IMG/VR virus record: IMGVR_UViG_3300042477_000507
Coordinates: 1 to 58,851 of that record
DNA from: a virus
Length of the DNA: 58,851 nucleotides
Strand: one strand, 5' to 3'
Part shown: piece after piece, positions 1 to 58,851 of the stretch
How positions within the stretch are numbered: position 1 is the first letter of the stretch
How the letters are laid out: each line of letters begins with the position of its first letter
Position numbers and translations under genes: made by a program
Notes under the pieces: generated by a model
The model's database searches: none
Told to the model about the DNA's origin: nothing
What the model saw: the letters and a program-made list of their open reading frames with translations, nothing else

Positions 1-1187
1 AAAGAGTCGCGTTCTAGCTGAAACTTAAACAAAGCCTCTTTCAGGATGTCAACACCGGCCCCACTTTGATTCGTTGAGCTAAAAAAGCCACTAGCAACGA
101 TGCGGCCATCGGCGTAAGAGGTTCCAGTAATGTTATACTCAACAGAGCTATTCGCACCCGCGCTTACCCAAGAACCCCCCGTCGTTGCACCAGTTGCACG
201 AACCTGCCAGTTAAAATTGCCAGTAGAAATAGAAAGCAAAGAAAGCGCTGTTAGGATGACAATTCCATCAAGACGAGCAGACTTGAGACGAAGTGAAATC
301 ACTGGGTAAAAGGTCCCAGCAGTACCAAGCGTGCGAGGAGAGGTCAACGGAATTGAGACGGCTTGCTGTAATCCCCGGAGTTCGTAGCCGCCTTCAGAAA
401 TCACTGTCGAGCAGATTTGCTTTAACGTGCTTGCACTCGCAGTTCCTGCCGTGTTCTCGATTTCATAGCGCAATGGCAATGATGCAGTTGTAATATAAGT
501 TGAAGCAATAAGATTGGCGTGATGGAAAGAGTGGCACAGGATAAAAACTCCGTTAATCACAAAGCCAAGTCGAACAGTGCCCAGCCCGAGCCACTCAATA
601 TCGACCCACATAATCTGTGCCTTTGTCGCATCAAGCGCAAAGCCTGACTCACCTGTTCCGTCAAGCTTGTCGCCGTTCCAGTCAGCTTGAGCAACTTTTG
701 TTTCAACGACAGACCCACTAACTGAGCTGCGCTCAACGAAAGAGAGCGTTGAGCCATCCAGCTCCAAATAGATGCCGTTCGCCACTCCATAATATCCAAC
801 ACGCTGCCTCAGCCCCGCTTTTGCGGGGTTCATCACGAAAGTGTTCAACGCAAGTAACGACTTACCTGGCTGATAACTAAAACACTTGGTCGTTTCTCTG
901 TAAACCTTAGATCCCGAAGCTGTCGTAACAGCAAGATCAACAAGACCCTCGTTTGCCGAAAATGTCGCAGCACCGCTATTCGATACGCTCGTAGCCCACA
1001 GCCCATTATCCGCGTACCGATGACTCGAATCAAAAAGCGTCAACGGATCAGAAACCCTTAGACGCCCAAAAGCATCAACAGATGCACCTGAAAAACTTGA
1101 ATCTACTTCAAGCTTGCCATCATTTGTTGCATCAATCTCTCTTGCGGCGCCCGTGGGCAGTGTTCCGTGGACTACAGCGTCAGGCAT
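1..1187 (-). CDS. Virion structural protein, 3' part cut by window edge
   Basis: An open frame starts at ATG 1187 (MPDAVVHGTLPTGAARE) and runs without a stop through the left edge, giving about 395 visible residues. The segment DPLTLFDSSHRYADNGLW resembles a motif seen in phage particle proteins that start with a default-value declaration. The rest is beta-rich, Gly/Ser/Thr-rich and has no enzymatic motif. It follows the tail-tube gene and a terminator, so it belongs to the tail or head surface set. The structural role is inferred from context; the exact role is unknown. Confidence 0.75.
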   Translation of the reverse strand, partial: MPDAVVHGTLPTGAAREIDATNDGKLEVDSSFSGASVDAFGRLRVSDPLTLFDSSHRYADNGLWATSVSNSGAATFSANEGLVDLAVTTASGSKVYRETTKCFSYQPGKSLLALNTFVMNPAKAGLRQRVGYYGVANGIYLELDGSTLSFVERSSVSGSVVETKVAQADWNGDKLDGTGESGFALDATKAQIMWVDIEWLGLGTVRLGFVINGVFILCHSFHHANLIASTYITTASLPLRYEIENTAGTASASTLKQICSTVISEGGYELRGLQQAVSIPLTSPRTLGTAGTFYPVISLRLKSARLDGIVILTALSLLSISTGNFNWQVRATGATTGGSWVSAGANSSVEYNITGTSYADGRIVASGFFSSTNQSGAGVDILKEALFKFQLERDS

Positions 1188-1200
1188 GATCGTACTCAGA

Positions 1201-1229
1201 AAAAAGAAAAGCCCCGCCGAAGCGGGGCT
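1201..1229 (-). terminator. Intrinsic terminator after the tail-tube gene
   Basis: Read on the minus strand, the stem AGCCCCGC, loop TTCG and GCGGGGCT is followed by TTTTCTTTTTT. It lies between the tail-tube gene and the next structural gene, so readthrough would be needed for that gene unless it has its own promoter. Confidence 0.9.
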
Positions 1230-1246
1230 GTGTAACCCTGGCTGAA

Positions 1247-2014
1247 TCAGGTGGTAGCAAAGTCAAAGCTCACAGCTTCCGAAGGACGGAAGTTGATGGC
1301 AACAGACTGAGCGTCGTCCGGATTCACGTTCAGAGAAGCCGAGGTCAGGGTGACAGGCATCTCGATCGAGCGAGATTTAGTGTCATCCACAGAGCCACCA
1401 GACTCAATGCGCTCCAGGTAGAGCTTCATGCCAGCGCCCACCTGTTTGCGCAGCAGCACGTCCTGCACGAGGCGATTGGCCAGAGCGTTATCTTCGTCGG
1501 TCATGTAGACGTTGGCGGTGCCATTGGCATCACCAAAGCCAGAGATGTACTTGCGGAAGGGCACGTACTGACCAAGGGTCTGACCGATGGTTGTAACATC
1601 AATTTCGGCGCGTGAAATTTCAAGGCTCCAGTCGCGCACTTCTGCCACAACTGCGTAGCTGGCGTAGAACACTTCAAACTTGTTAGGCGCAGCAACAGTG
1701 CCGTCATCAGCAATGTCAACAGTTGCACCGCCAGCAGTGGTGGAAACTTGCAGAAGTCCAGTGGAGCTGCTGTAAGCAATTACGTAATAGGTGGTTGCGG
1801 TACTGAGAGGGGAAGGAAGGGTGCCAGAACCAGCAGCGCCAGTTTGCGTATTGCGGAAGTTAAATTTTACAGGATCGCCAACCTTGAAATTCAGATTGGC
1901 TCCAACGTTGATCGTGTCGCTTCCGACAACAATATCGGATTCACCAAAAGTTGCTGTGGTACCTGCGGGCTTGTAGTAGAAGGCGCCAGAAACGCCGGAC
2001 AGAACGGTTGCCAT
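1247..2014 (-). CDS. Major tail tube-like protein
   Basis: A 255-residue protein with no signal peptide. Residues about 125-150 contain the segment EVRDWSLEISRAEIDVTTIG, shared in pattern with the protein at 57652-58083 (KIRDWSLDTTVELLST). Such segments are typical of siphophage tail-tube subunits. The C-terminal part is rich in beta-strand residues. An inserted region (residues about 25-110) looks like an extra surface domain. It lies directly after the neck genes, the usual place for the tail tube. The family call rests on motif and position; the exact stoichiometric role is inferred. Confidence 0.7.
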   Translation of the reverse strand: MATVLSGVSGAFYYKPAGTTATFGESDIVVGSDTINVGANLNFKVGDPVKFNFRNTQTGAAGSGTLPSPLSTATTYYVIAYSSSTGLLQVSTTAGGATVDIADDGTVAAPNKFEVFYASYAVVAEVRDWSLEISRAEIDVTTIGQTLGQYVPFRKYISGFGDANGTANVYMTDEDNALANRLVQDVLLRKQVGAGMKLYLERIESGGSVDDTKSRSIEMPVTLTSASLNVNPDDAQSVAINFRPSEAVSFDFATT

Positions 2015-2071
2015 GACAAGAAGGGGGTAGTGGCTTGTGTGGGCACTGCCCAGCTAGATACAGGTTAGCGA

Positions 2072-2500
2072 TTACTTGACGCTCGCCTGCCAACCGGTAT
2101 CAATACGCCCAATAAAATGAGGCGAATCATTTGGCGACTGAAAAGACGGCCCAGTAATTGCACCTGTTCTTACATAAGTAGTAGTCGATGTTTTATTTGC
2201 TGCATTTAGCGCATCAAGAGTCTGCTTTGCAAGCTGAATTAACTGTTGGCAACGTGCTGGTCCTGCGCTTTTGGGAGCAAAGCAGCGAATAATTAATGCA
2301 CCTCTCGCGTAATCAAGCGACCCATCAAGCGTCGATTCGGTCGTCAATCCAAACGTAACGTTGATTCGCACGTATTCACTCGGTGGGTCAGGAGGAACCG
2401 CAGTGATGTTATCAAAATAAACAGGAACAGGCGGAGATTGAGTGTTGTAAACGGTAAGCAATGGTGCCTCGATCTTGGCACGAATGGACTGATAGTTCAT
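2072..2500 (-). CDS. Tail terminator-like protein (DUF4128/gpU-like)
   Basis: A 142-residue protein with an alpha/beta pattern: MNYQSIRAKIEAPLLTVY at the start, a central EYVRINVTFG strand, then ARGALIIRCFAPKSAGPARC and a helix with QQLIQLAKQTLDAL. This arrangement is that of tail-terminator (gpU-like, DUF4128) proteins, which cap the tail tube and join it to the head. Its start overlaps the upstream stop by one base, which indicates translational coupling. Assignment is by pattern and by its position between neck and tube genes. Confidence 0.65.
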   Translation of the reverse strand: MNYQSIRAKIEAPLLTVYNTQSPPVPVYFDNITAVPPDPPSEYVRINVTFGLTTESTLDGSLDYARGALIIRCFAPKSAGPARCQQLIQLAKQTLDALNAANKTSTTTYVRTGAITGPSFQSPNDSPHFIGRIDTGWQASVK

Positions 2501-3072
2501 TAACGAATACCTCCAAATCCAATGCTAAAACCGTAACGAAGATTTTTGTTCAATTTACCACCCAGTGCATAAGTTGTTAGCCAGTCAGGCTCTGCCGTAA
2601 TCATTGCGTTTGGCTTGCTACTGTCGTCATGGCCCATGCTGATGTCATAACGAAAAGACGGCTCCTGCTCGCCATCTGCGTCTTTCGGGCGAAAGCCAAA
2701 CTCAACAGGATCTTTTAGCGGATCGGCATCATTTGGATGCGTGAAAATTGCTTCCTCGCCATCAATTGCGATTGCAGCATGTGGCGCGGTATTTACAATC
2801 TGAAATTGCTTTACCCCTTTTTCGATTGCTTTCTGAAAGCGCGAGACAGGAAAATTGCGCTTGTCATATTTATAGATTCTGCCTGAACCTCTTGGCGAAG
2901 ATGCACTTTGCCCAGGTCCAACAACATCCCAAGAAGCGGAAAATTCACCACTCCAGGCCGGGCCAACATCAACTAAACCATTAATGATTTCCACGGCTGC
3001 GCTTTGAACACCGTAAGCAATTTCGTTCTTCATGCGTTTTGTTAGTTCCTTCAAATTGCTTTTCTTTGCCAT
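2500..3072 (-). CDS. HK97 gp10-like head-tail/tail completion protein
   Basis: A 190-residue protein. The N-terminal helix (KELTKRMKNEIAYGVQSAAVEI) and the VDVGPAWSGEFSASWDV segment near residues 33-50 match the pattern of gp10-like tail-completion proteins (a helix, then a D-x-G-x-x-x-G-x-x-x-x-S strand). Members sit at the head-tail interface. It lies between the head-closure gene (two bases apart) and the tail terminator, in the expected order. The C-terminal half is longer than in minimal relatives. Confidence 0.6.
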   Translation of the reverse strand: MAKKSNLKELTKRMKNEIAYGVQSAAVEIINGLVDVGPAWSGEFSASWDVVGPGQSASSPRGSGRIYKYDKRNFPVSRFQKAIEKGVKQFQIVNTAPHAAIAIDGEEAIFTHPNDADPLKDPVEFGFRPKDADGEQEPSFRYDISMGHDDSSKPNAMITAEPDWLTTYALGGKLNKNLRYGFSIGFGGIR

Positions 3073-3073
3073 A

Positions 3074-3451
3074 TCAACTCAACCTCCCAACAACTGAGTG
3101 CAGAATAGCGCTATCGCCTCGATACGAAAACATGCCAATAATTTTTGCAGTTCTTGTCACCCCATTCTGTAAGTAGCGAATTGAGTCAGTTGTTTGCGGA
3201 AAATACCCAGAAAGAGAGTCGGCGGCAATGAGAATTTTTACATCAGTTTGCTGATACAGCCCCTGCATCTCCTCTGGCTTTAATTCAGAGATAACAATCT
3301 TGATCGCAATCTCGGCTGCAGCTCCCGAAACCGTGCCTGTTGTTGGATTGTAAGTCGGATTTGCGTTGGCTTTAATATATGTCGCGTCAACCCCAAACTG
3401 ATTGATCAGCGGGGCGGGAATTGAAGAAAAAATGTCGTCAACGAGAGACAT
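3074..3451 (-). CDS. Head closure / head-tail joining protein
   Basis: A 125-residue protein without membrane segments, rich in short beta strands (EIAIKIVISEL, VKILIAADSL, ITRTAKIIGMF-like). The length, fold pattern and place between the connector adaptor and the gp10-like gene agree with a head-closure protein that stops DNA leaking after packaging. No catalytic motif is visible. The call is mostly from synteny. Confidence 0.5.
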   Translation of the reverse strand: MSLVDDIFSSIPAPLINQFGVDATYIKANANPTYNPTTGTVSGAAAEIAIKIVISELKPEEMQGLYQQTDVKILIAADSLSGYFPQTTDSIRYLQNGVTRTAKIIGMFSYRGDSAILHSVVGRLS

Positions 3452-3457
3452 GGTTCA

Positions 3458-4117
3458 TCACAGCGGGTTGCTGTACCAGCCGCCGCGAGCAGGGAAAACT
3501 TGATTCCCAGCGAAGCGAACACGACTCGGGCGGAACGAGGCGCCGCCGTAGTAGGGGTCAATACGCGCCGTGCTGCTACGGCTCACATACGGTTGATTGA
3601 AGCTTGGGTCAATCATGTAGCGATACAGAATATCCATTGCAAACGGTGGAATGTAATCAATTCCCGTTTGTGGAATGTCACCTTGCTTAAACTTGACGCG
3701 TAGTGCTCCATCGCCCAATTCAACTTCCTCGTATTGATTTGTGCTACGAAGAGTTGCACCACCATCGTTTGCGGCAACTGCTGTATATCCGCCCCCACTT
3801 CCAAGAAATGCCGCCATGTAAGCGACAGCAATTTCAAAATCAATTGGCAGCTCATCAGTTGGCAATTGGCGCCCATCAACCTTGATCAGGCGCGGCCAAG
3901 AAAGAGACTGCGAAGCATCGGCGACATACCCCTTCCACTTCAAGGGGTTGACAGTCATCGTTGCGGCAACAAGTGTCTGCTCTTTTTGTGTGTTGTTGAG
4001 AGCAAGCCAGGCCGTAATGCCAGCGCTCACAGGAAGCTCACCGAGAAGCGTGGTGGCCCTCGCAACACTGATGAAGGAGTTGGCGTTAGCAGCTCCCAGG
4101 GTCGATACGAAGGCCAT
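3458..4117 (-). CDS. Head-tail adaptor, DnaT-like domain
   Basis: A 219-residue protein beginning MAFVSTLGAANANSFISVA, with the segments WLALNNTQKEQTLVAATMTV and YVADASQSLSWPRL. This is the signature of the putative DnaT-like connector family common in phages of this gene order, where it acts as the adaptor on the portal ring. The motif QSLSWPR followed by a predicted helix (DFEIAVAYMAAFL) is well kept. It lies next to the capsid genes. Confidence 0.65.
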   Translation of the reverse strand: MAFVSTLGAANANSFISVARATTLLGELPVSAGITAWLALNNTQKEQTLVAATMTVNPLKWKGYVADASQSLSWPRLIKVDGRQLPTDELPIDFEIAVAYMAAFLGSGGGYTAVAANDGGATLRSTNQYEEVELGDGALRVKFKQGDIPQTGIDYIPPFAMDILYRYMIDPSFNQPYVSRSSTARIDPYYGGASFRPSRVRFAGNQVFPARGGWYSNPL

Positions 4118-4136
4118 CGTGACGCCTCTCTAGGGC

Positions 4137-4310
4137 TCAGCCCTTGACAGTGGTGGTCTTGGTCTTTGCGCTGGCCACGGGAGCCTTAGGCGCAGGTGCG
4201 GGGCAGGCGACAGGAGCTTCCTCAACGGGGGCTTCAGCAGGTGCTTCAACCTCAGTCTTCAGCTTGGCCTCTTCTTGCTCGCGTGCGAGACGAAAAGTAG
4301 TAATCGACAT
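4137..4310 (-). CDS. Small Ala/Pro-rich protein after the capsid gene
   Basis: A 57-residue frame from ATG 4310 to TGA 4137: MSITTFRLAREQEEAKLK at the start, then an Ala/Pro/Glu/Val-rich stretch and a basic C-terminus (ASAKTKTTTVKG). There is no recognisable domain. It sits between the capsid terminator and the connector gene. The charge pattern suggests a flexible, possibly capsid-associated protein; this is a guess. Confidence 0.6.
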   Translation of the reverse strand: MSITTFRLAREQEEAKLKTEVEAPAEAPVEEAPVACPAPAPKAPVASAKTKTTTVKG

Positions 4311-4324
4311 GACGGTTACTTGAT

Positions 4325-4350
4325 AGTGAAAAGCCCCTCCGAAGAGGGGC
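4325..4350 (-). terminator. Intrinsic terminator after major capsid gene
   Basis: Minus-strand stem GCCCCTC, loop TTCG and GAGGGGC, followed by TTTTCACTAT. It lies 15 bases after the capsid stop and would cut expression of the downstream connector genes relative to the capsid. Confidence 0.85.
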
Positions 4351-4364
4351 CGTGACTACAGCGA

Positions 4365-5348
4365 TCAGATGTAGCAGCGGAGCTGCGTGATCCGAATGTT
4401 GCGATCGTCGGTGAACACCTTGTCCCAGTTGGTGCCAGTAGCAAGCTCAGCATTGGTGGGCGAGTTGCCAGCAGCGTTGCCAACCCAACTGATGCCATTG
4501 GGATGCACCAGATAGTGCGTCCGGTTGATCAGGTAGTCGATGCCCTTCAGGGAATCGCGGTCAGTCTCGAGCGGGGTCTTGGCAGGAGCAGTTGCAAAAG
4601 CAAATGCACCAGGGCCGAAGAAGTAGGTGTGCAGCACGTCAGCACCGCCAGTACCGGCGCCAGCATCAACAGGCAGGGTGTCGTCAACGAACACCGGGCG
4701 ACCCAGGTAGGTGCCCAGCTCAAGGCGTTGAGCAGACAGGCGAGTATCGAGCTGAGAGGTGCTGGAAGCAGGAACAATCAGATCCAGCTTCATCAGTGCG
4801 TAGTAGATGCGGGAGTGCATCAGAACGCCAGTCAGCTCTTGACCCGCATCACCCAGCTTGGCGATGGCGTCAACCATCACGCTTTGAGAGAGCTGAGTGC
4901 TGGTACCGCCAGCAGCGTGAGAGGAGGTCAGAGGACCACCGGTGGCGAACAGACCCTTGATCACGTTGATCAGCGAGGTCTGCATGTCGCGCACCCAATA
5001 CTGACCAGTGCGACGAGCAATGGCCTGCATGGGGTCAGAGCCAGCCAGTTCACCAGCCAGGTCAGAAGCCTTCCAAGCCTTACCACGCATGTTGCGCACG
5101 CCGGTCTGCACGTCGCCAGCCAGAGTGGCGGCGGTCAAACCAGTGGTGTCATCAAGGATCTCGGAGTCACCCGACAGATCACCGAAGAAAGGCAGGTCGA
5201 TGGTCTTGCCGCCTTTAGCAAACTCAGCCTGGATGGCAGAGTTCGTAACCATCAGGCCGGAAGTGACCAGAGCGTTGCGGTTTTGCAGCTCTTCCTGCTG
5301 GTATTCCAGGAAAAGCTGAGGAATAAAAGGAATGCCAGCGAGAAGCAT
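4365..5348 (-). CDS. Major capsid protein (HK97-fold)
   Basis: A 327-residue protein with the pattern of coat proteins of HK97-fold phages: an N-terminal helical arm (PFIPQLFLEYQQEELQNRNA), a glycine-rich E-loop-like region with KTIDLPFFGDLSG, a spine helix with a GVLMHSRIYYALMKLDLI segment (residues about 185-200) and a C-terminal A-domain with YLINRTHYLVHPNGISWVG. A GAGG-type ribosome site (GAGGCAAAGACA) precedes ATG 5348. Its terminator and long palindromic leader suggest independent control. Confident as capsid; the subfamily is uncertain. Confidence 0.85.
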   Translation of the reverse strand: MLLAGIPFIPQLFLEYQQEELQNRNALVTSGLMVTNSAIQAEFAKGGKTIDLPFFGDLSGDSEILDDTTGLTAATLAGDVQTGVRNMRGKAWKASDLAGELAGSDPMQAIARRTGQYWVRDMQTSLINVIKGLFATGGPLTSSHAAGGTSTQLSQSVMVDAIAKLGDAGQELTGVLMHSRIYYALMKLDLIVPASSTSQLDTRLSAQRLELGTYLGRPVFVDDTLPVDAGAGTGGADVLHTYFFGPGAFAFATAPAKTPLETDRDSLKGIDYLINRTHYLVHPNGISWVGNAAGNSPTNAELATGTNWDKVFTDDRNIRITQLRCYI

Positions 5349-5390
5349 TGTCTTTGCCTCAAAGAAGAGAAGAAAACAAACGAGCTGCCT

Positions 5391-5483
5391 ACAGCACTGC
5401 TGTCAGGCGGATTGAAAAAGTTTGTGTCGGTACAACCGCACTGCGCGAGCGCTTGGCTCGACTTCACGAGGCACGGCCTCTAA
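5391..5483 (-). promoter_or_regulatory. Palindrome-containing leader of the capsid gene
   Basis: The 145-base gap upstream of the capsid gene contains a perfect palindrome, ACAGCA-C-TGCTGT (5391-5403), and a hairpin, GAGGC-CGT-GCCTC (5471-5483). I see no consensus sigma70 promoter in it, so a late promoter of another type may be present. Function is unknown. Confidence 0.4.
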
Positions 5484-5493
5484 CACTGAAATA

Positions 5494-5679
5494 CTAGCGC
5501 TTCTTCTTAGCGGCAGGCTTCCGCTTCTTTTTCGGAGGCATACCACTTTCACTTGCGGCAATTGCCATCGCTTGAGCACGACTTGTCACCTTTGCACCCG
5601 AAGATGACTTAAGTGTTCCAGCGTAAAATTCTCTCATCACCTTTTCAAATTTACTTTGTTGCTTACTTGGTTTTTTCAT
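5494..5679 (-). CDS. Small basic protein, DUF6496-like
   Basis: Starting at ATG 5679 the protein is 61 residues (MKKPSKQQSKFEKVMREFYA...). The core KVMREFYAGTLKSSSGAKVT and SRAQAMAIAASES matches the DUF6496 pattern. The tail is KKKRKP-type and ends in a lysine/arginine-rich patch. This family is widespread in phages and has no established function. The basic tail suggests nucleic acid binding. An upstream in-frame start at 5694 is possible but adds residues not seen in the family. Confidence 0.75.
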   Translation of the reverse strand: MKKPSKQQSKFEKVMREFYAGTLKSSSGAKVTSRAQAMAIAASESGMPPKKKRKPAAKKKR

Positions 5680-5698
5680 GATTAACAAATGCAAGTTA

Positions 5699-5726
5699 AT
5701 AAAAAAGCCCCACCGAAGTGAGGCCC
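5699..5726 (-). terminator. Intrinsic terminator
   Basis: Minus-strand stem GCCTCAC, loop TTCG and GTGGGGC (one G-U pair), followed by TTTTTTATT. It separates the 96-residue structural gene from the DUF6496-like gene. Confidence 0.85.
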
Positions 5727-5746
5727 TTTAAAAAAATGGACGGGGA

Positions 5747-6037
5747 TCAGGCGGTGGTGTCCAGAGTCCAGCCCTTGCCAGTGGCAACAGCTTTCTCACC
5801 GGCGGACACAGTGGCATTACCAGCGGTACCGCTGATGTCCAAGGTCTGGGTGCCGGTCACGGTGGGGAGACCAGCAAACAGTTCCACCAGGTTGGCGCGG
5901 GTGAAAGCAGCAGGGATCACGTAGATGCTGCCGCTGGCCATACCGGCGTCGTAGGAGATGCGAAGAGAGGTAATGACCTCTTCGACCGCAGAAGTGATCT
6001 GGCGGCCAATGACGTTGCGATCAGTCTTGAAAGGCAT
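5747..6037 (-). CDS. Small structural/decoration-like protein
   Basis: A 96-residue protein. The second half, NLVELFAGLPTVTG plus a TLDISGTAGNATVS strand and ATGKGWTLDTTA, resembles single units of BspA-type leucine-rich repeats often found in phage surface proteins. It lies between scaffold-side genes and the capsid, where head decoration proteins are common. The role is inferred from position only. Confidence 0.55.
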   Translation of the reverse strand: MPFKTDRNVIGRQITSAVEEVITSLRISYDAGMASGSIYVIPAAFTRANLVELFAGLPTVTGTQTLDISGTAGNATVSAGEKAVATGKGWTLDTTA

Positions 6038-6063
6038 GACAAATGAGGTGAGCGCTCTGACAC

Positions 6064-6306
6064 ATGCTAAGAACCCCGGCCCCTCCTAGCCTTTTCTTGC
6101 ATCGCGGGCGAACGGTGTCAGAAAGACGCACATGGAACTCGCCTGTGCGCGAGCCCTGGAACCCAATCATTCATCACCTACTGAAGGCCGTAGACACGCA
6201 CAATCGACTTTATTTTCAAACCTGCGACGAATGGCATCTTCAAAAAGCTAGAGAAATGCGTGCGTATGTAGTTGAACTTAAGGATTGGATTAAAAGCCAG
6301 GAGTGA
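6064..6306 (+). CDS. Small hypothetical protein on the opposite strand
   Basis: An 80-residue frame on the plus strand within a minus-strand cluster. The C-terminal 50 residues (PIIHHLLKAVDTHNRLYF... and MRAYVVELKDWIKSQE) have a helical pattern I recall from small cyanophage and cyanobacterial proteins. The first 17 residues look spurious, and GTG 6115 (start VSERRTW) is an alternative that leaves room for a divergent promoter. Function unknown. Confidence 0.5.
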   Translation: MLRTPAPPSLFLHRGRTVSERRTWNSPVREPWNPIIHHLLKAVDTHNRLYFQTCDEWHLQKAREMRAYVVELKDWIKSQE

Positions 6307-6315
6307 ATCTCTTAT

Positions 6316-6588
6316 CTACCATTTAACCTTGTCAGCCCAATAAGCTGCACTCATCTTTCCTTTAGAGATATTATCAGCATGTCTTGCCTTGAAAGCGCGT
6401 TGACGCGCTTTTTCTCTCTCTGCTCTAGGATTGCTACCGGCCCCGGAGACGCCCTGCTGCCCAAAGCGAATCAACTTAACTTCATCGCCACTTTTTGCAA
6501 GAACAGCGTGCGACTTGGTGGGATGATTAGGCGTTCTCTTGGGCTTATTGTAACCTTCAAAAGTCTCCCCGCGATAAGTAATGGACAT
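6316..6588 (-). CDS. DUF6321-like small basic protein
   Basis: A 90-residue protein matching the DUF6321 pattern closely: YRGETFEGYNKPKRTPNH, then VKLIRFGQQGVSGAG, KARQRAFKARHADNI and the C-terminus GKMSAAYWADKVKW. The family is common in phages near capsid genes. It is rich in Lys/Arg and is probably a virion or DNA-binding protein. Function unproven. Confidence 0.85.
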   Translation of the reverse strand: MSITYRGETFEGYNKPKRTPNHPTKSHAVLAKSGDEVKLIRFGQQGVSGAGSNPRAEREKARQRAFKARHADNISKGKMSAAYWADKVKW

Positions 6589-6620
6589 TTTGCAAAAGCG
6601 GCTAGTCGCACACTAGCGAT

Positions 6621-6643
6621 AAAAAAGCCCCCAGGCGGGGGCT
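6621..6643 (-). terminator. Intrinsic terminator after the scaffold gene
   Basis: Minus-strand stem GCCCCC, loop GCCT, then GGGGGC followed by TTTTTTATC. It is directly after the scaffold-like gene. Confidence 0.85.
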
Positions 6644-6669
6644 GAATCCTTCATCTACCACAGATGAAT

Positions 6670-7512
6670 CTACATCGTTTGCAGCGCCCTGCCCAGCACG
6701 GGATCAAGCTTGCCTGCAATGCGCGCCTCAGAGATCAAACGCTTTGCCTTGTCTGGATCCTTCTGCAAGATTTCTGCCGCCTTCGTGGCATTCAGGGAAT
6801 CCTTGCTGAACGGGTTGTTCGAGTAGGACGGCGTAGCAGAACGATTCGTGGTCATGCCCGATCCAGTCGCACCGCTTCCTGCAAAGTAAACAGAGAACTC
6901 CTCGTCGTCACGAAGACGAGAAACGGCGTCACGAAGAGATACGGGATCATCCTCAGACCCATACACAACAGTGTTCTCGTCATCGAGAAGACGGAACTTC
7001 TCCTTCAGCAACTTGTAAAGATGCGACGGACGACGACATTCAACTTTTGACAGCTCGTCAGTCACATAACGCTCAAGCTTGTTCTCTCGACGCTGCTCTC
7101 GCTCTTGATTGCGCTGCTGCTCAAGTTCCTCATTCACCTTGCGCAAATCAGCAAGCTCCTTGCGAAGGGAGGTGAACTGGGCTTTCAGAGCCTCGTTCAT
7201 CGCATCAGAAGGTGTCTGCTCCTGCTGCTTGCTCGATTGCTGCTGCTGAGCCTCAGCGGTGGCAGTGTCGGTCTTGCGAGCGAGCCCAGCAATGCGCTCA
7301 GCAATCGCTTCTTCGTCAAGATCGTCGCTCAGCTCGATGCCAGCAACTTTCAAAAAGCTATCGACGGTCTTCTTTTTCTTAAGATCCTTCAGCAGCCCTT
7401 CTTTTGTTGCCTTGAGCTTCGCGCCCTCACTTTCCAGCTCACCAGTCTTCTTTTGAAGTGCCTGGATCAACGCAAGAGCGTCTTCAAGAGTTTCGGGGGT
7501 GTGCTCGGTCAC
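6670..7512 (-). CDS. Capsid scaffolding protein
   Basis: A 280-residue, highly charged protein with two long coiled-coil segments (residues about 8-50 and 105-160, rich in Glu/Gln/Lys/Arg), a Gln-rich linker (AEAQQQQSSKQQ) and a flexible Gly/Ser/Asn part near residues 213-235. It is placed between the portal and capsid genes, where scaffolds are found in this gene order. There is no protease motif. The scaffold role is inferred from composition and synteny. Confidence 0.7.
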   Translation of the reverse strand: MTEHTPETLEDALALIQALQKKTGELESEGAKLKATKEGLLKDLKKKKTVDSFLKVAGIELSDDLDEEAIAERIAGLARKTDTATAEAQQQQSSKQQEQTPSDAMNEALKAQFTSLRKELADLRKVNEELEQQRNQEREQRRENKLERYVTDELSKVECRRPSHLYKLLKEKFRLLDDENTVVYGSEDDPVSLRDAVSRLRDDEEFSVYFAGSGATGSGMTTNRSATPSYSNNPFSKDSLNATKAAEILQKDPDKAKRLISEARIAGKLDPVLGRALQTM

Positions 7513-7533
7513 GCAAAGTCGTCTGTTGACTCG

Positions 7534-9261
7534 TTAAATAGTAGCATTGTTCGCTTCGTTTAGCTCAGCAGAAGCTTCTGCGACTTCTAGATCACGCCCT
7601 TCGCTCAGCATGGTGCTGTTATCAACAGGGATTTGCCCGCGATTTGCAATCTGACGCCCACCGGCGGCGCCCACCCCAAGGTCTTGAGCGGTTTCTGTGC
7701 CGTCAAGCCCCATGTCGTCAAGCAGATTTTTAACACTGAAATCAGACAGTCCTTCAAACATTTCGCCCGCTTCAAGCATACGCAAGAACATTTCAATCGT
7801 AATTGCGTTGCTGTCTTTGAACAAAGAACTGAGCGCCATTACTTGCTGAGAATGCAGCTTAACGGGGATGAAGTTTTTGCTAATCGTCACGCGCACTTCA
7901 GGAATAGAGCGATAGGCGGACGCATACAGCAGCGCACGATTCAGTGCATCCTCAAGGCTCTGCACAAGGACGGCGAGCTGAGAATCGCTCTGGGAGCGGT
8001 CCAGGAGCTTCGCAAAGCCCGACTCTGCTTGGGTTTTGCTGGTAGTCATAGCAACGGCGGCAAGGCGCTCCATGGCCGCTTCTACGCGCCTCAGATTCTC
8101 AAGCGTCACCGATGCACCCTCCATCGAAGCGCTCATCAAGCTGAATTTCGCGTCGGGATTCTGCGAGAACAGGGCACGCCCAGCACCCGCCTTGATCTCA
8201 TCATCAGGACGCACACCAGTACCCGTAAGGATCGGCGAGGAAGTCAAGTGAATTGTTTCCGCAAGGTCAGCAGACACGCTCCAATGATGCAAGTTGAGAC
8301 GTGCGATGTCAAAAAGCAAAGGGCGGGCGCGGAAAAATGCTTCTTTTTTACCCCCTAGTACGGGAACAAACGGAATAAAAGGAATCGAAAGATACGTAGT
8401 TTCTTCAAGAGTGTATTTATCTACATTGCTGGGTTTGTTGCGCTTTGTATAAAGACGGCAGCGCACTCGCTGACCCTCAACAACTGGCTCAACTTCGTCA
8501 GAAAGCTCGGAAACATCGTTATTTGCAAGATTTACAATGTCATATACGCGCACTGCAGGGATAACTTCTTCAAAAAACTCGTTCTCTTCGCTTTGGCGAC
8601 GTACTTCTGTCTTGATGCGCAAATAAGTAGGAAACGCCCCAAAAATATTCTGCGCCCCAATCTGTGCGTTGAACACGTCATAACGACATTCAAGCACTTG
8701 ATCCATGCGCATCAGCACGAAGTACGGGCGTGGGTTGATACGACGCTCCTCAGCGGCGCTCAAGCCCTCGGGCAGTTTGGGATATTCGACCCAAATTGCA
8801 GAAACACCCCCATCAAGAGCATCTGTAAACACTTCTTTTGTAAAAGAAGCAAGCGAATGCCCTTCAAGATCAACATCTTCAAAGAAATTGCTCCACTCTG
8901 AGGGAACGCTCTCTGGTACAGATACTCCTTTGCGAAGTGCTGTCCCGACCACGAGGTCTCTTAGATGCGAGTAATAGTTCTGAAAACTGCTTTGTGCGCG
9001 TGTCTTGCGTACTTGATAACTTTTTTGCTCTTCTAGATAGTCCTGGGGTAAGTATTCGTCCGATGCTTCAAAGAGATAGAACTCAGGAAGCGTGCAAAAA
9101 CGAATAGGGGCGAGACGTGAAAACTGCTCTGCTTGTTCAATCGAGTACGCATCTACGCCTGATACCTCTTCAAATGCTTCCTCGTACTCAGGAAAGCGAC
9201 GCTCGAAGGGCAGCGTCAAATTATCACTTGTCGGAACGAGCGAGTTAGGGATGATCGTCAC
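7534..9261 (-). CDS. Portal protein (DUF4055-type)
   Basis: A 575-residue protein. The central segment ARLNLHHWSVSADLAETIHL followed by SSPILTGTG and later AAMERLAAVAMTT is the pattern of DUF4055 portal proteins, which form the dodecameric channel at the head vertex. The length is usual for the family. The C-terminal 60 residues are acidic and probably disordered. It is followed by the scaffold gene, and its upstream partner terminase is separated from it by an inserted homing endonuclease gene. Confidence 0.85.
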   Translation of the reverse strand: MTIIPNSLVPTSDNLTLPFERRFPEYEEAFEEVSGVDAYSIEQAEQFSRLAPIRFCTLPEFYLFEASDEYLPQDYLEEQKSYQVRKTRAQSSFQNYYSHLRDLVVGTALRKGVSVPESVPSEWSNFFEDVDLEGHSLASFTKEVFTDALDGGVSAIWVEYPKLPEGLSAAEERRINPRPYFVLMRMDQVLECRYDVFNAQIGAQNIFGAFPTYLRIKTEVRRQSEENEFFEEVIPAVRVYDIVNLANNDVSELSDEVEPVVEGQRVRCRLYTKRNKPSNVDKYTLEETTYLSIPFIPFVPVLGGKKEAFFRARPLLFDIARLNLHHWSVSADLAETIHLTSSPILTGTGVRPDDEIKAGAGRALFSQNPDAKFSLMSASMEGASVTLENLRRVEAAMERLAAVAMTTSKTQAESGFAKLLDRSQSDSQLAVLVQSLEDALNRALLYASAYRSIPEVRVTISKNFIPVKLHSQQVMALSSLFKDSNAITIEMFLRMLEAGEMFEGLSDFSVKNLLDDMGLDGTETAQDLGVGAAGGRQIANRGQIPVDNSTMLSEGRDLEVAEASAELNEANNATI

Positions 9262-9358
9262 GTCGAGTCCAGCCTTTCCCTGAGTTTACCTGCTATAAAA
9301 TGGGTTGACCCGGCGGGCTGCAACCCCCGGATCGTGTTCACACCTAACGTCAATAGGC

Positions 9359-10249
9359 ATGACAAGAAGCACTTTAGACCTTTCTGGTCGGGAATTTGGC
9401 TACTGGACGGTTCTTTCTAAAGATTCAAGCAAAAATGGCCTGAGGGAGTCTTACTGGCTATGTGCATGTAAATGCGGTGCGACAAGAAGTGTTAGAAGGT
9501 CGAAGCTCGCAAGAGGTGAGTCGCTTTCCTGCGGATGTCTTTCTGGAAAAAGCAAAGAGAGGCACGGACTGTCCGATACAAGAGAATACAGCGTCTGGCG
9601 CGAAATAAAAAAAAGATGTGAAAAAAATGCAAAAAACAGCGAAGGTGGATTAACAGCGAAAATGTGTGACAGTTGGCGCAAAAGTTTTTTATGTTTTTAT
9701 GAAGAAATGGGAAAAGCGCCATCTAATACGCATTTGATTGCCAGGAATGATAGGTCAATTGAATACTGCAAGGAAAACTGTAAGTGGGCAATACGAGAAA
9801 AAGCTAAAAACACTCAAGATAAATTAAATAAACCTAAGAAAATTTTCAACAATACCGAGCACCCAAGTTACACAACATGGATACAGATGAGACAAAGATG
9901 TCAAAATCCAAATCTTAAAAAATACCCGCTCTATGGAGGGCGAGGGATTTCGGTGTGCGAAAGATGGCAAGATTTTCAAAATTTTTGCGAGGACATGGGC
10001 GAAAGGCCACCAGGAATGTCTCTCGATAGAATTGACACAAATGGAAACTATGAGCCAAGCAACTGCAGATGGGCTACAATTTCAACTCAAAATAGAAATA
10101 AACGCACAAATGTTTGGATATTGCACAATGGCGAGACTAAATGCTTGAACGACTGGGCAAAGTTTTACGGCACTAGAGCGACGACACTAAGCAGATGGAC
10201 TAAAGCTGGACACTTTGGCAAAATAGTCGATAGACCAAGTAACGATTAA
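9359..10249 (+). CDS. Homing endonuclease-like protein with duplicated module
   Basis: About 296 residues from ATG 9359 (MTRSTLDLSGREFGYWTVL). The N-terminal zinc-ribbon-like part (CACKCGATRSVRRSKLARGE, SCGC) is followed by two copies of a nuclease-type module. The first (VWREIKKRCEKN, F..MG, HLIARND, NCKWA) is degenerate. The second is intact: YPLYGGRGISVCERW, LDRIDTNGNYEPSNCRWA and NRNKRTN. This is the signature of phage HNH/AP2-type homing endonucleases. It is inserted on the opposite strand between terminase and portal and shares four bases (TTAA) with the terminase stop. Confidence 0.85.
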   Translation: MTRSTLDLSGREFGYWTVLSKDSSKNGLRESYWLCACKCGATRSVRRSKLARGESLSCGCLSGKSKERHGLSDTREYSVWREIKKRCEKNAKNSEGGLTAKMCDSWRKSFLCFYEEMGKAPSNTHLIARNDRSIEYCKENCKWAIREKAKNTQDKLNKPKKIFNNTEHPSYTTWIQMRQRCQNPNLKKYPLYGGRGISVCERWQDFQNFCEDMGERPPGMSLDRIDTNGNYEPSNCRWATISTQNRNKRTNVWILHNGETKCLNDWAKFYGTRATTLSRWTKAGHFGKIVDRPSND

Positions 10250-11646
10250 CGCCATCTTTGCCCGCGATTTGTAGAAAAACCTGGCCGAGGGAAACTCTGC
10301 CAAATTAAATATCGAATCGCATCACCAAAGTGCGACAAGTCTCTGGCTGATCCCTTGGAAGGTTTTAATGTATTATCGTACGCCCAATTTTCCATTACAT
10401 CAATAATGTCATGACAAGTAGATGGATTGAATAGTATTTGATTTCTATGCAGAAAGTTGTTAACATGTGATACGGTCTCAGAGATTGGTGGATTTCGACG
10501 CTCTGCAATTACTTTACATCCCGCTTCCCTGAGAATATCGTGATCGCTCATCGTTGAAGAAGTGCTGGCGTGAGAGCCTGAGCTATCTGGATAGACGACG
10601 ACCATGCCCTTGGCAAGCTGTATTGGAAAACGACGCCTGATGTGATCCGCCAAAGCAAAAGTATCTCTGCATAGAAACTCCTCAAATATATGCAACTGCT
10701 GTCCCTGTGAAGAGTCACGCATGACGCCATAAATACTAGAGCTTTTGCCAACGTTAAAGTCGCACCCAACAAGTACAGGCTCATTCTGTTCAGCGTGAAA
10801 AACACTTGTCACATGTGCATCTCGAGCAAACTCAGAGAACACAGTCGCCGTCTCAAGGTTGACGAACATGCCTCGGATGTAGGCATCGGCGAGGTGCTGT
10901 GGATAGTTAGCAAGTAGATCCTTGACATAATTTTCGTCAAGATATGGATTTTGTCTTGTGTCGGCTCGATAAATAGCTTTGTCCTCTGTTTTATTTTTCT
11001 CAAAAAAGTTCCAAACAAATTTGCGCCCCTCTGGCGTTGAAGCAAAGCAAATCTGTGGACATTTGCCAACACGAACACGGCCCTGCAGCTTGACGAGAGC
11101 CGCTTCGGCAATCTCTTGTTTAACGGTATCCGCTTCGTCAATCACAAGAGACGCTGCGTTGATGCCCACAAGACGCTCAACATTCATCAAAGGGCGCAAA
11201 AGAATAGTTGTCTCGCCTTTTGGCAAATGCAAAGTAAAGCTGGGCTGAGGAGATATACGCATGGTGTATGGAATGTCATACTTATCGAGCAGCTTTGTCC
11301 AGGTCGGCATGGCGATGTCATTGAGCATCACGTAAGTTGGCTCAAGATAAATGTGATATTCGCCTTGACTGCGAAAAGCCAAAAGTATTGCTTTTGCAAC
11401 GCTACTATATGATTTACCAGATCCCAGGCCACCCACATAGAGCAAGTATCTTTGCTCCCAGTTACAGACGAATTCACGCTGGTGCGGGAGTAGGTCGGAA
11501 AGAATTCGGATCTCTGCTGCAGCTACGTCAAATCTTGAGTTCGTGCGCCCACGCAGCTTCTTAAGTTCGGAGCCCGCTTCAAACAGCCCAAGCGACTGCA
11601 ACGCAGCTCGATCTGCGTAACGACTACTACGAGCCTTGGCGGGCAT
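10246..11646 (-). CDS. terL: Terminase large subunit
   Basis: A 466-residue packaging motor. The ATPase domain has Walker A GGLGSGKS at residues 72-79 and Walker B LVIDEAD at 167-173, plus a coupling-like CFASTPEG near 200. The RNase H-like nuclease domain shows VGCDFNVGKSS (Asp296), VVYPDSSG near 350 and a C-terminal HFGDAIRYL. All key acidic residues are visible. It cuts concatemers and drives DNA into the prohead through the portal. The length is normal and no frameshift is seen. Confidence 0.97.
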   Translation of the reverse strand: MPAKARSSRYADRAALQSLGLFEAGSELKKLRGRTNSRFDVAAAEIRILSDLLPHQREFVCNWEQRYLLYVGGLGSGKSYSSVAKAILLAFRSQGEYHIYLEPTYVMLNDIAMPTWTKLLDKYDIPYTMRISPQPSFTLHLPKGETTILLRPLMNVERLVGINAASLVIDEADTVKQEIAEAALVKLQGRVRVGKCPQICFASTPEGRKFVWNFFEKNKTEDKAIYRADTRQNPYLDENYVKDLLANYPQHLADAYIRGMFVNLETATVFSEFARDAHVTSVFHAEQNEPVLVGCDFNVGKSSSIYGVMRDSSQGQQLHIFEEFLCRDTFALADHIRRRFPIQLAKGMVVVYPDSSGSHASTSSTMSDHDILREAGCKVIAERRNPPISETVSHVNNFLHRNQILFNPSTCHDIIDVMENWAYDNTLKPSKGSARDLSHFGDAIRYLIWQSFPRPGFSTNRGQRWR

Positions 11647-11714
11647 GACAACTTCTCGACTTGTTTTTACTCTACAGCACTACGCAATACAGCTTCGCTG
11701 ATCGCTTCGTTGCA

Positions 11715-11969
11715 TCATTTCTTCTTGCGACGGTGTTGATAGCTTATCTTCTTTGAGCTTGTTTTTTCACGTTTGAAGCGACGTTTTTCTGCAGGCGTCA
11801 GCTCTTTGGAGGTCTTCGGCGTGTCAGCAGAAACTCTCTTGGACGGGCGGCAGGCTGGATAGCTACGGCGCTTCTCCCCGGCAGAGCGCCCGCAGGGCTT
11901 GCCCGTCTTCACATCTACCCACTCCTCGTCAAACCAACGAGTGAGCCCTGACTTCGCTTTTCTAGGCAT
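11715..11969 (-). CDS. DUF5872-like basic protein
   Basis: An 84-residue Lys/Arg-rich protein with the family pattern LTRWFDEEWVDVKTGKPCGR, then SYPACRPSKRVS and ELTPAEKRRFKREK. It occurs in phages and some giant viruses. The two Cys flank a basic loop. Probably a nucleic acid-binding virion component; function unproven. Confidence 0.85.
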   Translation of the reverse strand: MPRKAKSGLTRWFDEEWVDVKTGKPCGRSAGEKRRSYPACRPSKRVSADTPKTSKELTPAEKRRFKREKTSSKKISYQHRRKKK

Positions 11970-11978
11970 TGCAGTGAC

Positions 11979-12131
11979 TCACTTTTCTACACGATAACGC
12001 CCACCGCGCTTCTTGTATTCACGCACTAACCAAGCATTCGCGTAGGCGCTAGGGTAAACTTTAAATTTACGTTTTGCAGCAGCTTTTACGCGAGCGTAGA
12101 GAGCTTTATCAGTCGGGACATTGCGTGACAC
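11979..12131 (-). CDS. Small basic protein with YPSAYANAW motif
   Basis: A 50-residue protein from GTG 12131: MSRNVPTDKALYARVKAAAK, then KRKFKVYPSAYANAWLVREY and KKRGGRYRVEK. The KKKFxVYPSAYANAW pattern is one I recall as widespread in cyanophages next to structural genes. No ATG exists in frame, so GTG is the only reasonable start. Function unknown. Confidence 0.75.
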   Translation of the reverse strand: MSRNVPTDKALYARVKAAAKRKFKVYPSAYANAWLVREYKKRGGRYRVEK

Positions 12132-12169
12132 GAGGATTGATAGGCGGCTAAAAGGAGTCTATTCGAGGG

Positions 12170-12448
12170 CTAGTCAGTAAAGAATAAAACATCTGGGATC
12201 AGATCAGAATCTTTCAGTTCAGAAAAGGGGCGAGTGGCAACATCATCAGGGATAAAATTAACAAAAGATTGTTGATTTTCGCAAGTAATCAAAACATATT
12301 CAAATTTATTCAATTTTTGAGTCATGCGAAACAAAAAACGTGATTTTTCATTCAATTTACTAGCTATTGCAAAGCGCTTAAAGTCTTGAGGGCGCAAATA
12401 AATACGTAATAGTTCAATGAAAGCTTGTCGATCTAAAGTATTTTTCAT
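12170..12448 (-). CDS. Hypothetical protein
   Basis: A 92-residue protein, mixed alpha/beta, starting MKNTLDRQAFIELLRIYLRP. It is not recognised. It is coupled to the coiled-coil gene upstream by a four-base ATGA overlap, so both are probably translated together from the promoter near 12680. Confidence 0.6.
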   Translation of the reverse strand: MKNTLDRQAFIELLRIYLRPQDFKRFAIASKLNEKSRFLFRMTQKLNKFEYVLITCENQQSFVNFIPDDVATRPFSELKDSDLIPDVLFFTD

Positions 12449-12645
12449 GTCATTTCACGTGTTGCATTGACAACATCATATTGCGACTTTCGTAATGCGC
12501 TCGATAGCTCAACAAAGCGCTTGAATTGTTGTAAATCTTTGATATCAAGCAGCAGCATATTGATTGCGTCTAGCTGTTCATCTAATTTTTGCTGCAATTC
12601 ATGCACTTGTTGCTCAAGATGCTCGATGCGTTCTGTTTTTGACAT
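12445..12645 (-). CDS. Small coiled-coil protein
   Basis: A 66-residue protein that is almost wholly a heptad-repeat helix (RIEHLEQQVHELQQKLDEQL, then AINMLLLDIKDLQQFKRFVE). It is likely a dimer or oligomer. Function unknown. It is the first gene after the promoter at 12667-12695 and overlaps the next gene by ATGA. Confidence 0.65.
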   Translation of the reverse strand: MSKTERIEHLEQQVHELQQKLDEQLDAINMLLLDIKDLQQFKRFVELSSALRKSQYDVVNATREMT

Positions 12646-12666
12646 GACATGCGTGATAGCAAAGCA

Positions 12667-12695
12667 AGTTTACTGCGTCATGCGCGATCTGTCAA
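12667..12695 (-). promoter_or_regulatory. Sigma70-type promoter
   Basis: Minus strand: TTGACA, 17-base spacer, TAAACT. It lies 22 bases before the coiled-coil gene start and points into the late/packaging cluster. Confidence 0.65.
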
Positions 12696-12769
12696 GTGTT
12701 AATACTTTGCAAGTAGTGAGCTGGAATGCGTTTTTAAAAAAAAATTGAGCTGGAATAGGGAAAAAAAAT

Positions 12770-12850
12770 TCGCTGCGGGGGATAAAGTAAGCCCCCCTGG
12801 CAGGAGAGGCTACCCCCGGTGGGGGCCAGCTGGTGAGGCTGACCCTACCG
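12770..12850 (-). terminator. GC-rich stem-loops ending the island gene
   Basis: Downstream of the 203-residue gene, minus strand, is the stem CCCCC-ACC-GGGGG inside a longer GC-rich fold. Further downstream comes a run of eight T (12763-12770). It may act as the terminator that insulates the GC-rich island. Confidence 0.45.
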
Positions 12851-12860
12851 GCTGCCGGGC

Positions 12861-13472
12861 TTACCTGGCTGCGATGGCTACGCCGTAGGCTGACGCGTGG
12901 GCGTTAAAGAGTTGGGCCCATACGTCGGCGGCTGCCATCGGCTCGGGGATGTCACAGATCAGCCAGCCAGCTTCGGCTACGGGTCGGCTGACTGGCAGGC
13001 CGGTGAGCGCTGACAGGCGGACGGCAAGCTGAGCGGGCGAGGTGATCTCAACGCTTAAGTGCGCCGCCACTGCTGCAACCTCTGGGAGCCAGACTCGACC
13101 GTTTGATCGGGCCAGCACTGAGCACAAGCCAGCCCAGAATTGGCTGGAAGCCTGGCGTTCGGGGCTGAGATCGCCATAGGTGGCGGGGTTGATGATCGGG
13201 CCAGCTTTGACCTTTGCGGTTGGCTTGGGTTCTGCTGGCTTGGGGCTGCTTAGCTTGCCAGCCCAGCCAAGCTGCTCCAGTGCTGCGCGATCGCGCTGGG
13301 TCAGTTCCTGGGCCAGTTTCTCGGGTGCTGCGGTGCTGCGCGATGTGGTGCGGGTTGGGTTGGCCTTGGCGCTGGCCTGGAGGGCGGCCAGTAGCAAGGC
13401 GGCGGGATCCTGGGCGGCGTTGCGCTTGTTGGGCTCGGGGGCGCTGGCGGTCTTGGTGCGGGTGTTGGTCAT
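12861..13472 (-). CDS. Ala-rich protein of a GC-rich island
   Basis: A 203-residue protein. The N-terminus is disordered (Ala/Thr/Pro/Lys) to about residue 60. It is followed by a short basic linker and an all-helical C-terminal domain with LSPERQASSQFWAGLCSVLA and VWLPEVAAVAAHLSVEI. It is not recognised. The base composition is far richer in G+C than the AT-rich flanks, and it has its own possible promoter and terminator, so it may be a recently acquired cargo gene. Confidence 0.7.
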   Translation of the reverse strand: MTNTRTKTASAPEPNKRNAAQDPAALLLAALQASAKANPTRTTSRSTAAPEKLAQELTQRDRAALEQLGWAGKLSSPKPAEPKPTAKVKAGPIINPATYGDLSPERQASSQFWAGLCSVLARSNGRVWLPEVAAVAAHLSVEITSPAQLAVRLSALTGLPVSRPVAEAGWLICDIPEPMAAADVWAQLFNAHASAYGVAIAAR

Positions 13473-13495
13473 CGGTCTGTGATCTGTGGTTGTGT

Positions 13496-13541
13496 GTCAG
13501 GTCTTGCCTGACTTGTTCACAAGTTACAGGAGATCCGGTGA
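13496..13541 (-). promoter_or_regulatory. Possible promoter and leader hairpin
   Basis: Minus strand: TTGCAA, 17-base spacer, TAACTT, then a leader with the perfect inverted repeat GTCAGG-CAAGA-CCTGAC before the ATG of the GC-rich gene. The promoter match is moderate. Confidence 0.4.
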
Positions 13542-13554
13542 CTTTGCAAGCCTT

Positions 13555-14207
13555 GAACGATAAGGATACTTTATAGCTACACTTTTATATTTAACTAAAC
13601 ATAAAGTATAAAGTAACGATTCAATGCAGATACAAATACTTAGCAAATGGTAAACAATACTATTACTTTGCAAATACTTGTTAATTACAAACAAATAGCA
13701 TTTACTGATTAACTTTATACTTTACAAATACCTGGATATTACAAATAACTAGCATTTGTTATTTAACATTTAGCAATCGTCAACAAATAATAATATTTAA
13801 CAAATAGCTGCAATTACAAATAAACAGTATTCACAAAGTAATAATTACATTTAACAAATGCTATCTGTTATAAATAAACAGCAATCATTAATTAACAAAT
13901 AGCGATTGTAAATAAATAATTGCATTTAATAAATAACTGTAATTAATAAATATTTGAAGTTTGCAAATAAATACTATTAATAAATAATCGCAAATAATAA
14001 ATAAATACAAATAACTAATCTTTGCACTTAACAAATAAATGCAAATAGCAAATAGCAGCAAATAGCAAATAAATAATGCGTGCAAATAAATACAGTTAGC
14101 AAATAATCTATGCAATAAATGTATGCGATAAATAAATGTATGCGTGAATGAAGATAAATGTATGCGATAAATGAATGCAAATTATGAATGAATGCGATGA
14201 ATGTAAA
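13555..14207. repeat. AT-rich tract of short repeats
   Basis: About 650 bases consist almost only of variations on AACAAATA, CAAATAAAT, TAATAAAT and ATGAATGCGATAAATG, with few G or C. Apparent frames in it (for example a Tyr/Leu/Ile-rich 75-codon one) are products of the repeat. It borders the RepL-like gene. It may be a DNA-unwinding element or replication locus, or simply degenerate spacer. Confidence 0.7.
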
Positions 14208-14690
14208 TTATGAACACAGGTCAGAAATGTCTTCACTTTTTATTGAATCAAAGTCAGGGTGAATGGTTTTTATGTATGAAAATCTACCTGTTTTGTTTTT
14301 TGCAATTGCCCTGTTTTTGAATTCCTGCTCTGAATGAATGGGCGGACCATAAAATCTTGAATGGCGAGACTTAGTATAAATTACTTCCTCCTTCCATAAC
14401 TTTACCCTGAATCTTTTAAGTTTAATGCTGCCTTGGTAGCAATAAATTGGGTTGATCATGAATCCAATTCTGCCGTTGCATTCAACTTTTTTAACGACAT
14501 CTAATGATTTCAGCTTGCGAATTCTTCTATAAACGCTACTAATATCAATTTCAAAAAACGCTGCAATTGTTTTTTCGCACTGAGTTGTGAATCCCCATTC
14601 ATTGCACATATCTGTTAAGTAAAATAAAATCAACAACTCTGAACTTGATAAATCGGCGCGAAGTAATGAATGAAAGCTCTTCCTGCTCAT
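14208..14690 (-). CDS. Winged-helix protein, RepL-like
   Basis: From ATG 14690, 160 residues. A GGGG ribosome site lies six bases before this start; GTG 14702 is the alternative. The domain LLILFYLTDMCNEWGFTTQ, the wing helix FFEIDISSVYRRIRKLKSLD and GRIGFMINPIYCYQG resemble RepL-type plasmid replication initiators, whose wing ends in a MINP-like segment. The C-terminal third is basic and not recognised. It may be an initiator or a repressor. The AT-rich repeat tract begins at its stop codon. Confidence 0.65.
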   Translation of the reverse strand: MSRKSFHSLLRADLSSSELLILFYLTDMCNEWGFTTQCEKTIAAFFEIDISSVYRRIRKLKSLDVVKKVECNGRIGFMINPIYCYQGSIKLKRFRVKLWKEEVIYTKSRHSRFYGPPIHSEQEFKNRAIAKNKTGRFSYIKTIHPDFDSIKSEDISDLCS

Positions 14691-14702
14691 GAAAATCCCC
14701 AC

Positions 14703-14796
14703 TGTGGCTAGTGGAAAATTCTACCACAATCTAATGAGTCTCGAAATAAGAAACCTAGTCAGGGACTGAATTTCTCATTTCAAGAACCTGAGACTC
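14703..14796 (-). promoter_or_regulatory. Dyads in the control region of the RepL-like gene
   Basis: TGTGG and CCACA (14703-14707, 14724-14728) flank a possible minus-strand -10 TAGAAT (with TTTCGA 17 bases upstream). Further up, GAGTCTC plus GAAATAAGAAA pairs with TTTCTCATTTC plus GAGACTC (14736-14796). Symmetry over a promoter suggests an operator, perhaps for autoregulation; this is inferred. Confidence 0.45.
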
Positions 14797-14830
14797 AAAA
14801 AATGAGACCCCTTGCGGCGCAAAGGATCTC
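14797..14830 (-). terminator. Intrinsic terminator after the small terminase-like gene
   Basis: Minus strand: GAGATCCTTT, loop GCGCCGC, AAGGGGTCTC, then ATTTTTTG. It lies about 95 bases beyond the stop of the gene upstream. Confidence 0.65.
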
Positions 14831-14924
14831 AGGGGCGTGTCAATTTTCTCCTATAGGGTATGGGAGACGGTTCAGCAGCTAATCCAGGACAGGCGCAAAA
14901 CAAATCATCGGCGAACAAATAAAT

Positions 14925-15560
14925 TCATTCATCAAAATCAGCTTCTTCCAAAGCAACTAAAAGCTGCTCAACACCTAAAGCGCCTGATTGTAAATTCTTG
15001 CCCACTTCAGCAATTTTTGCGGCGCTGTTAAGTATCGACGGAATATCACGAATATCTATGCTGCGATCATTTTCTAAATACTCGTCTAATGTACGCTGAG
15101 ATAATGCAGCTAATTTGGCTGCGTTCGCAGATAAATTTCGCCCAAGAAATTCTTGCTGTAATCTATAAGCTTCTAAACGCTTTTTATGTTCAATCGCTCG
15201 TGAATCTTGCTCTACACGTAACTTTTGCTGCAACATATCTATGTCATAATCACTTGCACGTTCTGCCCAATAATTCTTTTTGCTAATTGCTAGCACTTTG
15301 TTATCTTGTAAATTAAATGTATTTGCAATATATGTTGTAGATCTTCCCGATCCACAGCTCAAATAAAACTTAAAAATTTCAAACTCTTTTTCTGTTTCAG
15401 AAGTTGCCCCTCCTCCATTTTTCATATAACTTTTATTTACTAAGACGCGAGAATTTAAAATTGCATCTGCGTCATTAAACGCGAACTGTTCACGTTCGTG
15501 ATTAGCGTTTAGAGACTCATCGCTTTCATTGAAAGTATCGGCGTCAAATAAATCAGACAT
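14925..15560 (-). CDS. Terminase small subunit-like protein
   Basis: From ATG 15560 (MSDLFDADTFNESDESL) 211 residues. A helix-turn-helix-like part with STTYIANTFNLQDNKVLAIS and KKNYWAERASDYD matches the DNA-binding region of phage small terminases. It is followed by a long helical oligomerisation segment (RTLDEYLENDRSIDIRDIPS, LNSAAKIAEVGKNLQSG). The upstream in-frame ATG 15605 has a better ribosome site (GGAG nine bases before) but adds a hydrophobic stretch. It would bind the packaging site and load TerL. Confidence 0.65.
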   Translation of the reverse strand: MSDLFDADTFNESDESLNANHEREQFAFNDADAILNSRVLVNKSYMKNGGGATSETEKEFEIFKFYLSCGSGRSTTYIANTFNLQDNKVLAISKKNYWAERASDYDIDMLQQKLRVEQDSRAIEHKKRLEAYRLQQEFLGRNLSANAAKLAALSQRTLDEYLENDRSIDIRDIPSILNSAAKIAEVGKNLQSGALGVEQLLVALEEADFDE

Positions 15561-15785
15561 GAACAGTAAAATATCCAGGCGACTAAAGAATAGCATGAAA
15601 CCCATAATCAAACACTCCCCATAAAAGGGTCGTGTTTGCACGCTCGCAGGCTCGCTCACACACAAATAAAAAGCAAGAAGAAAGAAATAGCGCGGGCGCG
15701 ACTAATAAATTCCTATCTGGGGCGCAACATTGCAAATCGTGCGTAGCACAAATAAATAAACTGCGCATAACTATTAGCAGACAAT

Positions 15786-15816
15786 AAAAAACCCCTGCTG
15801 CGATTAACAGCAAGGG
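15786..15816 (-). terminator. Intrinsic terminator
   Basis: Minus strand: CCCTTGCTG, loop TTAATCG, CAGCAGGGG (one mismatch), TTTTTTATTG, just after the signal-peptide protein gene. The rest of the 240-base gap before the small terminase gene shows no gene that I can support. Confidence 0.75.
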
Positions 15817-15846
15817 CGAGTCGTAATAAATTACTTTATCTATAAA

Positions 15847-16032
15847 CTAACGAATACATCTATCTGTACTCGCATGATCTAATTTTGCAGTTACTAAACA
15901 AGCTCTGTATTCTAAATCTCTATTTATTTGCGATGTTGTAAAATCAACTGTTGATGCAGCAATTAAAGGGGCGCCAATAACAACTGCTGTGCAAGCACAA
16001 ATCTTTGCAAATGCAGAAATAATGTTGTTCAT
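15847..16032 (-). CDS. Small secreted or membrane-anchored protein
   Basis: A 61-residue protein with a hydrophobic N-terminus (ISAFAKICACTAVVIGAPLI) that fits a signal peptide or membrane anchor, possibly with cleavage after AAS. The C-terminal 30 residues are soluble and contain two Cys (YRACLVTAKLDHASTDRC). It is not recognised. It is the last gene before a terminator. Confidence 0.65.
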   Translation of the reverse strand: MNNIISAFAKICACTAVVIGAPLIAASTVDFTTSQINRDLEYRACLVTAKLDHASTDRCIR

Positions 16033-16038
16033 GAGAAA

Positions 16039-16203
16039 TCAAACAGAATAGTTAGGACGTGCAACTTTTGAAACGTAAAAATAAGCTCTACCGTGCTCAC
16101 CAAACTGATACTCATTTTTCATTTTCTCAGCCTCTTCTCTTGTTTCAAATTCATCAACTGTTTCGTGATAACGACCAGCTTGTCTGTTAATAAAATAAGT
16201 CAT
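16039..16203 (-). CDS. MTYFIN-family small protein
   Basis: A 54-residue frame (start ATG 16203): MTYFINRQAGRYHETVDEFE, TREEAEKMKNEYQF, and ending RAYFYVSKVARPNYSV. This beta-alpha-beta pattern is that of a small protein family common in cyanobacteria, their plasmids and phages, with the signature ETVDEFETRxEA and YFYVS. Function is unknown. Confidence 0.75.
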   Translation of the reverse strand: MTYFINRQAGRYHETVDEFETREEAEKMKNEYQFGEHGRAYFYVSKVARPNYSV

Positions 16204-16235
16204 TGATCAAAAACGTGAGGGGTACGAAAAAGAAA

Positions 16236-16436
16236 TCAGTTGTTAATGTAAGCGTGAAATGTCTCAATCATTTTGTATTCTTCATCAGTCAAGAAACAAA
16301 TGCCGAGACGCTTGCATAAATATTCGGCGCAACTTGCAACGCTTTCGCCGTCACAAATCATTGAAACGCAATCTTTGTTCAAAAAATAAAGAACGCGCAA
16401 TTTGAGATCTTTTTGTGCAATTTCAAGTTTAGTCAT
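16236..16436 (-). CDS. Hypothetical protein under an early promoter
   Basis: A 66-residue protein from ATG 16436 (MTKLEIAQKDLKLRVLYFL), with four Cys spread through it and no known motif. It is the first gene after the promoter-hairpin cassette at 16468-16531, and its start has no Shine-Dalgarno sequence but a U-rich leader. Confidence 0.6.
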   Translation of the reverse strand: MTKLEIAQKDLKLRVLYFLNKDCVSMICDGESVASCAEYLCKRLGICFLTDEEYKMIETFHAYINN

Positions 16437-16467
16437 GAATCTTTTGTTGTAAATAAATAAACAGCAA

Positions 16468-16531
16468 AACAACAAAGCACTTCTCTCTTTGTTGTTACAG
16501 CTATTATAACACGTATCACATTACATGTCAA
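16468..16531 (-). promoter_or_regulatory. Early promoter with +1 hairpin (copy 1)
   Basis: Minus strand: TTGACA (16526-16531), 17-base spacer, TATAAT (16503-16508). The predicted start falls at the base of a 10-bp perfect stem AACAACAAAG/CTTTGTTGTT (16468-16496). It is followed by a U-rich leader to ATG 16436. Confidence 0.85.
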
Positions 16532-16550
16532 GCATCAATCAATGCGAATT

Positions 16551-17036
16551 TCAAAATAAATCATTGTACGCAACTAATTTATCATAGTAAAATCTATTCT
16601 TTGCATCTTTATAAAAGAGTCTCGGCGCGTGATGTAAGCTCCCCAAGCAAATAATAACTTTCATCATCATCTGCTTTTTTCTGTCTAGCAAACAAAACGA
16701 CGTAACACAAAACAGTCTTCTCAACGCATCTAAATACTCATCAACGTATTCATGCAAGTTATAAATCCTGAACATACTTTTATCAACAAACATTTCACGA
16801 TTATCTTTCACGCATTGTCGAATTAACTCTTCAGATAAATCAACTGTATTTACAAAGTTGTATTCATTCAAGCAATCATAGTCTTGTAAAGAAATGCACG
16901 GGAGCGATAAATGATCATCAGGGGCGAGAAATAAAAGTCTCTGTGTTTTGTATCTTTGCAAATAACGTTTTGCTTCGCTGAGTCTTCTTTTGACTTCAGC
17001 AGACGTGAAATGATCTGTTGCAGAAATCTTTGCCAT
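16551..17036 (-). CDS. Hypothetical protein
   Basis: A 161-residue mixed-charge protein with a TSAEVKRRLSEAKRYLQRYK helix near the start and a Cys/Phe-rich middle (LRRLFCVTSFCLLDRKKQ). The helix resembles TASQVKKRLHLCREAL in the protein at 26983-27543, so the two may share an N-terminal module. Function unknown. Confidence 0.65.
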   Translation of the reverse strand: MAKISATDHFTSAEVKRRLSEAKRYLQRYKTQRLLFLAPDDHLSLPCISLQDYDCLNEYNFVNTVDLSEELIRQCVKDNREMFVDKSMFRIYNLHEYVDEYLDALRRLFCVTSFCLLDRKKQMMMKVIICLGSLHHAPRLFYKDAKNRFYYDKLVAYNDLF

Positions 17037-17112
17037 CTCAGAAATCTACATCGCTCAGAAATCGCCCCGAGAAGCCCAGGGAATCGGGCGCTGGCATGAA
17101 TCCCTCCTGAAG

Positions 17113-17152
17113 CAAATAAAAAGCCCCTTCTGGGCGATTCCAGAGGGGGCTC
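17113..17152 (-). terminator. Intrinsic terminator
   Basis: Minus strand: AGCCCC-CT-CTGG, loop AATCGC, CCAG-AA-GGGGCT, then TTTTATTTGC. It ends the unit 17191-18290. Confidence 0.85.
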
Positions 17153-17190
17153 ACGAATCTCTTGGGCGCAGAGATCAATCCCCGCTGTCA

Positions 17191-17385
17191 TCAATCGACG
17201 ATTTCACTGACAGAAATCACCTCCTTCGCTGAAAAATGTTTTGTAAAACGATTAAGTGCATCTTGTTTTGTTTTGCACTCAGAAATAACTGTCCACCCAA
17301 TAAATCCTCTAGCTTTTGTATCTTCAAATAAAATACGAAACTTTCTGTATTTAATCGTTTCGTAGCTGCGCATCAAACTTTGCAT
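17191..17385 (-). CDS. Hypothetical protein
   Basis: A 64-residue basic protein with the pattern KYRKFRILFEDTKARGFIGW, TVISECKTKQDALNRF. It overlaps the upstream gene by 13 bases. It may be a small beta-alpha-beta fold; not recognised. Confidence 0.6.
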   Translation of the reverse strand: MQSLMRSYETIKYRKFRILFEDTKARGFIGWTVISECKTKQDALNRFTKHFSAKEVISVSEIVD

Positions 17386-17567
17386 GAGTGTGCAGTAACT
17401 GTAACATGCGTGATGTTTCCCTCAATAGAAAGCAATGCGTCATCAATAGATTTAATGACTGCATTATTTTCTTTGTAGACTTGAGGGTATTTAATTTGCA
17501 TACGAATTAACTCTGCACGATAATCAACAAGCGCAGTACGAATTGTTGTCGAAGAAAGAATTGACAT
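17373..17567 (-). CDS. Hypothetical helical protein
   Basis: From ATG 17567, 64 residues (MSILSSTTIRTALVDYRAEL). Mostly helical, with a VTVTAHSC tail. It sits between overlapping neighbours, suggesting one operon. Function unknown. Confidence 0.6.
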   Translation of the reverse strand: MSILSSTTIRTALVDYRAELIRMQIKYPQVYKENNAVIKSIDDALLSIEGNITHVTVTAHSCKV

Positions 17568-17569
17568 AA

Positions 17570-17878
17570 TCAAGCAAATGATTTTTCTAGTGAAAATTGA
17601 ACAAGTTGCGTGCGATCATCTTTGTACGCTCGCACTAAATCAAGTATTCCGTCAACTTGATCTTCAGGGACATTAAAATCCTTGCACACTAATTTCACAA
17701 GCGAAACAAAATGCTCGTCTTTGTTAAATAAGATTTCTCTGTTTTCGTCAATTTGCACGAACAAATCAATCGCTTTCCGAGTAATCTGCATTTGCGGATT
17801 TTCAGTAAAACCAAGCGTAGATAATCTTTCAAGTGCCCCATAAACCCAAAGAACTTGACATGTTTTCTTGTCAATCAT
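17570..17878 (-). CDS. Hypothetical helical protein
   Basis: A 102-residue all-helical protein (VLWVYGALERLSTLGF, QITRKAIDLFVQIDE, VPEDQVDGILDLVRAYKDD). No motif is recognised. It is the middle gene of a compact early operon. Confidence 0.65.
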   Translation of the reverse strand: MIDKKTCQVLWVYGALERLSTLGFTENPQMQITRKAIDLFVQIDENREILFNKDEHFVSLVKLVCKDFNVPEDQVDGILDLVRAYKDDRTQLVQFSLEKSFA

Positions 17879-17909
17879 AATGAATTAGCGAAGTGATTAA
17901 AAAGCAAAT

Positions 17910-18290
17910 TCAGTCTTCTACACGTTCTGAAACGGGTAGACGGGAAAGGTTCCCGTGTTTTTTAATCGAATAAAAAATATATTCGCAGAACTCTTGTGCG
18001 TATTCTGCACGGCAGAAATCATTTCCTGTCATGTATTGAACTTCTGTTTCGTATTCCTGTTCGCCGCCGATGCTTCTAACTTCTCTGATCCACAAATAAA
18101 TCTCCCACATCGGACAGCAAACTCCGAAGAAATCTTCGTGATCACTTGTGTATTCACGAACCGAGAAAGAAATAAATTGCTTTTCTCCGTCTTCATCAAA
18201 TGTGCAAATTTCTTCCGAATCAATCCTGCCGCCGTGAAAACCTCGTGAGAAATCTTCCCACACAATTTGCTGCTGTTCTGTAATTTGCAT
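17910..18290 (-). CDS. Acidic hypothetical protein
   Basis: A 126-residue, Glu/Asp-rich protein with many aromatic residues (WEDFSRGFHGG, MWEIYLWIREVRSIG, EYETEVQYMTGNDF). Its acidity could suit a DNA-mimic or inhibitor role, but no family is recognised. Confidence 0.65.
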   Translation of the reverse strand: MQITEQQQIVWEDFSRGFHGGRIDSEEICTFDEDGEKQFISFSVREYTSDHEDFFGVCCPMWEIYLWIREVRSIGGEQEYETEVQYMTGNDFCRAEYAQEFCEYIFYSIKKHGNLSRLPVSERVED

Positions 18291-18325
18291 TTCCTTGAAA
18301 AATGGGGGGCGAGTGAATTAAAAAA

Positions 18326-18580
18326 TCAGGTGTGCGAAGATCCGTCAGGAGAAATACATCCGTACATTTTGCAGTTAGGAAGAATCCCAAACAAGAAAAC
18401 TTCTTTGCTTTGATCGTTAATCTGTTCGCACATAAACTTTGCGTCTTTGAGCATGTCTTTAACTTTAACGTCAAGAATCAATGCCCAAGTCAGCAATTTA
18501 GATTTCTGCGCTTCAGTTAATAACTGAAACACGTCATAATCAATCTCGTCAGAAACAAAAAGAGGGGCGCGGAAATTCAT
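18326..18580 (-). CDS. Hypothetical protein under an early promoter
   Basis: An 84-residue protein from ATG 18580 (MNFRAPLFVSDEIDYDVF), helical, with a C-terminal Cys pair (NCKMYGC). It is the first gene after promoter copy 2. The leader lacks a clear Shine-Dalgarno but has CAGACAATC before ATG. Confidence 0.6.
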   Translation of the reverse strand: MNFRAPLFVSDEIDYDVFQLLTEAQKSKLLTWALILDVKVKDMLKDAKFMCEQINDQSKEVFLFGILPNCKMYGCISPDGSSHT

Positions 18581-18603
18581 GATTGTCTGTGAAAAAGAAA
18601 TAA

Positions 18604-18675
18604 ATGCGAGAGGAAGAAAAGTACTTCCTCCCCCTCGCATGTTGCTATTATAGCATGTCACACGTTACGCGTCAA
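18604..18675 (-). promoter_or_regulatory. Early promoter with +1 hairpin (copy 2)
   Basis: Minus strand: TTGACG (18670-18675), 17-base spacer, TATAAT (18647-18652). A strong hairpin, ATGCGAG to CTCGCAT (18604-18640), has an inner GAGGAAG/CTTCCTC stem. The -35 lies inside the 3' end of the preceding gene. Confidence 0.85.
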
Positions 18676-18957
18676 GCATTTATCTGTTGAATCTTTGAAT
18701 TTATTTTCTCGCTTCAGCAATTCAACACTCGCAAGCTTTGCAATTACAAATAACTTAGCTTGCGTAAAAACAAACTGCTTTCTGTACTTGTTTTTGAGAT
18801 AACATAAAATGTTTCCCGTAACAGAATCCCACTGCTTAATAGTTACATCCATAAATTGATCGTGATCTTTTGATTTGCAAATGTGTTTGTAAGTTGTGGA
18901 TGTTTTGACAATACGAATCACCTCGTCGTCAACAAATTTGCTCAAGCTGTCAGTCAT
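18658..18957 (-). CDS. Hypothetical protein
   Basis: A 99-residue basic protein with FVDDEVIRIVKTSTTYKHIC and a hydrophobic FTQAKLFVIAKLASVELL helix. Its stop region carries promoter copy 2 for the next gene. It overlaps the upstream gene by ATGA. Function unknown. Confidence 0.65.
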   Translation of the reverse strand: MTDSLSKFVDDEVIRIVKTSTTYKHICKSKDHDQFMDVTIKQWDSVTGNILCYLKNKYRKQFVFTQAKLFVIAKLASVELLKRENKFKDSTDKCLTRNV

Positions 18958-19154
18958 TTTTTCAAGCAGATGTATTTACCGCCAACAAGTGCGTCATTCA
19001 TAAAAATAAGACGTTCGGCGGGGCAGTGATGAAAAGCATGATTACTCAGCTTTTCGTTAATGAATCTAGCACAAACAAAACCAATCGCTGTGCCCGCAGT
19101 GATAGCAAGTACTGCGTGAAGAAACTCTTTGTGTTCAGAAAAGAAGTCTTTCAT
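18954..19154 (-). CDS. Small protein with one membrane segment
   Basis: A 66-residue protein with a probable transmembrane helix at residues about 12-30 (FLHAVLAITAGTAIGFVCAR), followed by a soluble part with NDALVGGKYICLKK. A phage membrane protein of unknown role, perhaps in host membrane modification. Confidence 0.65.
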   Translation of the reverse strand: MKDFFSEHKEFLHAVLAITAGTAIGFVCARFINEKLSNHAFHHCPAERLIFMNDALVGGKYICLKK

Positions 19155-19157
19155 GAT

Positions 19158-19445
19158 TCAATCAATGTGTTTGATGTAAAATCCTGCAGATTCCCAGGAA
19201 ATAACTGAGTCAAAGGGATTGAAATCAGTCTTGATGCTTGCAAAATAATCCCCATCCATTCCATGAATTAAAGGGAGATCTACTTCTGCTTCACCGCTGA
19301 AATAATCTTTAACCCAGTGAATCACTTGAGTTTCTAAATCAAGAATGTCATCATCTTTGATTTCTTTGAAAAACTTTTGGCCTGACTTGCAATCATAAAT
19401 GTACAGATAACATTCAAATGGCGCAGGTGTACAAAGATTTGTCAT
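19158..19445 (-). CDS. Hypothetical acidic protein
   Basis: A 95-residue acidic protein starting MTNLCTPAPFECYLYIYDCK, with a DSVISWESAGFYIKHID tail. Not recognised. Part of the unit 18658-20298. Confidence 0.65.
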   Translation of the reverse strand: MTNLCTPAPFECYLYIYDCKSGQKFFKEIKDDDILDLETQVIHWVKDYFSGEAEVDLPLIHGMDGDYFASIKTDFNPFDSVISWESAGFYIKHID

Positions 19446-19465
19446 GATGAAATTAAATGAGTTAG

Positions 19466-19840
19466 TTAAATGTAACCAGCGTCTTGAATACCCGGCTCGT
19501 CATAAAACCAAGTAATTGACGCATCTTCGTACATTTCACGAAGTTTTTCACAAATACCGCAAGGCGGTGCCCATGCAGTCATAAACATCATTTGCAAATA
19601 CTCATCTTCATCTTCAACAAAAGAAACATCCGCTGCTTCAATGTCCCACTTTGTTCCCCAATGATTTACGCGCCATGAATACCATCCGGGTGTAAAATCA
19701 TTGTCCTGTGGCAATTCCTCTTCTGAGGGCTGAGGAAGAATCTTACTGAACGGATTATCTTGAGAAAATAACTCTTTGATCTCTTTGATCTGATCTGCTT
19801 CCGCAGTAATCGAAACGCGATTTTCGCACCAGTTAGGCAT
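19466..19840 (-). CDS. DUF1281/Api92-like ferredoxin-fold protein
   Basis: A 124-residue protein from ATG 19840 beginning MPNWCENRVSITAEADQIKE. It continues with KILPQPSEEELPQ, GWYSWRVNHWGTKWDIEAA, FMTAWAPPCGICEKLREMYE and FYDEPGIQDAGYI. This matches the family with a YubB/Api92-like ferredoxin-fold domain that is spread through phages and plasmids. Function is unknown. Confidence 0.85.
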   Translation of the reverse strand: MPNWCENRVSITAEADQIKEIKELFSQDNPFSKILPQPSEEELPQDNDFTPGWYSWRVNHWGTKWDIEAADVSFVEDEDEYLQMMFMTAWAPPCGICEKLREMYEDASITWFYDEPGIQDAGYI

Positions 19841-19869
19841 GATAAAACTCCGTGTTGAATTGAATAAAA

Positions 19870-20298
19870 TCAGAGACAGCAAACATAATCAATAACTTCT
19901 TGCGGCAATTCTTCTTTCAACCACTTGCTTCCGTATTTGTATCCGTCATCAACTAACGCATCAAAGCGTTGCAAGTAATTGCAGGCGTCATCGTAATCAT
20001 TTAGCTCAACTCCAGAAGCTTTTGCCTGACGCAAGATTTCTTCTTGCACAAATGTTCCAGCACGCATGTCATTTAAGTGCCAACGCTTCCAGATTTCGTA
20101 GAGTCGTGCGGGAATAATTTCCTTGACCTGATCTTGAATCTGTCCCCAGCCGAGTAAATTCTTTTCTGATTTGAGAAGTTTTTTACCCGTGAAGCAAGTA
20201 CCGACAATACTCAAAGACTTGAAAGAATTTTTGTCTTTGATCTCAATCTTGAGCGTGCAAGAGAAATTTTCTCCTGCAAAAAAGACAGTTTTTAGCAT
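19870..20298 (-). CDS. Conserved phage/plasmid protein with WHLNDM motif
   Basis: A 142-residue protein. The part IWKRWHLNDMRAGTFVQEEI and YKYGSKWLKEELPQEVIDYV is a pattern shared by uncharacterised phage and plasmid proteins. The N-terminal 55 residues form a separate, basic beta-rich part. It is first in its unit after promoter copy 3. Function unknown. Confidence 0.7.
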   Translation of the reverse strand: MLKTVFFAGENFSCTLKIEIKDKNSFKSLSIVGTCFTGKKLLKSEKNLLGWGQIQDQVKEIIPARLYEIWKRWHLNDMRAGTFVQEEILRQAKASGVELNDYDDACNYLQRFDALVDDGYKYGSKWLKEELPQEVIDYVCCL

Positions 20299-20323
20299 GA
20301 AATTTTCTGATTGAAAAAAACAA

Positions 20324-20395
20324 ATACAAGCGAAAAAGAATTACTCTCTCTCGCTTGTATGCCTACATTATAGCACGTAACAGCTTACGTGTCAA
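20324..20395 (-). promoter_or_regulatory. Early promoter with +1 hairpin (copy 3)
   Basis: Minus strand: TTGACA (20390-20395), 17-base spacer, TATAAT (20367-20372), then a perfect 10-bp stem ATACAAGCGA/TCGCTTGTAT (20324-20360). The leader ends CAGAAAATTTC just before ATG 20298. Confidence 0.88.
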
Positions 20396-20399
20396 GCAT

Positions 20400-20906
20400 T
20401 TATTTTTCGTCTTTCTGAAAGTAACCATCCCACCAAGTCTTTGATTCTTCTATCTGTGCAAGCATTTTGTCGCAAAATTTTTCAGCTTCACGCTCTGTTT
20501 CGTATCTAAATGGATCGTGATCAAATTCATCAACACCATGATAATTAACAAGTGTCAAATAGGCACTCGCGCACTTAACAACATCTTGTGACGTAAGTAA
20601 ATTTATAAACTCCTGAAGATCCCAGTTTGCAAAATTAGCAGCAGTCTCAAGTTCATCGCTAAACCATTCTTTGTATCTGGGATGAAATCTATTTGTCCCG
20701 ACGCCCAGGAATTCTCCCGAGTCGTCAAGAATTTTATGACAGCGCTCTAGTGCAACTTCACTGCGCTTTCTAAAATCTTCATCATAAATCAGAAGAATGG
20801 GGTCGTAAATTGCTCGACGATCAATGCAAACAAATGCGCCCCCGTAAGTAAAGGGATCGGCGTCACCAAGATTTGCGATGCAGAAATAACTAGGCTGTGC
20901 AGTCAT
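20400..20906 (-). CDS. Hypothetical protein (YFCIANLGD)
   Basis: A 168-residue protein starting MTAQPSYFCIANLGDADPFT, with GGAFVCIDRRAIYDPILLIY and a central AANFANWDLQEFINLL helix. I recall the N-terminal pattern from uncharacterised proteins, but no function is known. It ends where promoter copy 3 begins. Confidence 0.65.
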   Translation of the reverse strand: MTAQPSYFCIANLGDADPFTYGGAFVCIDRRAIYDPILLIYDEDFRKRSEVALERCHKILDDSGEFLGVGTNRFHPRYKEWFSDELETAANFANWDLQEFINLLTSQDVVKCASAYLTLVNYHGVDEFDHDPFRYETEREAEKFCDKMLAQIEESKTWWDGYFQKDEK

Positions 20907-20908
20907 GA

Positions 20909-21172
20909 TTAAATTTGCTGTGTTGGATAATTGAACTTTGTGCCCGTAGAAAGTTTTGTAACCTCAAGATCAGACTTGGGTAAACAAATCATCGCTTGCT
21001 CAAGAACAGTGTTCGCAAAACTTTCTGCAACATTTTCCGAGTCGATAACTTTCCCGTCTTGCGTTCTTTTCTCAAGGAGAAAATAATCATCAATGCGACG
21101 AAAATGAACAATGACAAGTTGTTCGTTGCGACGATCAAATAACTTGAACTCTTGAACTTGTTGAATCTTCAT
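20909..21172 (-). CDS. Hypothetical protein
   Basis: An 87-residue protein, beta-rich at the start (FKLFDRRNEQLVIVHFRRID) with a helix ESFANTVLEQAMICLP. Not recognised. Two bases separate it from the next gene, so both form one unit. Confidence 0.6.
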   Translation of the reverse strand: MKIQQVQEFKLFDRRNEQLVIVHFRRIDDYFLLEKRTQDGKVIDSENVAESFANTVLEQAMICLPKSDLEVTKLSTGTKFNYPTQQI

Positions 21173-21213
21173 GAATCATTCCTCATCGAAAGAAAAGCCT
21201 TCGAGTGCTTCAA

Positions 21214-21504
21214 TCACGATTCATCCTCGAACGAAAATCCCTCCGGGATCTCCCACAAATCGCCGTCTTGATGCAAGCCCCACTTCACGCCGTCAGAAAT
21301 CCATTCGGCGTTCTGACAAATAATGTCCCAAGATTCCCAGTACCATTCATGATCTGGGCCTTCTTGACAAATTTTTACGTCTTCAAAATCAATCTGCATC
21401 TCCTCAGCAATCTTTTCATCAATGTGATTGCAGTAAATCTGCGGAATGTAAATACCGTTCCTGTCGGAAATAACAAGAATCGGATCAAGAGTTTTGTTTG
21501 ACAT
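21214..21504 (-). CDS. Conserved acidic phage protein (IYIPQ/QDGDLW)
   Basis: A 96-residue acidic protein from ATG 21504 (MSNKTLDPILVISDRNGIYI). The pattern ISDRNGIYIPQ, a middle WYWESWDIICQNAEW and KWGLHQDGDLWEIPEGFSF occurs in uncharacterised phage and plasmid proteins. It is the first gene after promoter copy 4. A short degenerate copy of its last codons follows the stop. Confidence 0.75.
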   Translation of the reverse strand: MSNKTLDPILVISDRNGIYIPQIYCNHIDEKIAEEMQIDFEDVKICQEGPDHEWYWESWDIICQNAEWISDGVKWGLHQDGDLWEIPEGFSFEDES

Positions 21505-21531
21505 GAAATTTTCTGAGAATGAAAGAAACAA

Positions 21532-21600
21532 ATGCGACAAAAGAATAATTAGTTCTCTCGTCGCATGTGTGTATTATAGCACGTTACATGCAACGTGTCA
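21532..21600 (-). promoter_or_regulatory. Early promoter with +1 hairpin (copy 4)
   Basis: Minus strand: TTGACA (21595-21600), 17-base spacer, TATAAT (21572-21577), hairpin ATGCGAC/GTCGCAT (21532-21565) with inner pairing GAGAA/TTCTT. The leader ends CAGAAAATTTC before ATG 21504, identical to copy 3. Confidence 0.88.
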
Positions 21601-21605
21601 AGCAT

Positions 21606-21803
21606 TTATTTTTCGTCTTTTGCAAAGAAATCAATTCCATTCAAGGTTGTATTGTCCCGATGCGTCAGCCCAATACAATAATCATTATCCAAGCATTTAA
21701 TCAAATACTGTCCAATAGAATCTTTGATTACGATGTATGATTCAGAATCGCAATAAACTGTCCTCCCTGAATCAACTAAGTCGCGGATTTGTTGAGCGTT
21801 CAC
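21606..21803 (-). CDS. Conserved small protein (SYIVIKDSIGQYLIKC)
   Basis: A 65-residue protein with VYCDSESYIVIKDSIGQYLI and CIGLTHRDNTTLNGIDFF. This beta-rich pattern is common among small proteins of phages and plasmids. Function unknown. Confidence 0.75.
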   Translation of the reverse strand: MNAQQIRDLVDSGRTVYCDSESYIVIKDSIGQYLIKCLDNDYCIGLTHRDNTTLNGIDFFAKDEK

Positions 21804-21813
21804 AATTAAAAAA

Positions 21814-21999
21814 TCAGAATGGATTACCCCAGGAATTTACTTGACGATCATTAATCTCACCGTCTCGATGTAATTGATCTATAAATTGCACAAATGCTTG
21901 GCGCTTTGCACAAATGTCGTCAACAGAGTTAGGGGACTGAAATTTAATAAAGCAATTCCACTCGTCTTTGAAAATAGCAATCGCTTCTTGTTTTGTCAT
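21814..21999 (-). CDS. Conserved small protein (DRQVNSWGNPF)
   Basis: A 61-residue helical protein from ATG 21999 (MTKQEAIAIFKDEWNCFIKF). The C-terminus LHRDGEINDRQVNSWGNPF matches a widespread phage pattern (LHRDGxITDRQVNSWxNPF). Function unknown. It is the first gene after promoter copy 5. Confidence 0.75.
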   Translation of the reverse strand: MTKQEAIAIFKDEWNCFIKFQSPNSVDDICAKRQAFVQFIDQLHRDGEINDRQVNSWGNPF

Positions 22000-22022
22000 G
22001 TTTTTGAGAAAGAAATGAAACA

Positions 22023-22093
22023 AAAATGCGAGAGAAAAATTAGTTCTTCGTCTCGCATTTTGCTATTATAGCACGTGTGACATTACGTGTCAA
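22023..22093 (-). promoter_or_regulatory. Early promoter with +1 hairpin (copy 5)
   Basis: Minus strand: TTGACA (22088-22093), 17-base spacer, TATAAT (22065-22070). A perfect 11-bp stem AAAATGCGAGA/TCTCGCATTTT (22023-22061) follows at once. Confidence 0.88.
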
Positions 22094-22097
22094 GCAT

Positions 22098-22358
22098 TTA
22101 TCTAGCCACGTTTTTAGTAAATATCTTGCTATCGCAAATATCACACTTTAAATATCTATCATTCTTATTCACGCAGTCTGCTTTAATAATCCAGGGCGCA
22201 AGTGTTGCAAATCGCTCTCTAAAAATATGACAACAATGACTACAAGCAACAAAATTACCCTGCGTTAAAACATATCTTGCTCTCGCATGTTTCTTTTGTG
22301 TTAAATACTGCGACGCAAGAATGTCTGCAGTGCGCAATGAAAAACTCTTTGAACTCAT
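22098..22358 (-). CDS. Small zinc-finger-like protein
   Basis: An 86-residue protein from ATG 22358 (MSSKSFSLRTADILASQYL) with two CxxC pairs, CSHCC near residue 40 and CDIC near residue 74, as in a treble-clef or ribbon zinc site. The basic N-terminal half (QKKHARARYVLTQG) could touch nucleic acid. Function unknown. Confidence 0.65.
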   Translation of the reverse strand: MSSKSFSLRTADILASQYLTQKKHARARYVLTQGNFVACSHCCHIFRERFATLAPWIIKADCVNKNDRYLKCDICDSKIFTKNVAR

Positions 22359-22416
22359 CAAAATATGCAATAAGTGAATAATCGCTCAGCTCGCTCAGAA
22401 TCCTCTGTGAGCCGCA

Positions 22417-22455
22417 GAAATCCCCTCAGCGTGGGATGAATCGACTGAGGGGAAA
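22417..22455 (-). terminator. Intrinsic terminator
   Basis: Minus strand: TCCCCTCAG, a 15-base loop, CTGAGGGGA, then TTTC. The stem is a perfect 9 bp but the U-tract is short. It ends the unit 22487-23979. Confidence 0.6.
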
Positions 22456-22486
22456 CAACCCTACTGCGGGCGCAGGAATCAAGGTC

Positions 22487-22702
22487 TCAGGCGGAAATAA
22501 GGCGCTCGAACTGCTCAAGAACCTTCTGCTTTGATCCAGTCAGTCCGTATTCTTTTTTGATAATTGAACAAGCACTTGCCCCACGAGAAATCTTCATTCC
22601 CTTAACTTCAAGCATCAATGCACGCAACAAAGCACGCTTGCGAAATTCTTGAATGCTGTCGCCTGTAACGACAAAACCACCGTCAAAAGTTTCAACTGTC
22701 AT
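22487..22702 (-). CDS. Conserved small protein (LEVKGMKISRG)
   Basis: A 71-residue helical basic protein: IQEFRKRALLRALMLEVKGM, then SACSIIKKEYGLTGSKQKVL. This pattern recurs in uncharacterised phage and cyanobacterial proteins. Function unknown. Confidence 0.7.
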   Translation of the reverse strand: MTVETFDGGFVVTGDSIQEFRKRALLRALMLEVKGMKISRGASACSIIKKEYGLTGSKQKVLEQFERLISA

Positions 22703-22718
22703 GATAAAGCGTCAATGA

Positions 22719-22898
22719 TTAAAGTGTTTTCTTGATGCGGGCGTGCAAATCTTTGTAGATCACTTTAGCTTCTTTCCACGCACGTTGATTTTCTTCTTTA
22801 TCGCCATCTTTCACAAGAGGGACAAAGTTTTCACCATAATTGTGCATGAAAGAGATTGCGCTAAGTAATGCTAGTTTTTCTTTCTTACTTAGACTCAT
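22719..22898 (-). CDS. Hypothetical small protein
   Basis: A 59-residue frame, ATG 22898 to TAA 22719: MSLSKKEKLALLSAISFMHN, then YGENFVPLVKDGDKEENQRA and WKEAKVIYKDLHARIKKTL. It overlaps the upstream gene by 14 bases, so it is probably translated in the same unit. Not recognised. Confidence 0.65.
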   Translation of the reverse strand: MSLSKKEKLALLSAISFMHNYGENFVPLVKDGDKEENQRAWKEAKVIYKDLHARIKKTL

Positions 22899-23208
22899 TT
22901 CTCAACTGCTCAATCAACATTTCACATTCTTTAGTTTTTTGTTGAGATACAGTCTCACAAACAATAAGAAGCTCCTCGACTGTTAGATACTTTAAAAAGT
23001 TTGATTGCATGTCAGCAAATGGGGTGGCATTTCCATAATCTTCCTCCTGCAAGCACATGCGAAATAAATGAATCGCTGCCATCAAAAACTCTGATTCAAA
23101 TAAATAGGAATACAACAATTCCTCTGGGCTGAGCTTTGACGCATCTCGCTCACTGTTTTTCCATGAACAGTAATTGTCAAGCAGTTGTTCAAATGTAATT
23201 ACGTTCAT
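22885..23208 (-). CDS. Hypothetical helical protein
   Basis: A 107-residue acidic all-helical protein (FEQLLDNYCSWKNSERDASK, ESEFLMAAIHLFRMCLQEED). No motif is recognised. It overlaps its neighbours at both ends. Confidence 0.65.
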   Translation of the reverse strand: MNVITFEQLLDNYCSWKNSERDASKLSPEELLYSYLFESEFLMAAIHLFRMCLQEEDYGNATPFADMQSNFLKYLTVEELLIVCETVSQQKTKECEMLIEQLRNESK

Positions 23209-23771
23209 TATCTTTTCAGCTCCTGCTTTTGCCTAAAGGCTGAATCGCAAATCTCTCGCATTGTGACAGGAGCCTCTCCGCCGGAGTTGTCGTAAAGATA
23301 CTGCGGAGTTGGATCAATAGTTCCAAACTCAACAGAAAATTCTCTGCCCTCGTTAATCATGTATTCGGCGAGTGCAAATAATTCTTCTGAGTCAGTATCT
23401 TCATCTACCGCGCTGATTTCTCCTGTATTCGTTTTTTCTTTTAACACCCAGTGAACGTCATGTGTTTCACTGAAATTAACTTGAAAGTAAACAGGCACAG
23501 AAACATCAGATCGCGGAACAATCTGCGTCGCATCAATAAAGATTTCACAGTCATCAGGGGAGTCACCCCCATGAATTTGTGCAATCATTTGCAGCACATC
23601 TTTCATGCTGCCCTCGCCGTACTCCTGAGAAACATTTTTGTTGAAGATTTTTTGATCTTTGTCGTAACGAACTTTAGTACGCTGAACAATCCAAGTGGCG
23701 GTGTTTGACATTTCTTGATCGAAATAATCTGGAGGATCGAGCGGGCGTGGGTCGTAAATAAAATCAGACAT
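23208..23771 (-). CDS. Hypothetical acidic protein
   Basis: From ATG 23771 (MSDFIYDPRPLDPPDYFDQE) 187 residues, strongly acidic. A middle beta-rich part (VPVYFQVNFSETHDVHWVLK) is followed by an acidic VDEDTDSEELFALAEYM. Not recognised. The start lies inside the preceding gene's end (eight bases of overlap). Confidence 0.65.
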   Translation of the reverse strand: MSDFIYDPRPLDPPDYFDQEMSNTATWIVQRTKVRYDKDQKIFNKNVSQEYGEGSMKDVLQMIAQIHGGDSPDDCEIFIDATQIVPRSDVSVPVYFQVNFSETHDVHWVLKEKTNTGEISAVDEDTDSEELFALAEYMINEGREFSVEFGTIDPTPQYLYDNSGGEAPVTMREICDSAFRQKQELKR

Positions 23772-23979
23772 TCTGAATTTCAGCAAGGCGAGCCTGTGCA
23801 AATCGAGAGCCGGGACCGTACTGTTCAAACAATTCGGGCCAAGCGTTCAGAATCTTTGCTTTGTTTGTAAGGTCTGCGGCGCAGTAGGCATCTGCAAGCT
23901 TTTTGCAAAAATGCCCACCGTAATGACGCATGGTTTCTGCAAACACATAATGGTCATCTGGAGTCATAGCCTTTTGCAT
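23764..23979 (-). CDS. Hypothetical helical protein (ETMRHYGGHF)
   Basis: A 71-residue helical protein with FAETMRHYGGHFCKKLADAY, AADLTNKAKILNAWPELFEQ. The pattern of a repeated helical pair is seen in uncharacterised phage proteins. It is the first gene after promoter copy 6. Confidence 0.65.
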   Translation of the reverse strand: MQKAMTPDDHYVFAETMRHYGGHFCKKLADAYCAADLTNKAKILNAWPELFEQYGPGSRFAQARLAEIQNV

Positions 23980-23998
23980 TTTCTGTAAAATAAAAAGA

Positions 23999-24061
23999 AG
24001 AGGCGGGCTTGCAAGCTTTGCCCGACCCCTCTATTGTACAAGCAATTGGCGCTGCTGTCAA
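23999..24061 (-). promoter_or_regulatory. Early promoter with +1 hairpin (copy 6)
   Basis: Minus strand: TTGACA (24056-24061), 17-base spacer, TACAAT (24033-24038), then a hairpin (GAGG..CGGGC/GCCCG..CCTC, 23999-24031) and TTCTTTTTATTTTACAGAA up to ATG 23979. Confidence 0.82.
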
Positions 24062-24065
24062 GCAT

Positions 24066-24359
24066 TTATTTGTCGTCGTCTAATTTGTAATTCATCAGCC
24101 CTGTCTCAAGAGACTGACGCAGGTTGCGAATCGCTTTCTCGATTGAAGAAAGCCCTCTCAAGACTGCGAACAAAAAATCAGGGCTAACTCTGTCATCTCG
24201 ATCAATTAACTTTTCAATTGTCGTAAATTTATTTGAGCAGTTTTGACACACGCATCTTCTTCTAACTTCATTTGATTGAGGGCGGGATTCAATAACTTTT
24301 CTTTCTGTGCTTTTACAAGTTGGGCACTGGACGCCCATTTTTAAGCTTCTGTATCTCAT
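24066..24359 (-). CDS. NrdR-type zinc-ribbon protein lacking the ATP cone
   Basis: From ATG 24359 97 residues; ATG 24338 (MGVQCPTCKS) is an alternative closer to the NrdR start. The ribbon is VQCPTCKSTERKVIESRPQS, VRRRCVCQNCSNKFTTIE: two CxxC pairs, the SRP element and FTTIE as in the NrdR zinc ribbon. The ATP-cone domain of NrdR is absent; a short helical tail with GLSSIEKAIRNLRQSLETG replaces it. NrdR represses ribonucleotide reductase genes; whether this protein does so is unknown. Confidence 0.75.
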   Translation of the reverse strand: MRYRSLKMGVQCPTCKSTERKVIESRPQSNEVRRRCVCQNCSNKFTTIEKLIDRDDRVSPDFLFAVLRGLSSIEKAIRNLRQSLETGLMNYKLDDDK

Positions 24360-24360
24360 T

Positions 24361-25257
24361 CTAAATAAATTCTTTTTCTTCATCAATTTTTGAAAGAAGT
24401 GAGGCAATTCTATCTCCTGCAAGAATTTGTTTAATTGCATCCTCTGAAGCAAGATTCATATTTTTTATTTTTTGATACAACTTATAGTATTCAACTCCAT
24501 GCTGTTCGGCAAGAACCGAAATCGAAATCTTCCTCCCATTGAATGTTACGAAAATAGAATTTGATCTTCTCCTGCAATTTTCTTTTCTTGTAGCCCAAAG
24601 CGCAAGACCTGGGGCGTAAATTTTATTACCAGCAAGAACCGCCTCTTTGTCCAATTGATGATCTTTTGAGGGTCTTGGTCCCAGGTCTTTGTAAAAGTTT
24701 GCAAACGAACCGCCATTTGCGGGATTCCAGCGATCACAAACAGAAACACCGCGCCCGCCATAAAGTTCATATGATGTGTGATCTTTGTTGTAGCATCTTT
24801 GAATCATGTTATACCAAATTCTGTATTCATCCGTCTTGGACATGCGGTGGGTTTCCTTTTCCGCGTTTGAGCATTTTCTGCATTTTTGATACCTTGAGCT
24901 AAAAAGCCTGTCAGAAGTCATTAATGACTCCGCTCCGCAATCACAAACGACCAAAAACTGTCTTTTGTAATGATTACTGCTAGATCCGCGCCTTTCCTTA
25001 ATCACGGTCCAGCTTTTAATTTTTTGTCCAATTGCGACAGTATTTTTTGTAAAGCGCAAGCCTAGGCACTTCTGGCATGAACCAGCTTCGCCGGAGGTTA
25101 AATAATAAAGGTCTATTTTTTTTCTAAATTTACATCTGCATTCAACTGGTACAACGTAAGTTCTTTTTCCACTAGGATATATTTTTAGCTCTGGACTCCC
25201 TAAAACAGTCCAGCCGCCGTAAACACTCCCAATGGGAGGCGGTAATCTTTTGGGCAT
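24361..25257 (-). CDS. Homing endonuclease-like protein
   Basis: A 298-residue protein. It starts with GSVYGGWTVL and a Cys-containing ribbon (CRCKFRKKI), with a second copy (IKSWTVIKERRG, VVCDCGAESLMTSDRLF, CRKC). The nuclease-type module follows: EYRIWYNMIQRCYN, YELYGGRGVSVCDRW, FYKDLGPRPS, HQLDKE. The C-terminal IFVTFNGRKISISVLAEQHG part resembles a NUMOD1-like DNA-binding region. It ends one base before the NrdR-like start. It is likely an invader gene in the early region. Confidence 0.82.
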   Translation of the reverse strand: MPKRLPPPIGSVYGGWTVLGSPELKIYPSGKRTYVVPVECRCKFRKKIDLYYLTSGEAGSCQKCLGLRFTKNTVAIGQKIKSWTVIKERRGSSSNHYKRQFLVVCDCGAESLMTSDRLFSSRYQKCRKCSNAEKETHRMSKTDEYRIWYNMIQRCYNKDHTSYELYGGRGVSVCDRWNPANGGSFANFYKDLGPRPSKDHQLDKEAVLAGNKIYAPGLALWATRKENCRRRSNSIFVTFNGRKISISVLAEQHGVEYYKLYQKIKNMNLASEDAIKQILAGDRIASLLSKIDEEKEFI

Positions 25258-25338
25258 CGTTCAAATCGGAGTTGGACGGTCAAGAGCCAGGAGCTGCAAC
25301 TCGCTGGCTCACCTAATTAAAGCAGGCAGGCGAGAAGG

Positions 25339-25743
25339 TTAGGCGAAATAAATTTTTCCATCATCACCTAAATACGCTTCTACCTCTGGCTGGCTTTGCG
25401 CAGCTTCTTTCAGAATTAAAGCAACCCGAGGATTCCATGAATTTTTATCAAAACCATCGCCACATCTGTTCCTGGTAAGTATGTAATCATATTCAGTTTG
25501 ATTTGGTGCCGGTTGTGCTAAATCATAAAAGTCATCAATGCAATCCCATTTGTCGCCTATTGCTGCAGTGATTTTTCCTTCTACTATTGAAATAAAACTT
25601 TGGTAATCAGTGTAAAGCTTTTTCAGTGATTCCTCTTCAAAATCCGTGATTGAATAGTTTTTATCAAGAGGCTCGTCACGATCGTCGCACTCGGTGTACA
25701 AAACAGTTTCAGCGAGCGCAATAAGAGTTGGATTCATTTTCAT
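25339..25743 (-). CDS. Conserved phage/plasmid protein (TRNRCGDGF)
   Basis: A 134-residue protein. FYDLAQPAPNQTEYDYILTR followed by NRCGDGFDKNSW and a C-terminal VEAYLGDDGKIYFA matches the common pattern DYxLTRNxxGxGF...YxGDDGKIY of uncharacterised phage and plasmid proteins. Function unknown. Confidence 0.75.
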   Translation of the reverse strand: MKMNPTLIALAETVLYTECDDRDEPLDKNYSITDFEEESLKKLYTDYQSFISIVEGKITAAIGDKWDCIDDFYDLAQPAPNQTEYDYILTRNRCGDGFDKNSWNPRVALILKEAAQSQPEVEAYLGDDGKIYFA

Positions 25744-25752
25744 GATTGACTC

Positions 25753-26061
25753 TCAGTAAAGATTACCGAGTTTGAATTCATTGAGCGCAGATTGAGCAAA
25801 TCTAAAGGCGATAATAGAAATAATTTCGTTTTTGTGCGTAAAAAACAGATCTTTCTGAGTGGAATACTTGCTCCAGAAAAAAGCAAAAAACTTTGAAACA
25901 AACTGCGATGTCTCGAATAAAGCTGAGTCGTAGTAATCAGATTGTTCAACGTTTTGATAAATCCAACTCAGCGATTTCATCAATGCGTTGTATGAAATAC
26001 CATCGTGATTCTCAAGAAACAATGTGAAGTTGCCAACTTCTTGCTTAAATGATGTCTGCAT
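25753..26061 (-). CDS. Hypothetical aromatic-rich protein
   Basis: From ATG 26061 102 residues, rich in Phe and Tyr (FVSKFFAFFWSKYSTQKDLF). Not recognised. It is the first gene after promoter copy 7, and its leader reads CAGAGATTTC before ATG. Confidence 0.6.
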   Translation of the reverse strand: MQTSFKQEVGNFTLFLENHDGISYNALMKSLSWIYQNVEQSDYYDSALFETSQFVSKFFAFFWSKYSTQKDLFFTHKNEIISIIAFRFAQSALNEFKLGNLY

Positions 26062-26078
26062 GAAATCTCTGAAGTAAT

Positions 26079-26140
26079 AAAAAAGACCGCCCTGCGTTGA
26101 GCGGTCTTTGCATTGTAGCGCGTTGCTCACTACTTGTCAA
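26079..26140 (-). promoter_or_regulatory. Early promoter with terminator-like +1 hairpin (copy 7)
   Basis: Minus strand: TTGACA (26135-26140), 17-base spacer, TACAAT (26112-26117). Its first transcribed bases form AAGACCGC/GCGGTCTT followed by TTTTTT (26079-26109), which is a perfect intrinsic terminator by shape. Confidence 0.85.
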
Positions 26141-26448
26141 GCATTTATTTGTTCAGCTTTTTCGCAAATCTGCTTGTATGTGATAGCTCGCATGTCGTCG
26201 TCAAATCCTTCTGCTTCAAGAATTTTCTCGCGCAGTTCAGAAAGAAGCTCAACATGCTTCATGATTACATCAGCCTTGAAAGCAAGCGCTGAGTAAATCT
26301 CTCGACTAACCCACGGCGCAAAAAATGCAGCAACCTGCGCTCTTCTTTTTTCTTTTTTCAGTGTTTCAACGCAATGCTCCATTTGCATAAACAAACCCTG
26401 CATTAAAGCATTGAGTTCGTGCAGATAAAGTTCGGACTGTAGTTTCAT
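26137..26448 (-). CDS. Hypothetical helical protein
   Basis: A 103-residue all-helical protein (YLHELNALMQGLFMQMEHCV, IMKHVELLSELREKILEAEG). Not recognised. Its stop overlaps the -35 element of promoter copy 7. Confidence 0.65.
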   Translation of the reverse strand: MKLQSELYLHELNALMQGLFMQMEHCVETLKKEKRRAQVAAFFAPWVSREIYSALAFKADVIMKHVELLSELREKILEAEGFDDDMRAITYKQICEKAEQINA

Positions 26449-26450
26449 AA

Positions 26451-26909
26451 TCAGTTCAGGAATTGATTAGCTTTTCCGCTGAATACCAAATCCAGCACGC
26501 CACCAAAAGTAGCAGGAGTGACATTGTAATCATACTTCCCAAAACCCTTAGTAATGAAATAAAACTTTGACGTAGCTCGCGCAATCTTGCTTTGCATTTC
26601 GCCGAGACGATCATTTTTTAGAAAGCGCATCATGTGAACTTCGGCGACAGAAAGCTCGTACTCTGATTCTTCTTGTCTGTACTTTTCATAAAGCTTGCAA
26701 TACAGGGGAAGAAAGTTGCTACCCATCTCTGAAATAATCCAGAGACGGGTATCACCTGGGCGCATCTTGTTAATTATCTTTTTATCATGAACAGCAACAT
26801 CTGTCCAGTTGTGTTTTACAACGCTGTCCGCTTCATAACACATCCATTCATGCAATGTTAAATTACGCAGATTGCGCTTAACGCTTTCTTGTCTTGAAAT
26901 AATTTGCAT
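26451..26909 (-). CDS. Hypothetical protein
   Basis: A 152-residue mixed protein (QESVKRNLRNLTLHEWMCYE, YKLYEKYRQ-like helix, ATFGGVLDLVFSGKANQFLN). Not recognised. It is the first gene downstream of the promoter at 26934-26962. Confidence 0.65.
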   Translation of the reverse strand: MQIISRQESVKRNLRNLTLHEWMCYEADSVVKHNWTDVAVHDKKIINKMRPGDTRLWIISEMGSNFLPLYCKLYEKYRQEESEYELSVAEVHMMRFLKNDRLGEMQSKIARATSKFYFITKGFGKYDYNVTPATFGGVLDLVFSGKANQFLN

Positions 26910-26933
26910 GAGCTGTTGTGATTGAACTTACGG

Positions 26934-26962
26934 AGTATAGCGCATTGCAAGTAGCATGTCAA
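26934..26962 (-). promoter_or_regulatory. Early promoter without hairpin (copy 8)
   Basis: Minus strand: TTGACA (26957-26962), 17-base spacer, TATACT (26934-26939), with the same upstream ATAAATGCT-like flank as the other copies (AGATAAATGC). No stem-loop follows; the leader is about 18 bases. Confidence 0.8.
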
Positions 26963-26982
26963 GCATTTATCTTGCATGTAGC

Positions 26983-27543
26983 TCAGATGAATGTAACATC
27001 TAAATCAGGGTAGATCTTTTTGTTTGCAAGTCTAGGCAAGATCTTTCTTGCTTCCGCATAAGGTAAAAACGGCTCACTTCTCACAAAACCCATGCCTGAA
27101 TACGGAGCCACCCATTTAGCAACACTGTTCGCAACATAAATTCTAGGAAACTCCTCAAAGCTTCCAATCCAGATGCAGCCCTCATCTATTGGGGTCTGCG
27201 AGTTAAATCTCGTGCGCACAAATGGAAGAAATGCGCCCTCAGGCAATGCACTCTCATCGTAACTTGTATAAACTCCACCCCATGCACGCATCTGAAGTTG
27301 AAAGTATCTGTCTGTAAACAAACCTGCAATCTCAAATTCTTTCATCGCATTGTTCTCAACTTCTTCAAGCGACTCATAGATATCTTTGAATCTAGTCGTG
27401 TATGATTTGTTGTTGGACAACGCTTCTCTGCATAGATGCAATCTCTTTTTCACCTGACTCGCCGTTATTAAAAGCTCGCCGCGTTCTGAGTATTTCGCAA
27501 CAAATCTCTTCGCTACTTTTCGCGTCATACCTTTCGACTTCAC
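26983..27543 (-). CDS. Hypothetical protein
   Basis: A 186-residue protein with KSKGMTRKVAKRFVAKYSER, a TASQVKKRLHLCREAL helix and a beta-rich C-terminal half (LQMRAWGGVYTSYDES, CIWIGSFEEFPRIYVANSVA). The first 50 codons overlap the end of the upstream gene in another frame. Not recognised. Confidence 0.65.
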   Translation of the reverse strand: MKSKGMTRKVAKRFVAKYSERGELLITASQVKKRLHLCREALSNNKSYTTRFKDIYESLEEVENNAMKEFEIAGLFTDRYFQLQMRAWGGVYTSYDESALPEGAFLPFVRTRFNSQTPIDEGCIWIGSFEEFPRIYVANSVAKWVAPYSGMGFVRSEPFLPYAEARKILPRLANKKIYPDLDVTFI

Positions 27544-27997
27544 TCATGATTGGGCGCTTGGTCACAATAAACCCTTTCAGATACTGATGAAGCCCCCAGC
27601 AATAATCCTCTACCCGTAAATTCCACAACCACTCAAGTATTTCAAATGATCTTTTTCTGCACCAATACCAATAAGAACGAAACTTTTCAGCATCTTCTTT
27701 TTTAGAGATCTGCGCAACATAAAAAGTTTCTTGACACAAAAACTCTTTTACTTCGGGCGCCCCAATGCGAGTTATGCAGTAATAATTCCACCAACGATAC
27801 TTAAGTTTCACGTGCGCCTTCAAAACTTGAAAATAAAATCTGCGTCGCATGACGTACAATGATCTCTGTTTCCATTCGATAGAAACATAGTTATTTATTT
27901 TCTCTCGCTGAAATGAATGCCCCTGGGGGCGCAGGAGAATTCCGTGCTTAAACGCTGACTTCGTAGCCTTGGGCACAAATTTCTTGCCGTCACGCAA
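27392..27997 (-). CDS. Hypothetical basic protein, start uncertain
   Basis: The frame from TTG 27997 gives 201 residues, and ATG 27850 (MRRRFYFQVLKAHVKLKYRW) gives 152. It is rich in Trp, Tyr, Arg and Cys (KFRSYWYWCRKRSFEILEWL). Its last 50 codons overlap the next gene out of frame by 152 bases. Not recognised. Confidence 0.5.
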   Translation of the reverse strand: MRDGKKFVPKATKSAFKHGILLRPQGHSFQREKINNYVSIEWKQRSLYVMRRRFYFQVLKAHVKLKYRWWNYYCITRIGAPEVKEFLCQETFYVAQISKKEDAEKFRSYWYWCRKRSFEILEWLWNLRVEDYCWGLHQYLKGFIVTKRPIMSEVERYDAKSSEEICCEILRTRRAFNNGESGEKEIASMQRSVVQQQIIHD

Positions 27998-28014
27998 GAT
28001 TGTAAGTTACAATC
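27998..28014. promoter_or_regulatory. 17-bp operator-like palindrome between divergent blocks
   Basis: A perfect palindrome GATTGTAA-G-TTACAATC lies between the leftward and rightward blocks. Its right half contains a TACAAT -10 with TTGCCG 18 bases upstream, reading right into the 28041 gene. A repressor binding here could control the divergent units; this is inferred. Confidence 0.6.
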
Positions 28015-28040
28015 GTCGCAAGCTTTAGGAGCTTCATGTC

Positions 28041-28214
28041 GTGCTTCCCTTCTTCTTCTGCGTGATTCTGCCCGATGAGACGGGCGGTGAGCAAATCATT
28101 TCTGGCCGTCTCATGCAACAAAGCATCTCAGAAGCAATCAGGGCAGTCGAGGATCTCTACCCGGCGGCACTAGAAATCAGGGTCTACAAACAGAAAGCCC
28201 TGCAGCCGCTTTGA
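28041..28214 (+). CDS. Small hypothetical protein, GTG start
   Basis: A 57-residue frame from GTG 28041, nine bases after a strong AGGAG. It reads PDETGGEQIISGRLMQQSIS, EAIRAVEDLYPAALEIRVYK after a short N-terminus. The pattern is alpha/beta and not assigned. Its stop overlaps the next start (TTGA). Confidence 0.6.
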   Translation: MLPFFFCVILPDETGGEQIISGRLMQQSISEAIRAVEDLYPAALEIRVYKQKALQPL

Positions 28215-28480
28215 ACTTCCCCGCAAGCGACGAAGAAAAAATGCTCGTGCATCAAACAATGCGCGAGCTAAAACAATCTCTTGCAAAATCAGCGCAACTT
28301 GCTGAGCATCTAATTGATTTGCTTGACGACAACTTTCTTGCAATTACAGCAGAGTACAGAAAAGAACTTTTTCCGAACGTTGACAGAATTAGCTCTGCGT
28401 TGTGGAAACTAAACCTGCGCTTTTTCAAAACACTGACTCAGAAGGAAAGAATCATTGCAAGCAATGAACAAAGCAAATGA
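28211..28480 (+). CDS. Hypothetical helical protein
   Basis: An 89-residue helical protein (TMRELKQSLAKSAQLAEHLI, LLDDNFLAITAEYRKEL). The TTG start at 28211 couples to the previous stop; ATG 28241 is the alternative. Function unknown. Confidence 0.6.
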   Translation: MNFPASDEEKMLVHQTMRELKQSLAKSAQLAEHLIDLLDDNFLAITAEYRKELFPNVDRISSALWKLNLRFFKTLTQKERIIASNEQSK

Positions 28481-28511
28481 ATCACAAATGCTGTCGATAC
28501 GCTGACTTGTA

Positions 28512-28540
28512 TTGACAGACGAAACCCAATACGTTACACT
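28512..28540 (+). promoter_or_regulatory. Rightward sigma70 promoter
   Basis: TTGACA (28512-28517), 17-base spacer, TACACT (28535-28540), 27 bases before ATG 28568. It is the same promoter type as the leftward copies but without hairpin. Confidence 0.75.
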
Positions 28541-28567
28541 TAAGAGGTTCTATGCAAAAACCCTGTC

Positions 28568-28810
28568 ATGGCTAGACGCGAGAGACTGAGATTCAGGCCC
28601 GGAGACCTCGTGTTCGCCCGCTTCCATGGGGAGGAGGAGTTTGAAATCATTGAAGAGGTAAAATGTGATTCATCTTTTCCACACTTCAAATGCAAAACCT
28701 GGGGCGGGCGTAGGCATGATTACTGGGTGTTCCCACAAATCCATCTTTCTTCTAAATCAATTCAAACGTTGATTCAGGAAGCAAATCGCAAACAACTCTC
28801 TCTCATCTGA
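28568..28810 (+). CDS. Hypothetical beta-rich protein
   Basis: An 80-residue protein: RRERLRFRPGDLVFARFHGE then EEFEIIEEVKCD and WGGRRHDYWVFPQIHLSS. The RPGDLVFARFxGE pattern resembles small SH3-like barrels. Function unknown. Confidence 0.65.
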   Translation: MARRERLRFRPGDLVFARFHGEEEFEIIEEVKCDSSFPHFKCKTWGGRRHDYWVFPQIHLSSKSIQTLIQEANRKQLSLI

Positions 28811-28819
28811 TTCAGAAAC

Positions 28820-29206
28820 ATGGCAACATTTCTTTCTCGTCGGGAAGCTCAGGAACGTGCGCGTCAAGAAAAAGAGCAAAAACGGCAAAACAAACTACGT
28901 CATAAAGATTTGATGTGGGCGGCTAAGCGACGCTATCTTGATGATAGCGAATGGTATGAGCTTTTTGTTCTTGATCGCACGTTTGGGCAGTGGGGTCCAG
29001 AGCAAGCGGAATATGAATTTGGGGTGCTTTCAGAATTGCGTGAATTTTTTGCACGTCACGCAGTTGGAAGCAAGTGCCCGCACATGAACGCTCTAGAAAA
29101 ACACTTGGCACTACACGCAGAAAAAGAAAACACTGAAGTCAAGCAAAAAAGCAAGAAGCTTGTTTGCGCACATCCCAGTGAAAAGAAACTTGCAAAAGCA
29201 AAATGA
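28820..29206 (+). CDS. Hypothetical basic protein
   Basis: A 128-residue protein with a very basic helical start (SRREAQERARQEKEQKRQNK) and a Lys-rich tail (KQKSKKLVCAHPSEKKLAKA). It is likely nucleic acid-binding by charge, but is not recognised. Confidence 0.65.
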   Translation: MATFLSRREAQERARQEKEQKRQNKLRHKDLMWAAKRRYLDDSEWYELFVLDRTFGQWGPEQAEYEFGVLSELREFFARHAVGSKCPHMNALEKHLALHAEKENTEVKQKSKKLVCAHPSEKKLAKAK

Positions 29207-29454
29207 CAAAACGCAATCAAGAAAAGAGCGACTTTCCAACAGGAACTCGCACAATCATCCTTGAAGACCTTGACGAAGATACTTGGTTTCACTTGCTTGC
29301 AACAATTGATGCGCGCATTTTTCATTTTGAAACTCGACTTCGTGAGGCAGAGAAATTCAATGATCCAGACAACGTGATCTGGCACTACAAGTGGACAATC
29401 GAAATGCACAAGAAAATCAAAGAGACAATGCGCAAGCAAATTTGGCAGCAATAG
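29203..29454 (+). CDS. Hypothetical helical protein
   Basis: An 83-residue protein with TRTIILEDLDEDTWFHLLAT and a long helix ARIFHFETRLREAEKFNDPD. It overlaps the preceding gene by ATGA. Function unknown. Confidence 0.65.
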   Translation: MTKRNQEKSDFPTGTRTIILEDLDEDTWFHLLATIDARIFHFETRLREAEKFNDPDNVIWHYKWTIEMHKKIKETMRKQIWQQ

Positions 29455-29520
29455 CCTTGGGAGCTTGCATGGCCTAAACAACAGACGACGTACAAAGTCA
29501 AGGGGCTATGTGCCACTTTG

Positions 29521-29538
29521 CACTTAACTGCTTAAGTG
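29521..29538. repeat. Inverted repeat between small gene units
   Basis: A perfect stem CACTTAA-CTGC-TTAAGTG lies in the 130-base gap before the 29588 gene, flanked further out by AAGGGG and CCCCTC. No T-run follows, so it is more likely an operator or RNA hairpin than a terminator. I see nothing else in the gap. Confidence 0.4.
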
Positions 29539-29587
29539 TCACTAGTACACCGGCAAGTTATTTTGCACACCGACCCCTCTCTGCTCT

Positions 29588-29920
29588 ATGCACTTGACCG
29601 AAGCGCTTGCAAAGTCTCTCGCACGCGCTGTCCATCTCAGACACAGCATCATCACGCGACGCGATGAACACAAAAAACGAGTTCAAGAGCTTACAAGCAA
29701 AAGATCAGCGCTTTACATAAAAGCAACTGACTACCTGGAAGATTCACCAGCGATGAGTGAATTTCACAGACAACTTGATTTGCTCGACAAACAAGAGTTT
29801 GAGCTTCACGACGAATTCAAAAAGTTTCTCAGAAAAACAGATGACGAACTCACAGTCACAATCGGCGAGATTGTACGAGAAAAGTTTGGACCCGATTGGG
29901 ATTTCAATTCAGCTATCTGA
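29588..29920 (+). CDS. Hypothetical coiled-coil protein
   Basis: A 110-residue, mostly helical and charged protein (TRRDEHKKRVQELTSKRSAL, RQLDLLDKQEFELHDEFKKF). Possibly a coiled coil. Function unknown; it precedes the replication genes. Confidence 0.65.
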   Translation: MHLTEALAKSLARAVHLRHSIITRRDEHKKRVQELTSKRSALYIKATDYLEDSPAMSEFHRQLDLLDKQEFELHDEFKKFLRKTDDELTVTIGEIVREKFGPDWDFNSAI

Positions 29921-29933
29921 ACTTGCGCCGGTA

Positions 29934-30116
29934 ATGAATTTACGACAGGCGCAAAAAGCAAATGAGCTGCAATCATTTATTTCACAATTAGCGATCAGTA
30001 AGCTTCGCGCAGCAGATAAGGGCGACAGAAATAAATATGACACAATAGAGAAACAGCAAATTCAAGCTGCGCTAGCTGCTTTGCAAATTATTCAGGAGGT
30101 TGAAAATGCTATCTGA
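29934..30116 (+). CDS. Small helical protein upstream of the replication gene
   Basis: A 60-residue protein from ATG 29934 (MNLRQAQKANELQSFISQLA), helical. It overlaps the next gene by 11 bases, so it is translationally coupled to the initiator. Function unknown. Confidence 0.6.
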   Translation: MNLRQAQKANELQSFISQLAISKLRAADKGDRNKYDTIEKQQIQAALAALQIIQEVENAI

Positions 30117-31011
30117 AGACAGACCGAAAGCGGAAATAGTCGGAAGGCAGTCATTTACTGCGTTGCCAAATTGGATTATCAGAAAACGCGCAGAAGATGC
30201 AAAGTGGCTGAGCTGTACTGAATTTTCAATTTTGGTAACGCTGCAGTTTTTTGCAAATGGCGCAGGTGCTGACTCGTCCGTTTTTCCAAGCTACAACACA
30301 ATTGCAATGTATTCAGGCGTATCAAAAAGGTGTGCGATTGATTGTATCGATTCACTTATCGACAAAAAACTTGTGAGAAAAGAGACGAGAAAAAATAAAG
30401 ATGGCCAGCAATCGAACATTTACAAATTGATGATCTGGAGCGATGGGGAGCCCGTTCGGGAGTCAGGGGGTGGTGCAGGAGCTGCACTAGGGGGGGTGCA
30501 GGATTTGCACTGGGGGGGTGCAGGATTTGCACCCAAACAAGAACCAATGAACAAAAAAAGAGAAGAAATCCCCCCTGTATCCCCCCGACAGATCCCTACG
30601 CCGCCCACGCCCTCCACAGACACGCTTTCACCCGGTTCCGCTACCAAGAGAGTCAAGGCGACCCAGAGCAGCGTTCCTGACGATCTCAGGCCCCTCTCAG
30701 AGCTGATCTGCAGCTTCTTCAACGATCACAAAGCTGGGGCAAGGACACAACGAGCTTTCGCAGGGTTGATTTTGCAACTAAGAAAAATCTTGCAAGATAA
30801 AAGCGGTGGTATGCAGCATGTAAAAAAACAGTTGCAAGTTGCTATCGAAAAATCGCAAATGGGCGAGAAGAAATGGAATTCAATTACTTACGAAAATTGG
30901 GAGCGCTTTGGAAAGCAAAAAACTCCTGCATGGCAAATCAACAACAGACCCAGCACGCAAGCTGTCACAACAATTTTTGACGAAGACGCAGCAAGCGACT
31001 TGCAATTCTGA
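30106..31011 (+). CDS. Replication initiator, O-like, with HTH domain
   Basis: From ATG 30106, which has AGGAGG six bases upstream, 301 residues. The N-terminal winged-helix part shows WLSCTEFSILVTLQFFANGA, FPSYNTIAMYSGVSKRCAID and CIDSLIDKKLVRKETRKNKD, the HTH_36 pattern of phage O-like initiators. A Gly/Pro-rich linker (residues about 125-195) is coded by the iterons. The C-terminal 90 residues are helical and probably recruit the helicase. DnaB follows directly. This is a lambda O/P-like arrangement, inferred from motifs and order. Confidence 0.8.
   Translation: MLSEDRPKAEIVGRQSFTALPNWIIRKRAEDAKWLSCTEFSILVTLQFFANGAGADSSVFPSYNTIAMYSGVSKRCAIDCIDSLIDKKLVRKETRKNKDGQQSNIYKLMIWSDGEPVRESGGGAGAALGGVQDLHWGGAGFAPKQEPMNKKREEIPPVSPRQIPTPPTPSTDTLSPGSATKRVKATQSSVPDDLRPLSELICSFFNDHKAGARTQRAFAGLILQLRKILQDKSGGMQHVKKQLQVAIEKSQMGEKKWNSITYENWERFGKQKTPAWQINNRPSTQAVTTIFDEDAASDLQF
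30466..30532 (+). repeat. Three iterons inside the initiator gene (candidate origin)
   Basis: Three copies of a G-run plus GTGCA-nnnnn-TGCAC. Copies 2 and 3 are identical over 21 bases starting at the G-run (30490-30510 and 30512-30532). Copy 1 is imperfect (GTGCA at 30473-30477, TGCAC at 30483-30487). GTGCA starts at 30473, 30496 and 30518, a spacing of 23 and 22 bases, which puts the copies on one face of the helix. An A-rich stretch follows. This is the structure of lambda-type origins. Confidence 0.75.
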
Positions 31012-31052
31012 AATACGTGCTACAATCTGCAAACTCTCCCACTCAGAGCAAC

Positions 31053-32471
31053 ATGACAACACTCGGCATCGAAGACTTTGAAACTCAGCAGGACTCAGTT
31101 GAAATAGAAAAACATTTTCTTGCCGCCGCCTACAACCATCTTTGCTTTGGGTTTGGCGAGCAAGATTGGATTGATAAATTCATGGACTTACCTAAAGGGC
31201 GCGAGATATTTTCTGACGCACTCAACAAAAGCATGTTCGACTGCCTACAAGAAGAACTACTAACTTTCCAGGATGCGCCGACAAATGAAATTACAGTTTC
31301 GACTCGCCTGCGAAAGATTGTTGAATGTGATGCGGCGACAATAGATAATTACATAGATGAGATTGTTTCACACCCTGTTGAAAAAGATCTTGATGTCTGG
31401 AAGAACAAGATTATCCCTATCTGGCATTTTCATCACTCACGCTCGCTTGTCAAAGATTACTTAAAGAATTCACTCGACATTGTAGAAAGAAGCTGCAATA
31501 TACAAGAATCGCAAGTCGCACTCTCTTATGTGCTAAATGCTGCGCAGCTTATTGAGGGCGTAGAAACACAAAAAGATGAGGTACATCCCTTCATCGCCGC
31601 CAAGGAGATGCTGCTTGGCCCGAAGCAGGAAAACCGTGTCCTACGCACGCGCTTCGGCTTCCTGAACAGCGCTCTGGGCGGCGGCCTGAACCATCCCGCA
31701 CTTGGGACGGACGGACGCCTGATCGTCGTTGCAGGACGCCCCGGCAGTGGCAAATCGACCTGGGCCATGAACCTGGCTCTCGATGTCGCCACCAAGGGTT
31801 CCAAGGTGCTTTTTTACACGCTTGAAATGTCTGATAAAGAAGTTTGTCAGCGCATGTTGTCGTGTCTTGATTATTTGATGTGCCTAGAAAAAGGGGGTAC
31901 TCCTCTTAGTTATGGGCACATCATCAGGCAAATTAAAGACGAAGAGCAGGAGGAGCGGATTCGATCAATTCCTATTGAGCGCATTGCTGATAACTTTATT
32001 TTCACAAATACTTACAACGTGTCGCCAAGTCAAGTTGTGACAAAGATCAAAACGGAAAAGCGTAAAAACAAAGATTTGTCACTTGTGATTATCGACTATT
32101 TGACATTGATGGATCTTGACTCTGATTCAACAAAAGCTGAAACACGCGCACTTGCAATCGGGGCGGCGACACGAAAACTGAAAACTGTTGCATTGCAAAC
32201 TGGTGTTGATGTTCTCGCTGTCTGTCAATTGAATAGGGGCGTTGAGTCAAGAAATGATAAAAAGCCGATGCTGTCAGACCTTCGTGAATCTGGGCGCATC
32301 GAAGAAGATGCTGATCTTGTAATTATGAACTACTGGCCTTGGTACTACGACAAGAATGAAGATGCCATGCGCTATGAGTACGCCGTTGTGAAAAACAGAA
32401 AGGGTGCGACGGGTACATGTGAGATTTCTTTCGCAAAAGAGTTCTATGCAATGACGGAGCGTGCAGAGTGA
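31053..32471 (+). CDS. dnaB: Replicative DnaB-type helicase
   Basis: From ATG 31053 (MTTLGIEDFETQQ) 472 residues, near the usual DnaB size. The N-terminal helical domain is followed by the RecA-like ATPase with Walker A GRPGSGKST (228-236), EM-type LFYTLEMSDKE (254-264), Walker B LVIIDYL (344-350) and the DnaB-specific QLNRGVE..., PMLSDLRESGRIEEDADLV segment. It unwinds the fork ahead of the polymerase and would be loaded by the initiator upstream. Confidence 0.95.
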   Translation: MTTLGIEDFETQQDSVEIEKHFLAAAYNHLCFGFGEQDWIDKFMDLPKGREIFSDALNKSMFDCLQEELLTFQDAPTNEITVSTRLRKIVECDAATIDNYIDEIVSHPVEKDLDVWKNKIIPIWHFHHSRSLVKDYLKNSLDIVERSCNIQESQVALSYVLNAAQLIEGVETQKDEVHPFIAAKEMLLGPKQENRVLRTRFGFLNSALGGGLNHPALGTDGRLIVVAGRPGSGKSTWAMNLALDVATKGSKVLFYTLEMSDKEVCQRMLSCLDYLMCLEKGGTPLSYGHIIRQIKDEEQEERIRSIPIERIADNFIFTNTYNVSPSQVVTKIKTEKRKNKDLSLVIIDYLTLMDLDSDSTKAETRALAIGAATRKLKTVALQTGVDVLAVCQLNRGVESRNDKKPMLSDLRESGRIEEDADLVIMNYWPWYYDKNEDAMRYEYAVVKNRKGATGTCEISFAKEFYAMTERAE

Positions 32472-33061
32472 ATCATTCGTCTCGTAAAAATCCTTGCCCC
32501 GTGTGCGGGCGAAACACTGATGATAAATGTAGAATAAGCGATGAATTTATACTTTGTTATGACGGAGATTCTTTTGCGCCCCCTCAGCATTTGCGTGTCG
32601 GCGACAAAGTAAAAGTCAACGCAGAAACATTTGCCCTATGCTCAACGTTGTCAGGATTTGCTGGAAACTCTCATTGTTTTGCGCTTGTCGATGATTTTAA
32701 TTATCGCTTCTTAAAATACGAAGACAAGCGTGCGTACAGAACTCAATGTGTGCGCGTAATGAAAGAATTTCTGCAAAGGAAGAAGTCAATAGATCTTGCT
32801 GTTAAATTCATTAACTTGAATGAAAATTTGCAAGCTTTCACCGTTTTGGAATTGATGCAATGCAGATTGATTGCTGAAAAATGCAAGTCATTAACAGACG
32901 AGCTACTGAGTTATGCGTCAGCAAATAAAAGATATATCGCTGACTATCTCTCGTATGTGAATGCGATTTTTGAGGCAGAGAAAGTAGCGGCTGATGCGCT
33001 TGCTGAGATTTCGAGTTTTGAGGAAGCCTGCTTAGGAGGCGCTCAGGTATTGACAAAGTAA
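32468..33061 (+). CDS. Zinc-finger protein behind DnaB
   Basis: A 197-residue protein whose start GTGA overlaps the DnaB stop. The N-terminus has a C4 zinc site: Cys10, Cys13, Cys21, Cys30 (NPCPVCGRNTDDKCRISD, FILCYDG), a pattern found in plasmid and phage primase-like proteins. The rest is helical, with no TOPRIM or polymerase motif, so a complete primase is not seen. It may be a helicase or primase partner. Confidence 0.6.
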   Translation: MNHSSRKNPCPVCGRNTDDKCRISDEFILCYDGDSFAPPQHLRVGDKVKVNAETFALCSTLSGFAGNSHCFALVDDFNYRFLKYEDKRAYRTQCVRVMKEFLQRKKSIDLAVKFINLNENLQAFTVLELMQCRLIAEKCKSLTDELLSYASANKRYIADYLSYVNAIFEAEKVAADALAEISSFEEACLGGAQVLTK

Positions 33062-33085
33062 AGACAGCGTGCAAGACTTTGCACA

Positions 33086-34609
33086 ATGCGCACTCACTCA
33101 TTCAACGCAGAACAGACAATGCTTGATCAAATTCCTGCTGAAAAAAAGAAAAACTACATCTCCTGCAAAAAGATTGCGTCTTTTCGTAGTGGTATGAAAA
33201 CGACAGAAAAAGGAAGAATGTCGTCTTCAAGTTACACGCTTTTTGCGTTTGAACATGAAAATTCGATAACTTTTTCATCTCGCCTTAGGTCAACGCACGG
33301 AGGTGAATCAGCCTTTGGCGATCATTTTAAGTTTCAACTTAAAATCAGAACGCTAAAATCTGGCGAAAAAAGATTTATTTTTTACAACTTAATTGGGCGC
33401 CCGACAGGAGTTCGCACTTCATCACCAAACCAAATGCGTAGCAAGTTAGCGATTCTCTGCAGGAAGCAAGAAGATAATCGCAAAAAACCTATGCACAAAG
33501 ATCCTAATCGTGGACTCTATTTGGCACAGGAGCGTCGCCTACTCGTTTTTCTACGCAGCTTCCTAAAGCGTCACGGGGTCTCGACTCGGCACCTCAGCAG
33601 CGACCCGTTCTCCTTGATGACGCAGCTCTGCTATCCAGGAACTTGTGGGTTTGACGACTCGACGCTTCGCTCAATTTCGGTTGGAGAGTTTTTACTGGAA
33701 GATCCGGTCAAAATAATCTTGCGCACAAATGGAAAGAAAAGTAAGCGGGTTTTGTTTGGCGCGATCAAGAAAAATCCACTGATGGCGCAAGGGGTATTGC
33801 GATTTGCAAAGTACATCAGAATTAATCGCTCGCTAGATCATGCGCAAGAATTTCTTGAACAAATGACGCAAGAGCGATTGGATTGCTTTGGGCAAGAACG
33901 CCGATTTTCCGATGGTCTTTATTACGAGTACGGCGCAAAAAATCTAAAAACAAAGCAAATGAAAGTTTTTGATCGCCTGTCTATTGACGCAATTATTTCA
34001 GCACTTTATAGCAATATGATCCTTAATGATACATTTAGAATGATTCACGAACTTAACGCAAACGAAGGATTTGATTTTTCACAAATTGAATATAATAGCA
34101 TCAGAGAGCTGCACGACGCACTTATTGAGCTAACACCAAAGCGCAAAAAGAACTCATTTGCTCATTTTTGCTTCAAAGAAAGCAATCCTTCAATCCAGTT
34201 CTGCAAAAAGCTGCAAGATGGATTTACTGACGATCGCTACTCAATTTGTTACGCAACTGGAACAAAAGAACTTCATCAACTGGCGGGCATCATGCACAAC
34301 TGTGCTTTTTACTATTACAATAGAATTGAAAAAGGAGACTACGCAATCTTCTGTATAAAAGATGACAATAAAACAAAATACATGTTTGGAATGAATATTT
34401 ACTACAGAACAGATGTGAATTGCTTATTTGCAAAGCTTGATCAAGCCGTAGCAATGTGCAATGCAAAAATTGAGGTAGATATTGAAAACGAATTGAATGA
34501 TAAAATTCAAAAAGCCTTAGCTCCCTCAATTTTTTACAGCTATGAACTCCGGCTACCCAAAAATCAGCCCCGCGCCGAACTGGGTGTCAATCTTCACGCT
34601 GCACCCTGA
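33086..34609 (+). CDS. PcfJ-like protein
   Basis: A 507-residue basic protein. Near residues 390-425 the segment YATGTKELHQLAGIMHNCAF and NRIEKGDYAIFCIKD matches the PcfJ-like domain (L-x-x-x-x-x-x-M-x-N-C-x-x-x-Y, then G-x-x-x-x-F). PcfJ proteins occur in conjugative plasmids and phages without a settled biochemical role. The first 300 residues are not recognised. It sits between the replication genes and the recombination genes. Confidence 0.6.
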   Translation: MRTHSFNAEQTMLDQIPAEKKKNYISCKKIASFRSGMKTTEKGRMSSSSYTLFAFEHENSITFSSRLRSTHGGESAFGDHFKFQLKIRTLKSGEKRFIFYNLIGRPTGVRTSSPNQMRSKLAILCRKQEDNRKKPMHKDPNRGLYLAQERRLLVFLRSFLKRHGVSTRHLSSDPFSLMTQLCYPGTCGFDDSTLRSISVGEFLLEDPVKIILRTNGKKSKRVLFGAIKKNPLMAQGVLRFAKYIRINRSLDHAQEFLEQMTQERLDCFGQERRFSDGLYYEYGAKNLKTKQMKVFDRLSIDAIISALYSNMILNDTFRMIHELNANEGFDFSQIEYNSIRELHDALIELTPKRKKNSFAHFCFKESNPSIQFCKKLQDGFTDDRYSICYATGTKELHQLAGIMHNCAFYYYNRIEKGDYAIFCIKDDNKTKYMFGMNIYYRTDVNCLFAKLDQAVAMCNAKIEVDIENELNDKIQKALAPSIFYSYELRLPKNQPRAELGVNLHAAP

Positions 34610-34745
34610 ACTTGATCCACCAGGATACGCCGACACTTTTATCGAGATTCACGAGCACCCTTACGTGAAGCCAGGCGCAGACAAAGAAGAAAAGGCGAAG
34701 GAGAAAAAGAAAAAGAAAAAGCTGGGGCGCAACGAAAAAGCTTAA
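34542..34745 (+). CDS. Small conserved protein (HPELDPPGY)
   Basis: A 67-residue protein with PAPNWVSIFTLHPELDPPGY and a strongly basic C-terminus (KEEKAKEKKKKKKLGRNEKA). The DPPGY pattern recurs in small cyanobacterial and cyanophage proteins. It overlaps the PcfJ-like gene end by 68 bases in another frame. Function unknown. Confidence 0.6.
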   Translation: MNSGYPKISPAPNWVSIFTLHPELDPPGYADTFIEIHEHPYVKPGADKEEKAKEKKKKKKLGRNEKA

Positions 34746-35035
34746 AAATCATCCCAGTTGCTTTCTTTGCGCTTTTCAAACTCATCAAGCGTTACTTTTT
34801 CAAAATCAATAGGCGCAACAGGAATCTTTCTTGTTAGGTGCTTGTGAGACGAATTTTCTTCAGTAGCAATTCCATTGATCTCGCAGTACTTTTCGTGCCA
34901 CTCCTGAATCATTCTTCTGTCAACAAAGCCCTGCATCAGATTTGCAATCGCTTGCACGCTCTCGCCTTTCTCAAAAAGCAAATTCACTGTCACTCGCAGG
35001 ATTCGATTGAGCGAGGTCGAAGCGCGTGTGGGCAT
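34742..35035 (-). CDS. Hypothetical protein on the minus strand
   Basis: From ATG 35035 97 residues (MPTRASTSLNRILRVTVNLL), helical, with a C-terminal KVTLDEFEKRKESNWDDF. It is the only leftward gene in this rightward block and shares TTAA with the stop of the plus-strand gene. Function unknown. Confidence 0.6.
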   Translation of the reverse strand: MPTRASTSLNRILRVTVNLLFEKGESVQAIANLMQGFVDRRMIQEWHEKYCEINGIATEENSSHKHLTRKIPVAPIDFEKVTLDEFEKRKESNWDDF

Positions 35036-35050
35036 TTTGCAGCGAATGGG

Positions 35051-35080
35051 TTGACAGGTTGTTTGATCTGATGCTACCTT
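35051..35080 (+). promoter_or_regulatory. Promoter of the recombination genes
   Basis: TTGACA (35051-35056), 18-base spacer, TACCTT (35075-35080), 26 bases before the ERF start. The -35 is consensus and the -10 moderate. Confidence 0.55.
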
Positions 35081-35105
35081 GCATCTGTTCAACACACAAG
35101 ACGGC

Positions 35106-35867
35106 ATGTCCGTTCATCAGAAGCTCATGCAGGCGCGTATCGCGCTTCAGGGCAAAAAACTCTCAAAAAGCGGTAAGAACAAATTCGCTGGATACAATTA
35201 CTTTGAACTTGGGGACTTCCTCCCGACTGTTCAAGAAATCTTTCTGTCGCTTGAATTGTCAGGTGTCGTTAGCTACGGCAAAGAAGAAGCCACGCTGACC
35301 ATCACCGATTGCAGCAACCCAGACGACTGCATCGAGATCTTCAGCCCCATGTCCAGCGCTGCTCTCAAGGGGGCGCATGAGATTCAGAACCTGGGCGCAG
35401 TGCAGACCTACCTCCGTCGCTACCTCTGGGTGACAGCCATGGAGATCGTTGAGCACGACGCCTTGGATGCTGTTCTGGGCAGCGATGGCGGCACCTCTGC
35501 ACCGAAGGCAGCTCCTGCAGCTCGCAAGCCCGTTGATGAGACACCCGGTGGTCTGCGAGCCAGCGAGGCGTTTGCACCTACCTCGGTCAACGAGAAGCTT
35601 GAAACCAAGTTGATGGACCTGGGCATCACGCAGTACGGAATCAAGACCGTGCTCACGATCACCGAATCACTCAGCCTCGCCGAAATCCCTGAAAACAAAG
35701 CGACGGCGCTGTTGAAAGCAGTGGGCAAAGATCACGTCAGGATGTTCAATCAGGGCAAGAACAGCAAGGGCGCTCAAATTATTCCTGAGCCCGTCAGCGA
35801 CAAGATCAATACCAAGTCGATTGACGATCTTGCAAAAGCTGCTGAAGACGCATTCGGGGACGACTGA
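35106..35867 (+). CDS. ERF-family single-strand annealing protein
   Basis: From ATG 35106 (MSVHQKLMQARIALQGKKLS) 253 residues. The ERF pattern is clear: KSGKNKFAGYNYFELGDFLP, the strand VVSYGKEEATLTI and KGAHEIQNLGAVQTYLRRYL followed by EIVEHDALDAV. Annealases of this kind pair single strands during phage recombination, with an exonuclease and SSB encoded further right. The C-terminal third is a flexible Ala/Pro-rich linker plus a helical domain (SLAEIPENKATALLKAVG). Confidence 0.85.
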   Translation: MSVHQKLMQARIALQGKKLSKSGKNKFAGYNYFELGDFLPTVQEIFLSLELSGVVSYGKEEATLTITDCSNPDDCIEIFSPMSSAALKGAHEIQNLGAVQTYLRRYLWVTAMEIVEHDALDAVLGSDGGTSAPKAAPAARKPVDETPGGLRASEAFAPTSVNEKLETKLMDLGITQYGIKTVLTITESLSLAEIPENKATALLKAVGKDHVRMFNQGKNSKGAQIIPEPVSDKINTKSIDDLAKAAEDAFGDD

Positions 35868-36070
35868 TGAAAATCAACGCAAGTCAGCGAGTTACTTTTA
35901 CCCTTCCTCGCCCGATCTACGAGAAACTTGTTGAACTGGCACAACTCAGCGATACAAGCATTGCTGGGCTGACGAATCGAGCCACTCGTGAGTGGTTGGA
36001 GGAGAATTACAGGCAGTTCATTGCTTTTTACTCAAAAGACAAGCCAGCGGCGCAAGAGCGCTGGAAGTAA
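35867..36070 (+). CDS. Ribbon-helix-helix DNA-binding protein
   Basis: A 67-residue protein whose start (TGATGA) overlaps the ERF stop. RVTFTLPRPIYEKLVELAQL and SDTSIAGLTNRATREWLEEN is a CopG/Arc-like ribbon-helix-helix pattern. It is probably a dimeric transcription repressor, perhaps of the operon it sits in. Confidence 0.7.
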   Translation: MKINASQRVTFTLPRPIYEKLVELAQLSDTSIAGLTNRATREWLEENYRQFIAFYSKDKPAAQERWK

Positions 36071-36091
36071 CAATCAACCAAAGTATTCATC

Positions 36092-36487
36092 ATGAAAAAC
36101 AACACTGTTTTCACAATCAGCATTACCGTCGCATCTCTTGCGGCACTCGCTTTTGTCCTTTGGGGGCTCCCTCAATTGGGTGTTTACAACCGCACCTTGG
36201 CGGGCAAAGCCTCATTGATGGAAGCTGAAAGCACACGCCAGGTGAAAGTGCTTGAGGCGAAGGCCAAGAAAGACGCAGCATCGCTCGAAGCGGATGCCGA
36301 GATCGAACGCGCTAAAGGTGTTGCAGAGGCTAATCGCATCATCGGTGATTCTCTGAAAGATAATCCGCGCTATTTGCAGTATCTGTACATCGTTGGGCTA
36401 CAAGAAGGCAGCGAGAAAGGCAACCGCACAATCTACGTGCCTACCGAAGGCGGACTACCTGTTCCGACGCTCGGCATCGAAAAGTGA
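36092..36487 (+). CDS. Membrane protein with SPFH/prohibitin-like tail
   Basis: A 131-residue protein with one N-terminal membrane helix (ISITVASLAALAFVLWGLPQ) and an Ala/Glu/Lys-rich helix (AESTRQVKVLEAKAKKDAAS, LEADAEIERAKGVAEANRII) like the coiled part of SPFH proteins. The C-terminal YLQYLYIVGLQEGSE is kept as in prohibitin-like relatives. The SPFH core itself is missing, so it may be a shortened derivative. Its role is likely at the membrane, otherwise unknown. Confidence 0.7.
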   Translation: MKNNTVFTISITVASLAALAFVLWGLPQLGVYNRTLAGKASLMEAESTRQVKVLEAKAKKDAASLEADAEIERAKGVAEANRIIGDSLKDNPRYLQYLYIVGLQEGSEKGNRTIYVPTEGGLPVPTLGIEK

Positions 36488-36690
36488 CTTCACGCTATCT
36501 CGTTTACCAAGTTGGCTGCATCGAGTGCGGTGTGTCTTCTTACCCCATTAAGGCGTGCGTAACACTTGAAGACGCTCAAGCTGTAGCAAAAGCCCATCCG
36601 AGCACCTGGGAAACCGAGGGCGGTGAAGGATACGTAACCATAATTGACCTAGAAGAATGCAAAACGGTTGTTGATTGTCCCAGCGCTTAG
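36484..36690 (+). CDS. Hypothetical protein
   Basis: A 68-residue protein with start GTGA overlapping the previous stop. It has four Cys (VGCIECG, IKACV, DCPS). Possibly a metal-binding small protein; not recognised. Confidence 0.6.
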   Translation: MTSRYLVYQVGCIECGVSSYPIKACVTLEDAQAVAKAHPSTWETEGGEGYVTIIDLEECKTVVDCPSA

Positions 36691-36711
36691 ATCTACACAC
36701 TTCTCTTTCTC

Positions 36712-36912
36712 ATGACTGACCTTCCCTTTCTTGACCTCAAGGTTTCCAACCCGTGTCCAACAATCGTTTACTCGCCAACGAAAGTTGTCTGTCCCAAGCA
36801 CGGCACACACCCTCATACGATCAGCAGCACTATCCCTGGCCATGAAGGCACTTGGTGCATGTTGTGCGCTTTAGAACAACTACACCCTCCGCTTCCTACA
36901 ACCAATGACTGA
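36712..36912 (+). CDS. Small Cys-containing hypothetical protein
   Basis: A 66-residue protein with PTKVVCPKHGTHPHTIS, then EGTWCMLCALEQLHPPLP. The CPKHG and WCMLC pairs look like a small zinc site. Function unknown. Confidence 0.6.
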   Translation: MTDLPFLDLKVSNPCPTIVYSPTKVVCPKHGTHPHTISSTIPGHEGTWCMLCALEQLHPPLPTTND

Positions 36913-37268
36913 CCACCCGATCACCCCGCCACCTGAGCTGGTGCATCAGTGGCACAAAGAAACGTGCAAAGATCCCTGTAACGGGGGGCACTTTCTTTGA
37001 ATCAAAAACACTGAAACACGTCGCCACCCAAGCCGCCCGCTGGGGCGCTGATGAACAGCTAGAACAAGACGCAAGGTGGCTTGACACCTGTGCTTTGTTC
37101 AGCACACACTTAACAATCACACCATCTGGAGATGCATTGAGACAAGCAATGCGTTCCAAGCCGCCGAGCTTGAAGGAGCAGGCGCTGGAAGAAGTAGGCG
37201 CCTTTGAAGGTATGGGCACATGCAACATCGACATCATCCGCCGTGCTCTTGAATCCCTGCCTGAGTAA
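36905..37268 (+). pseudogene. MTDHPITPPPELV-family gene with single-base frameshift
   Basis: The frame from ATG 36905 (MTDHPITPPPELVHQWHKET) stops after 31 codons. The next frame continues with GGTFFESKTLKHVATQAA, RWGADEQLEQDARWLDTC, RSKPPSLKEQALEEVGAF and RALESLPE, stopping at 37266-37268. Both parts fit one known pattern of cyanobacterial and cyanophage proteins. The break lies at a run of six G (36983-36988); five G would restore one frame of about 120 residues. It could be a real mutation, a sequencing error or a programmed +1 shift. Confidence 0.75.
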
Positions 37269-37273
37269 TTACA

Positions 37274-37486
37274 ATGACCCATCAGATTGAACCTGTTGAA
37301 TTTATCAAACCTGACTTTGCTTACATCTATGCCAAAGTTGCTAGGCATGTAGCAGCAGCTTATGCTGTATGCGGTTATGACGAACATGTTTTAGATAAAG
37401 AACTCCGATTGGCAATGGAAGCCATTGAGTTGTTTGAAAAAGCAAGCATGACCATTTACTCTGTTATTCCTAATCCTAAGGATTAG
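37274..37486 (+). CDS. Hypothetical helical protein
   Basis: A 70-residue helical protein (FAYIYAKVARHVAAAYAVCG, ELRLAMEAIELFEKASMTIY). Not recognised. It lies in a run of small rightward genes. Confidence 0.6.
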   Translation: MTHQIEPVEFIKPDFAYIYAKVARHVAAAYAVCGYDEHVLDKELRLAMEAIELFEKASMTIYSVIPNPKD

Positions 37487-37510
37487 TAGTCAACATCACT
37501 TCTCTTCCTC

Positions 37511-37807
37511 ATGACTGACTTCCGAAAGCTTTGCGATGAGCTACTCGATGAACTTCAGTTTCAGACAGACTGGAGCGTTGCAGAAGAATTGAAAGAACGC
37601 GCCCGCGCTGCACTAGCCGAGCCCGAGCCGGAGGGGTCGACAGAAGTCGAGATCGCATCCATTTTGCTGGCCTATGCCGTTGTTGAGCCGCAGGTGGGCG
37701 TAAGCCGAATCCTGCACGAAAAGCATTTCGGCAATGCCGCCCGCGCCGTTCTCGCCCGTTGGGGCAACCATCCGGGATCTCCAGATAGTTCAACCCAGCC
37801 CTCCTAG
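37511..37807 (+). CDS. MTDFRKLCDELL-family protein
   Basis: A 98-residue protein with MTDFRKLCDELLDELQFQTD and VAEELKERARAALAEPEPEG, a pattern common to small proteins of cyanobacteria and their phages, then a second helical half with LLAYAVVEPQVGVSRIL. Function unknown. Confidence 0.7.
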   Translation: MTDFRKLCDELLDELQFQTDWSVAEELKERARAALAEPEPEGSTEVEIASILLAYAVVEPQVGVSRILHEKHFGNAARAVLARWGNHPGSPDSSTQPS

Positions 37808-37834
37808 TCCGATCAACCTCTGCGTTTGCCAACT

Positions 37835-37889
37835 TGTAAGCCGTACTTACACGTTGCCCGAACGTGTTAAACATTCCGGAATTTCCGGA
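37835..37889. promoter_or_regulatory. Two dyads in an intergenic gap
   Basis: TGTAAG-CCGTA-CTTACA (37835-37851) and a perfect TCCGGAA-T-TTCCGGA (37875-37889) lie in the roughly 100-base gap before the 37909 gene. No promoter is recognised. They look like operator sites or small hairpins. Confidence 0.4.
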
Positions 37890-37908
37890 CAGTTCCTCCA
37901 CCTCTTAA

Positions 37909-38145
37909 ATGACTGACATTCTTGACGACAACCACTACGAGTGGGAATTGGAGGATGACGAAGGCGAATGGCAAGCCGGTGGCTCAGCCAACAGCCTGGA
38001 AGATGTACGGCGTGAAGGGATGCGTTATCTGCAGACCTACGCTCAAGAAGGATTTCACAAGCTAATTATCCGTCAGCACTGCACAAGAACTATTCAGGTG
38101 ATTACCAATGGGCTGAACTTTCACCCGCTGCTCAGGCAGTTTTAA
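37909..38145 (+). CDS. Hypothetical protein, C-terminus possibly frameshifted
   Basis: A 78-residue protein, MTDILDDNHYEWELEDDEGE, WQAGGSANSLEDVRREGMRY, LQTYAQEGFHKLIIRQHCTR. The N-terminal 60 residues look like a real acidic domain seen in cyanophage proteins. The last 12 (NGLNFHPLLRQF) are a shifted reading of the next gene's LSPAAQAV region, so the true end may be earlier. Confidence 0.6.
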   Translation: MTDILDDNHYEWELEDDEGEWQAGGSANSLEDVRREGMRYLQTYAQEGFHKLIIRQHCTRTIQVITNGLNFHPLLRQF

Positions 38146-38150
38146 CGGCT

Positions 38151-38327
38151 GTGACGCTGACAAAATACGACGTACCTCCAGAAGGGTTGCCTGCTTTTGC
38201 TGAAGAAATGGCTCCTTTGCTTGCCGCCGCCCTTCGCGCTGCTGCGGATCAGTTCTTTTTTGACTGGAATGGCATGTGCTGCGAAGAGCATCTCAAATCC
38301 ATCGCTACCGAGCTTGAAGCCCTATGA
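38151..38327 (+). CDS. LSPAAQ-family protein 1, start damaged or GTG
   Basis: The frame from GTG 38151 gives 58 residues (VTLTKYDVPPEGLPAFAEEM, LLAAALRAAADQFFFDWNGM). Just upstream in the same frame stand GCT-GAA-CTT-TCA-CCC codons for AELSPAAQAVLTA, but the ATG at 38108 is one base out of frame. Removing one G of the GGG after ATG would give MAELSPAAQAVL, as in its two paralogs. Its stop overlaps the next start (ATGA). Confidence 0.6.
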   Translation: MTLTKYDVPPEGLPAFAEEMAPLLAAALRAAADQFFFDWNGMCCEEHLKSIATELEAL

Positions 38328-38557
38328 CTAAACTTTCACCCGCTGCATATGCAGTATTGGATGCCTACATGAACAACTGTGGCTGGCTAGATGGCCCTCT
38401 CGAAAAAGATTATCGCTGCGCTGCCGCCGTCCTGAGGGCTGCTGCGATGCAACTGCGCAGCGAAGAGTATGCAATCTGCAATGGCTCCTCTTACGCCATG
38501 ATGATCGAAATAGACGATTTACTTGACCTTGCCACCGAACTAGAAAGTGCTTCATGA
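38324..38557 (+). CDS. LSPAAQ-family protein 2
   Basis: A 77-residue protein starting MTKLSPAAYAVLDAYMNNCG, with AAAVLRAAAMQLRSEEYAIC and LLDLATELESAS. It is a paralog of the genes before and after. Helical, acidic; a family seen widely in cyanobacteria and cyanophages with no known role. Confidence 0.75.
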   Translation: MTKLSPAAYAVLDAYMNNCGWLDGPLEKDYRCAAAVLRAAAMQLRSEEYAICNGSSYAMMIEIDDLLDLATELESAS

Positions 38558-38700
38558 ACGACCTTAAAGATAGCCTAATCACCGCATTTGGCGTTCTGGT
38601 CTTCATCTTCTTTGTCCCCATCGTGGGGCTTGGGGGAATCTGGACTGCGTTCTACATTTACTGCGGACTTACGCAACAATCATGCGAGGTGAAGAAATGA
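38554..38700 (+). CDS. Small membrane protein
   Basis: A 48-residue frame from ATG 38554 to TGA 38700, ATGA-coupled at both ends. It begins MNDLKDSLITAFGVLVFIFF and continues with a second hydrophobic stretch, VPIVGLGGIWTAFYIYCGLT, ending QQSCEVKK. One or two membrane helices. Function unknown. Confidence 0.6.
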   Translation: MNDLKDSLITAFGVLVFIFFVPIVGLGGIWTAFYIYCGLTQQSCEVKK

Positions 38701-38909
38701 CTGATCTTTCCCCTGCCGCGCAGGCGGTGCTGGATGCCGCCGACAATGTGCGCATTAACGTCGATTGGTGGCCAGAAGGTATGCCGGAGATTGTCGCCGC
38801 CGCCCTGCGTGCTGCTGTAGCCCAGACGCAAAGGCATCCTGGCCACGACATATGGCAGTGCGACGCCGACGACTTACTCGCCATCGCTGATGAGCTTGAT
38901 GCCCAGTAG
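38697..38909 (+). CDS. LSPAAQ-family protein 3
   Basis: From ATG 38697 (MTDLSPAAQAVLDAADNVRI) 70 residues, with AAALRAAVAQTQRHPGHDIW, DADDLLAIADELDAQ. It is the third paralog in the tandem set. Its ATG overlaps the stop of the small membrane gene. Function unknown. Confidence 0.75.
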   Translation: MTDLSPAAQAVLDAADNVRINVDWWPEGMPEIVAAALRAAVAQTQRHPGHDIWQCDADDLLAIADELDAQ

Positions 38910-38983
38910 TCAGACCCACCTCTAGCCTTCTTCTAGTCAACTCCTAATTTCCCTCAAATTAGAACTTCAGTCTCTCCGCCCCC

Positions 38984-39256
38984 GTGCCTCTCAACAAAGC
39001 CTCCCTGCCCTGTCCCAAATGCAACGCACTGATCACAAAGGTAACGAGTTCCCTAAGAACTCCGAGCGGAGATTTTTACAGATACAGGCAGTGTGAGTTC
39101 TGCGGGCACAGATACAAGACGATACAGCTCGCTGAAATTCTTGCAGCACCAGGCGAGGTAAGAACAACTCACGAAGGTCACGCAGCCATTGTCAACTGGA
39201 AGAAAGTTTTTGATCGAGTCCTTCCGTCTCTTTTGCAGAAACATGACCAAACTTGA
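38984..39256 (+). CDS. NrdR-like zinc-ribbon protein, GTG start
   Basis: A 90-residue protein from GTG 38984. SLPCPKCNALITKVTSSLRT then YRYRQCEFCGHRYKTIQLAE has two CxxC pairs in the NrdR ribbon arrangement. The ATP cone is absent; the C-terminal part is a short helical stretch. It is related in design to the protein at 24066-24359. Probably DNA-binding. It overlaps the next gene by 14 bases. Confidence 0.65.
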   Translation: MPLNKASLPCPKCNALITKVTSSLRTPSGDFYRYRQCEFCGHRYKTIQLAEILAAPGEVRTTHEGHAAIVNWKKVFDRVLPSLLQKHDQT

Positions 39257-39416
39257 ACACGAACTCTGTCTCGCCATCTCCCCGATCTTCAATGATCGAG
39301 CGCCTGGAGAATGGGAAGCGGAATCAAAACGCGCGTTGCTTGCAATTATCGTTTACTTGCGAGATAATGGGTACTGGCAGGCTGCCGACTTCTTGCTCTC
39401 AAACACTTCTCTTTAA
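39243..39416 (+). CDS. Hypothetical helical protein
   Basis: A 57-residue protein from ATG 39243: MTKLEHELCLAISPIFNDRA, then WEAESKRALLAIIVYLRDNG and YWQAADFLLSNTSL. Not recognised. It is coupled to the exonuclease gene nine bases downstream. Confidence 0.65.
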   Translation: MTKLEHELCLAISPIFNDRAPGEWEAESKRALLAIIVYLRDNGYWQAADFLLSNTSL

Positions 39417-39425
39417 TCAGAACAC

Positions 39426-40187
39426 ATGGCGCATCCCAAGTCAGGCTTCTACGTCAAAGACGACCACGAATACGTCTCCGTCAGCTCCGTTCTAGGCAGA
39501 ACGTCTGAGTTATTTGATCCCAGCAAAATAAAGGGTCTTGAAATCTGGCGACAGATGGAGCCTAACTGGGAAGACATCATGCAACGGGCGCAGCGCAGGG
39601 GAACGATCATTCACGCTGAAGTTGAAATGTCGTTCATGGGTGACGCAGAAAAACACAAAATGGATCATGCGACAATGGATGAAGTCATGAATTACAACAT
39701 TCATGAGTACATCACTTATCTCTCGCCCGTCCTTGACTTAATCAAAAAAGAAAACTTCAAAAACGAAGTCAGCGCTCCATCTTTCTTGATGGAAGAGGCT
39801 CTTTACTGCCACTTGGGCTATGCAGGAACCGCTGACTTGCGCCTGCACTGGGACGGTCAATACAGCATCTGGGACTGGAAGACAGTGCGCTCATACAAAG
39901 AAGAGGGCGTCAAGAAAAAAGCAAAGTCAATGTCGCATTACAAAAGCGCTGAAGTGCAAATTGCTGCATATGCACTCGCTCACAATCTTGCTGTAAAACG
40001 AGGCGAGCTTGACAATGAGATAACTCAGGGTGTAATCTGTGTTTGCTACGACTGGCGTGAACCTCATGTTCATGTCCTGAATAAGCAAGAGCTGAAAGCT
40101 CGTGCGCAAGAATTTATCGAGCGTTACAAAGCTTACTGCTCACTCGAAAACACCCAATTCCCAAGGCTTATTGAGCCTGAACTCTGA
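39426..40187 (+). CDS. PD-(D/E)XK exonuclease
   Basis: A 253-residue nuclease of the Cas4/RecB/MGME1-like type. The active-site set is visible: RRGTIIHAEVE (His63), GYAGTADLRL (Asp137), IWDWKTVRS (Asp150 and Lys152) and QIAAYALA (Gln178). It would resect DNA ends to give single strands for the ERF annealase. Its stop overlaps the SSB start (TGATG). All key residues are kept. Confidence 0.85.
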   Translation: MAHPKSGFYVKDDHEYVSVSSVLGRTSELFDPSKIKGLEIWRQMEPNWEDIMQRAQRRGTIIHAEVEMSFMGDAEKHKMDHATMDEVMNYNIHEYITYLSPVLDLIKKENFKNEVSAPSFLMEEALYCHLGYAGTADLRLHWDGQYSIWDWKTVRSYKEEGVKKKAKSMSHYKSAEVQIAAYALAHNLAVKRGELDNEITQGVICVCYDWREPHVHVLNKQELKARAQEFIERYKAYCSLENTQFPRLIEPEL

Positions 40188-40543
40188 TGCTCACTCTCGT
40201 CGCTAGTGGTTATGTGACCGGCGAAGTTCAAGTTAAAGATGGCGATTACGGCAAAACTGCCGTTGTCAGCATCCGCTCTAAAACCACGAACGGAAAGCAA
40301 ACTCACTTCGTCAACGCCACTTTCTACGGCAAAAAGATTGAGACTGTCACCAAATTCATGGAAGACGGTCGCCAAGTCACTCTTGTTGGAAGCGTGAAAA
40401 ACGTGTCCCCCAAGAAGAAAAAGGACGGCACTGATTACGTTGCAATCTACATGGATGCAACTGATTTCACGATCCCTGAGCGGCAGGGTCAAGAAATGCC
40501 ATCTCGCTCTACAGCTCCGGCTGCAGACGAAATGCCCTTCTGA
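40187..40543 (+). CDS. ssb: Single-stranded DNA-binding protein
   Basis: A 118-residue OB-fold protein. Strands VASGYVTGEVQVKDG, KTAVVSIRSKT, HFVNATFYGKKIETVTKFME and GRQVTLVGSVKNVSPKKKKD are followed by a flexible tail ending AADEMPF. The acidic tip with final Phe is the usual partner-binding end of bacterial SSBs. It protects single strands in replication and recombination with its neighbours. Confidence 0.85.
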   Translation: MLTLVASGYVTGEVQVKDGDYGKTAVVSIRSKTTNGKQTHFVNATFYGKKIETVTKFMEDGRQVTLVGSVKNVSPKKKKDGTDYVAIYMDATDFTIPERQGQEMPSRSTAPAADEMPF

Positions 40544-40583
40544 TTGCTTGGCAGAACACGGTCTGATCCCAATAAAACAAGAC

Positions 40584-40777
40584 CGATTCACCTCCCCGCG
40601 CCAACGCTTCTACTGCTCGGGCCAAGCGGTAGCCGACAAAGCACCAGCGCACGCAACGTCAAGGGGTCTCGTCAGGGAGTAAGGCGGCGCCGCCCTTCGC
40701 ATGAGGGTTCTGGGCCTTGCCAAGGTGAATCGTTCGTAAGCCCAAGACTTGAAAGCCCCTTCGGGGGTTTTCTTGTA
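40584..40777 (+). ncRNA. Candidate structured RNA with terminator
   Basis: The 260-base gap after SSB holds no convincing gene. CGATTCACCT (40584-40593) pairs perfectly with AGGTGAATCG (40723-40732), closing about 130 bases that contain CTACTGC/GCGGTAG, the self-complementary GGCGGCGCCGCC and CCCT/AGGG. A terminator follows (40751-40777). An untranslated RNA is plausible, but no known class is recognised. Confidence 0.45.
40751..40777 (+). terminator. Intrinsic terminator
   Basis: AAAGCCCC, loop TTCG, GGGGGTTTTCTTG on the plus strand. It ends the recombination unit and the candidate RNA. Confidence 0.8.
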
Positions 40778-40803
40778 TTATTTAACAGCGACAGCAAATT
40801 GCA

Positions 40804-41349
40804 GTGAACAAACTCATCGGACTTTATAGCCCCGCCCCTCAATCAGGTAAATCACTTGCGGCGAACGTTCTTGCACGAACAAGTCATCGCATGATGAGCT
40901 TTGCTGAACCAATCAAGCGCATGGGTGCAGAGTTTTTTATTTCGCTCGGCTACGAAAAAGATGAAGCTGTTGCCTTGGTGTGGGCGCATAAAGAAAAAAT
41001 CGTGCCCGAGATTAACGCAACACCCAGGCACGTACTGCAAACTCTCGGTACTCAGTGGGGGCGTGATTGCATTAATCAAAACATCTGGCTGGACTGCATG
41101 AAATATCGCATTGAAAAAGAAAAGAACTATGGCGTTGTTATTGATGATGTTCGCTTTCTCAATGAAGCGGAAATGATCAAAGACATGGGGGGCGAAATGT
41201 GGAAAATTATTCGCCCTTCCGTCGTCAACAAAGAAACACATGTCTCGGAAGGCGGACTTGATGATTGGGATGGATTTGATCGTGTAATTGAGAACACGGG
41301 TACAATTCAAGAATTTCGCGCAAAACTTGATGCTTTGATGACATGCTGA
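40804..41349 (+). CDS. Deoxynucleoside monophosphate kinase-like protein
   Basis: A 181-residue P-loop kinase from GTG 40804. LIGLYSPAPQSGKSLAANVL carries a variant Walker A near residues 8-17, followed by MMSFAEPIKRMGAEFF and a later VVIDDVRFLNEAEMIKDMGG with Walker B-like VVIDDVRF. The arrangement fits phage dNMP kinases, which phosphorylate dNMPs to dNDPs for DNA synthesis. ThyX, dCTP deaminase and MazG lie nearby. Confidence 0.75.
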   Translation: MNKLIGLYSPAPQSGKSLAANVLARTSHRMMSFAEPIKRMGAEFFISLGYEKDEAVALVWAHKEKIVPEINATPRHVLQTLGTQWGRDCINQNIWLDCMKYRIEKEKNYGVVIDDVRFLNEAEMIKDMGGEMWKIIRPSVVNKETHVSEGGLDDWDGFDRVIENTGTIQEFRAKLDALMTC

Positions 41350-42080
41350 AGGATCGCGGTGATATTTTCTATGGCGCCCGTCTCGTTGCTGATGCACGTC
41401 TTCATCTAGGCCCTTTGATCAATGGGGGCGACGGGGAATTATTCTTTGCGACGATGTGGAAAATTATCGACAGCAAAGTGTATTTGGGATACAAAACATT
41501 TGACAACAGAGACATAGTGATGAAAGGAATCAAAGATTTTATCTTTAACTTTCATCACGGACTAGGAATCAAGAAAGCAACTATCGCAACGTTTCTTGCT
41601 AATTGCGCAAAAGCGGCGATCAAAGACAAGACTCAAGCGCAATACGCATCACGTTTTACAAAATGGCTGGGCGAGCAGAATGAAGGTTTTGACTTCCCGC
41701 AAGAGTTCTTTGAATACATGCGGATTAAGTATTATATCAATAAGCGTTACACAAAAAAGAATCCAGACAAGTACAGAAGATTGCAAATTCTTGAAAGAAT
41801 CTACAATCAATACCCACAGCTTTTGCAAGAAGTTGGTGCGGGCAGAAAATACAAAGACATTTTTGATTGCGCAGAAGATCTGACAATTTGGGAGCGAAAG
41901 CGCACTGTGCGCCCTCTTGCTCTTTACAACAACCCAACAGTAAAGCAAACAGAAGAACTGGCGGAAAAGCTAAGTGTCAAACTCAGCAAGCTGAATCGAC
42001 GTGTTTTAATCGCTAAGCTCATAGAAATCTACAAACGCGACAAAGGGATTGATGACGGCAAACTTGTTGACAACACTTGA
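41343..42080 (+). CDS. Hypothetical basic protein
   Basis: A 245-residue Lys-rich protein (KNPDKYRRLQILERIYNQYP, WERKRTVRPLALYNNPTVKQ). Mostly helical, with a C-terminal LSKLNRRVLIAKLIEIYKRD. Not recognised. It overlaps neighbours at both ends (seven and 29 bases), so it is translated with the kinase and RusA genes. Confidence 0.65.
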   Translation: MLKDRGDIFYGARLVADARLHLGPLINGGDGELFFATMWKIIDSKVYLGYKTFDNRDIVMKGIKDFIFNFHHGLGIKKATIATFLANCAKAAIKDKTQAQYASRFTKWLGEQNEGFDFPQEFFEYMRIKYYINKRYTKKNPDKYRRLQILERIYNQYPQLLQEVGAGRKYKDIFDCAEDLTIWERKRTVRPLALYNNPTVKQTEELAEKLSVKLSKLNRRVLIAKLIEIYKRDKGIDDGKLVDNT

Positions 42081-42591
42081 GCAATGCGCCGCTCAGTCCT
42101 ATTCATTCTTTGTCGCCGGCAAACCCGAGACACAGGGCTCCAAAAGCGCCTTTGGCCGCGCCTACACCGACCGTGAAGGCCGTCAGCGCGTTGCTGTGGC
42201 AATGGTGGAGCAGTCCAAGGGTCTCTACGCCTGGAGGGCTTCTATCGGGCGCATGGCGGCAATCACTCGCCCACGAAACTGGGAAACAAGTGGGCTATTT
42301 GTACTGTCAACATTATTTTACATGCCACGCCCTAAGTTGCATTTCAACAGCAGAGGCGAACTGAAGAGCAACGCCCCTCTGTTTCATTCCAATAAGGGCG
42401 ATGCAGACAAGCTGCTCAGGGCCTGCGGTGATGCACTAACAAAAATATGTTATGATGACGACGCTTTGATCGTTGCGGCTTCATCAATGAAGCTGTTTTG
42501 CGATCCGTCTGACGGCCCAGGCGTTCACATCAAGGTCACTCGCCTTGATGTGGAAGCTGCCACCACCATGACGCTTGCACTGAAGCCCTGA
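42052..42591 (+). CDS. rusA: RusA-type Holliday junction resolvase
   Basis: A 179-residue protein from ATG 42052 (TTG 42049 is possible). RusA pattern: FFVAGKPETQGSKSAFGR near the start, then FHSNKGDADKLLRACGDALT with the catalytic acidic residues and KICYDDDALIVAASSMKLF. The Asp residues expected in D-x-x-K and YDDD are present. It would cut junctions made by the annealase pathway and so help packaging. Confidence 0.8.
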   Translation: MTANLLTTLEQCAAQSYSFFVAGKPETQGSKSAFGRAYTDREGRQRVAVAMVEQSKGLYAWRASIGRMAAITRPRNWETSGLFVLSTLFYMPRPKLHFNSRGELKSNAPLFHSNKGDADKLLRACGDALTKICYDDDALIVAASSMKLFCDPSDGPGVHIKVTRLDVEAATTMTLALKP

Positions 42592-42600
42592 CACGGTTTC

Positions 42601-42629
42601 TTGCAAAAAGAAGGACGCTGTGCTAATTT
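42601..42629 (+). promoter_or_regulatory. Promoter of the AbrB-like gene
   Basis: TTGCAA (42601-42606), 17-base spacer, TAATTT (42624-42629), 24 bases before ATG 42653. With the terminator after the gene, it makes this a one-gene unit. Confidence 0.5.
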
Positions 42630-42652
42630 GCACGAGTTCTCACGCAGCCGTT

Positions 42653-43201
42653 ATGGCACGCAAAAAACGGGACTCAGATACTGCAGTCCTTGACCCCATC
42701 GAAACTGACACTGAAATGTCCCCTGAAGTTCTCACTCCTGAAACTGAAGCCACTGAAGCCACCAAAACCAGCAAGGTGCGGGTTGGCGGTGAGCGCAAAG
42801 TAGGTCAGGAGCTGCTCGAGTACGCCCAGAGCAACCAAGGCGTTCCCGGCGATGAGCTGGCCTATGGCGCTGGCTACTACACCAAGATCACCGACGCTGA
42901 AACCGGTGAAACCCAGACTCGCATCCACAAGAACGAGTTCTTCAAGGCTCTGACCGAAGCCTCTACCGGCCTGGTCATTCCTTCTGCTCGCCGCGCCTAC
43001 AGCTCCCGCAAGGGCCGCGCTCCCATCGTGACTGTGGGCAAGACCGGCAACTGCGTCGTGGGCGCCCGTCACAGCGCCATCGCTGGCTTCGAGCCTGGTA
43101 GCAAGGTGCAGGTGACTGCTGAAGCAGGCAAGATCGTACTGACCTCCATGAGCGACGCAGAAGCTGCTGACGCTGAAGGCGACGACGATCTGGATCTCTG
43201 A
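42653..43201 (+). CDS. Cyanobacterial AbrB-like regulator
   Basis: A 182-residue protein from ATG 42653 (MARKKRDSD). After an acidic, Thr/Glu-rich leader (to about residue 42), KVGQELLEYAQSNQGVPGDE, LAYGAGYYTKITDAETGET and NEFFKALTEASTG match the cyanobacterial AbrB-like (cyAbrB) pattern. A second part with KTGNCVVGARHSAIAGFEPG and SKVQVTAEAGKIVLTSM follows, then an acidic tail. Host cyAbrB proteins bind DNA broadly and repress many genes; the phage version could act on host or phage genes. Confidence 0.8.
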   Translation: MARKKRDSDTAVLDPIETDTEMSPEVLTPETEATEATKTSKVRVGGERKVGQELLEYAQSNQGVPGDELAYGAGYYTKITDAETGETQTRIHKNEFFKALTEASTGLVIPSARRAYSSRKGRAPIVTVGKTGNCVVGARHSAIAGFEPGSKVQVTAEAGKIVLTSMSDAEAADAEGDDDLDL

Positions 43202-43220
43202 TTCACGCATCACTGTTCAC

Positions 43221-43249
43221 GCCCTGCTTCGGCAGGGCTTTTTCTTTCT
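43221..43249 (+). terminator. Intrinsic terminator after the AbrB-like gene
   Basis: GCCCTGC, loop TTCG, GCAGGGC, then TTTTTCTTTC on the plus strand. Confidence 0.9.
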
Positions 43250-43257
43250 CTATCAAC

Positions 43258-43653
43258 ATGGGACAACTGCAGCAACAAGCACGGCAATGGCGAAAAGCGT
43301 TTGAAGTTGAAAGCGATAATCAACGCGGCAGCCTTCAGTACAATCTGCAAATCAAGTTGATTATTGAAGAGTACACAGAAGTCATTGAAGCATTTGATGC
43401 GTTCAGACAGAGTGATATTGCTACTCACGCCGATCTCCTGAAAGAACTTGCTGATCTTGTCTTCGTCTGCTATCAGGCGGCGGAAAATATGGACTGGGAT
43501 CTTGATGAAGCGATGCAACGCATCTTTGACAGCAACATGAGCAAGCTCGATGATGCAGGCGCCCCGATCAGAAATGAAGCGGGAAAAGTGACGAAGGGTC
43601 CAAATTACAAAAAGCCAGACTTGACGGACCTTGTGCAAGGCAACGCAGATTAA
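43258..43653 (+). CDS. MazG-type nucleotide pyrophosphohydrolase
   Basis: A 131-residue all-alpha NTP-PPase. The metal-binding pattern IIEEYTEV (Glu37, Glu38, Glu41) and LLKELADLVFV (Glu63, Asp66) is present, with a conserved ending MQRIFDSNMSKLDDAG. Such enzymes hydrolyse NTPs or (p)ppGpp-related nucleotides to mono-phosphates plus PPi. In cyanophages MazG is thought to reshape the host nucleotide pool. Confidence 0.85.
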   Translation: MGQLQQQARQWRKAFEVESDNQRGSLQYNLQIKLIIEEYTEVIEAFDAFRQSDIATHADLLKELADLVFVCYQAAENMDWDLDEAMQRIFDSNMSKLDDAGAPIRNEAGKVTKGPNYKKPDLTDLVQGNAD

Positions 43654-43672
43654 ACATTCCCGTTACACGCAG

Positions 43673-43846
43673 ATGACGGATCCCGAAGCAGATGCCATCA
43701 TTGAAGCCGTCTGGACCTCAGAAGCGTCCCTAACTGCCAACCTGAGAGCGCTTGTTCGTGCTGCTGCCTGCTACGGGTGGCGGTGCGCCCAGGCGGCTCA
43801 CTGGATCAACAAACATCGCTCACAGCACAATGGTCAATCCCGTTGA
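43673..43846 (+). CDS. Hypothetical small helical protein
   Basis: A 57-residue protein from ATG 43673: MTDPEADAIIEAVWTSEASL, then TANLRALVRAAACYGWRCAQ and a basic tail. Not recognised. It overlaps the next gene by 17 bases. Confidence 0.65.
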   Translation: MTDPEADAIIEAVWTSEASLTANLRALVRAAACYGWRCAQAAHWINKHRSQHNGQSR

Positions 43847-43979
43847 AGAACAGAAGCGGCAAGATCGCTTGGAGTCTTGGTATGAACAAGACGGGCGCAG
43901 CGACAAAAGCCACCCCATGTACTCTCTCTACACTGGACTCGCTGACAAGTACATGAACAAGGAGCAAGACGATGTTTGA
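43830..43979 (+). CDS. Small conserved cyanophage protein
   Basis: A 49-residue protein from ATG 43830 (MVNPVEEQKRQDRLESWYEQ), then GRSDKSHPMYSLYTGLADKY. I recall this pattern from small cyanophage proteins near thymidylate synthase. It overlaps both neighbours. Function unknown. Confidence 0.65.
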   Translation: MVNPVEEQKRQDRLESWYEQDGRSDKSHPMYSLYTGLADKYMNKEQDDV

Positions 43980-44124
43980 TTTTGATGATCTCGAAAAACT
44001 TTTTCGTGAATACTGGGAGGGCTCTTATCCCAATGCGCCCGCAAATAAGCAAGCGGCTGCATCGCATGTCGCTTTCGCTCATTTCGTGCTACTAAAGGCA
44101 AGCGAGGCGAAGAGTGAGGGTTGA
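43972..44124 (+). CDS. Small conserved cyanophage protein (MFDFDDLEKL)
   Basis: A 50-residue frame from ATG 43972: MFDFDDLEKLFREYWEGSYP, NAPANKQAAASHVAFAHFVL. The pattern is one I recall from cyanophages. It overlaps the previous gene by eight bases and the ThyX start by 11. Function unknown. Confidence 0.7.
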   Translation: MFDFDDLEKLFREYWEGSYPNAPANKQAAASHVAFAHFVLLKASEAKSEG

Positions 44125-44740
44125 ATTCATTCACTGCACGCCAGATGCAGAGCGTTTAGTCGTGAAAATGGCGAGGGTTAGCAACCCAAGCAATGAAGAC
44201 AACTGGGAGACTGGCGCAAAGCTGATTAGATATTTGATCAGTCACAAGCATTGGTCGCCGCTGGAAATGTGCTCGATGTGCGTCAGGATCAATACTGAAC
44301 GTGACATCGCCACCCAAATACTGCGCCACAGAAGCTTCAGTTTTCAAGAGTTTTCTACTCGTTATGCAGAGACTGTAATTGCAGCAGTTCCTGACTTCAG
44401 AAGGCAAGATCTAAAGAACAGGCAAAGTAGCCATGACGACTTCCCTGATCAACAAAAGTCTGATCTTCAGTTTGCAGCCGCAAAAGTTATAGGTAGCGCA
44501 TTTGATGCCTACTCCGAAATGCTTGAGCAGGGCGTAGCGAAAGAGACTGCGCGTCGAATTCTGCCGCTTTGTACTCCGACGACTCTTTATATGCACGGAA
44601 CACTGCGGTCCTGGGTGCATTACATTCAGTTGCGCTGTGAAAACGGTACGCAGCTAGAGCATCAAAAGATTGCAGAAGAGTGCAAGAAGATCTTTATTGA
44701 GCAATTCCCATTGATCGGGCAGGCCGCATTTGAGTCATGA
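44114..44740 (+). CDS. thyX: Flavin-dependent thymidylate synthase
   Basis: A 208-residue protein from GTG 44114. The ThyX signature RHRSFSFQEFSTRY lies at residues 71-84, and the expected basic and substrate-binding residues (CTPTTLYMHGTLRSWVHYIQ near 155-175) are present. It makes dTMP from dUMP with FAD and folate, replacing ThyA. It overlaps dCTP deaminase (ATGA), the source of dUTP and so of its substrate. Confidence 0.95.
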   Translation: MRVEFIHCTPDAERLVVKMARVSNPSNEDNWETGAKLIRYLISHKHWSPLEMCSMCVRINTERDIATQILRHRSFSFQEFSTRYAETVIAAVPDFRRQDLKNRQSSHDDFPDQQKSDLQFAAAKVIGSAFDAYSEMLEQGVAKETARRILPLCTPTTLYMHGTLRSWVHYIQLRCENGTQLEHQKIAEECKKIFIEQFPLIGQAAFES

Positions 44741-45258
44741 GCATTCTCTGTGATCACGAAATCGAGCGCTTGTGCAAAGAACAGGCAATGATGCTGCCTT
44801 ACAGGTCAGAGCAGCTCAACCCAGCAAGCTATGACGTGCGACTGGGCGATCAGATCATGATCGAGTCCGTCGCAACAGATCAACTCATCCCCACGCCTCT
44901 TTCTGGTTTCACAAAAGAGAATCCTTGGCTGCTGCGTGCAGGGCAGTTCTGCCTTGCCTGCACCGAAGAGATCTTCAACATGCCCGAGGACGTGGCCGGG
45001 CACTTCGCTCTCAAGTCAAGCAGGGGGCGTGAAGGCTACTCTCATGCACTCAGCGCATACATCGACCCTGGGTTTCATGGAAGCCGTCTGACGCTCGAGC
45101 TTCATAACATCAGGCAGATTCACCCAATTCCCCTGTATCCAGGTCTCTTGATTGGGCAGGTTGTTTTTCAACGCATGTCCGACGCGCCACTCGTCAGCTA
45201 CGCCGTCAAGGGGAACTACAACAATAGCGAAACAGTGCGTCAAAGTATCTGGACATAA
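44737..45258 (+). CDS. dcd: dCTP deaminase
   Basis: A 173-residue protein with the Dcd pattern: LNPASYDVRLGD near residues 27-38, KSSRGREG at 93-100 (Ser94, Arg98) and AYIDPGFHGSRLTLELHN at 107-124 (Glu121). It converts dCTP to dUTP and ammonia, which after hydrolysis feeds ThyX. It is translated in coupling with thyX. Confidence 0.9.
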   Translation: MSILCDHEIERLCKEQAMMLPYRSEQLNPASYDVRLGDQIMIESVATDQLIPTPLSGFTKENPWLLRAGQFCLACTEEIFNMPEDVAGHFALKSSRGREGYSHALSAYIDPGFHGSRLTLELHNIRQIHPIPLYPGLLIGQVVFQRMSDAPLVSYAVKGNYNNSETVRQSIWT

Positions 45259-45498
45259 TCAAGCGAGATCGTCAATCATTTTTTGATATTTATCAAGCGA
45301 AAATTCTGCGCTCATATTTTTCATTGCTTCCCCTATCGCCCACACCGCTCTGCTGTTGTTAAACGATGCTTGGTGATTTAAGAGCAAGGCAAAATCAAGC
45401 AGCCCCTGATAATCGCTTGCTCTAAACAATTCCTTAAGACGCTCAGAGTTCAGCTTCTCCTGGAACTCGTCTTCGGCGCGATACGTTGGTGATGACAT
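45259..45498 (-). CDS. Hypothetical helical protein
   Basis: A 79-residue protein from ATG 45498 (MSSPTYRAEDEFQEKLNSER) on the minus strand, ending directly after dcd. All helical: LKELFRASDYQGLLDFALLL, NHQASFNNSRAVWAIGEAMK. Not recognised. Only 19 bases separate it from the divergent gene at 45518. Confidence 0.65.
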   Translation of the reverse strand: MSSPTYRAEDEFQEKLNSERLKELFRASDYQGLLDFALLLNHQASFNNSRAVWAIGEAMKNMSAEFSLDKYQKMIDDLA

Positions 45499-45517
45499 CA
45501 TTGTTAAACAGACGGTT

Positions 45518-45688
45518 ATGACTGACAGTAACAAGCCATGGCTTCAGGCGCCATGTAAGGAGAACAATTGGAAATGGCGTGTTTACGGAATCGGCATGGT
45601 GTGGGATCATGCACAGGAGTGGCAAGCCAAATGGAAGCTCCACTGCTTACAAGTCTCTCAAGGTATTTCCGACGACGATGGCCCGTGA
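45518..45688 (+). CDS. Small Trp-rich protein upstream of the sigma factor
   Basis: A 56-residue frame from ATG 45518: MTDSNKPWLQAPCKENNWKW, RVYGIGMVWDHAQEWQAKWK, LHCLQVSQGISDDDGP. It has six Trp residues. It overlaps the sigma-factor start by 11 bases, so it would be coupled to it. Not recognised. Confidence 0.6.
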   Translation: MTDSNKPWLQAPCKENNWKWRVYGIGMVWDHAQEWQAKWKLHCLQVSQGISDDDGP

Positions 45689-46565
45689 CGCGATTCAGAG
45701 CTACCTCAATGAGATAGGGCGATACCCCCTGCTCACAAAAACACAGGAGGTCATGCTTGGTACGCAGATTCAGGCTTGGATGACAATTAAAGAAAAAGAT
45801 GAGTCAGTATACACAGAAGAAGAAAAAAAGATAGCAAGAAGCGGCAAAAGGGCGAGAGAGAAATTTATCAAATGCAACCTGAGGTTAGTCGTAAACATTG
45901 CAAGAAAATACACCAATCGCTGTCATAGTCTTGACCTGATGGATTTGGTTCAGGAGGGGAATGTTGGATTGGCTAGGGCGGTAGAAAAATTCGATCCGAC
46001 TCGTGGGTATGCAATGAGTACATACGCCTACTGGTGGATCAGACAGGCGATACAACGGTCCATGCAATTTTCCGATCTTACCATTCGCCTGCCAATTGGT
46101 GTTCATGATGCAACTTTTAGAATTAACAAGGCGGTCGAAATACTAACAAAGGGGCTAGGGCGCGAACCAACGATTAATGAAATATCAGAGTCATCCAATC
46201 TTTCAGTAGATGAAATTAAGAACGCATTAACAGCCCCGCGCGCCAACACAAGTCTCGATAAACAGGCGAACGATACGGAATCAAGCTCATTTTTAATTGA
46301 ATTAATCGCTGATCAAGATAATTCAAATACAATTGAACAAGTTCATCGAGCATCAATAATAGATGATATTTACTCAGCGATAGAAACTTACCTTGACGAA
46401 AAAACTAAATTTGTTGTTCTTGAACGAATAAAAGATCCTCCGACCCCTTGGAAGATAATATGTGAAGCAACGGGGCTATCAAGAGGACGATTGCAAAAAA
46501 TAGAACAGAATGGCTTGCGTCGTTGTGCGATGATTTTAAGTGTCAAAAAAGATCTACAGGTCTAA
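45678..46565 (+). CDS. Sigma70-family RNA polymerase sigma factor
   Basis: From ATG 45678 (MARDAIQSYLNEIGRYPLLT) 295 residues. Region 1.2 is followed by the strong region 2 block NLRLVVNIARKYTNRCHSLD, LMDLVQEGNVGLARAVEKFD, TRGYAMSTYAYWWIRQAIQR (residues 67-127), including the -10-recognising helix. Region 3 (LGREPTINEISESSNLSVDE) and a diverged region 4 with LSRGRLQKIEQNGLRRCA follow. It is of primary/group 2 type, not the T4 gp55 type. It may redirect host polymerase to phage or selected host promoters. Confidence 0.9.
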   Translation: MARDAIQSYLNEIGRYPLLTKTQEVMLGTQIQAWMTIKEKDESVYTEEEKKIARSGKRAREKFIKCNLRLVVNIARKYTNRCHSLDLMDLVQEGNVGLARAVEKFDPTRGYAMSTYAYWWIRQAIQRSMQFSDLTIRLPIGVHDATFRINKAVEILTKGLGREPTINEISESSNLSVDEIKNALTAPRANTSLDKQANDTESSSFLIELIADQDNSNTIEQVHRASIIDDIYSAIETYLDEKTKFVVLERIKDPPTPWKIICEATGLSRGRLQKIEQNGLRRCAMILSVKKDLQV

Positions 46566-46566
46566 T

Positions 46567-47637
46567 TCAATAATCCCAGACTACTTTTGGGCGCCCTGCC
46601 CTGATTCCAGTGTGAATGAATTTTTTTGGCGCACCTTTTCCAGTGCTGTAGGGCCAATTCTTGATGCACCATTCTTGCAACTTATAAATATCAACACCCT
46701 CGATGTACCAGTCAACTGCACCAACGTTCGGTGCGTTGTAAAGATGCTCTGATTGACTTGCGCCGCCAACCGATTTGTTGATATGAGGTGGGCGATAGCC
46801 ACTTGTGATGATTATTGGCTTGCCACCAAAGGCAGTACGTGCGCGCTCAAGAAAAGCTGCAAGCTCTGCTGCTGTATCAAGCTGATATTGATGCTGAAAC
46901 CTGCGCTCCTCCTTGTCTAAGGCAAATTCACCAAGTCTGATGTGCGGGGTGATCCGAGACGAGAAAGAGCTACTAGGGCGCAGCTTGCTGGTCTCTGGGT
47001 CGGCGACAACAAAATCTTTGGCCCATAACGCTCCCTCTGCCCTGCGGCGCCTCAGGAGGCCCGCCTCAACGTTGCTGCCTGGGTTGCGATACAACTCCAT
47101 TGCTGCAGGTACCTGTCTCCAGTCTTTTTCACGCAAACGCTTGCTGATCGTCTCGAAGCCAGCGCTCCCGTAAAATCCCGTGCCTAAATTGTAGGCAAAA
47201 CTGATGAGCGCACCTTGTTGATTTATGCCCATTGCATTCCAAAAAGGAATTGTTGCACGCAGCTTTTCGGCGATTCGCTCAATCTCAGTCTTTAGTAATT
47301 GATCGGCGTCAATAACTGTAATTTTGTCACCTCGCTGCACCTTGCGCCCATCTGAATAGCGAGTTGTACCATATCCAATTGTCGCAACATCCCAGCCATG
47401 CAATGGATCTGGATAGGCGCTCAGATGACAACCCTCGAACTCCTTGATCAGCTTCATTGCTGAGCTGTAATCAGCGAAAGCAGATGGCTTCTGTTCTGGT
47501 GAAGCACGAAAAAGCTCAAGAAACTCTTTTTGCTGTTCCTTTGTTAGCAGCGCCCAAGCATAGTTCCAAGCAGCAATTTGATGCGACTCTGGATACTGCT
47601 TGTCGGTCCAACGGGCGGCGGAAAGAAAGTCACTCAT
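46567..47637 (-). CDS. Endolysin: GH24 muramidase plus M15-like peptidase
   Basis: A 356-residue protein with two domains. Residues about 58-210 are a T4-lysozyme-like GH24 domain: KEFEG (Glu68), YPDP (Asp77) and TIGYGTT (Thr86) form the Glu-Asp-Thr triad. Residues about 235-355 resemble an M15-type carboxypeptidase: IIITSGYRPPHINKSVGGAS, QSEHLYNAPNVGAVDW and KFIHTGIR supply the expected metal-binding His and Asp. It would cut both glycan strands and peptide stems at lysis. No signal peptide is seen, so export would need the holin. Confidence 0.9.
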   Translation of the reverse strand: MSDFLSAARWTDKQYPESHQIAAWNYAWALLTKEQQKEFLELFRASPEQKPSAFADYSSAMKLIKEFEGCHLSAYPDPLHGWDVATIGYGTTRYSDGRKVQRGDKITVIDADQLLKTEIERIAEKLRATIPFWNAMGINQQGALISFAYNLGTGFYGSAGFETISKRLREKDWRQVPAAMELYRNPGSNVEAGLLRRRRAEGALWAKDFVVADPETSKLRPSSSFSSRITPHIRLGEFALDKEERRFQHQYQLDTAAELAAFLERARTAFGGKPIIITSGYRPPHINKSVGGASQSEHLYNAPNVGAVDWYIEGVDIYKLQEWCIKNWPYSTGKGAPKKFIHTGIRAGRPKVVWDY

Positions 47638-47909
47638 CGTGCTTTTCGTTGCGTGCGAACAGCATTCTTGACTGGATTATAGAGAAGCGCCAAAGCTTCG
47701 ATTGTGGTATCAGAAACCTGCCCATCGCTAAACTTTTTAGCAAGATAAGAGATCTCTGATTCGACAACAGCAGGAGGGGCGCCATTGACAATTGCAATTG
47801 GTACAGAAATATCAAGCTTTTCGTAGATTCTAGGAAGTGCTTCTCTGACTGTTTTATCAAGGGCAAACCTTAACAAAACCTTGGCGAGCTGAACGAAAAG
47901 CCCTTTCAT
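47634..47909 (-). CDS. Hypothetical lysis-cluster protein
   Basis: A 91-residue protein with two amphipathic helices (LFVQLAKVLLRFALDKTVRE, PRIYEKLDISVPIAIVNGAP) and a basic C-terminus. It overlaps the endolysin start by four bases. Not recognised; it may help lysis. Confidence 0.6.
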   Translation of the reverse strand: MKGLFVQLAKVLLRFALDKTVREALPRIYEKLDISVPIAIVNGAPPAVVESEISYLAKKFSDGQVSDTTIEALALLYNPVKNAVRTQRKAR

Positions 47910-47938
47910 CGTAAGCAGAGCAGCGTATCTGCTTCAGA

Positions 47939-48193
47939 CTACTCAGCGTTTCGACTAAGGGAGATCAGCGTAGTCAAAACAGTCATCAAGACTGTAATTG
48001 TTCTATTGTCAACGTCATTGCACCCAAGAGGCGTTATGTCAATTCTCGCCCCTTGCTCCGTTCCAACGTATTTCGCATACCACGGCCAAGCCGTTGGAAG
48101 TGCATAAAAGCGACACGCACCCCACTGGACAAGAGCTGTCAAGGCGATGACTGCAGAAATTGTCATCACTGATCGCTGAAGCCAGTTAGGCAT
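47939..48193 (-). CDS. Holin-like membrane protein
   Basis: From ATG 48193 (MPNWLQRSVMTISAVIALTA) 84 residues. It has an N-terminal membrane helix and a second hydrophobic stretch near the C-terminus (TITVLMTVLTTLISLSRNAE). Its ATG overlaps the stop of the gene before (TAATG). Its place beside the endolysin and its topology suggest a holin. Inferred. Confidence 0.55.
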   Translation of the reverse strand: MPNWLQRSVMTISAVIALTALVQWGACRFYALPTAWPWYAKYVGTEQGARIDITPLGCNDVDNRTITVLMTVLTTLISLSRNAE

Positions 48194-48450
48194 TACTTCC
48201 ACATGTGACGAGTCTTTAGCTTTAGATCGTCAACATCATCTTCCACCCGATCAACGCGATCTTCTAAAACTGTTACTCTTTGAGCGATTGCCGTAAGTCT
48301 TTCAAGAATTAAATCAAGTCGCTGTGGGACCGTAAATGCAATAAACCCAATCCCGCATGTTGCCATCAGGATCAGTCCAGCAGCCACTTGCTCCTCTACG
48401 CCCTTCCAGTTGAACAGCGCTCGCGGTTTGCTTTGATTGTCTTCCGCCAC
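48193..48450 (-). CDS. Membrane protein with coiled coil, lysis-associated
   Basis: An 85-residue protein with one membrane helix (LILMATCGIGFIAFT) then a long Arg/Asp heptad helix (RLTAIAQRVTVLEDRVDRVE, DDVDDLKLKT). The layout resembles XhlA-type lysis-associated proteins in reverse order, or a holin partner. Role inferred. Confidence 0.55.
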   Translation of the reverse strand: MAEDNQSKPRALFNWKGVEEQVAAGLILMATCGIGFIAFTVPQRLDLILERLTAIAQRVTVLEDRVDRVEDDVDDLKLKTRHMWK

Positions 48451-48474
48451 GGCGCAACGGCATTCCCTTGCAGC

Positions 48475-48612
48475 CTAGCGGCCCTGTCCCCTCAGTTTCT
48501 TTTTGCCGCGACGGCGAGGGCGTGAATGCTGCCCATAACCCTGTTTTGTAGTTTTCGGGCGACCAGATTGATGCTGAACTGACGCCGTACCAGTTTTTGC
48601 TTTTACTGCCAT
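48475..48612 (-). CDS. Small basic protein
   Basis: A 45-residue frame from ATG 48612: MAVKAKTGTASVQHQSGRPK, TTKQGYGQHSRPRRRGKKKL, RGQGR. The Arg/Lys-rich ending KKKLRGQGR is one I recall in small cyanophage proteins. Probably a nucleic acid-binding virion or host-interaction protein; unknown. Confidence 0.65.
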   Translation of the reverse strand: MAVKAKTGTASVQHQSGRPKTTKQGYGQHSRPRRRGKKKLRGQGR

Positions 48613-48614
48613 CG

Positions 48615-48740
48615 TTACTTCCTCTTTTTAGGCTTGCGACGCACGATAAGCTTACCGTCTTTTTCGCTTACCGTCATTCCAGCTTTTTCAGTCTGTCGTT
48701 TCAGCGCCGCATATTTTTGAGCAGTAGTTAGCTTTTTCAT
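48615..48740 (-). CDS. Small basic protein
   Basis: A 41-residue frame from ATG 48740: MKKLTTAQKYAALKRQTEKA, then GMTVSEKDGKLIVRRKPKKR. A helix plus a beta hairpin with a basic tail. Not recognised. Two bases separate it from the next small gene. Confidence 0.55.
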   Translation of the reverse strand: MKKLTTAQKYAALKRQTEKAGMTVSEKDGKLIVRRKPKKRK

Positions 48741-48751
48741 TAAATCAAAGC

Positions 48752-48797
48752 AAATAAAAAAGCCTATGCACATGTCCTGAGACTGCGCACGGGCTTT
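48752..48797 (-). terminator. Intrinsic terminator
   Basis: Minus strand: AAAGCCC-GTGCGCA, a loop, TGTGCATA-GGCTTT, then TTTTATTTGC. It lies after the 107-codon gene. Confidence 0.7.
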
Positions 48798-48815
48798 GGC
48801 GGACCTACTAAAACT

Positions 48816-49133
48816 CTAGCCCCAGGGGACTCCTGCGGCTTTTGTCGGCGCTTGCTGTTCGTCAATCTGAGCTTGCAGGGCCGCCTCGATCTCAGCGATT
48901 TTCTCAGGGCCGCCCAACTTGTCCTGCACCCATCCCAGTACGACCTCTTTTGTGAGATCAGCGTAGGGGATCATGGTGGCAGGATCTGGCTGCTCCAGTC
49001 CGACACTGCCATAGGCGGAACTGCCGTAGATGCCGTTGTTAGCCGAAATCGTATAATGAACCGTAAAAATTGCACCATCAGAGGTGTGGCGCTCCATATT
49101 TGCCACATTCCATTCAAATACGGTGTTGGCCAT
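48816..49133 (-). CDS. Conserved virion-associated-like protein
   Basis: From ATG 49133 (MANTVFEWNVANMERHTSDG) 105 residues, with AIFTVHYTISANNGIYGSSA and EVVLGWVQDKLGGPEKIAEI. The pattern is a beta-rich domain followed by a C-terminal helix seen in cyanophage and marine phage proteins near tail genes. Function unknown; position suggests tail or adhesion. Confidence 0.65.
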   Translation of the reverse strand: MANTVFEWNVANMERHTSDGAIFTVHYTISANNGIYGSSAYGSVGLEQPDPATMIPYADLTKEVVLGWVQDKLGGPEKIAEIEAALQAQIDEQQAPTKAAGVPWG

Positions 49134-49155
49134 GCGCAAGGGAAGCTTTCGCTTC

Positions 49156-50010
49156 TCATAGTACAGGCATTTCGTATTCTTGGGTGGTGTTGCAGTAGTG
49201 CTTGAAGATCACCTCGCTGGTATTTCCGGCCCATGCAGCGACCTGCGGTACGGGAATCCCTGCTTCGATCCAGCGACTGATAGCGGTGTGGCGACAATCA
49301 TACGGACGATAGACGTGCGAAATTAAGCCGACACGCTTTATTGGAAGTAGTTTTTTGCGAAAATAGCTCTGAAAGGCAAGACGATCCCATGGAAATATAA
49401 AATCATTGCTATGTGGAACTGAGTCAAGAATTTCTTTGCAGCGCTTATTCAGTGGAACCCAGCGCTTTTTATTTGTTTTTGTGCTATTTTTTAAGCCATG
49501 CGTCAACGTATAGTTCTGATGCACAAGAATTTTGCCATCCTTAATGTCCTTCCACATAAGCGCTCTGACTTCGCCAGTTCGCATTGCTGTTTGAAGCATG
49601 AACTCTGCATAGTATCCCCAATTTACGTTTTGATATGTAAACTTGGCCCCGAGAACGCCTAGTACAATCTCAACTTCATTTCTGGGTATTACGATAATTT
49701 CATTGTCACGTTGAGGCGCTTTTGGCATCTTGAAACTTGCGAGGGGGTTTCGCTCAAGAAGCGCTACGTCCTCTTGTGCCGCCCATTTGCACATTGTTTT
49801 AAGGTACATTGCAACTCGGCGAGACATGAGAACTGGTTTTTGTCCCAGCACCCAAATCATCGCTTGGCGCGCCTGCAATGGATCTTGCACGGGACAGCCT
49901 TTCAGCCATTTCGTAACTTGGCGATAGTCAGAGGTCAGGCTGGTTGGACAGAGCGAGATGGATCGCTCTTGCAGGAACGCATCCCAAAGTTCGAACAGGG
50001 TCGGTGGCAC
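49156..50010 (-). CDS. int: Tyrosine recombinase (integrase)
   Basis: A 284-residue protein from GTG 50010. The catalytic set is seen: TAMRTGEVRAL (Arg144), YDCRHTAISRW (Arg240, His241) and KHYCN with Tyr272 as the probable nucleophile; Asn263 stands where His/Trp is usual. The N-terminal domain (LWDAFLQERSISLCPTSLTS, TMCKWAAQEDVALLERNPLA) is a SAM-like core-binding region. It would insert the phage at an attB site; no attP was found by eye. It lies in the late cluster behind a terminator. Confidence 0.85.
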   Translation of the reverse strand: MPPTLFELWDAFLQERSISLCPTSLTSDYRQVTKWLKGCPVQDPLQARQAMIWVLGQKPVLMSRRVAMYLKTMCKWAAQEDVALLERNPLASFKMPKAPQRDNEIIVIPRNEVEIVLGVLGAKFTYQNVNWGYYAEFMLQTAMRTGEVRALMWKDIKDGKILVHQNYTLTHGLKNSTKTNKKRWVPLNKRCKEILDSVPHSNDFIFPWDRLAFQSYFRKKLLPIKRVGLISHVYRPYDCRHTAISRWIEAGIPVPQVAAWAGNTSEVIFKHYCNTTQEYEMPVL

Positions 50011-50041
50011 AAAAAGAAAAAAGTGACATCTCTGTCACTTT
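50011..50041 (-). terminator. Intrinsic terminator just before integrase
   Basis: AAAGTGACA, loop of four, TGTCACTTT, then (minus strand) TTTCTTTTTGTG; the last GTG is the integrase start. It would stop transcription coming from the tail genes. Confidence 0.8.
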
Positions 50042-50073
50042 AATTCATATTTCAGGCGCAGAAGGGTCAAAGA

Positions 50074-50271
50074 CTAGTAACGAGTGCCGGTGTAGCTGCA
50101 GCTTGGGCAATGCACCCCATACTGCGGTGGCCAACTTGTAAGGCAAACTGATGGGTTGGAGTCCATCAGCTCCTGTTGGCACTCAGGGCAAGCGATCCCG
50201 TTGGGATGGGGCTGGGTGTTTAGCTGGAACATGCCCAGCGCCTGCTGATTGTGTTGATCGAGGGTCTGCAT
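50074..50271 (-). CDS. Small zinc-ribbon protein
   Basis: A 65-residue protein with two CxxC pairs, GIACPECQQELMDSNPSVCL and YGVHCPSCSYTGTRY, in a zinc-ribbon layout. Similar small ribbons occur in cyanobacteria and their phages. It lies between the tail fibre and integrase. Function unknown. Confidence 0.75.
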   Translation of the reverse strand: MQTLDQHNQQALGMFQLNTQPHPNGIACPECQQELMDSNPSVCLTSWPPQYGVHCPSCSYTGTRY

Positions 50272-50288
50272 TAGAGAAGGGGACTCGT

Positions 50289-53168
50289 CTAGTTGGCTTC
50301 GAGTGCAGCAACACGAGCCTTCAGTGATTCGATTTCACCAATGGCTTCCTGCAACGCAGCCGTCAGCAGCGGCACCAGCTTGGACTGGTCGATGCCTTGG
50401 TAGACGGGGTTGCCATCATCATCCACTGCATCTTTGGAGCCCGTGACCGCTTCAGGAACTACAGCTTGAGTTTCGTGAGCGATGAAGCCGTCAACAGTGT
50501 GGCTGGGGTCAGCCTTGAAGTTGAAGCGGCTAGGCTTCAGTTGCCGAAGGCGGGTGATGCCGTCAGTGACTGCGGTGACGTTTTCCTTAAGGCGGTAGTC
50601 GGAAGAGGTGTTGTAAGAGGTGGCCGTTGTCGAGACACTAACTGAACCGACTTCTGTTTCGTTGCGGTAAAAACGAATAGCGTTTCGGGCATCGGTATCA
50701 TCAAAGGTTTGGTTAATATCCAGCACCGAAACAGTGCTTTTACCGTTGTAAACCCAGCGACCAGTATCACCCGCGTACGCAGAGGATATTGTGTTTGTAG
50801 CAAGCGTACTAATGGTCCCGCCAATATACAAACTTCCATCACTAGAAATCCTCATCCGCTCCGTCGGAGAACTCGCCCCATCCGCAGTAGTGGAGAACAC
50901 TAGGCGGCCTGGGTAGCTAGATCCAGCAGTCCAAGTCCCTCCATCCCTTTGTGCCTGTATCCACGCAGCATTTACATGCGTGGCATCGCCAAACATGATA
51001 TAGCCGAGGTCTTCTGTTGAAGTTGGTCCATTTGTAGTTGTGCAGCAACGCAACACACCAGGACCAGTGGTACCGCTGTATCCTTGGAGAAGGAGTGTTG
51101 TATTGCTAGACGTGGAAGACGTACCAACTAAGAGGCGCTTCGATGTATCAATGGTGACTGCTGCGCTGCCGTTTTGAATAATGTCAAAGCCGCCAGCGTA
51201 GTTAGTTCCAATGGCGGCGTTCTGTGTGGTGGAACCACCGCGCAACTCCATGTGGCGAGTGCCGTCGCCAACACGAATAATTGGCGCCGAAGAATTAAGG
51301 ACTTCTAGTGTGGTGTTAACTGTAGAAGTGCCAATCCCTACGTTGCCTGCGGAGTTGATTACCAACAAAGGTGTTGTGAACGTTGTCCCCCCTGCAGCGG
51401 TAGATGGCGTGATCTCAAGTGCATTATCTACATTTTGTTGAGCGCCTATTTTCCAGTTATATTTTGTGCCTGTTCCATAAAAGATAGCCGCACCAGTATC
51501 GCCAGCATCATTTGATCCAATACTTACAACTGTTGCGCCGCCAGCAACGTGTAACTTTGAGCCAGGCGAACTAGTCCCTATGCCTACGTTGCCTGAGGAG
51601 TCGATGCGGGCGCGTTCGGAGGGAGTTGTGGCCGTGCCATTAGAAGACACGGCGAGTACAAGCGCCCCGCCATTATTGGCACCCGCATTAGGGTTAAGTG
51701 CTTGAATGGCCGCAACTGCTTCGCTGCCGCCAAAAGTATTGGAACAGAAAAACTGCATCTGAGCAATGTTGCCAGCATTTGATGCAGACTGGTTCCTCAG
51801 CGTGAGAAGATTTGAGGTAGTTGAACTACCTGTGGCACCGGCAATGTCTAGTGTCGTGCTAGGACTCGTAGTGCCCACCCCTAATCCAGTGGGCGTAAGG
51901 CGCATCATCTCGGTTGGGTCCGAGGCGCTATTTGTAGTCTTTATTGCAAACGCAAGGCTTCCAATGCGATGATCGCTGTTGAGGCCGTAAGCGCCAATCC
52001 TCGCCACTTCTCTGGTGCCAAGCCAGGAAGAAGTATTGTCTGAATAGTATTTAAGTTGAGCCCCCTCTTGACTGGCATTTAGGTAGCGACCTGACCGAAT
52101 TCCTAAAGCATTTGCCGCATCGGTTGTTCCATTAGCAATTTCGAATTTATCGCTAGGCGAACTAGTCCCCACGCCTACGAGCCCTGCCGAGGTGATGCGC
52201 AGGCGTTCCTGTTCATTTGTTTGAATAGTGAACGGAATTGCTGAGCGCGTTTGGATAGACGCAAGTGATCCAGTGTTGTAGAACTCACAACCGACGCCGC
52301 TGTTTCCGGTTAAGCGAAGCGTAGCCGTTGTGCTTCTTTGGATTTCAACACCACTGCCATTACCAAATCCGGCAAACGAAGATCCAATATTGATATTCCC
52401 ATTCGCATCAACAAACAACCTGCCAGACCCACCAGTGCTGATGGCTACTTGGTCTGCGCCGGGGGAGTAGATGCCGGTGTTGGTGTCGCCAGTGAATGCA
52501 ATGGAAGGTGCAGCAGCACTACCACCTGCAGCGCTAAAAATGCCAGTGGTTTGAACTGTCTGGCTGCCGAAATCAGGACTAATCTTGGTGCCAGCAATGG
52601 CGGCGCTTGAATTAATATCTGCGTTGACGATGGTATCATTTCTAATCATCGTACTGGTCACTGTTTCACTATCACCAGTAGTGACAATGGTGCCATTCAC
52701 ATCAGGCAGCGTGATCGTCTTGTCGGACGCAACTGACGCCGGGGCCTGCAGGGCGATGTGATTGGTACCATTTGCAGTGGTCTCGCGGAAGCGCACCTGC
52801 TGCTGGTTGTCCATCACCAGCGCACCAGTCATCACGTCGCCGTTCACGTCTACGAACGTGCCGCTCTCGCTGCGCCACGCTGATCCATCCCAGATCTTGA
52901 GCACGTAGGTACCGCCGGTGGTGTCGAGCCATTGCTCACCCACGCTGTTGCCCGTTGCACCGCCGCTAGCAGGCGAAACGTTGGGTGCCGTAGTGCCAAC
53001 ATGCACCGGGCCTACTTTTACCAGGCCACCAGTGCTGTCCTTGAAGAACAGACCAGGGCTTGCACTATTTGTATTGATTGCGGGACGACCATCAACAAGT
53101 CCCGCAGGAAGGGGGCGCTTGTTTGCGGTGCTGCTGCGGAGAAGTTGCAGGGGATTAACGCTGGACAT
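50289..53168 (-). CDS. Tail fibre with C-terminal S74 chaperone domain
   Basis: A 959-residue fibre. The N-terminal 110 residues (FFKDSTGGLVKVGPVHVGTT, GEQWLDTTGGTYVLKIWDGS) look like a virion attachment part. Many beta repeats of the type GNVGIGTSSPGSKLHV and RIDSSGNVGIGT follow, as in trimeric fibres. Residues about 854-959 (SDYRLKENVTAVTDGITRLR, KADPSHTVDGFIAHETQAVV) form the S74 self-cleaving intramolecular chaperone, ending in a coiled coil. It likely binds the host surface. Confidence 0.9.
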   Translation of the reverse strand: MSSVNPLQLLRSSTANKRPLPAGLVDGRPAINTNSASPGLFFKDSTGGLVKVGPVHVGTTAPNVSPASGGATGNSVGEQWLDTTGGTYVLKIWDGSAWRSESGTFVDVNGDVMTGALVMDNQQQVRFRETTANGTNHIALQAPASVASDKTITLPDVNGTIVTTGDSETVTSTMIRNDTIVNADINSSAAIAGTKISPDFGSQTVQTTGIFSAAGGSAAAPSIAFTGDTNTGIYSPGADQVAISTGGSGRLFVDANGNINIGSSFAGFGNGSGVEIQRSTTATLRLTGNSGVGCEFYNTGSLASIQTRSAIPFTIQTNEQERLRITSAGLVGVGTSSPSDKFEIANGTTDAANALGIRSGRYLNASQEGAQLKYYSDNTSSWLGTREVARIGAYGLNSDHRIGSLAFAIKTTNSASDPTEMMRLTPTGLGVGTTSPSTTLDIAGATGSSTTSNLLTLRNQSASNAGNIAQMQFFCSNTFGGSEAVAAIQALNPNAGANNGGALVLAVSSNGTATTPSERARIDSSGNVGIGTSSPGSKLHVAGGATVVSIGSNDAGDTGAAIFYGTGTKYNWKIGAQQNVDNALEITPSTAAGGTTFTTPLLVINSAGNVGIGTSTVNTTLEVLNSSAPIIRVGDGTRHMELRGGSTTQNAAIGTNYAGGFDIIQNGSAAVTIDTSKRLLVGTSSTSSNTTLLLQGYSGTTGPGVLRCCTTTNGPTSTEDLGYIMFGDATHVNAAWIQAQRDGGTWTAGSSYPGRLVFSTTADGASSPTERMRISSDGSLYIGGTISTLATNTISSAYAGDTGRWVYNGKSTVSVLDINQTFDDTDARNAIRFYRNETEVGSVSVSTTATSYNTSSDYRLKENVTAVTDGITRLRQLKPSRFNFKADPSHTVDGFIAHETQAVVPEAVTGSKDAVDDDGNPVYQGIDQSKLVPLLTAALQEAIGEIESLKARVAALEAN

Positions 53169-53205
53169 TCCTTAACGCCCGCAGGCCGGAACTTACCCCT
53201 ACAGC

Positions 53206-56200
53206 TTAGTAAGTGCCGTCATCTAGATCGCTAGTCAAGGCCAAAGTACCGGAGGCGTTGGGCAGAGACACAGTGTGATCGGCGGTTGGATCAACTGCTG
53301 AGAGAGTTGTTTCATATGCGTCCTCGGTACTTCCTTCAAAAACAAGAGCAGCAGTTGACGACAGCGCAATGTTGCCAGTCATCGTGCCGCCACTTGTCAC
53401 GAGGGCGTCATAAGTAGCCCACTCAAGACCTGTTGCGGTTCCACTGTTAGCTTTAAGGATAAAGCCATTTGTGCCAACAGCAAGCTTGGATAGCACGTTG
53501 GTGCCAGATCCTGCGATCAAATCGCCTTTCACATAACTGGTAAGTCCAGTACCGCCAACGGTTGTTGCAAGCGTGCCGCTGGTGATATTCGTGGCAATAC
53601 GGCATTCGCTACTTACTTCTTCAATTGCCGCTTGGACATTTGTGCTAGAAATCTGGCCGGCGGGCGTAAACGAAACCTGTGTAGCGACCTGAGCGATATA
53701 GGCGTCAGATGATTCAATCCGCACCCATGCAGTGCCCGTAGAAAGAATTAGGTCAGGCGGCAGAAGTCCAACTGTCGGTGCCGGACTCGTACCAGTACCC
53801 GCGTTGCTTACAATGACAAAGTAGTTTTGGTTTGTAGCGCTAGCAGCGGGCAGCGGGTTGCCGACGCTAAGGCCAAGCGAAGAACCATCTGCTGTGACTG
53901 ACGCAATTTGGTTTGTATTTGCGTCGTAAGTACCTGCAAAAATAACAGTACCTGCAGTAATACCAACCGGCTGCCAAACGTTACCGTCCCACATGTAGAC
54001 GGTGCGCTCTAGCGGATTTAAGAAGAACTGACCGATAAAATCAGCGGATGGAACCGTAGAACCGATCTGCGCCGTAGAGTAATCAGCAAGTTTGGCGGCA
54101 GTAATGCTTTCATTGGCTAGTGCAGATGAGCCGAAGGTGCCCGTTGCAATCTTGCTCGCATCCAAGCTCGGGATGTCGGCGGCGAGCAGTGAAGCCCCAG
54201 CGGTTACATGACCTTGCGCGTCAAATGTAATCTTTGTGGCTGTACCAGCAGTAACACTATTGCTGTGGTTTAATGTTCCCGTGCTAATTGATAAACCCGT
54301 GCCGGGAACAACGGCACCCTTGGTTGAGCTTGTTGCGTCAGGCAAGTCAGCAGGGACAAGCGCGCGGAAAGTTGGTGATGCTGCGTCTCCCGTAGTTGGA
54401 CCAGCGAATACGCGATTCGCCGATTGAGTGTCGAGCGTTGTTGTAATTTCAGCGCTATAAGGGTCTGGATAGGCGACGGAGAAAGTAAGTGGTGAAGAAT
54501 CAACAAATGTCAGCGAGGCAAGCGAAGCCTGGCGCAGCCAGGCAATACCGTCCCAGGTATATTCAACCGCTGTGGCTGTATTGATCCATTGTTGACCAAT
54601 AAAGGCGCCAGAACCAGATGGGTTTGCGTCAGCAACAATCGCGGCAGAGTTGTCTGCCATCTTTGCTGCAGTTACCGCATTATTAACTATTTTTGTTGTA
54701 GTGACCGAATCGGTGGCGAGCTTTGCGTTGGTTACAACGCCATCGCCAATCGTTGCAGCAAATGAACCAGTACCCGAGCCTGTTACATCACCGGTGAGCG
54801 TGATCGTCTGATCACCTGTATTAGTACCAGAGCTAGTGCCGCTAAACGTGCCGCTGAAGGTTCCATTTTGGGTTGCCAGCGTGCCCAGGCCCAGGGTGTT
54901 GCGCTGAGCAGCAGCATCAGCATCGTCGATCAACGCACGGCCCGCCGCAGTCAGCGTGATCTCTTCGACTGCCCCGGCGCCGGCAGACGAACGACCCAGC
55001 ACTCGATCAGTGCTGCTGACGTTCTGCAGCTTGTCGTAAGTGACTGCACTCGAGGCGAGCTTGGCTGTGGTAACAGCGCCTGCCCCGAGAGCGGTTGCAT
55101 CAACAGCTCCGGAGGCTAGCTTTGCTGTCGTTACAGCGCCAGTGGCAAGCTTTGCAGCAGTGACGGCTGCATCAACCAATTCGGCGGTGTTAACCGCGCC
55201 ATCGCCGATCTGCCCAGCCGTAATCGAGTTGGCTGCAATCTTGGCACCAGGAATTGAACCGTCAGCAAGATTGAGCTTGCCAGCAGCGATGGTTGCATCA
55301 GCAATTTTGGCGTTAGTGACTGCTCCATCGCCAAGCTTGGCTGTAGTGACAGCATCATCTGCGAGCTTCGCGCTCGTGACAGCAAGATTGAGAATGGCAC
55401 CAGAATCAACAGCGTTATCCGCAAGCTCGGAGGCGCCAATAGCATTAGGTGCGACTTGAGATGCGGTGATTGAATCAGTCGCAATCTTTGCTGAAGTTAC
55501 TGCGCCATCAGCGATTTTGGTAGTAGTAACGGCGGAGTCAGCAAGCTCGCTTGCTTGAACTGCACCCGCCGCGATTTGTACGCTCGTGACCGAATCGTTA
55601 ACGAGTTTGGCGCCAGGTACTGAGCCATCTGCTAGGTTCAGCTTGCCTGCGCTGATTGAGGCATTGGCGATCTTGGCATCAGTAACCGAAAGATCGCCAA
55701 GTTTCGTCGTTGTTATAGCGCCGTTGGCAATCTTGGCCTCTGTAACTGCAAGACCCTGGATGGCTGCAGTATCAACAGCATTGTCAGCAAGCTCAGAAGC
55801 ACCAACGGCATTAGGTGCAATCTGATCCGTAGTGATCGAATCAGTAGCAATCTTGCCAGCGGTTACGGCGCCACTGCCAAGCTTGTCTGTGGTAACAGAA
55901 CCATCTGCCAGCTCGCTCGTGCCAACAGCAGAAGCCCCAATCTGCGTGGCAGTAATAGAATCAGTAGCAATCTTCGCTCCAGGTACAGATCCATTGGCAA
56001 GATTTAACTTGCTATAGGCAATTGTTGCTTCTGCAATTTTGTCATTAGTGACTGCAAGATCGCCTAGTTTTGCAGTTGTGACAGCACCTCCAGCAAGCTT
56101 GGCATCGGTGACAGCAAGTGCCTGAATTGCGGCTGTATCAACTGCGTTATCGGCAAGCTCGGAAGCGCCTACCGCACTCGGCGCGATTTGGGTGGCTGTG

Positions 56201-56742
56201 ACGCTATCAGTTGCAAGCTTGGCGGTTGTAACCGCACCATCAGCTATCTTGACCGTGCTGATACTGCCGTCTGCATAGGCTGCAGTACCGAGTGCGGTAA
56301 CTTTGGCGGTAGTGACTGCACCATCGGCCAGCTTGCCTGTGGTGACTTGCAGATCGCCGATGCCGGCTAAAACTTGCTGATAGGCGCTACCATTGAAAAT
56401 CTGAAGATTGCTGGTACTGGTATTAAAGTAGCCGCGTCCTTCAAAGTTATTGGTTGTCGGAGTAGTGGTTTGAACAGCAATAGAGCTGTCGGCAGCAAGC
56501 TTTGTCGCAGTAATGGCGCCATCCGCAAGCGCAGCAGAGCCAAGTTTTGTGACGCTGGTTTGATCAAGCTTGGCGAGGTCAATCTCACCGTTATCAACTA
56601 GGTCAATGCCTGCCGCTACCAGATCCTTTGCGGTAACTTTCTTGGTTTCGCTCGCAGATATATCAGCAATAGGAAGTACGTCAGTGGCTGAAACGCCTGC
56701 TTTGGACAGCGCGTTTAATTGAGTAATACGCTGGTCGGCCAC
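53206..56742 (-). CDS. Repeat-rich tail fibre/adhesin
   Basis: A 1178-residue protein. The N-terminal part (DQRITQLNALSKAGVSATDV) is typical of cyanophage fibres. Residues 186-551 hold three 122-residue tandem repeats, each built of short units such as GAVTTAKLG, VGASELADNAVD and KLNLADGSVPGAK. A later part contains NRVFAGPTTGD and TGLSISTGTL-type beta elements, and the C-terminus ends with a short TLALTSDLDDGTY. It is likely a trimeric fibre and a site for length variation. No enzyme motif is visible. Confidence 0.85.
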   Translation of the reverse strand: MADQRITQLNALSKAGVSATDVLPIADISASETKKVTAKDLVAAGIDLVDNGEIDLAKLDQTSVTKLGSAALADGAITATKLAADSSIAVQTTTPTTNNFEGRGYFNTSTSNLQIFNGSAYQQVLAGIGDLQVTTGKLADGAVTTAKVTALGTAAYADGSISTVKIADGAVTTAKLATDSVTATQIAPSAVGASELADNAVDTAAIQALAVTDAKLAGGAVTTAKLGDLAVTNDKIAEATIAYSKLNLANGSVPGAKIATDSITATQIGASAVGTSELADGSVTTDKLGSGAVTAGKIATDSITTDQIAPNAVGASELADNAVDTAAIQGLAVTEAKIANGAITTTKLGDLSVTDAKIANASISAGKLNLADGSVPGAKLVNDSVTSVQIAAGAVQASELADSAVTTTKIADGAVTSAKIATDSITASQVAPNAIGASELADNAVDSGAILNLAVTSAKLADDAVTTAKLGDGAVTNAKIADATIAAGKLNLADGSIPGAKIAANSITAGQIGDGAVNTAELVDAAVTAAKLATGAVTTAKLASGAVDATALGAGAVTTAKLASSAVTYDKLQNVSSTDRVLGRSSAGAGAVEEITLTAAGRALIDDADAAAQRNTLGLGTLATQNGTFSGTFSGTSSGTNTGDQTITLTGDVTGSGTGSFAATIGDGVVTNAKLATDSVTTTKIVNNAVTAAKMADNSAAIVADANPSGSGAFIGQQWINTATAVEYTWDGIAWLRQASLASLTFVDSSPLTFSVAYPDPYSAEITTTLDTQSANRVFAGPTTGDAASPTFRALVPADLPDATSSTKGAVVPGTGLSISTGTLNHSNSVTAGTATKITFDAQGHVTAGASLLAADIPSLDASKIATGTFGSSALANESITAAKLADYSTAQIGSTVPSADFIGQFFLNPLERTVYMWDGNVWQPVGITAGTVIFAGTYDANTNQIASVTADGSSLGLSVGNPLPAASATNQNYFVIVSNAGTGTSPAPTVGLLPPDLILSTGTAWVRIESSDAYIAQVATQVSFTPAGQISSTNVQAAIEEVSSECRIATNITSGTLATTVGGTGLTSYVKGDLIAGSGTNVLSKLAVGTNGFILKANSGTATGLEWATYDALVTSGGTMTGNIALSSTAALVFEGSTEDAYETTLSAVDPTADHTVSLPNASGTLALTSDLDDGTY
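55090..56187 (-). repeat. Three tandem 366-bp coding repeats
   Basis: The tail-fibre gene contains three in-frame copies of 122 codons: 56187-55822, 55821-55456 and 55455-55090 (minus strand). Protein copies begin IAPSAVG, IAPNAVG and VAPNAIG. The third is more diverged at its end. Such repeats are prone to recombination and copy-number change. Confidence 0.85.
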
Positions 56743-56773
56743 TGTGTAACTCCGTCACAGGATATGAGCCAGT

Positions 56774-57649
56774 CTAATCCTCGACCTCTTGGAGCAAGAA
56801 GTCAACGGATTGCTGCAAGCCAATCCGATCGTCGTCTTCTTTAAGGATGTACCCAGCAGGTTCGCCAATGAGTAGGCGCACTTCCCCTGTCGTAACAAAG
56901 TCTATGCTGCATTCAACAACGTTGTCGGTATTTAGTGTGATGCCTGCGCGTGTGACAAGCGCTGTCATTTCGTAATAAACCGATTCAAGCGAAGAGTCAA
57001 GGCTGCGATCAGTGACATAAAGCACCAGATCAAACTCACTACCTATGTCAACACGTTGAATAAGTTGAAGCATGAGCAAGGGCGTTTCTTTAATACCCGT
57101 GCTCTGATAGTCAAAAAGACAGTCAATGCTTCCACCGCCACTTATCAGGCCAGCGCTATACTGTTTCTTGAATTTATCACTAAGAGCAGTTACTTCGAGT
57201 GTCTCTCGATCTGAATTAAATGTATATCCCTTGACATTTCCCAATACATTAGCGCGTAAATCACGCACTGTGTATTCAATGTCTATTGGCTCACCGACGA
57301 AAGCATAGAGTGGAATTTCACTTGCCCTAGCATTATTGACGGCATTTTCAAATGAATCAAAGAAACGCAAGCCACCAGCGGCATTGACATTGACGTAAGC
57401 GCTGATTCCGCTTTCAACTGTTGCAGAGTCCCAGGCAGAAGCAGGAAAGCAAGCAAGACCACGCGGATCTTGCGTTGAAATTTCAAGCCTGTCGCCAGTG
57501 AGCAGGTTGTCTAAGGCGGTAGAAAAACCAAGGCGGTTCAAATAAGTGTTGACATCATCAGGAGTGATGCGATCAGCAAGCTGCCCATAGTCCACCTTGG
57601 CGCCACGGCGCAAACGAATGTTGCCTGTATAGCCAAGAAAAACTGCCAT
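56774..57649 (-). CDS. Tail structural protein
   Basis: A 291-residue protein starting MAVFLGYTGNIRLRRGAKVD, with later NVKGYTFNSDRETLEVTALS and LVLYVTDRSLDSSLESVYYE. Beta-rich, no enzymatic motif. It follows the tail-tube-like gene at 57652 and precedes the fibre, so it is probably a baseplate or distal tail protein. Inferred from order. Confidence 0.6.
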   Translation of the reverse strand: MAVFLGYTGNIRLRRGAKVDYGQLADRITPDDVNTYLNRLGFSTALDNLLTGDRLEISTQDPRGLACFPASAWDSATVESGISAYVNVNAAGGLRFFDSFENAVNNARASEIPLYAFVGEPIDIEYTVRDLRANVLGNVKGYTFNSDRETLEVTALSDKFKKQYSAGLISGGGSIDCLFDYQSTGIKETPLLMLQLIQRVDIGSEFDLVLYVTDRSLDSSLESVYYEMTALVTRAGITLNTDNVVECSIDFVTTGEVRLLIGEPAGYILKEDDDRIGLQQSVDFLLQEVED

Positions 57650-57651
57650 CG

Positions 57652-58083
57652 TCAGGAAACGACTTCGATAAAGTCTCCATCCATTGTGAACTGGATGGGC
57701 ACTACGCTCAACTCTCCAGTGCTAACGCTAACTTGAGCGCTTGTAATGTAGGCATTGAATCGAATGTCATCAGCAGCGCCGCCGCCTACATTCAGGTCGA
57801 GCAGAACGCGATCAGTCTCGGCAACAGCGCCGGTGCGCATCACCTTGGTCAGCAAGTCAGTGAATTGAGTAAGCGTTGCACTTTCGCCGCTCTCGAGGCG
57901 GTAGTACATCAGGGTTGCGCTGCCAGTAGCGCCCTTGGCACCAGGCGTAAATGTATTGACAGCACTATCAATCGCATTGGTGCTCAGCAGTTCAACGGTC
58001 GTATCAAGTGACCAGTCACGAATTTTGGCGACTGGCTTGCCGTTGAAAACCAGAGAACCGCTACGCCCGGTGTAAAAGCCCAT
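57652..58083 (-). CDS. Tail-tube-like protein (second copy)
   Basis: A 143-residue protein with GFYTGRSGSLVFNGKPVAKI and RDWSLDTTVELLSTNAIDSA, then a beta-rich C-terminus. The RDWSL segment is shared with the protein at 1247-2014. Being close to the tail tip, it could be a second tube-like or tip protein. Confidence 0.65.
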   Translation of the reverse strand: MGFYTGRSGSLVFNGKPVAKIRDWSLDTTVELLSTNAIDSAVNTFTPGAKGATGSATLMYYRLESGESATLTQFTDLLTKVMRTGAVAETDRVLLDLNVGGGAADDIRFNAYITSAQVSVSTGELSVVPIQFTMDGDFIEVVS

Positions 58084-58103
58084 GACAGAAAGACCCGCTG
58101 CGC

Positions 58104-58851
58104 TCAGGTTAGCGGGTTGAACAGACCGTCGCTGAAGTCAGCTATCAGGCTTTGACCGCTTGAGTCGCAAGGGTGTTCAGTCGCGCGAATGCTAATTTCG
58201 CCCTCTTCATCCATTTGAACTTCAATTACACGAAATACACGCTTTTCCCTGACCGCTGTACCGAGTACAAATAGCCATCCAGCATAAATGGCAAGGCTGC
58301 TGGCTGTGTTATTTGTTACGGACGCAGTAGTACTTATTACAGCTTGACCGCTCTTGTAAAGCAGCACATTGTAAGTGCCATTTGGGACGGTTGAAGTAAG
58401 CGGGACGTTTAGCGCGCCACCCGCTTCTACCTGTCCGCTGTAAATGCTCTGCCAGCTTTGCTGGCCGTTATCGACGTAAATGTAGGCGCCAGGATACAAG
58501 GGACTGTCGGTAGGGAAAGTCTGAAATTCAATGTTCCTTCGTATATGACGCCTTTGCTGGCACAGTAATTTGCCATACATAATGGCCTGACTGCGATTGG
58601 TTACGTATTGCGATAGATCAAATGTTTGGCGAATGGCGGTAGTCTCTGTGACGCCCTTTAGTGAGATGTCAATGCTTGCATTGCGTGGAAACACGCCATC
58701 GCGCTCTGTGTTTCGATAGATGACCGTAGCGATTAGATCTTGCACACTGCTACCGTAATCAATAAATTCTTCTCTGTATGAACCCTCTAATATGTTGCCT
58801 GCCGTAAACATCGCAGTAATCGGTACTGTTCTCTTGATCAACCCAGCATTG
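58104..58851 (-). CDS. Minor tail protein, 5' end cut by window edge
   Basis: The frame runs through the right edge without a start I can trust (a TTG lies near the edge). The visible 249 codons include QTFDLSQYVTNRSQAIMYGK and YPGAYIYVDNGQQSWQSIYS, then an Ig-like beta stretch and VREKRVFRVIEVQMDEEGEI. This resembles the C-terminal part of baseplate/tail-tip proteins. The 5' part is outside. Confidence 0.65.
   Translation of the reverse strand, partial: NAGLIKRTVPITAMFTAGNILEGSYREEFIDYGSSVQDLIATVIYRNTERDGVFPRNASIDISLKGVTETTAIRQTFDLSQYVTNRSQAIMYGKLLCQQRRHIRRNIEFQTFPTDSPLYPGAYIYVDNGQQSWQSIYSGQVEAGGALNVPLTSTVPNGTYNVLLYKSGQAVISTTASVTNNTASSLAIYAGWLFVLGTAVREKRVFRVIEVQMDEEGEISIRATEHPCDSSGQSLIADFSDGLFNPLT

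Follow-up and report, generated by a model that had tools for sequence, protein, structure and literature searches.

Repeated early promoters with a conserved hairpin at the predicted transcription start in a virus probably infecting freshwater cyanobacteria

RESULTS

Promoters of the leftward early region

We analyzed a 58,851-nucleotide stretch of DNA, IMG/VR virus record IMGVR_UViG_3300042477_000507, referred to here as the window. A whole-window scan located eight minus-strand promoters between 16503 and 26970, each matching TTGACA-N17-TATAAT with 0–1 mismatches. This agrees with the initial annotation, which had placed eight sigma70-type promoters with 17-nt spacers at these sites. Its -35 coordinates are also correct apart from its copy 4 (promoter 5 below), where the -35 ends at 21596 and not 21595. 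The first leftward early promoter, promoter 1 (26934–26970), reads TTGACA-17-TATACT with the flank ATAAATGC, has its predicted +1 at 26927, and is the only one of the set without a hairpin. No early promoter was found upstream of it. Promoters 2 (26112–26148) and 3 (24033–24069) both read TTGACA-17-TACAAT, and promoter 7 (18647–18683) reads TTGACG-17-TATAAT. Promoters 4 (22065–22101), 5 (21573–21609), 6 (20367–20403), and 8 (16503–16539) match the consensus perfectly; promoter 4 is a chimera, described below, and promoter 8 has the flank ATTGATGC. The sole further promoter in the window with at most one mismatch lies at 40009 on the plus strand and has a 16-nt spacer. Furthermore, ATAAATGCTTGACA occurs in six exact copies in the window, every time on the minus strand. 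When up to three mismatches are allowed it gives 19 matches against 8.9 expected, a number reached in 0 of 100 shuffles. We took the seventh base past the -10 (offset 6) as the predicted +1, and each of the 93 promoter matches has a purine (A or G) at this base. For promoters 1 to 8 it falls at 26927, 26105, 24026, 22058, 21566, 20360, 18640, and 16496 on the minus strand.

The 17-nt spacer is itself conserved and partly palindromic, a feature absent from the initial annotation. The dyad is ACGTTGCATGTAACGT in promoter 5 and CACGTAA-GCTG-TTACGTG in promoter 6. Treated as a strict dyad, the spacer shows only weak covariation over and above the palindromic consensus (z 2.75). This conserved pseudo-palindrome is a likelier protein site than the RNA hairpin. 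The cassettes had also been proposed to respond to a phage protein; nothing in our analysis points to such a response at the RNA level.

Hairpins at the predicted transcription start

Seven of the eight promoters are followed by a hairpin whose foot lies at the predicted +1, with folding energies of -12 to -24 kcal/mol, and none was found at the remaining copy (26962), both as annotated. The stems are longer than the 7–11 bp given previously, measuring about 10–17 bp with G-U pairs counted. Hairpin 2 (26082–26109, minus strand, as are all the others) has 11 bp followed by TTTATT and is the most terminator-like of the window's set, with a d score of 22. Hairpins 3 (23998–24031) and 4 (22023–22061) belong to promoters 3 and 4. 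Hairpin 5 (21532–21566) has a core of 14 bp, hairpins 6 (20324–20360) and 7 (18604–18640, -23.9 kcal/mol) each have 17 bp, and hairpin 8 (16468–16496) has 10 bp with arms AACAACAAAG/CTTTGTTGTT. An Rfam search for a known RNA family returned none, with one sub-threshold chance match outside the cassettes.

Among 73 distinct hairpin leaders from the window and its relatives, +1 falls within the 5' arm of the stem in 56, and the probability that +3 is paired exceeds 0.5 in 70. With +1 taken as the seventh base after the -10, at most two 5' nucleotides are unpaired in 68 of the 73 leaders and at most four in all 73.

Conservation and covariation in related viruses

The same cassettes are present in 12 further IMG/VR records. 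A broad pattern scan of viral contigs returned mainly unrelated promoters along with one useful relative (L051), and a scan with an ATGCGA-stem pattern recovered a second lineage, its many unrelated coding matches being discarded. A search of deposited phages for close DNA relatives gave no match, and the same cassettes were not found in the cyanophage isolates S-CBS3 and KBS-S-2A. The terminase large subunit (TerL) and portal proteins are nearest to those of small cyanophages of 38–41 kb, at 26–37% identity, and the record here is 58.9 kb. From these distant homologs, the host is probably a freshwater cyanobacterium. A host search through the sigma factor in genome contigs yielded no relative.

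Covariation in related phages had been proposed as a check on the stems, and compensatory changes were found. In alignment A3 (17 bp), 96% of cells are paired and seven pairs are altered on both sides. The number of double-change cells is 17 against 7.6 in shuffled alignments, and no shuffle out of 500 reached it. All type-1 hairpins were also aligned with MAFFT (A1), but this alignment was out of structural register and was excluded from the counts. Hairpin 2 shows a single compensatory change in a relative, from C-G to U-A. The cassettes are paralogous, and several have discriminator and loop sequence in common. Cassettes with unrelated stem sequence keep an identical hairpin position. The promoter 3 cassette precedes the same gene as in the relatives, yet its spacer and hairpin are unlike theirs. 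In the window and in every relative where it was recovered, the first leftward promoter has no hairpin. The promoter and its start-site hairpin are a real, conserved building block in which the promoter stays the same while the hairpin varies in sequence and keeps its shape. The relatives thus strongly support the repeated promoter-hairpin module of the initial annotation; the S1-type leader without a Shine-Dalgarno sequence, which had been counted as part of it, does not belong to it.

Leaders and translation starts

The annotated CAGAAAATTTC ahead of ATG is indeed common to copies 3 and 4 (20395 and 21601). A Shine-Dalgarno sequence is absent from the cassettes, as had been noted, but this is true of the genome as a whole: SD-like starts make up 10% in the early region, 12% elsewhere, and 8% at random sites. 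The SD-less leader is therefore no property of the cassette. We also considered leaderless translation from an AUG at +1, as 29 of 71 transcripts would begin with AUG. As a general function it was rejected because copy 21601, read from +1 as ATG CGA CGA GAG AAC TAA, runs into a stop after five codons, and because AUG is absent from that position in other cassettes.

Terminator-like features

The U-rich tail has at least four T residues in an 8-nt window in 69 of 71 hairpins, and 60 of 71 also have an MFE below -10. This test is close to a published criterion for cyanobacterial intrinsic ends (at least four U in 8 nt and MFE < -10; PMC13289151). The d'Aubenton-Carafa score is passed by 32 of 71 hairpins, a count that hinges on the choice of stem end, since 6 of 72 pass without sliding and 32 of 71 with it. 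By the cyanobacterial criterion most of the phage hairpins resemble intrinsic terminators in having a stem and U-run; by the d score fewer than half do. They differ in that they sit at the transcription start, their stems are long and of purine/pyrimidine character, and more than half remain under the d'Aubenton-Carafa threshold. In the 12.5-kb early region the four highest-ranking terminator-like sites are all start-site hairpins, and on its minus strand each of the three sites with d > 0 is a start-site hairpin. Evident phage terminators elsewhere have stems that are short and rich in GC, in some cases closed by a UUCG loop. The stop codon of the preceding gene lies inside the promoter or up to about 36 nt ahead of it, so there is little room for another terminator.

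Exchange and loss of units

Promoter 4, at 22093, is chimeric. Its upstream flank is that of the relatives' promoter D, its downstream leader is that of the neighboring promoter E, and the unit lying between D and E in the relatives is missing in the window. The promoter appears from this sequence to serve as a recombination joint as well, a role that the initial annotation did not mention. This is the single clear case of a promoter chimera accompanied by loss of a unit; other exchanges, among them those in the mosaic relative G005, were joined within units. Genes are thus gained and lost inside units too, and promoters are not the sole joints.

DISCUSSION

The closest likeness we found, one absent from the initial annotation, is to the promoter early stem-loops (PeSLs) of T4-like phages such as RB49, which PMC4503421 describes as joints for gene-block shuffling. 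Both combine a near-consensus host early promoter, in many copies, with a stem-loop among small, uncharacterized ORFs. By our own measurement, 32 of 41 strong stems in RB49 have their center upstream of +1, usually between the -35 and the -10 or spanning the -10, and six are at +1. In the phage group described here, unlike RB49, 62 of 74 strong stems are at +1 and are therefore transcribed from their own promoter. A stem-loop inside or overlapping the promoter, as in RB49, is not the arrangement here; some copies have a weaker spacer dyad. The phage type also differs from T4-like myoviruses, no sequence relation was shown, and there is no SD here. By analogy, the cassette may work in a way similar in idea to PeSLs.

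A second likeness is to the 5'-terminal stabilizing stem-loops of Escherichia coli ompA and papA and of bla fusions, in which the stem stands at the very 5' end, leaves few nucleotides unpaired, and is followed by a single-stranded leader (PMC3997798). The phage hairpins likewise have no more than about 2–4 unpaired 5' nucleotides. They differ as a repeated family with variable stems on one promoter type in a phage, and are predicted stabilizers. The T7 gene 10 leader also puts a stem-loop right at the +1 of its promoter, at the start of a phage mRNA, but it is made from a phage RNA polymerase promoter, serves late genes, and has a single conserved sequence.

We lean towards a composite module that joins a host-type early promoter to a start-site hairpin, which would cap the new mRNA and leakily end the previous one. 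Each cassette would stand at the head of a small unit of early genes, most of them unknown. During infection, its near-consensus host sigma-70-type promoter, with an extended -10 and the conserved, partly palindromic spacer, would start RNA at the seventh base after the -10. Since this base sits at the hairpin foot, the new mRNA would begin double-stranded. Such a hairpin would guard the transcript against 5'-end-dependent decay (RNase E 5' sensing and RNase J), and cyanobacteria have both RNase E and RNase J. It probably doubles as a leaky intrinsic terminator of the upstream unit, because a U-rich run follows it and it is the first hairpin past the previous gene's stop codon. The hairpin-free first leftward promoter, with no early promoter found ahead of it, fits this reading. 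Homologous recombination between the repeated promoter sequences would delete or exchange units. Both 5' protection and insulation from readthrough, as initially annotated, are compatible with the anatomy of the cassette. A hairpin at the 5' end hinders conversion by RppH (PMC3997798); close RppH homologs are missing from cyanobacteria (PMC10989914), and the classical route through RppH may therefore not operate there. One point against the composite module is that a terminator at +1 should cut its own promoter's transcription as well. The d score, passed by fewer than half of the hairpins, and the different, GC-rich terminators elsewhere in the phage also weigh against it.

The hairpin could instead protect its own mRNA only, on the ompA/papA principle, with the U-rich stretch an ordinary unstructured leader. 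The tight pinning of the foot to +1, which an upstream terminator would not need, speaks for this, as do the T-richness that persists over the measured 12 nt with no sharp drop after the stem and the failure of more than half of the hairpins to pass the d score. However, such a stabilizer does not predict a hairpin-free first promoter, and most hairpins fit the cyanobacterial intrinsic-terminator criterion, so we regard it as rather unlikely. We think it unlikely to a slightly greater degree that the hairpin mainly ends transcription, punctuating the units and restraining its own promoter until readthrough or an antitermination factor intervenes. The exemption of the first promoter, the ranking of the start-site hairpins in the early region, and the lack of Rho in cyanobacteria would all suit this role. 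Yet punctuation does not call for so strict a placement at +1, which would also weaken the genome's strongest promoters. Moreover, classical GC-rich terminators are used elsewhere in the phage, and no antiterminator was identified.

Two further explanations carry little weight with us. The loop might be the target of an RNA-binding protein, from phage or host, by which the early units are coordinated, as [GC]UA[ACG]U occurs in 25 of 73 apical regions against 4.6 in shuffles. This is very improbable: the loops are unrelated in cassettes 2 and 3 as well as in several more, common descent of paralogous cassettes accounts for the shared loop, and there is no candidate protein. That common descent, with its shared discriminator and loop sequence, could also mean that the hairpins are ancestral repeat copies that fold by chance and have no RNA function. 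We find this scarcely credible, as pairing is kept despite stem sequence change far beyond shuffles and unrelated stems hold the same position.

More tentatively, and as a possibility that we would not yet favor, one short promoter-fused DNA segment encoding a hairpin may serve unit n as its 3' terminator and, at the same time, unit n+1 as its 5' end-cap, swappable as a whole, with partial termination at its own +1 hairpin setting output. If this dual role is true, a single swappable element punctuates and protects the whole chain of early units. The cassettes extend the idea of a mobile promoter plus stem-loop from T4-like enteric phages to probable freshwater cyanophages that form an unrelated group and have the stem inside the transcript instead. 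For hosts that have RNase E and RNase J and no Rho, the +1 hairpin makes a testable prediction of how early mRNAs are kept separate and alive. The natural stem variants, about 70 in number and all carried by the same promoter scaffold, also form a ready library for the effects of 5' hairpins on decay and termination.

Promoters and start-site hairpins of the early region

The early region carries eight minus-strand sigma70 promoters at 16503–26970, each with a 17-nt spacer and at most one mismatch. Elsewhere in the window, a single further promoter has one mismatch or fewer, a plus-strand site at 40009 whose spacer is 16 nt. All eight sites of the initial annotation were found, with one coordinate shifted by a single base (21596, not 21595). 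The candidate +1, the seventh base after the -10 element, is A or G in 93/93 promoter matches (57 A and 36 G, including a few weak matches outside cassettes), as expected of a +1. The spacer consensus, [AC]GTAA..TG.TACGTGC, is far more conserved than polymerase would require and is partly palindromic, with 45% pairing at symmetry i+j=15 versus 39% for recombined halves (z 2.75). It is plausible that the spacer is read by a dimeric DNA-binding regulator; no such regulator was identified.

A start-site hairpin (-12 to -24 kcal/mol) follows seven of the eight promoters and is missing from the first leftward one, at 26962. The stems measure about 10–17 bp, longer than the 7–11 bp proposed originally. 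We folded 73 distinct hairpin leaders from the predicted +1, three of which are probably not true cassettes, without altering the picture. Positions +3 to +7 have mean pairing probabilities of at least 0.92, +3 is paired in 70/73 leaders, and the median shuffle z-score is -3.9. The 5′ arm takes in +1 itself in 56 of the 73, and 68 leave two or fewer 5′ bases unpaired. An AUG at +1 opens 29 of 71 predicted RNAs from the window and its relatives, usually hidden in the stem.

Conservation, covariation, and recombination

Searches with the helicase and terminase, together with the promoter and hairpin patterns, recovered the same cassettes in 12 other records belonging to two lineages. These records are not fully independent, as several have a helicase >95% identical to that of the window, and near-identical stretches occur in both G015 and G016 (two of the genome records). 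The most distant lineage 1 member with many cassettes is contig L180 (G001), with a terminase 88% identical. The upstream flank is ATAAATGC in lineage 1 and mostly GATTAGTAC in lineage 2.

The promoter-hairpin feature is real, conserved, and selected for structure. In a 17-bp alignment of eight leaders with stems in one register, 96% of cells are paired, 7/17 pairs have changed in both arms, and double-change cells number 17 versus a shuffled mean of 7.6; the covariation score was equalled by 0/500 shuffles. Orthologues of hairpin 2 add one compensatory change, C-G to U-A. Pairing fell from 95% with own arms to 53% with arms exchanged between hairpins, a comparison biased by picking the own stem as best. 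Hairpin position is kept despite unrelated stem sequence, as in the window's 24061 cassette and its relatives. Here the downstream gene is the same as in relatives and the spacer and hairpin are unrelated to theirs, so promoter and hairpin can be exchanged as one piece.

Gene maps show that the unit of gene families F36 and F35, found between F12 and F13 in relatives, is missing from the window. The window promoter at that point, 22093 (22065–22101), is a chimera: upstream it resembles promoter D of the relatives (85–89% over 110 nt) and downstream their promoter E (79–91% over 91 nt), with non-matching flanks at about 60–65%. The simplest reading of these matches is that a crossover inside the promoter repeat removed the F36-F35 unit. 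Genome record G005 (contig L183, 6623–9429) has a mosaic early region, with several genes and promoter flanks from lineage 2 (L269–L273). Its F36, F35, F37, F39, and F15 are 84–99% identical to lineage 2 and at most 66% to lineage 1; F12, F8, and F1, among other neighbors, lie nearest lineage 1. Some joints are at promoters and others inside units.

Virus and likely host

The window, an IMG/VR virus record of 58,851 bases, likely belongs to a virus with a cyanobacterial host, because Synechococcus and Prochlorococcus phages figure among its best protein matches. These phages are nearest for the terminase and portal (26–37% identity), and Synechococcus phages are prominent among the best matches of the sigma factor (S-CBS3, 44%; S-CBS1, 42%) and thymidylate synthase (S-TIP37, 61%). 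The sigma factor, encoded at 45579–46565, perhaps serves later genes. At the DNA level, the early region had no matches to deposited phages. Across the window, Shine-Dalgarno sequences are nearly absent from genes, and gene starts tend to have C at -1 preceded by T or A at -2. An AT-rich array with a 17-bp period (13580–14186; unit near AATAAATAATTGCAATT) adjoins an HTH replication-initiation-like ORF at 14208–14702 and could represent iterons or an origin.

Terminator, 5′ cap, or both

The hairpin could act at the 5′ end of its own transcript, as a terminator of the preceding one, or as both. Its pinning to +1 favors a 5′ role. In E. coli, mRNA is stabilized by a 5′ hairpin, which also impedes 5′-end conversion by RppH (PMC3997798); RNase E and RNase J are both present in cyanobacteria, which lack a close RppH homologue (PMC10989914). 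A marine cyanophage increases host RNase E during infection, and antisense RNA is believed to shield the phage's own transcripts (PMC9692554). By analogy, we infer that the phage 5′ hairpins would meet a similar need.

Punctuation is favored by the hairpin-free first promoter and by lack of room. Neither the window nor any relative in which the first leftward promoter was found has a hairpin at that promoter, and no sigma-70-like promoter with three or fewer mismatches was found just upstream on the minus strand (27.2–28.7 kb). Hairpins thus set off every promoter but the first, in the manner of a separator. For most units, the stop codon of the preceding gene falls within the promoter or no more than about 36 nt upstream of it and is frequently the TAA of ATAAATGC or the TGA of TTGACA, which makes the start-site hairpin the first structure after that gene. 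At least four T in an 8-nt window follow 69/71 hairpins, and 60/71 also have an MFE below -10, close to the intrinsic-end criterion used in S. elongatus (PMC13289151); Rho is absent from cyanobacteria (PMC13289151). Only 32/71 pass the d'Aubenton-Carafa score, T-richness falls only mildly across the 12 nt measured past the stem, and terminators elsewhere in the phage have short GC-rich stems. UUCG loops cap some of the compact, GC-rich terminators that lie beyond the early block on the minus strand at 1271–15861 (e.g., AGCCCCGCTTCGGCGGGGCTTTT). Because pinning to +1 points to a 5′ role and the exempt first promoter and little room point to punctuation, we prefer a double role, in which the hairpin would serve the 5′ end and leaky termination.

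Comparison with other promoter stem-loops

The promoter early stem-loops (PeSLs) of T4-like phages such as RB49, whose role is described in PMC4503421, share a design principle with these cassettes and differ in stem position. Among 41 strong stems near early-like promoters in RB49, 32 are centered upstream of +1 and usually fall in the spacer (e.g., GGGGATCGGTGATCCCC) or across the -10 element. Stems lie at +1 in 6/41 cases in RB49 versus 62/74 in the window and its relatives. The cassettes are best filed among promoter-plus-stem-loop cassettes as a new variant, with a putative effect on RNA. At 491 strong promoters from a promoter-pattern scan of unrelated viral contigs (L001–L120), strong stems preferentially begin 0–15 nt past the -10 element, and start-site hairpins may therefore be common in phages generally.
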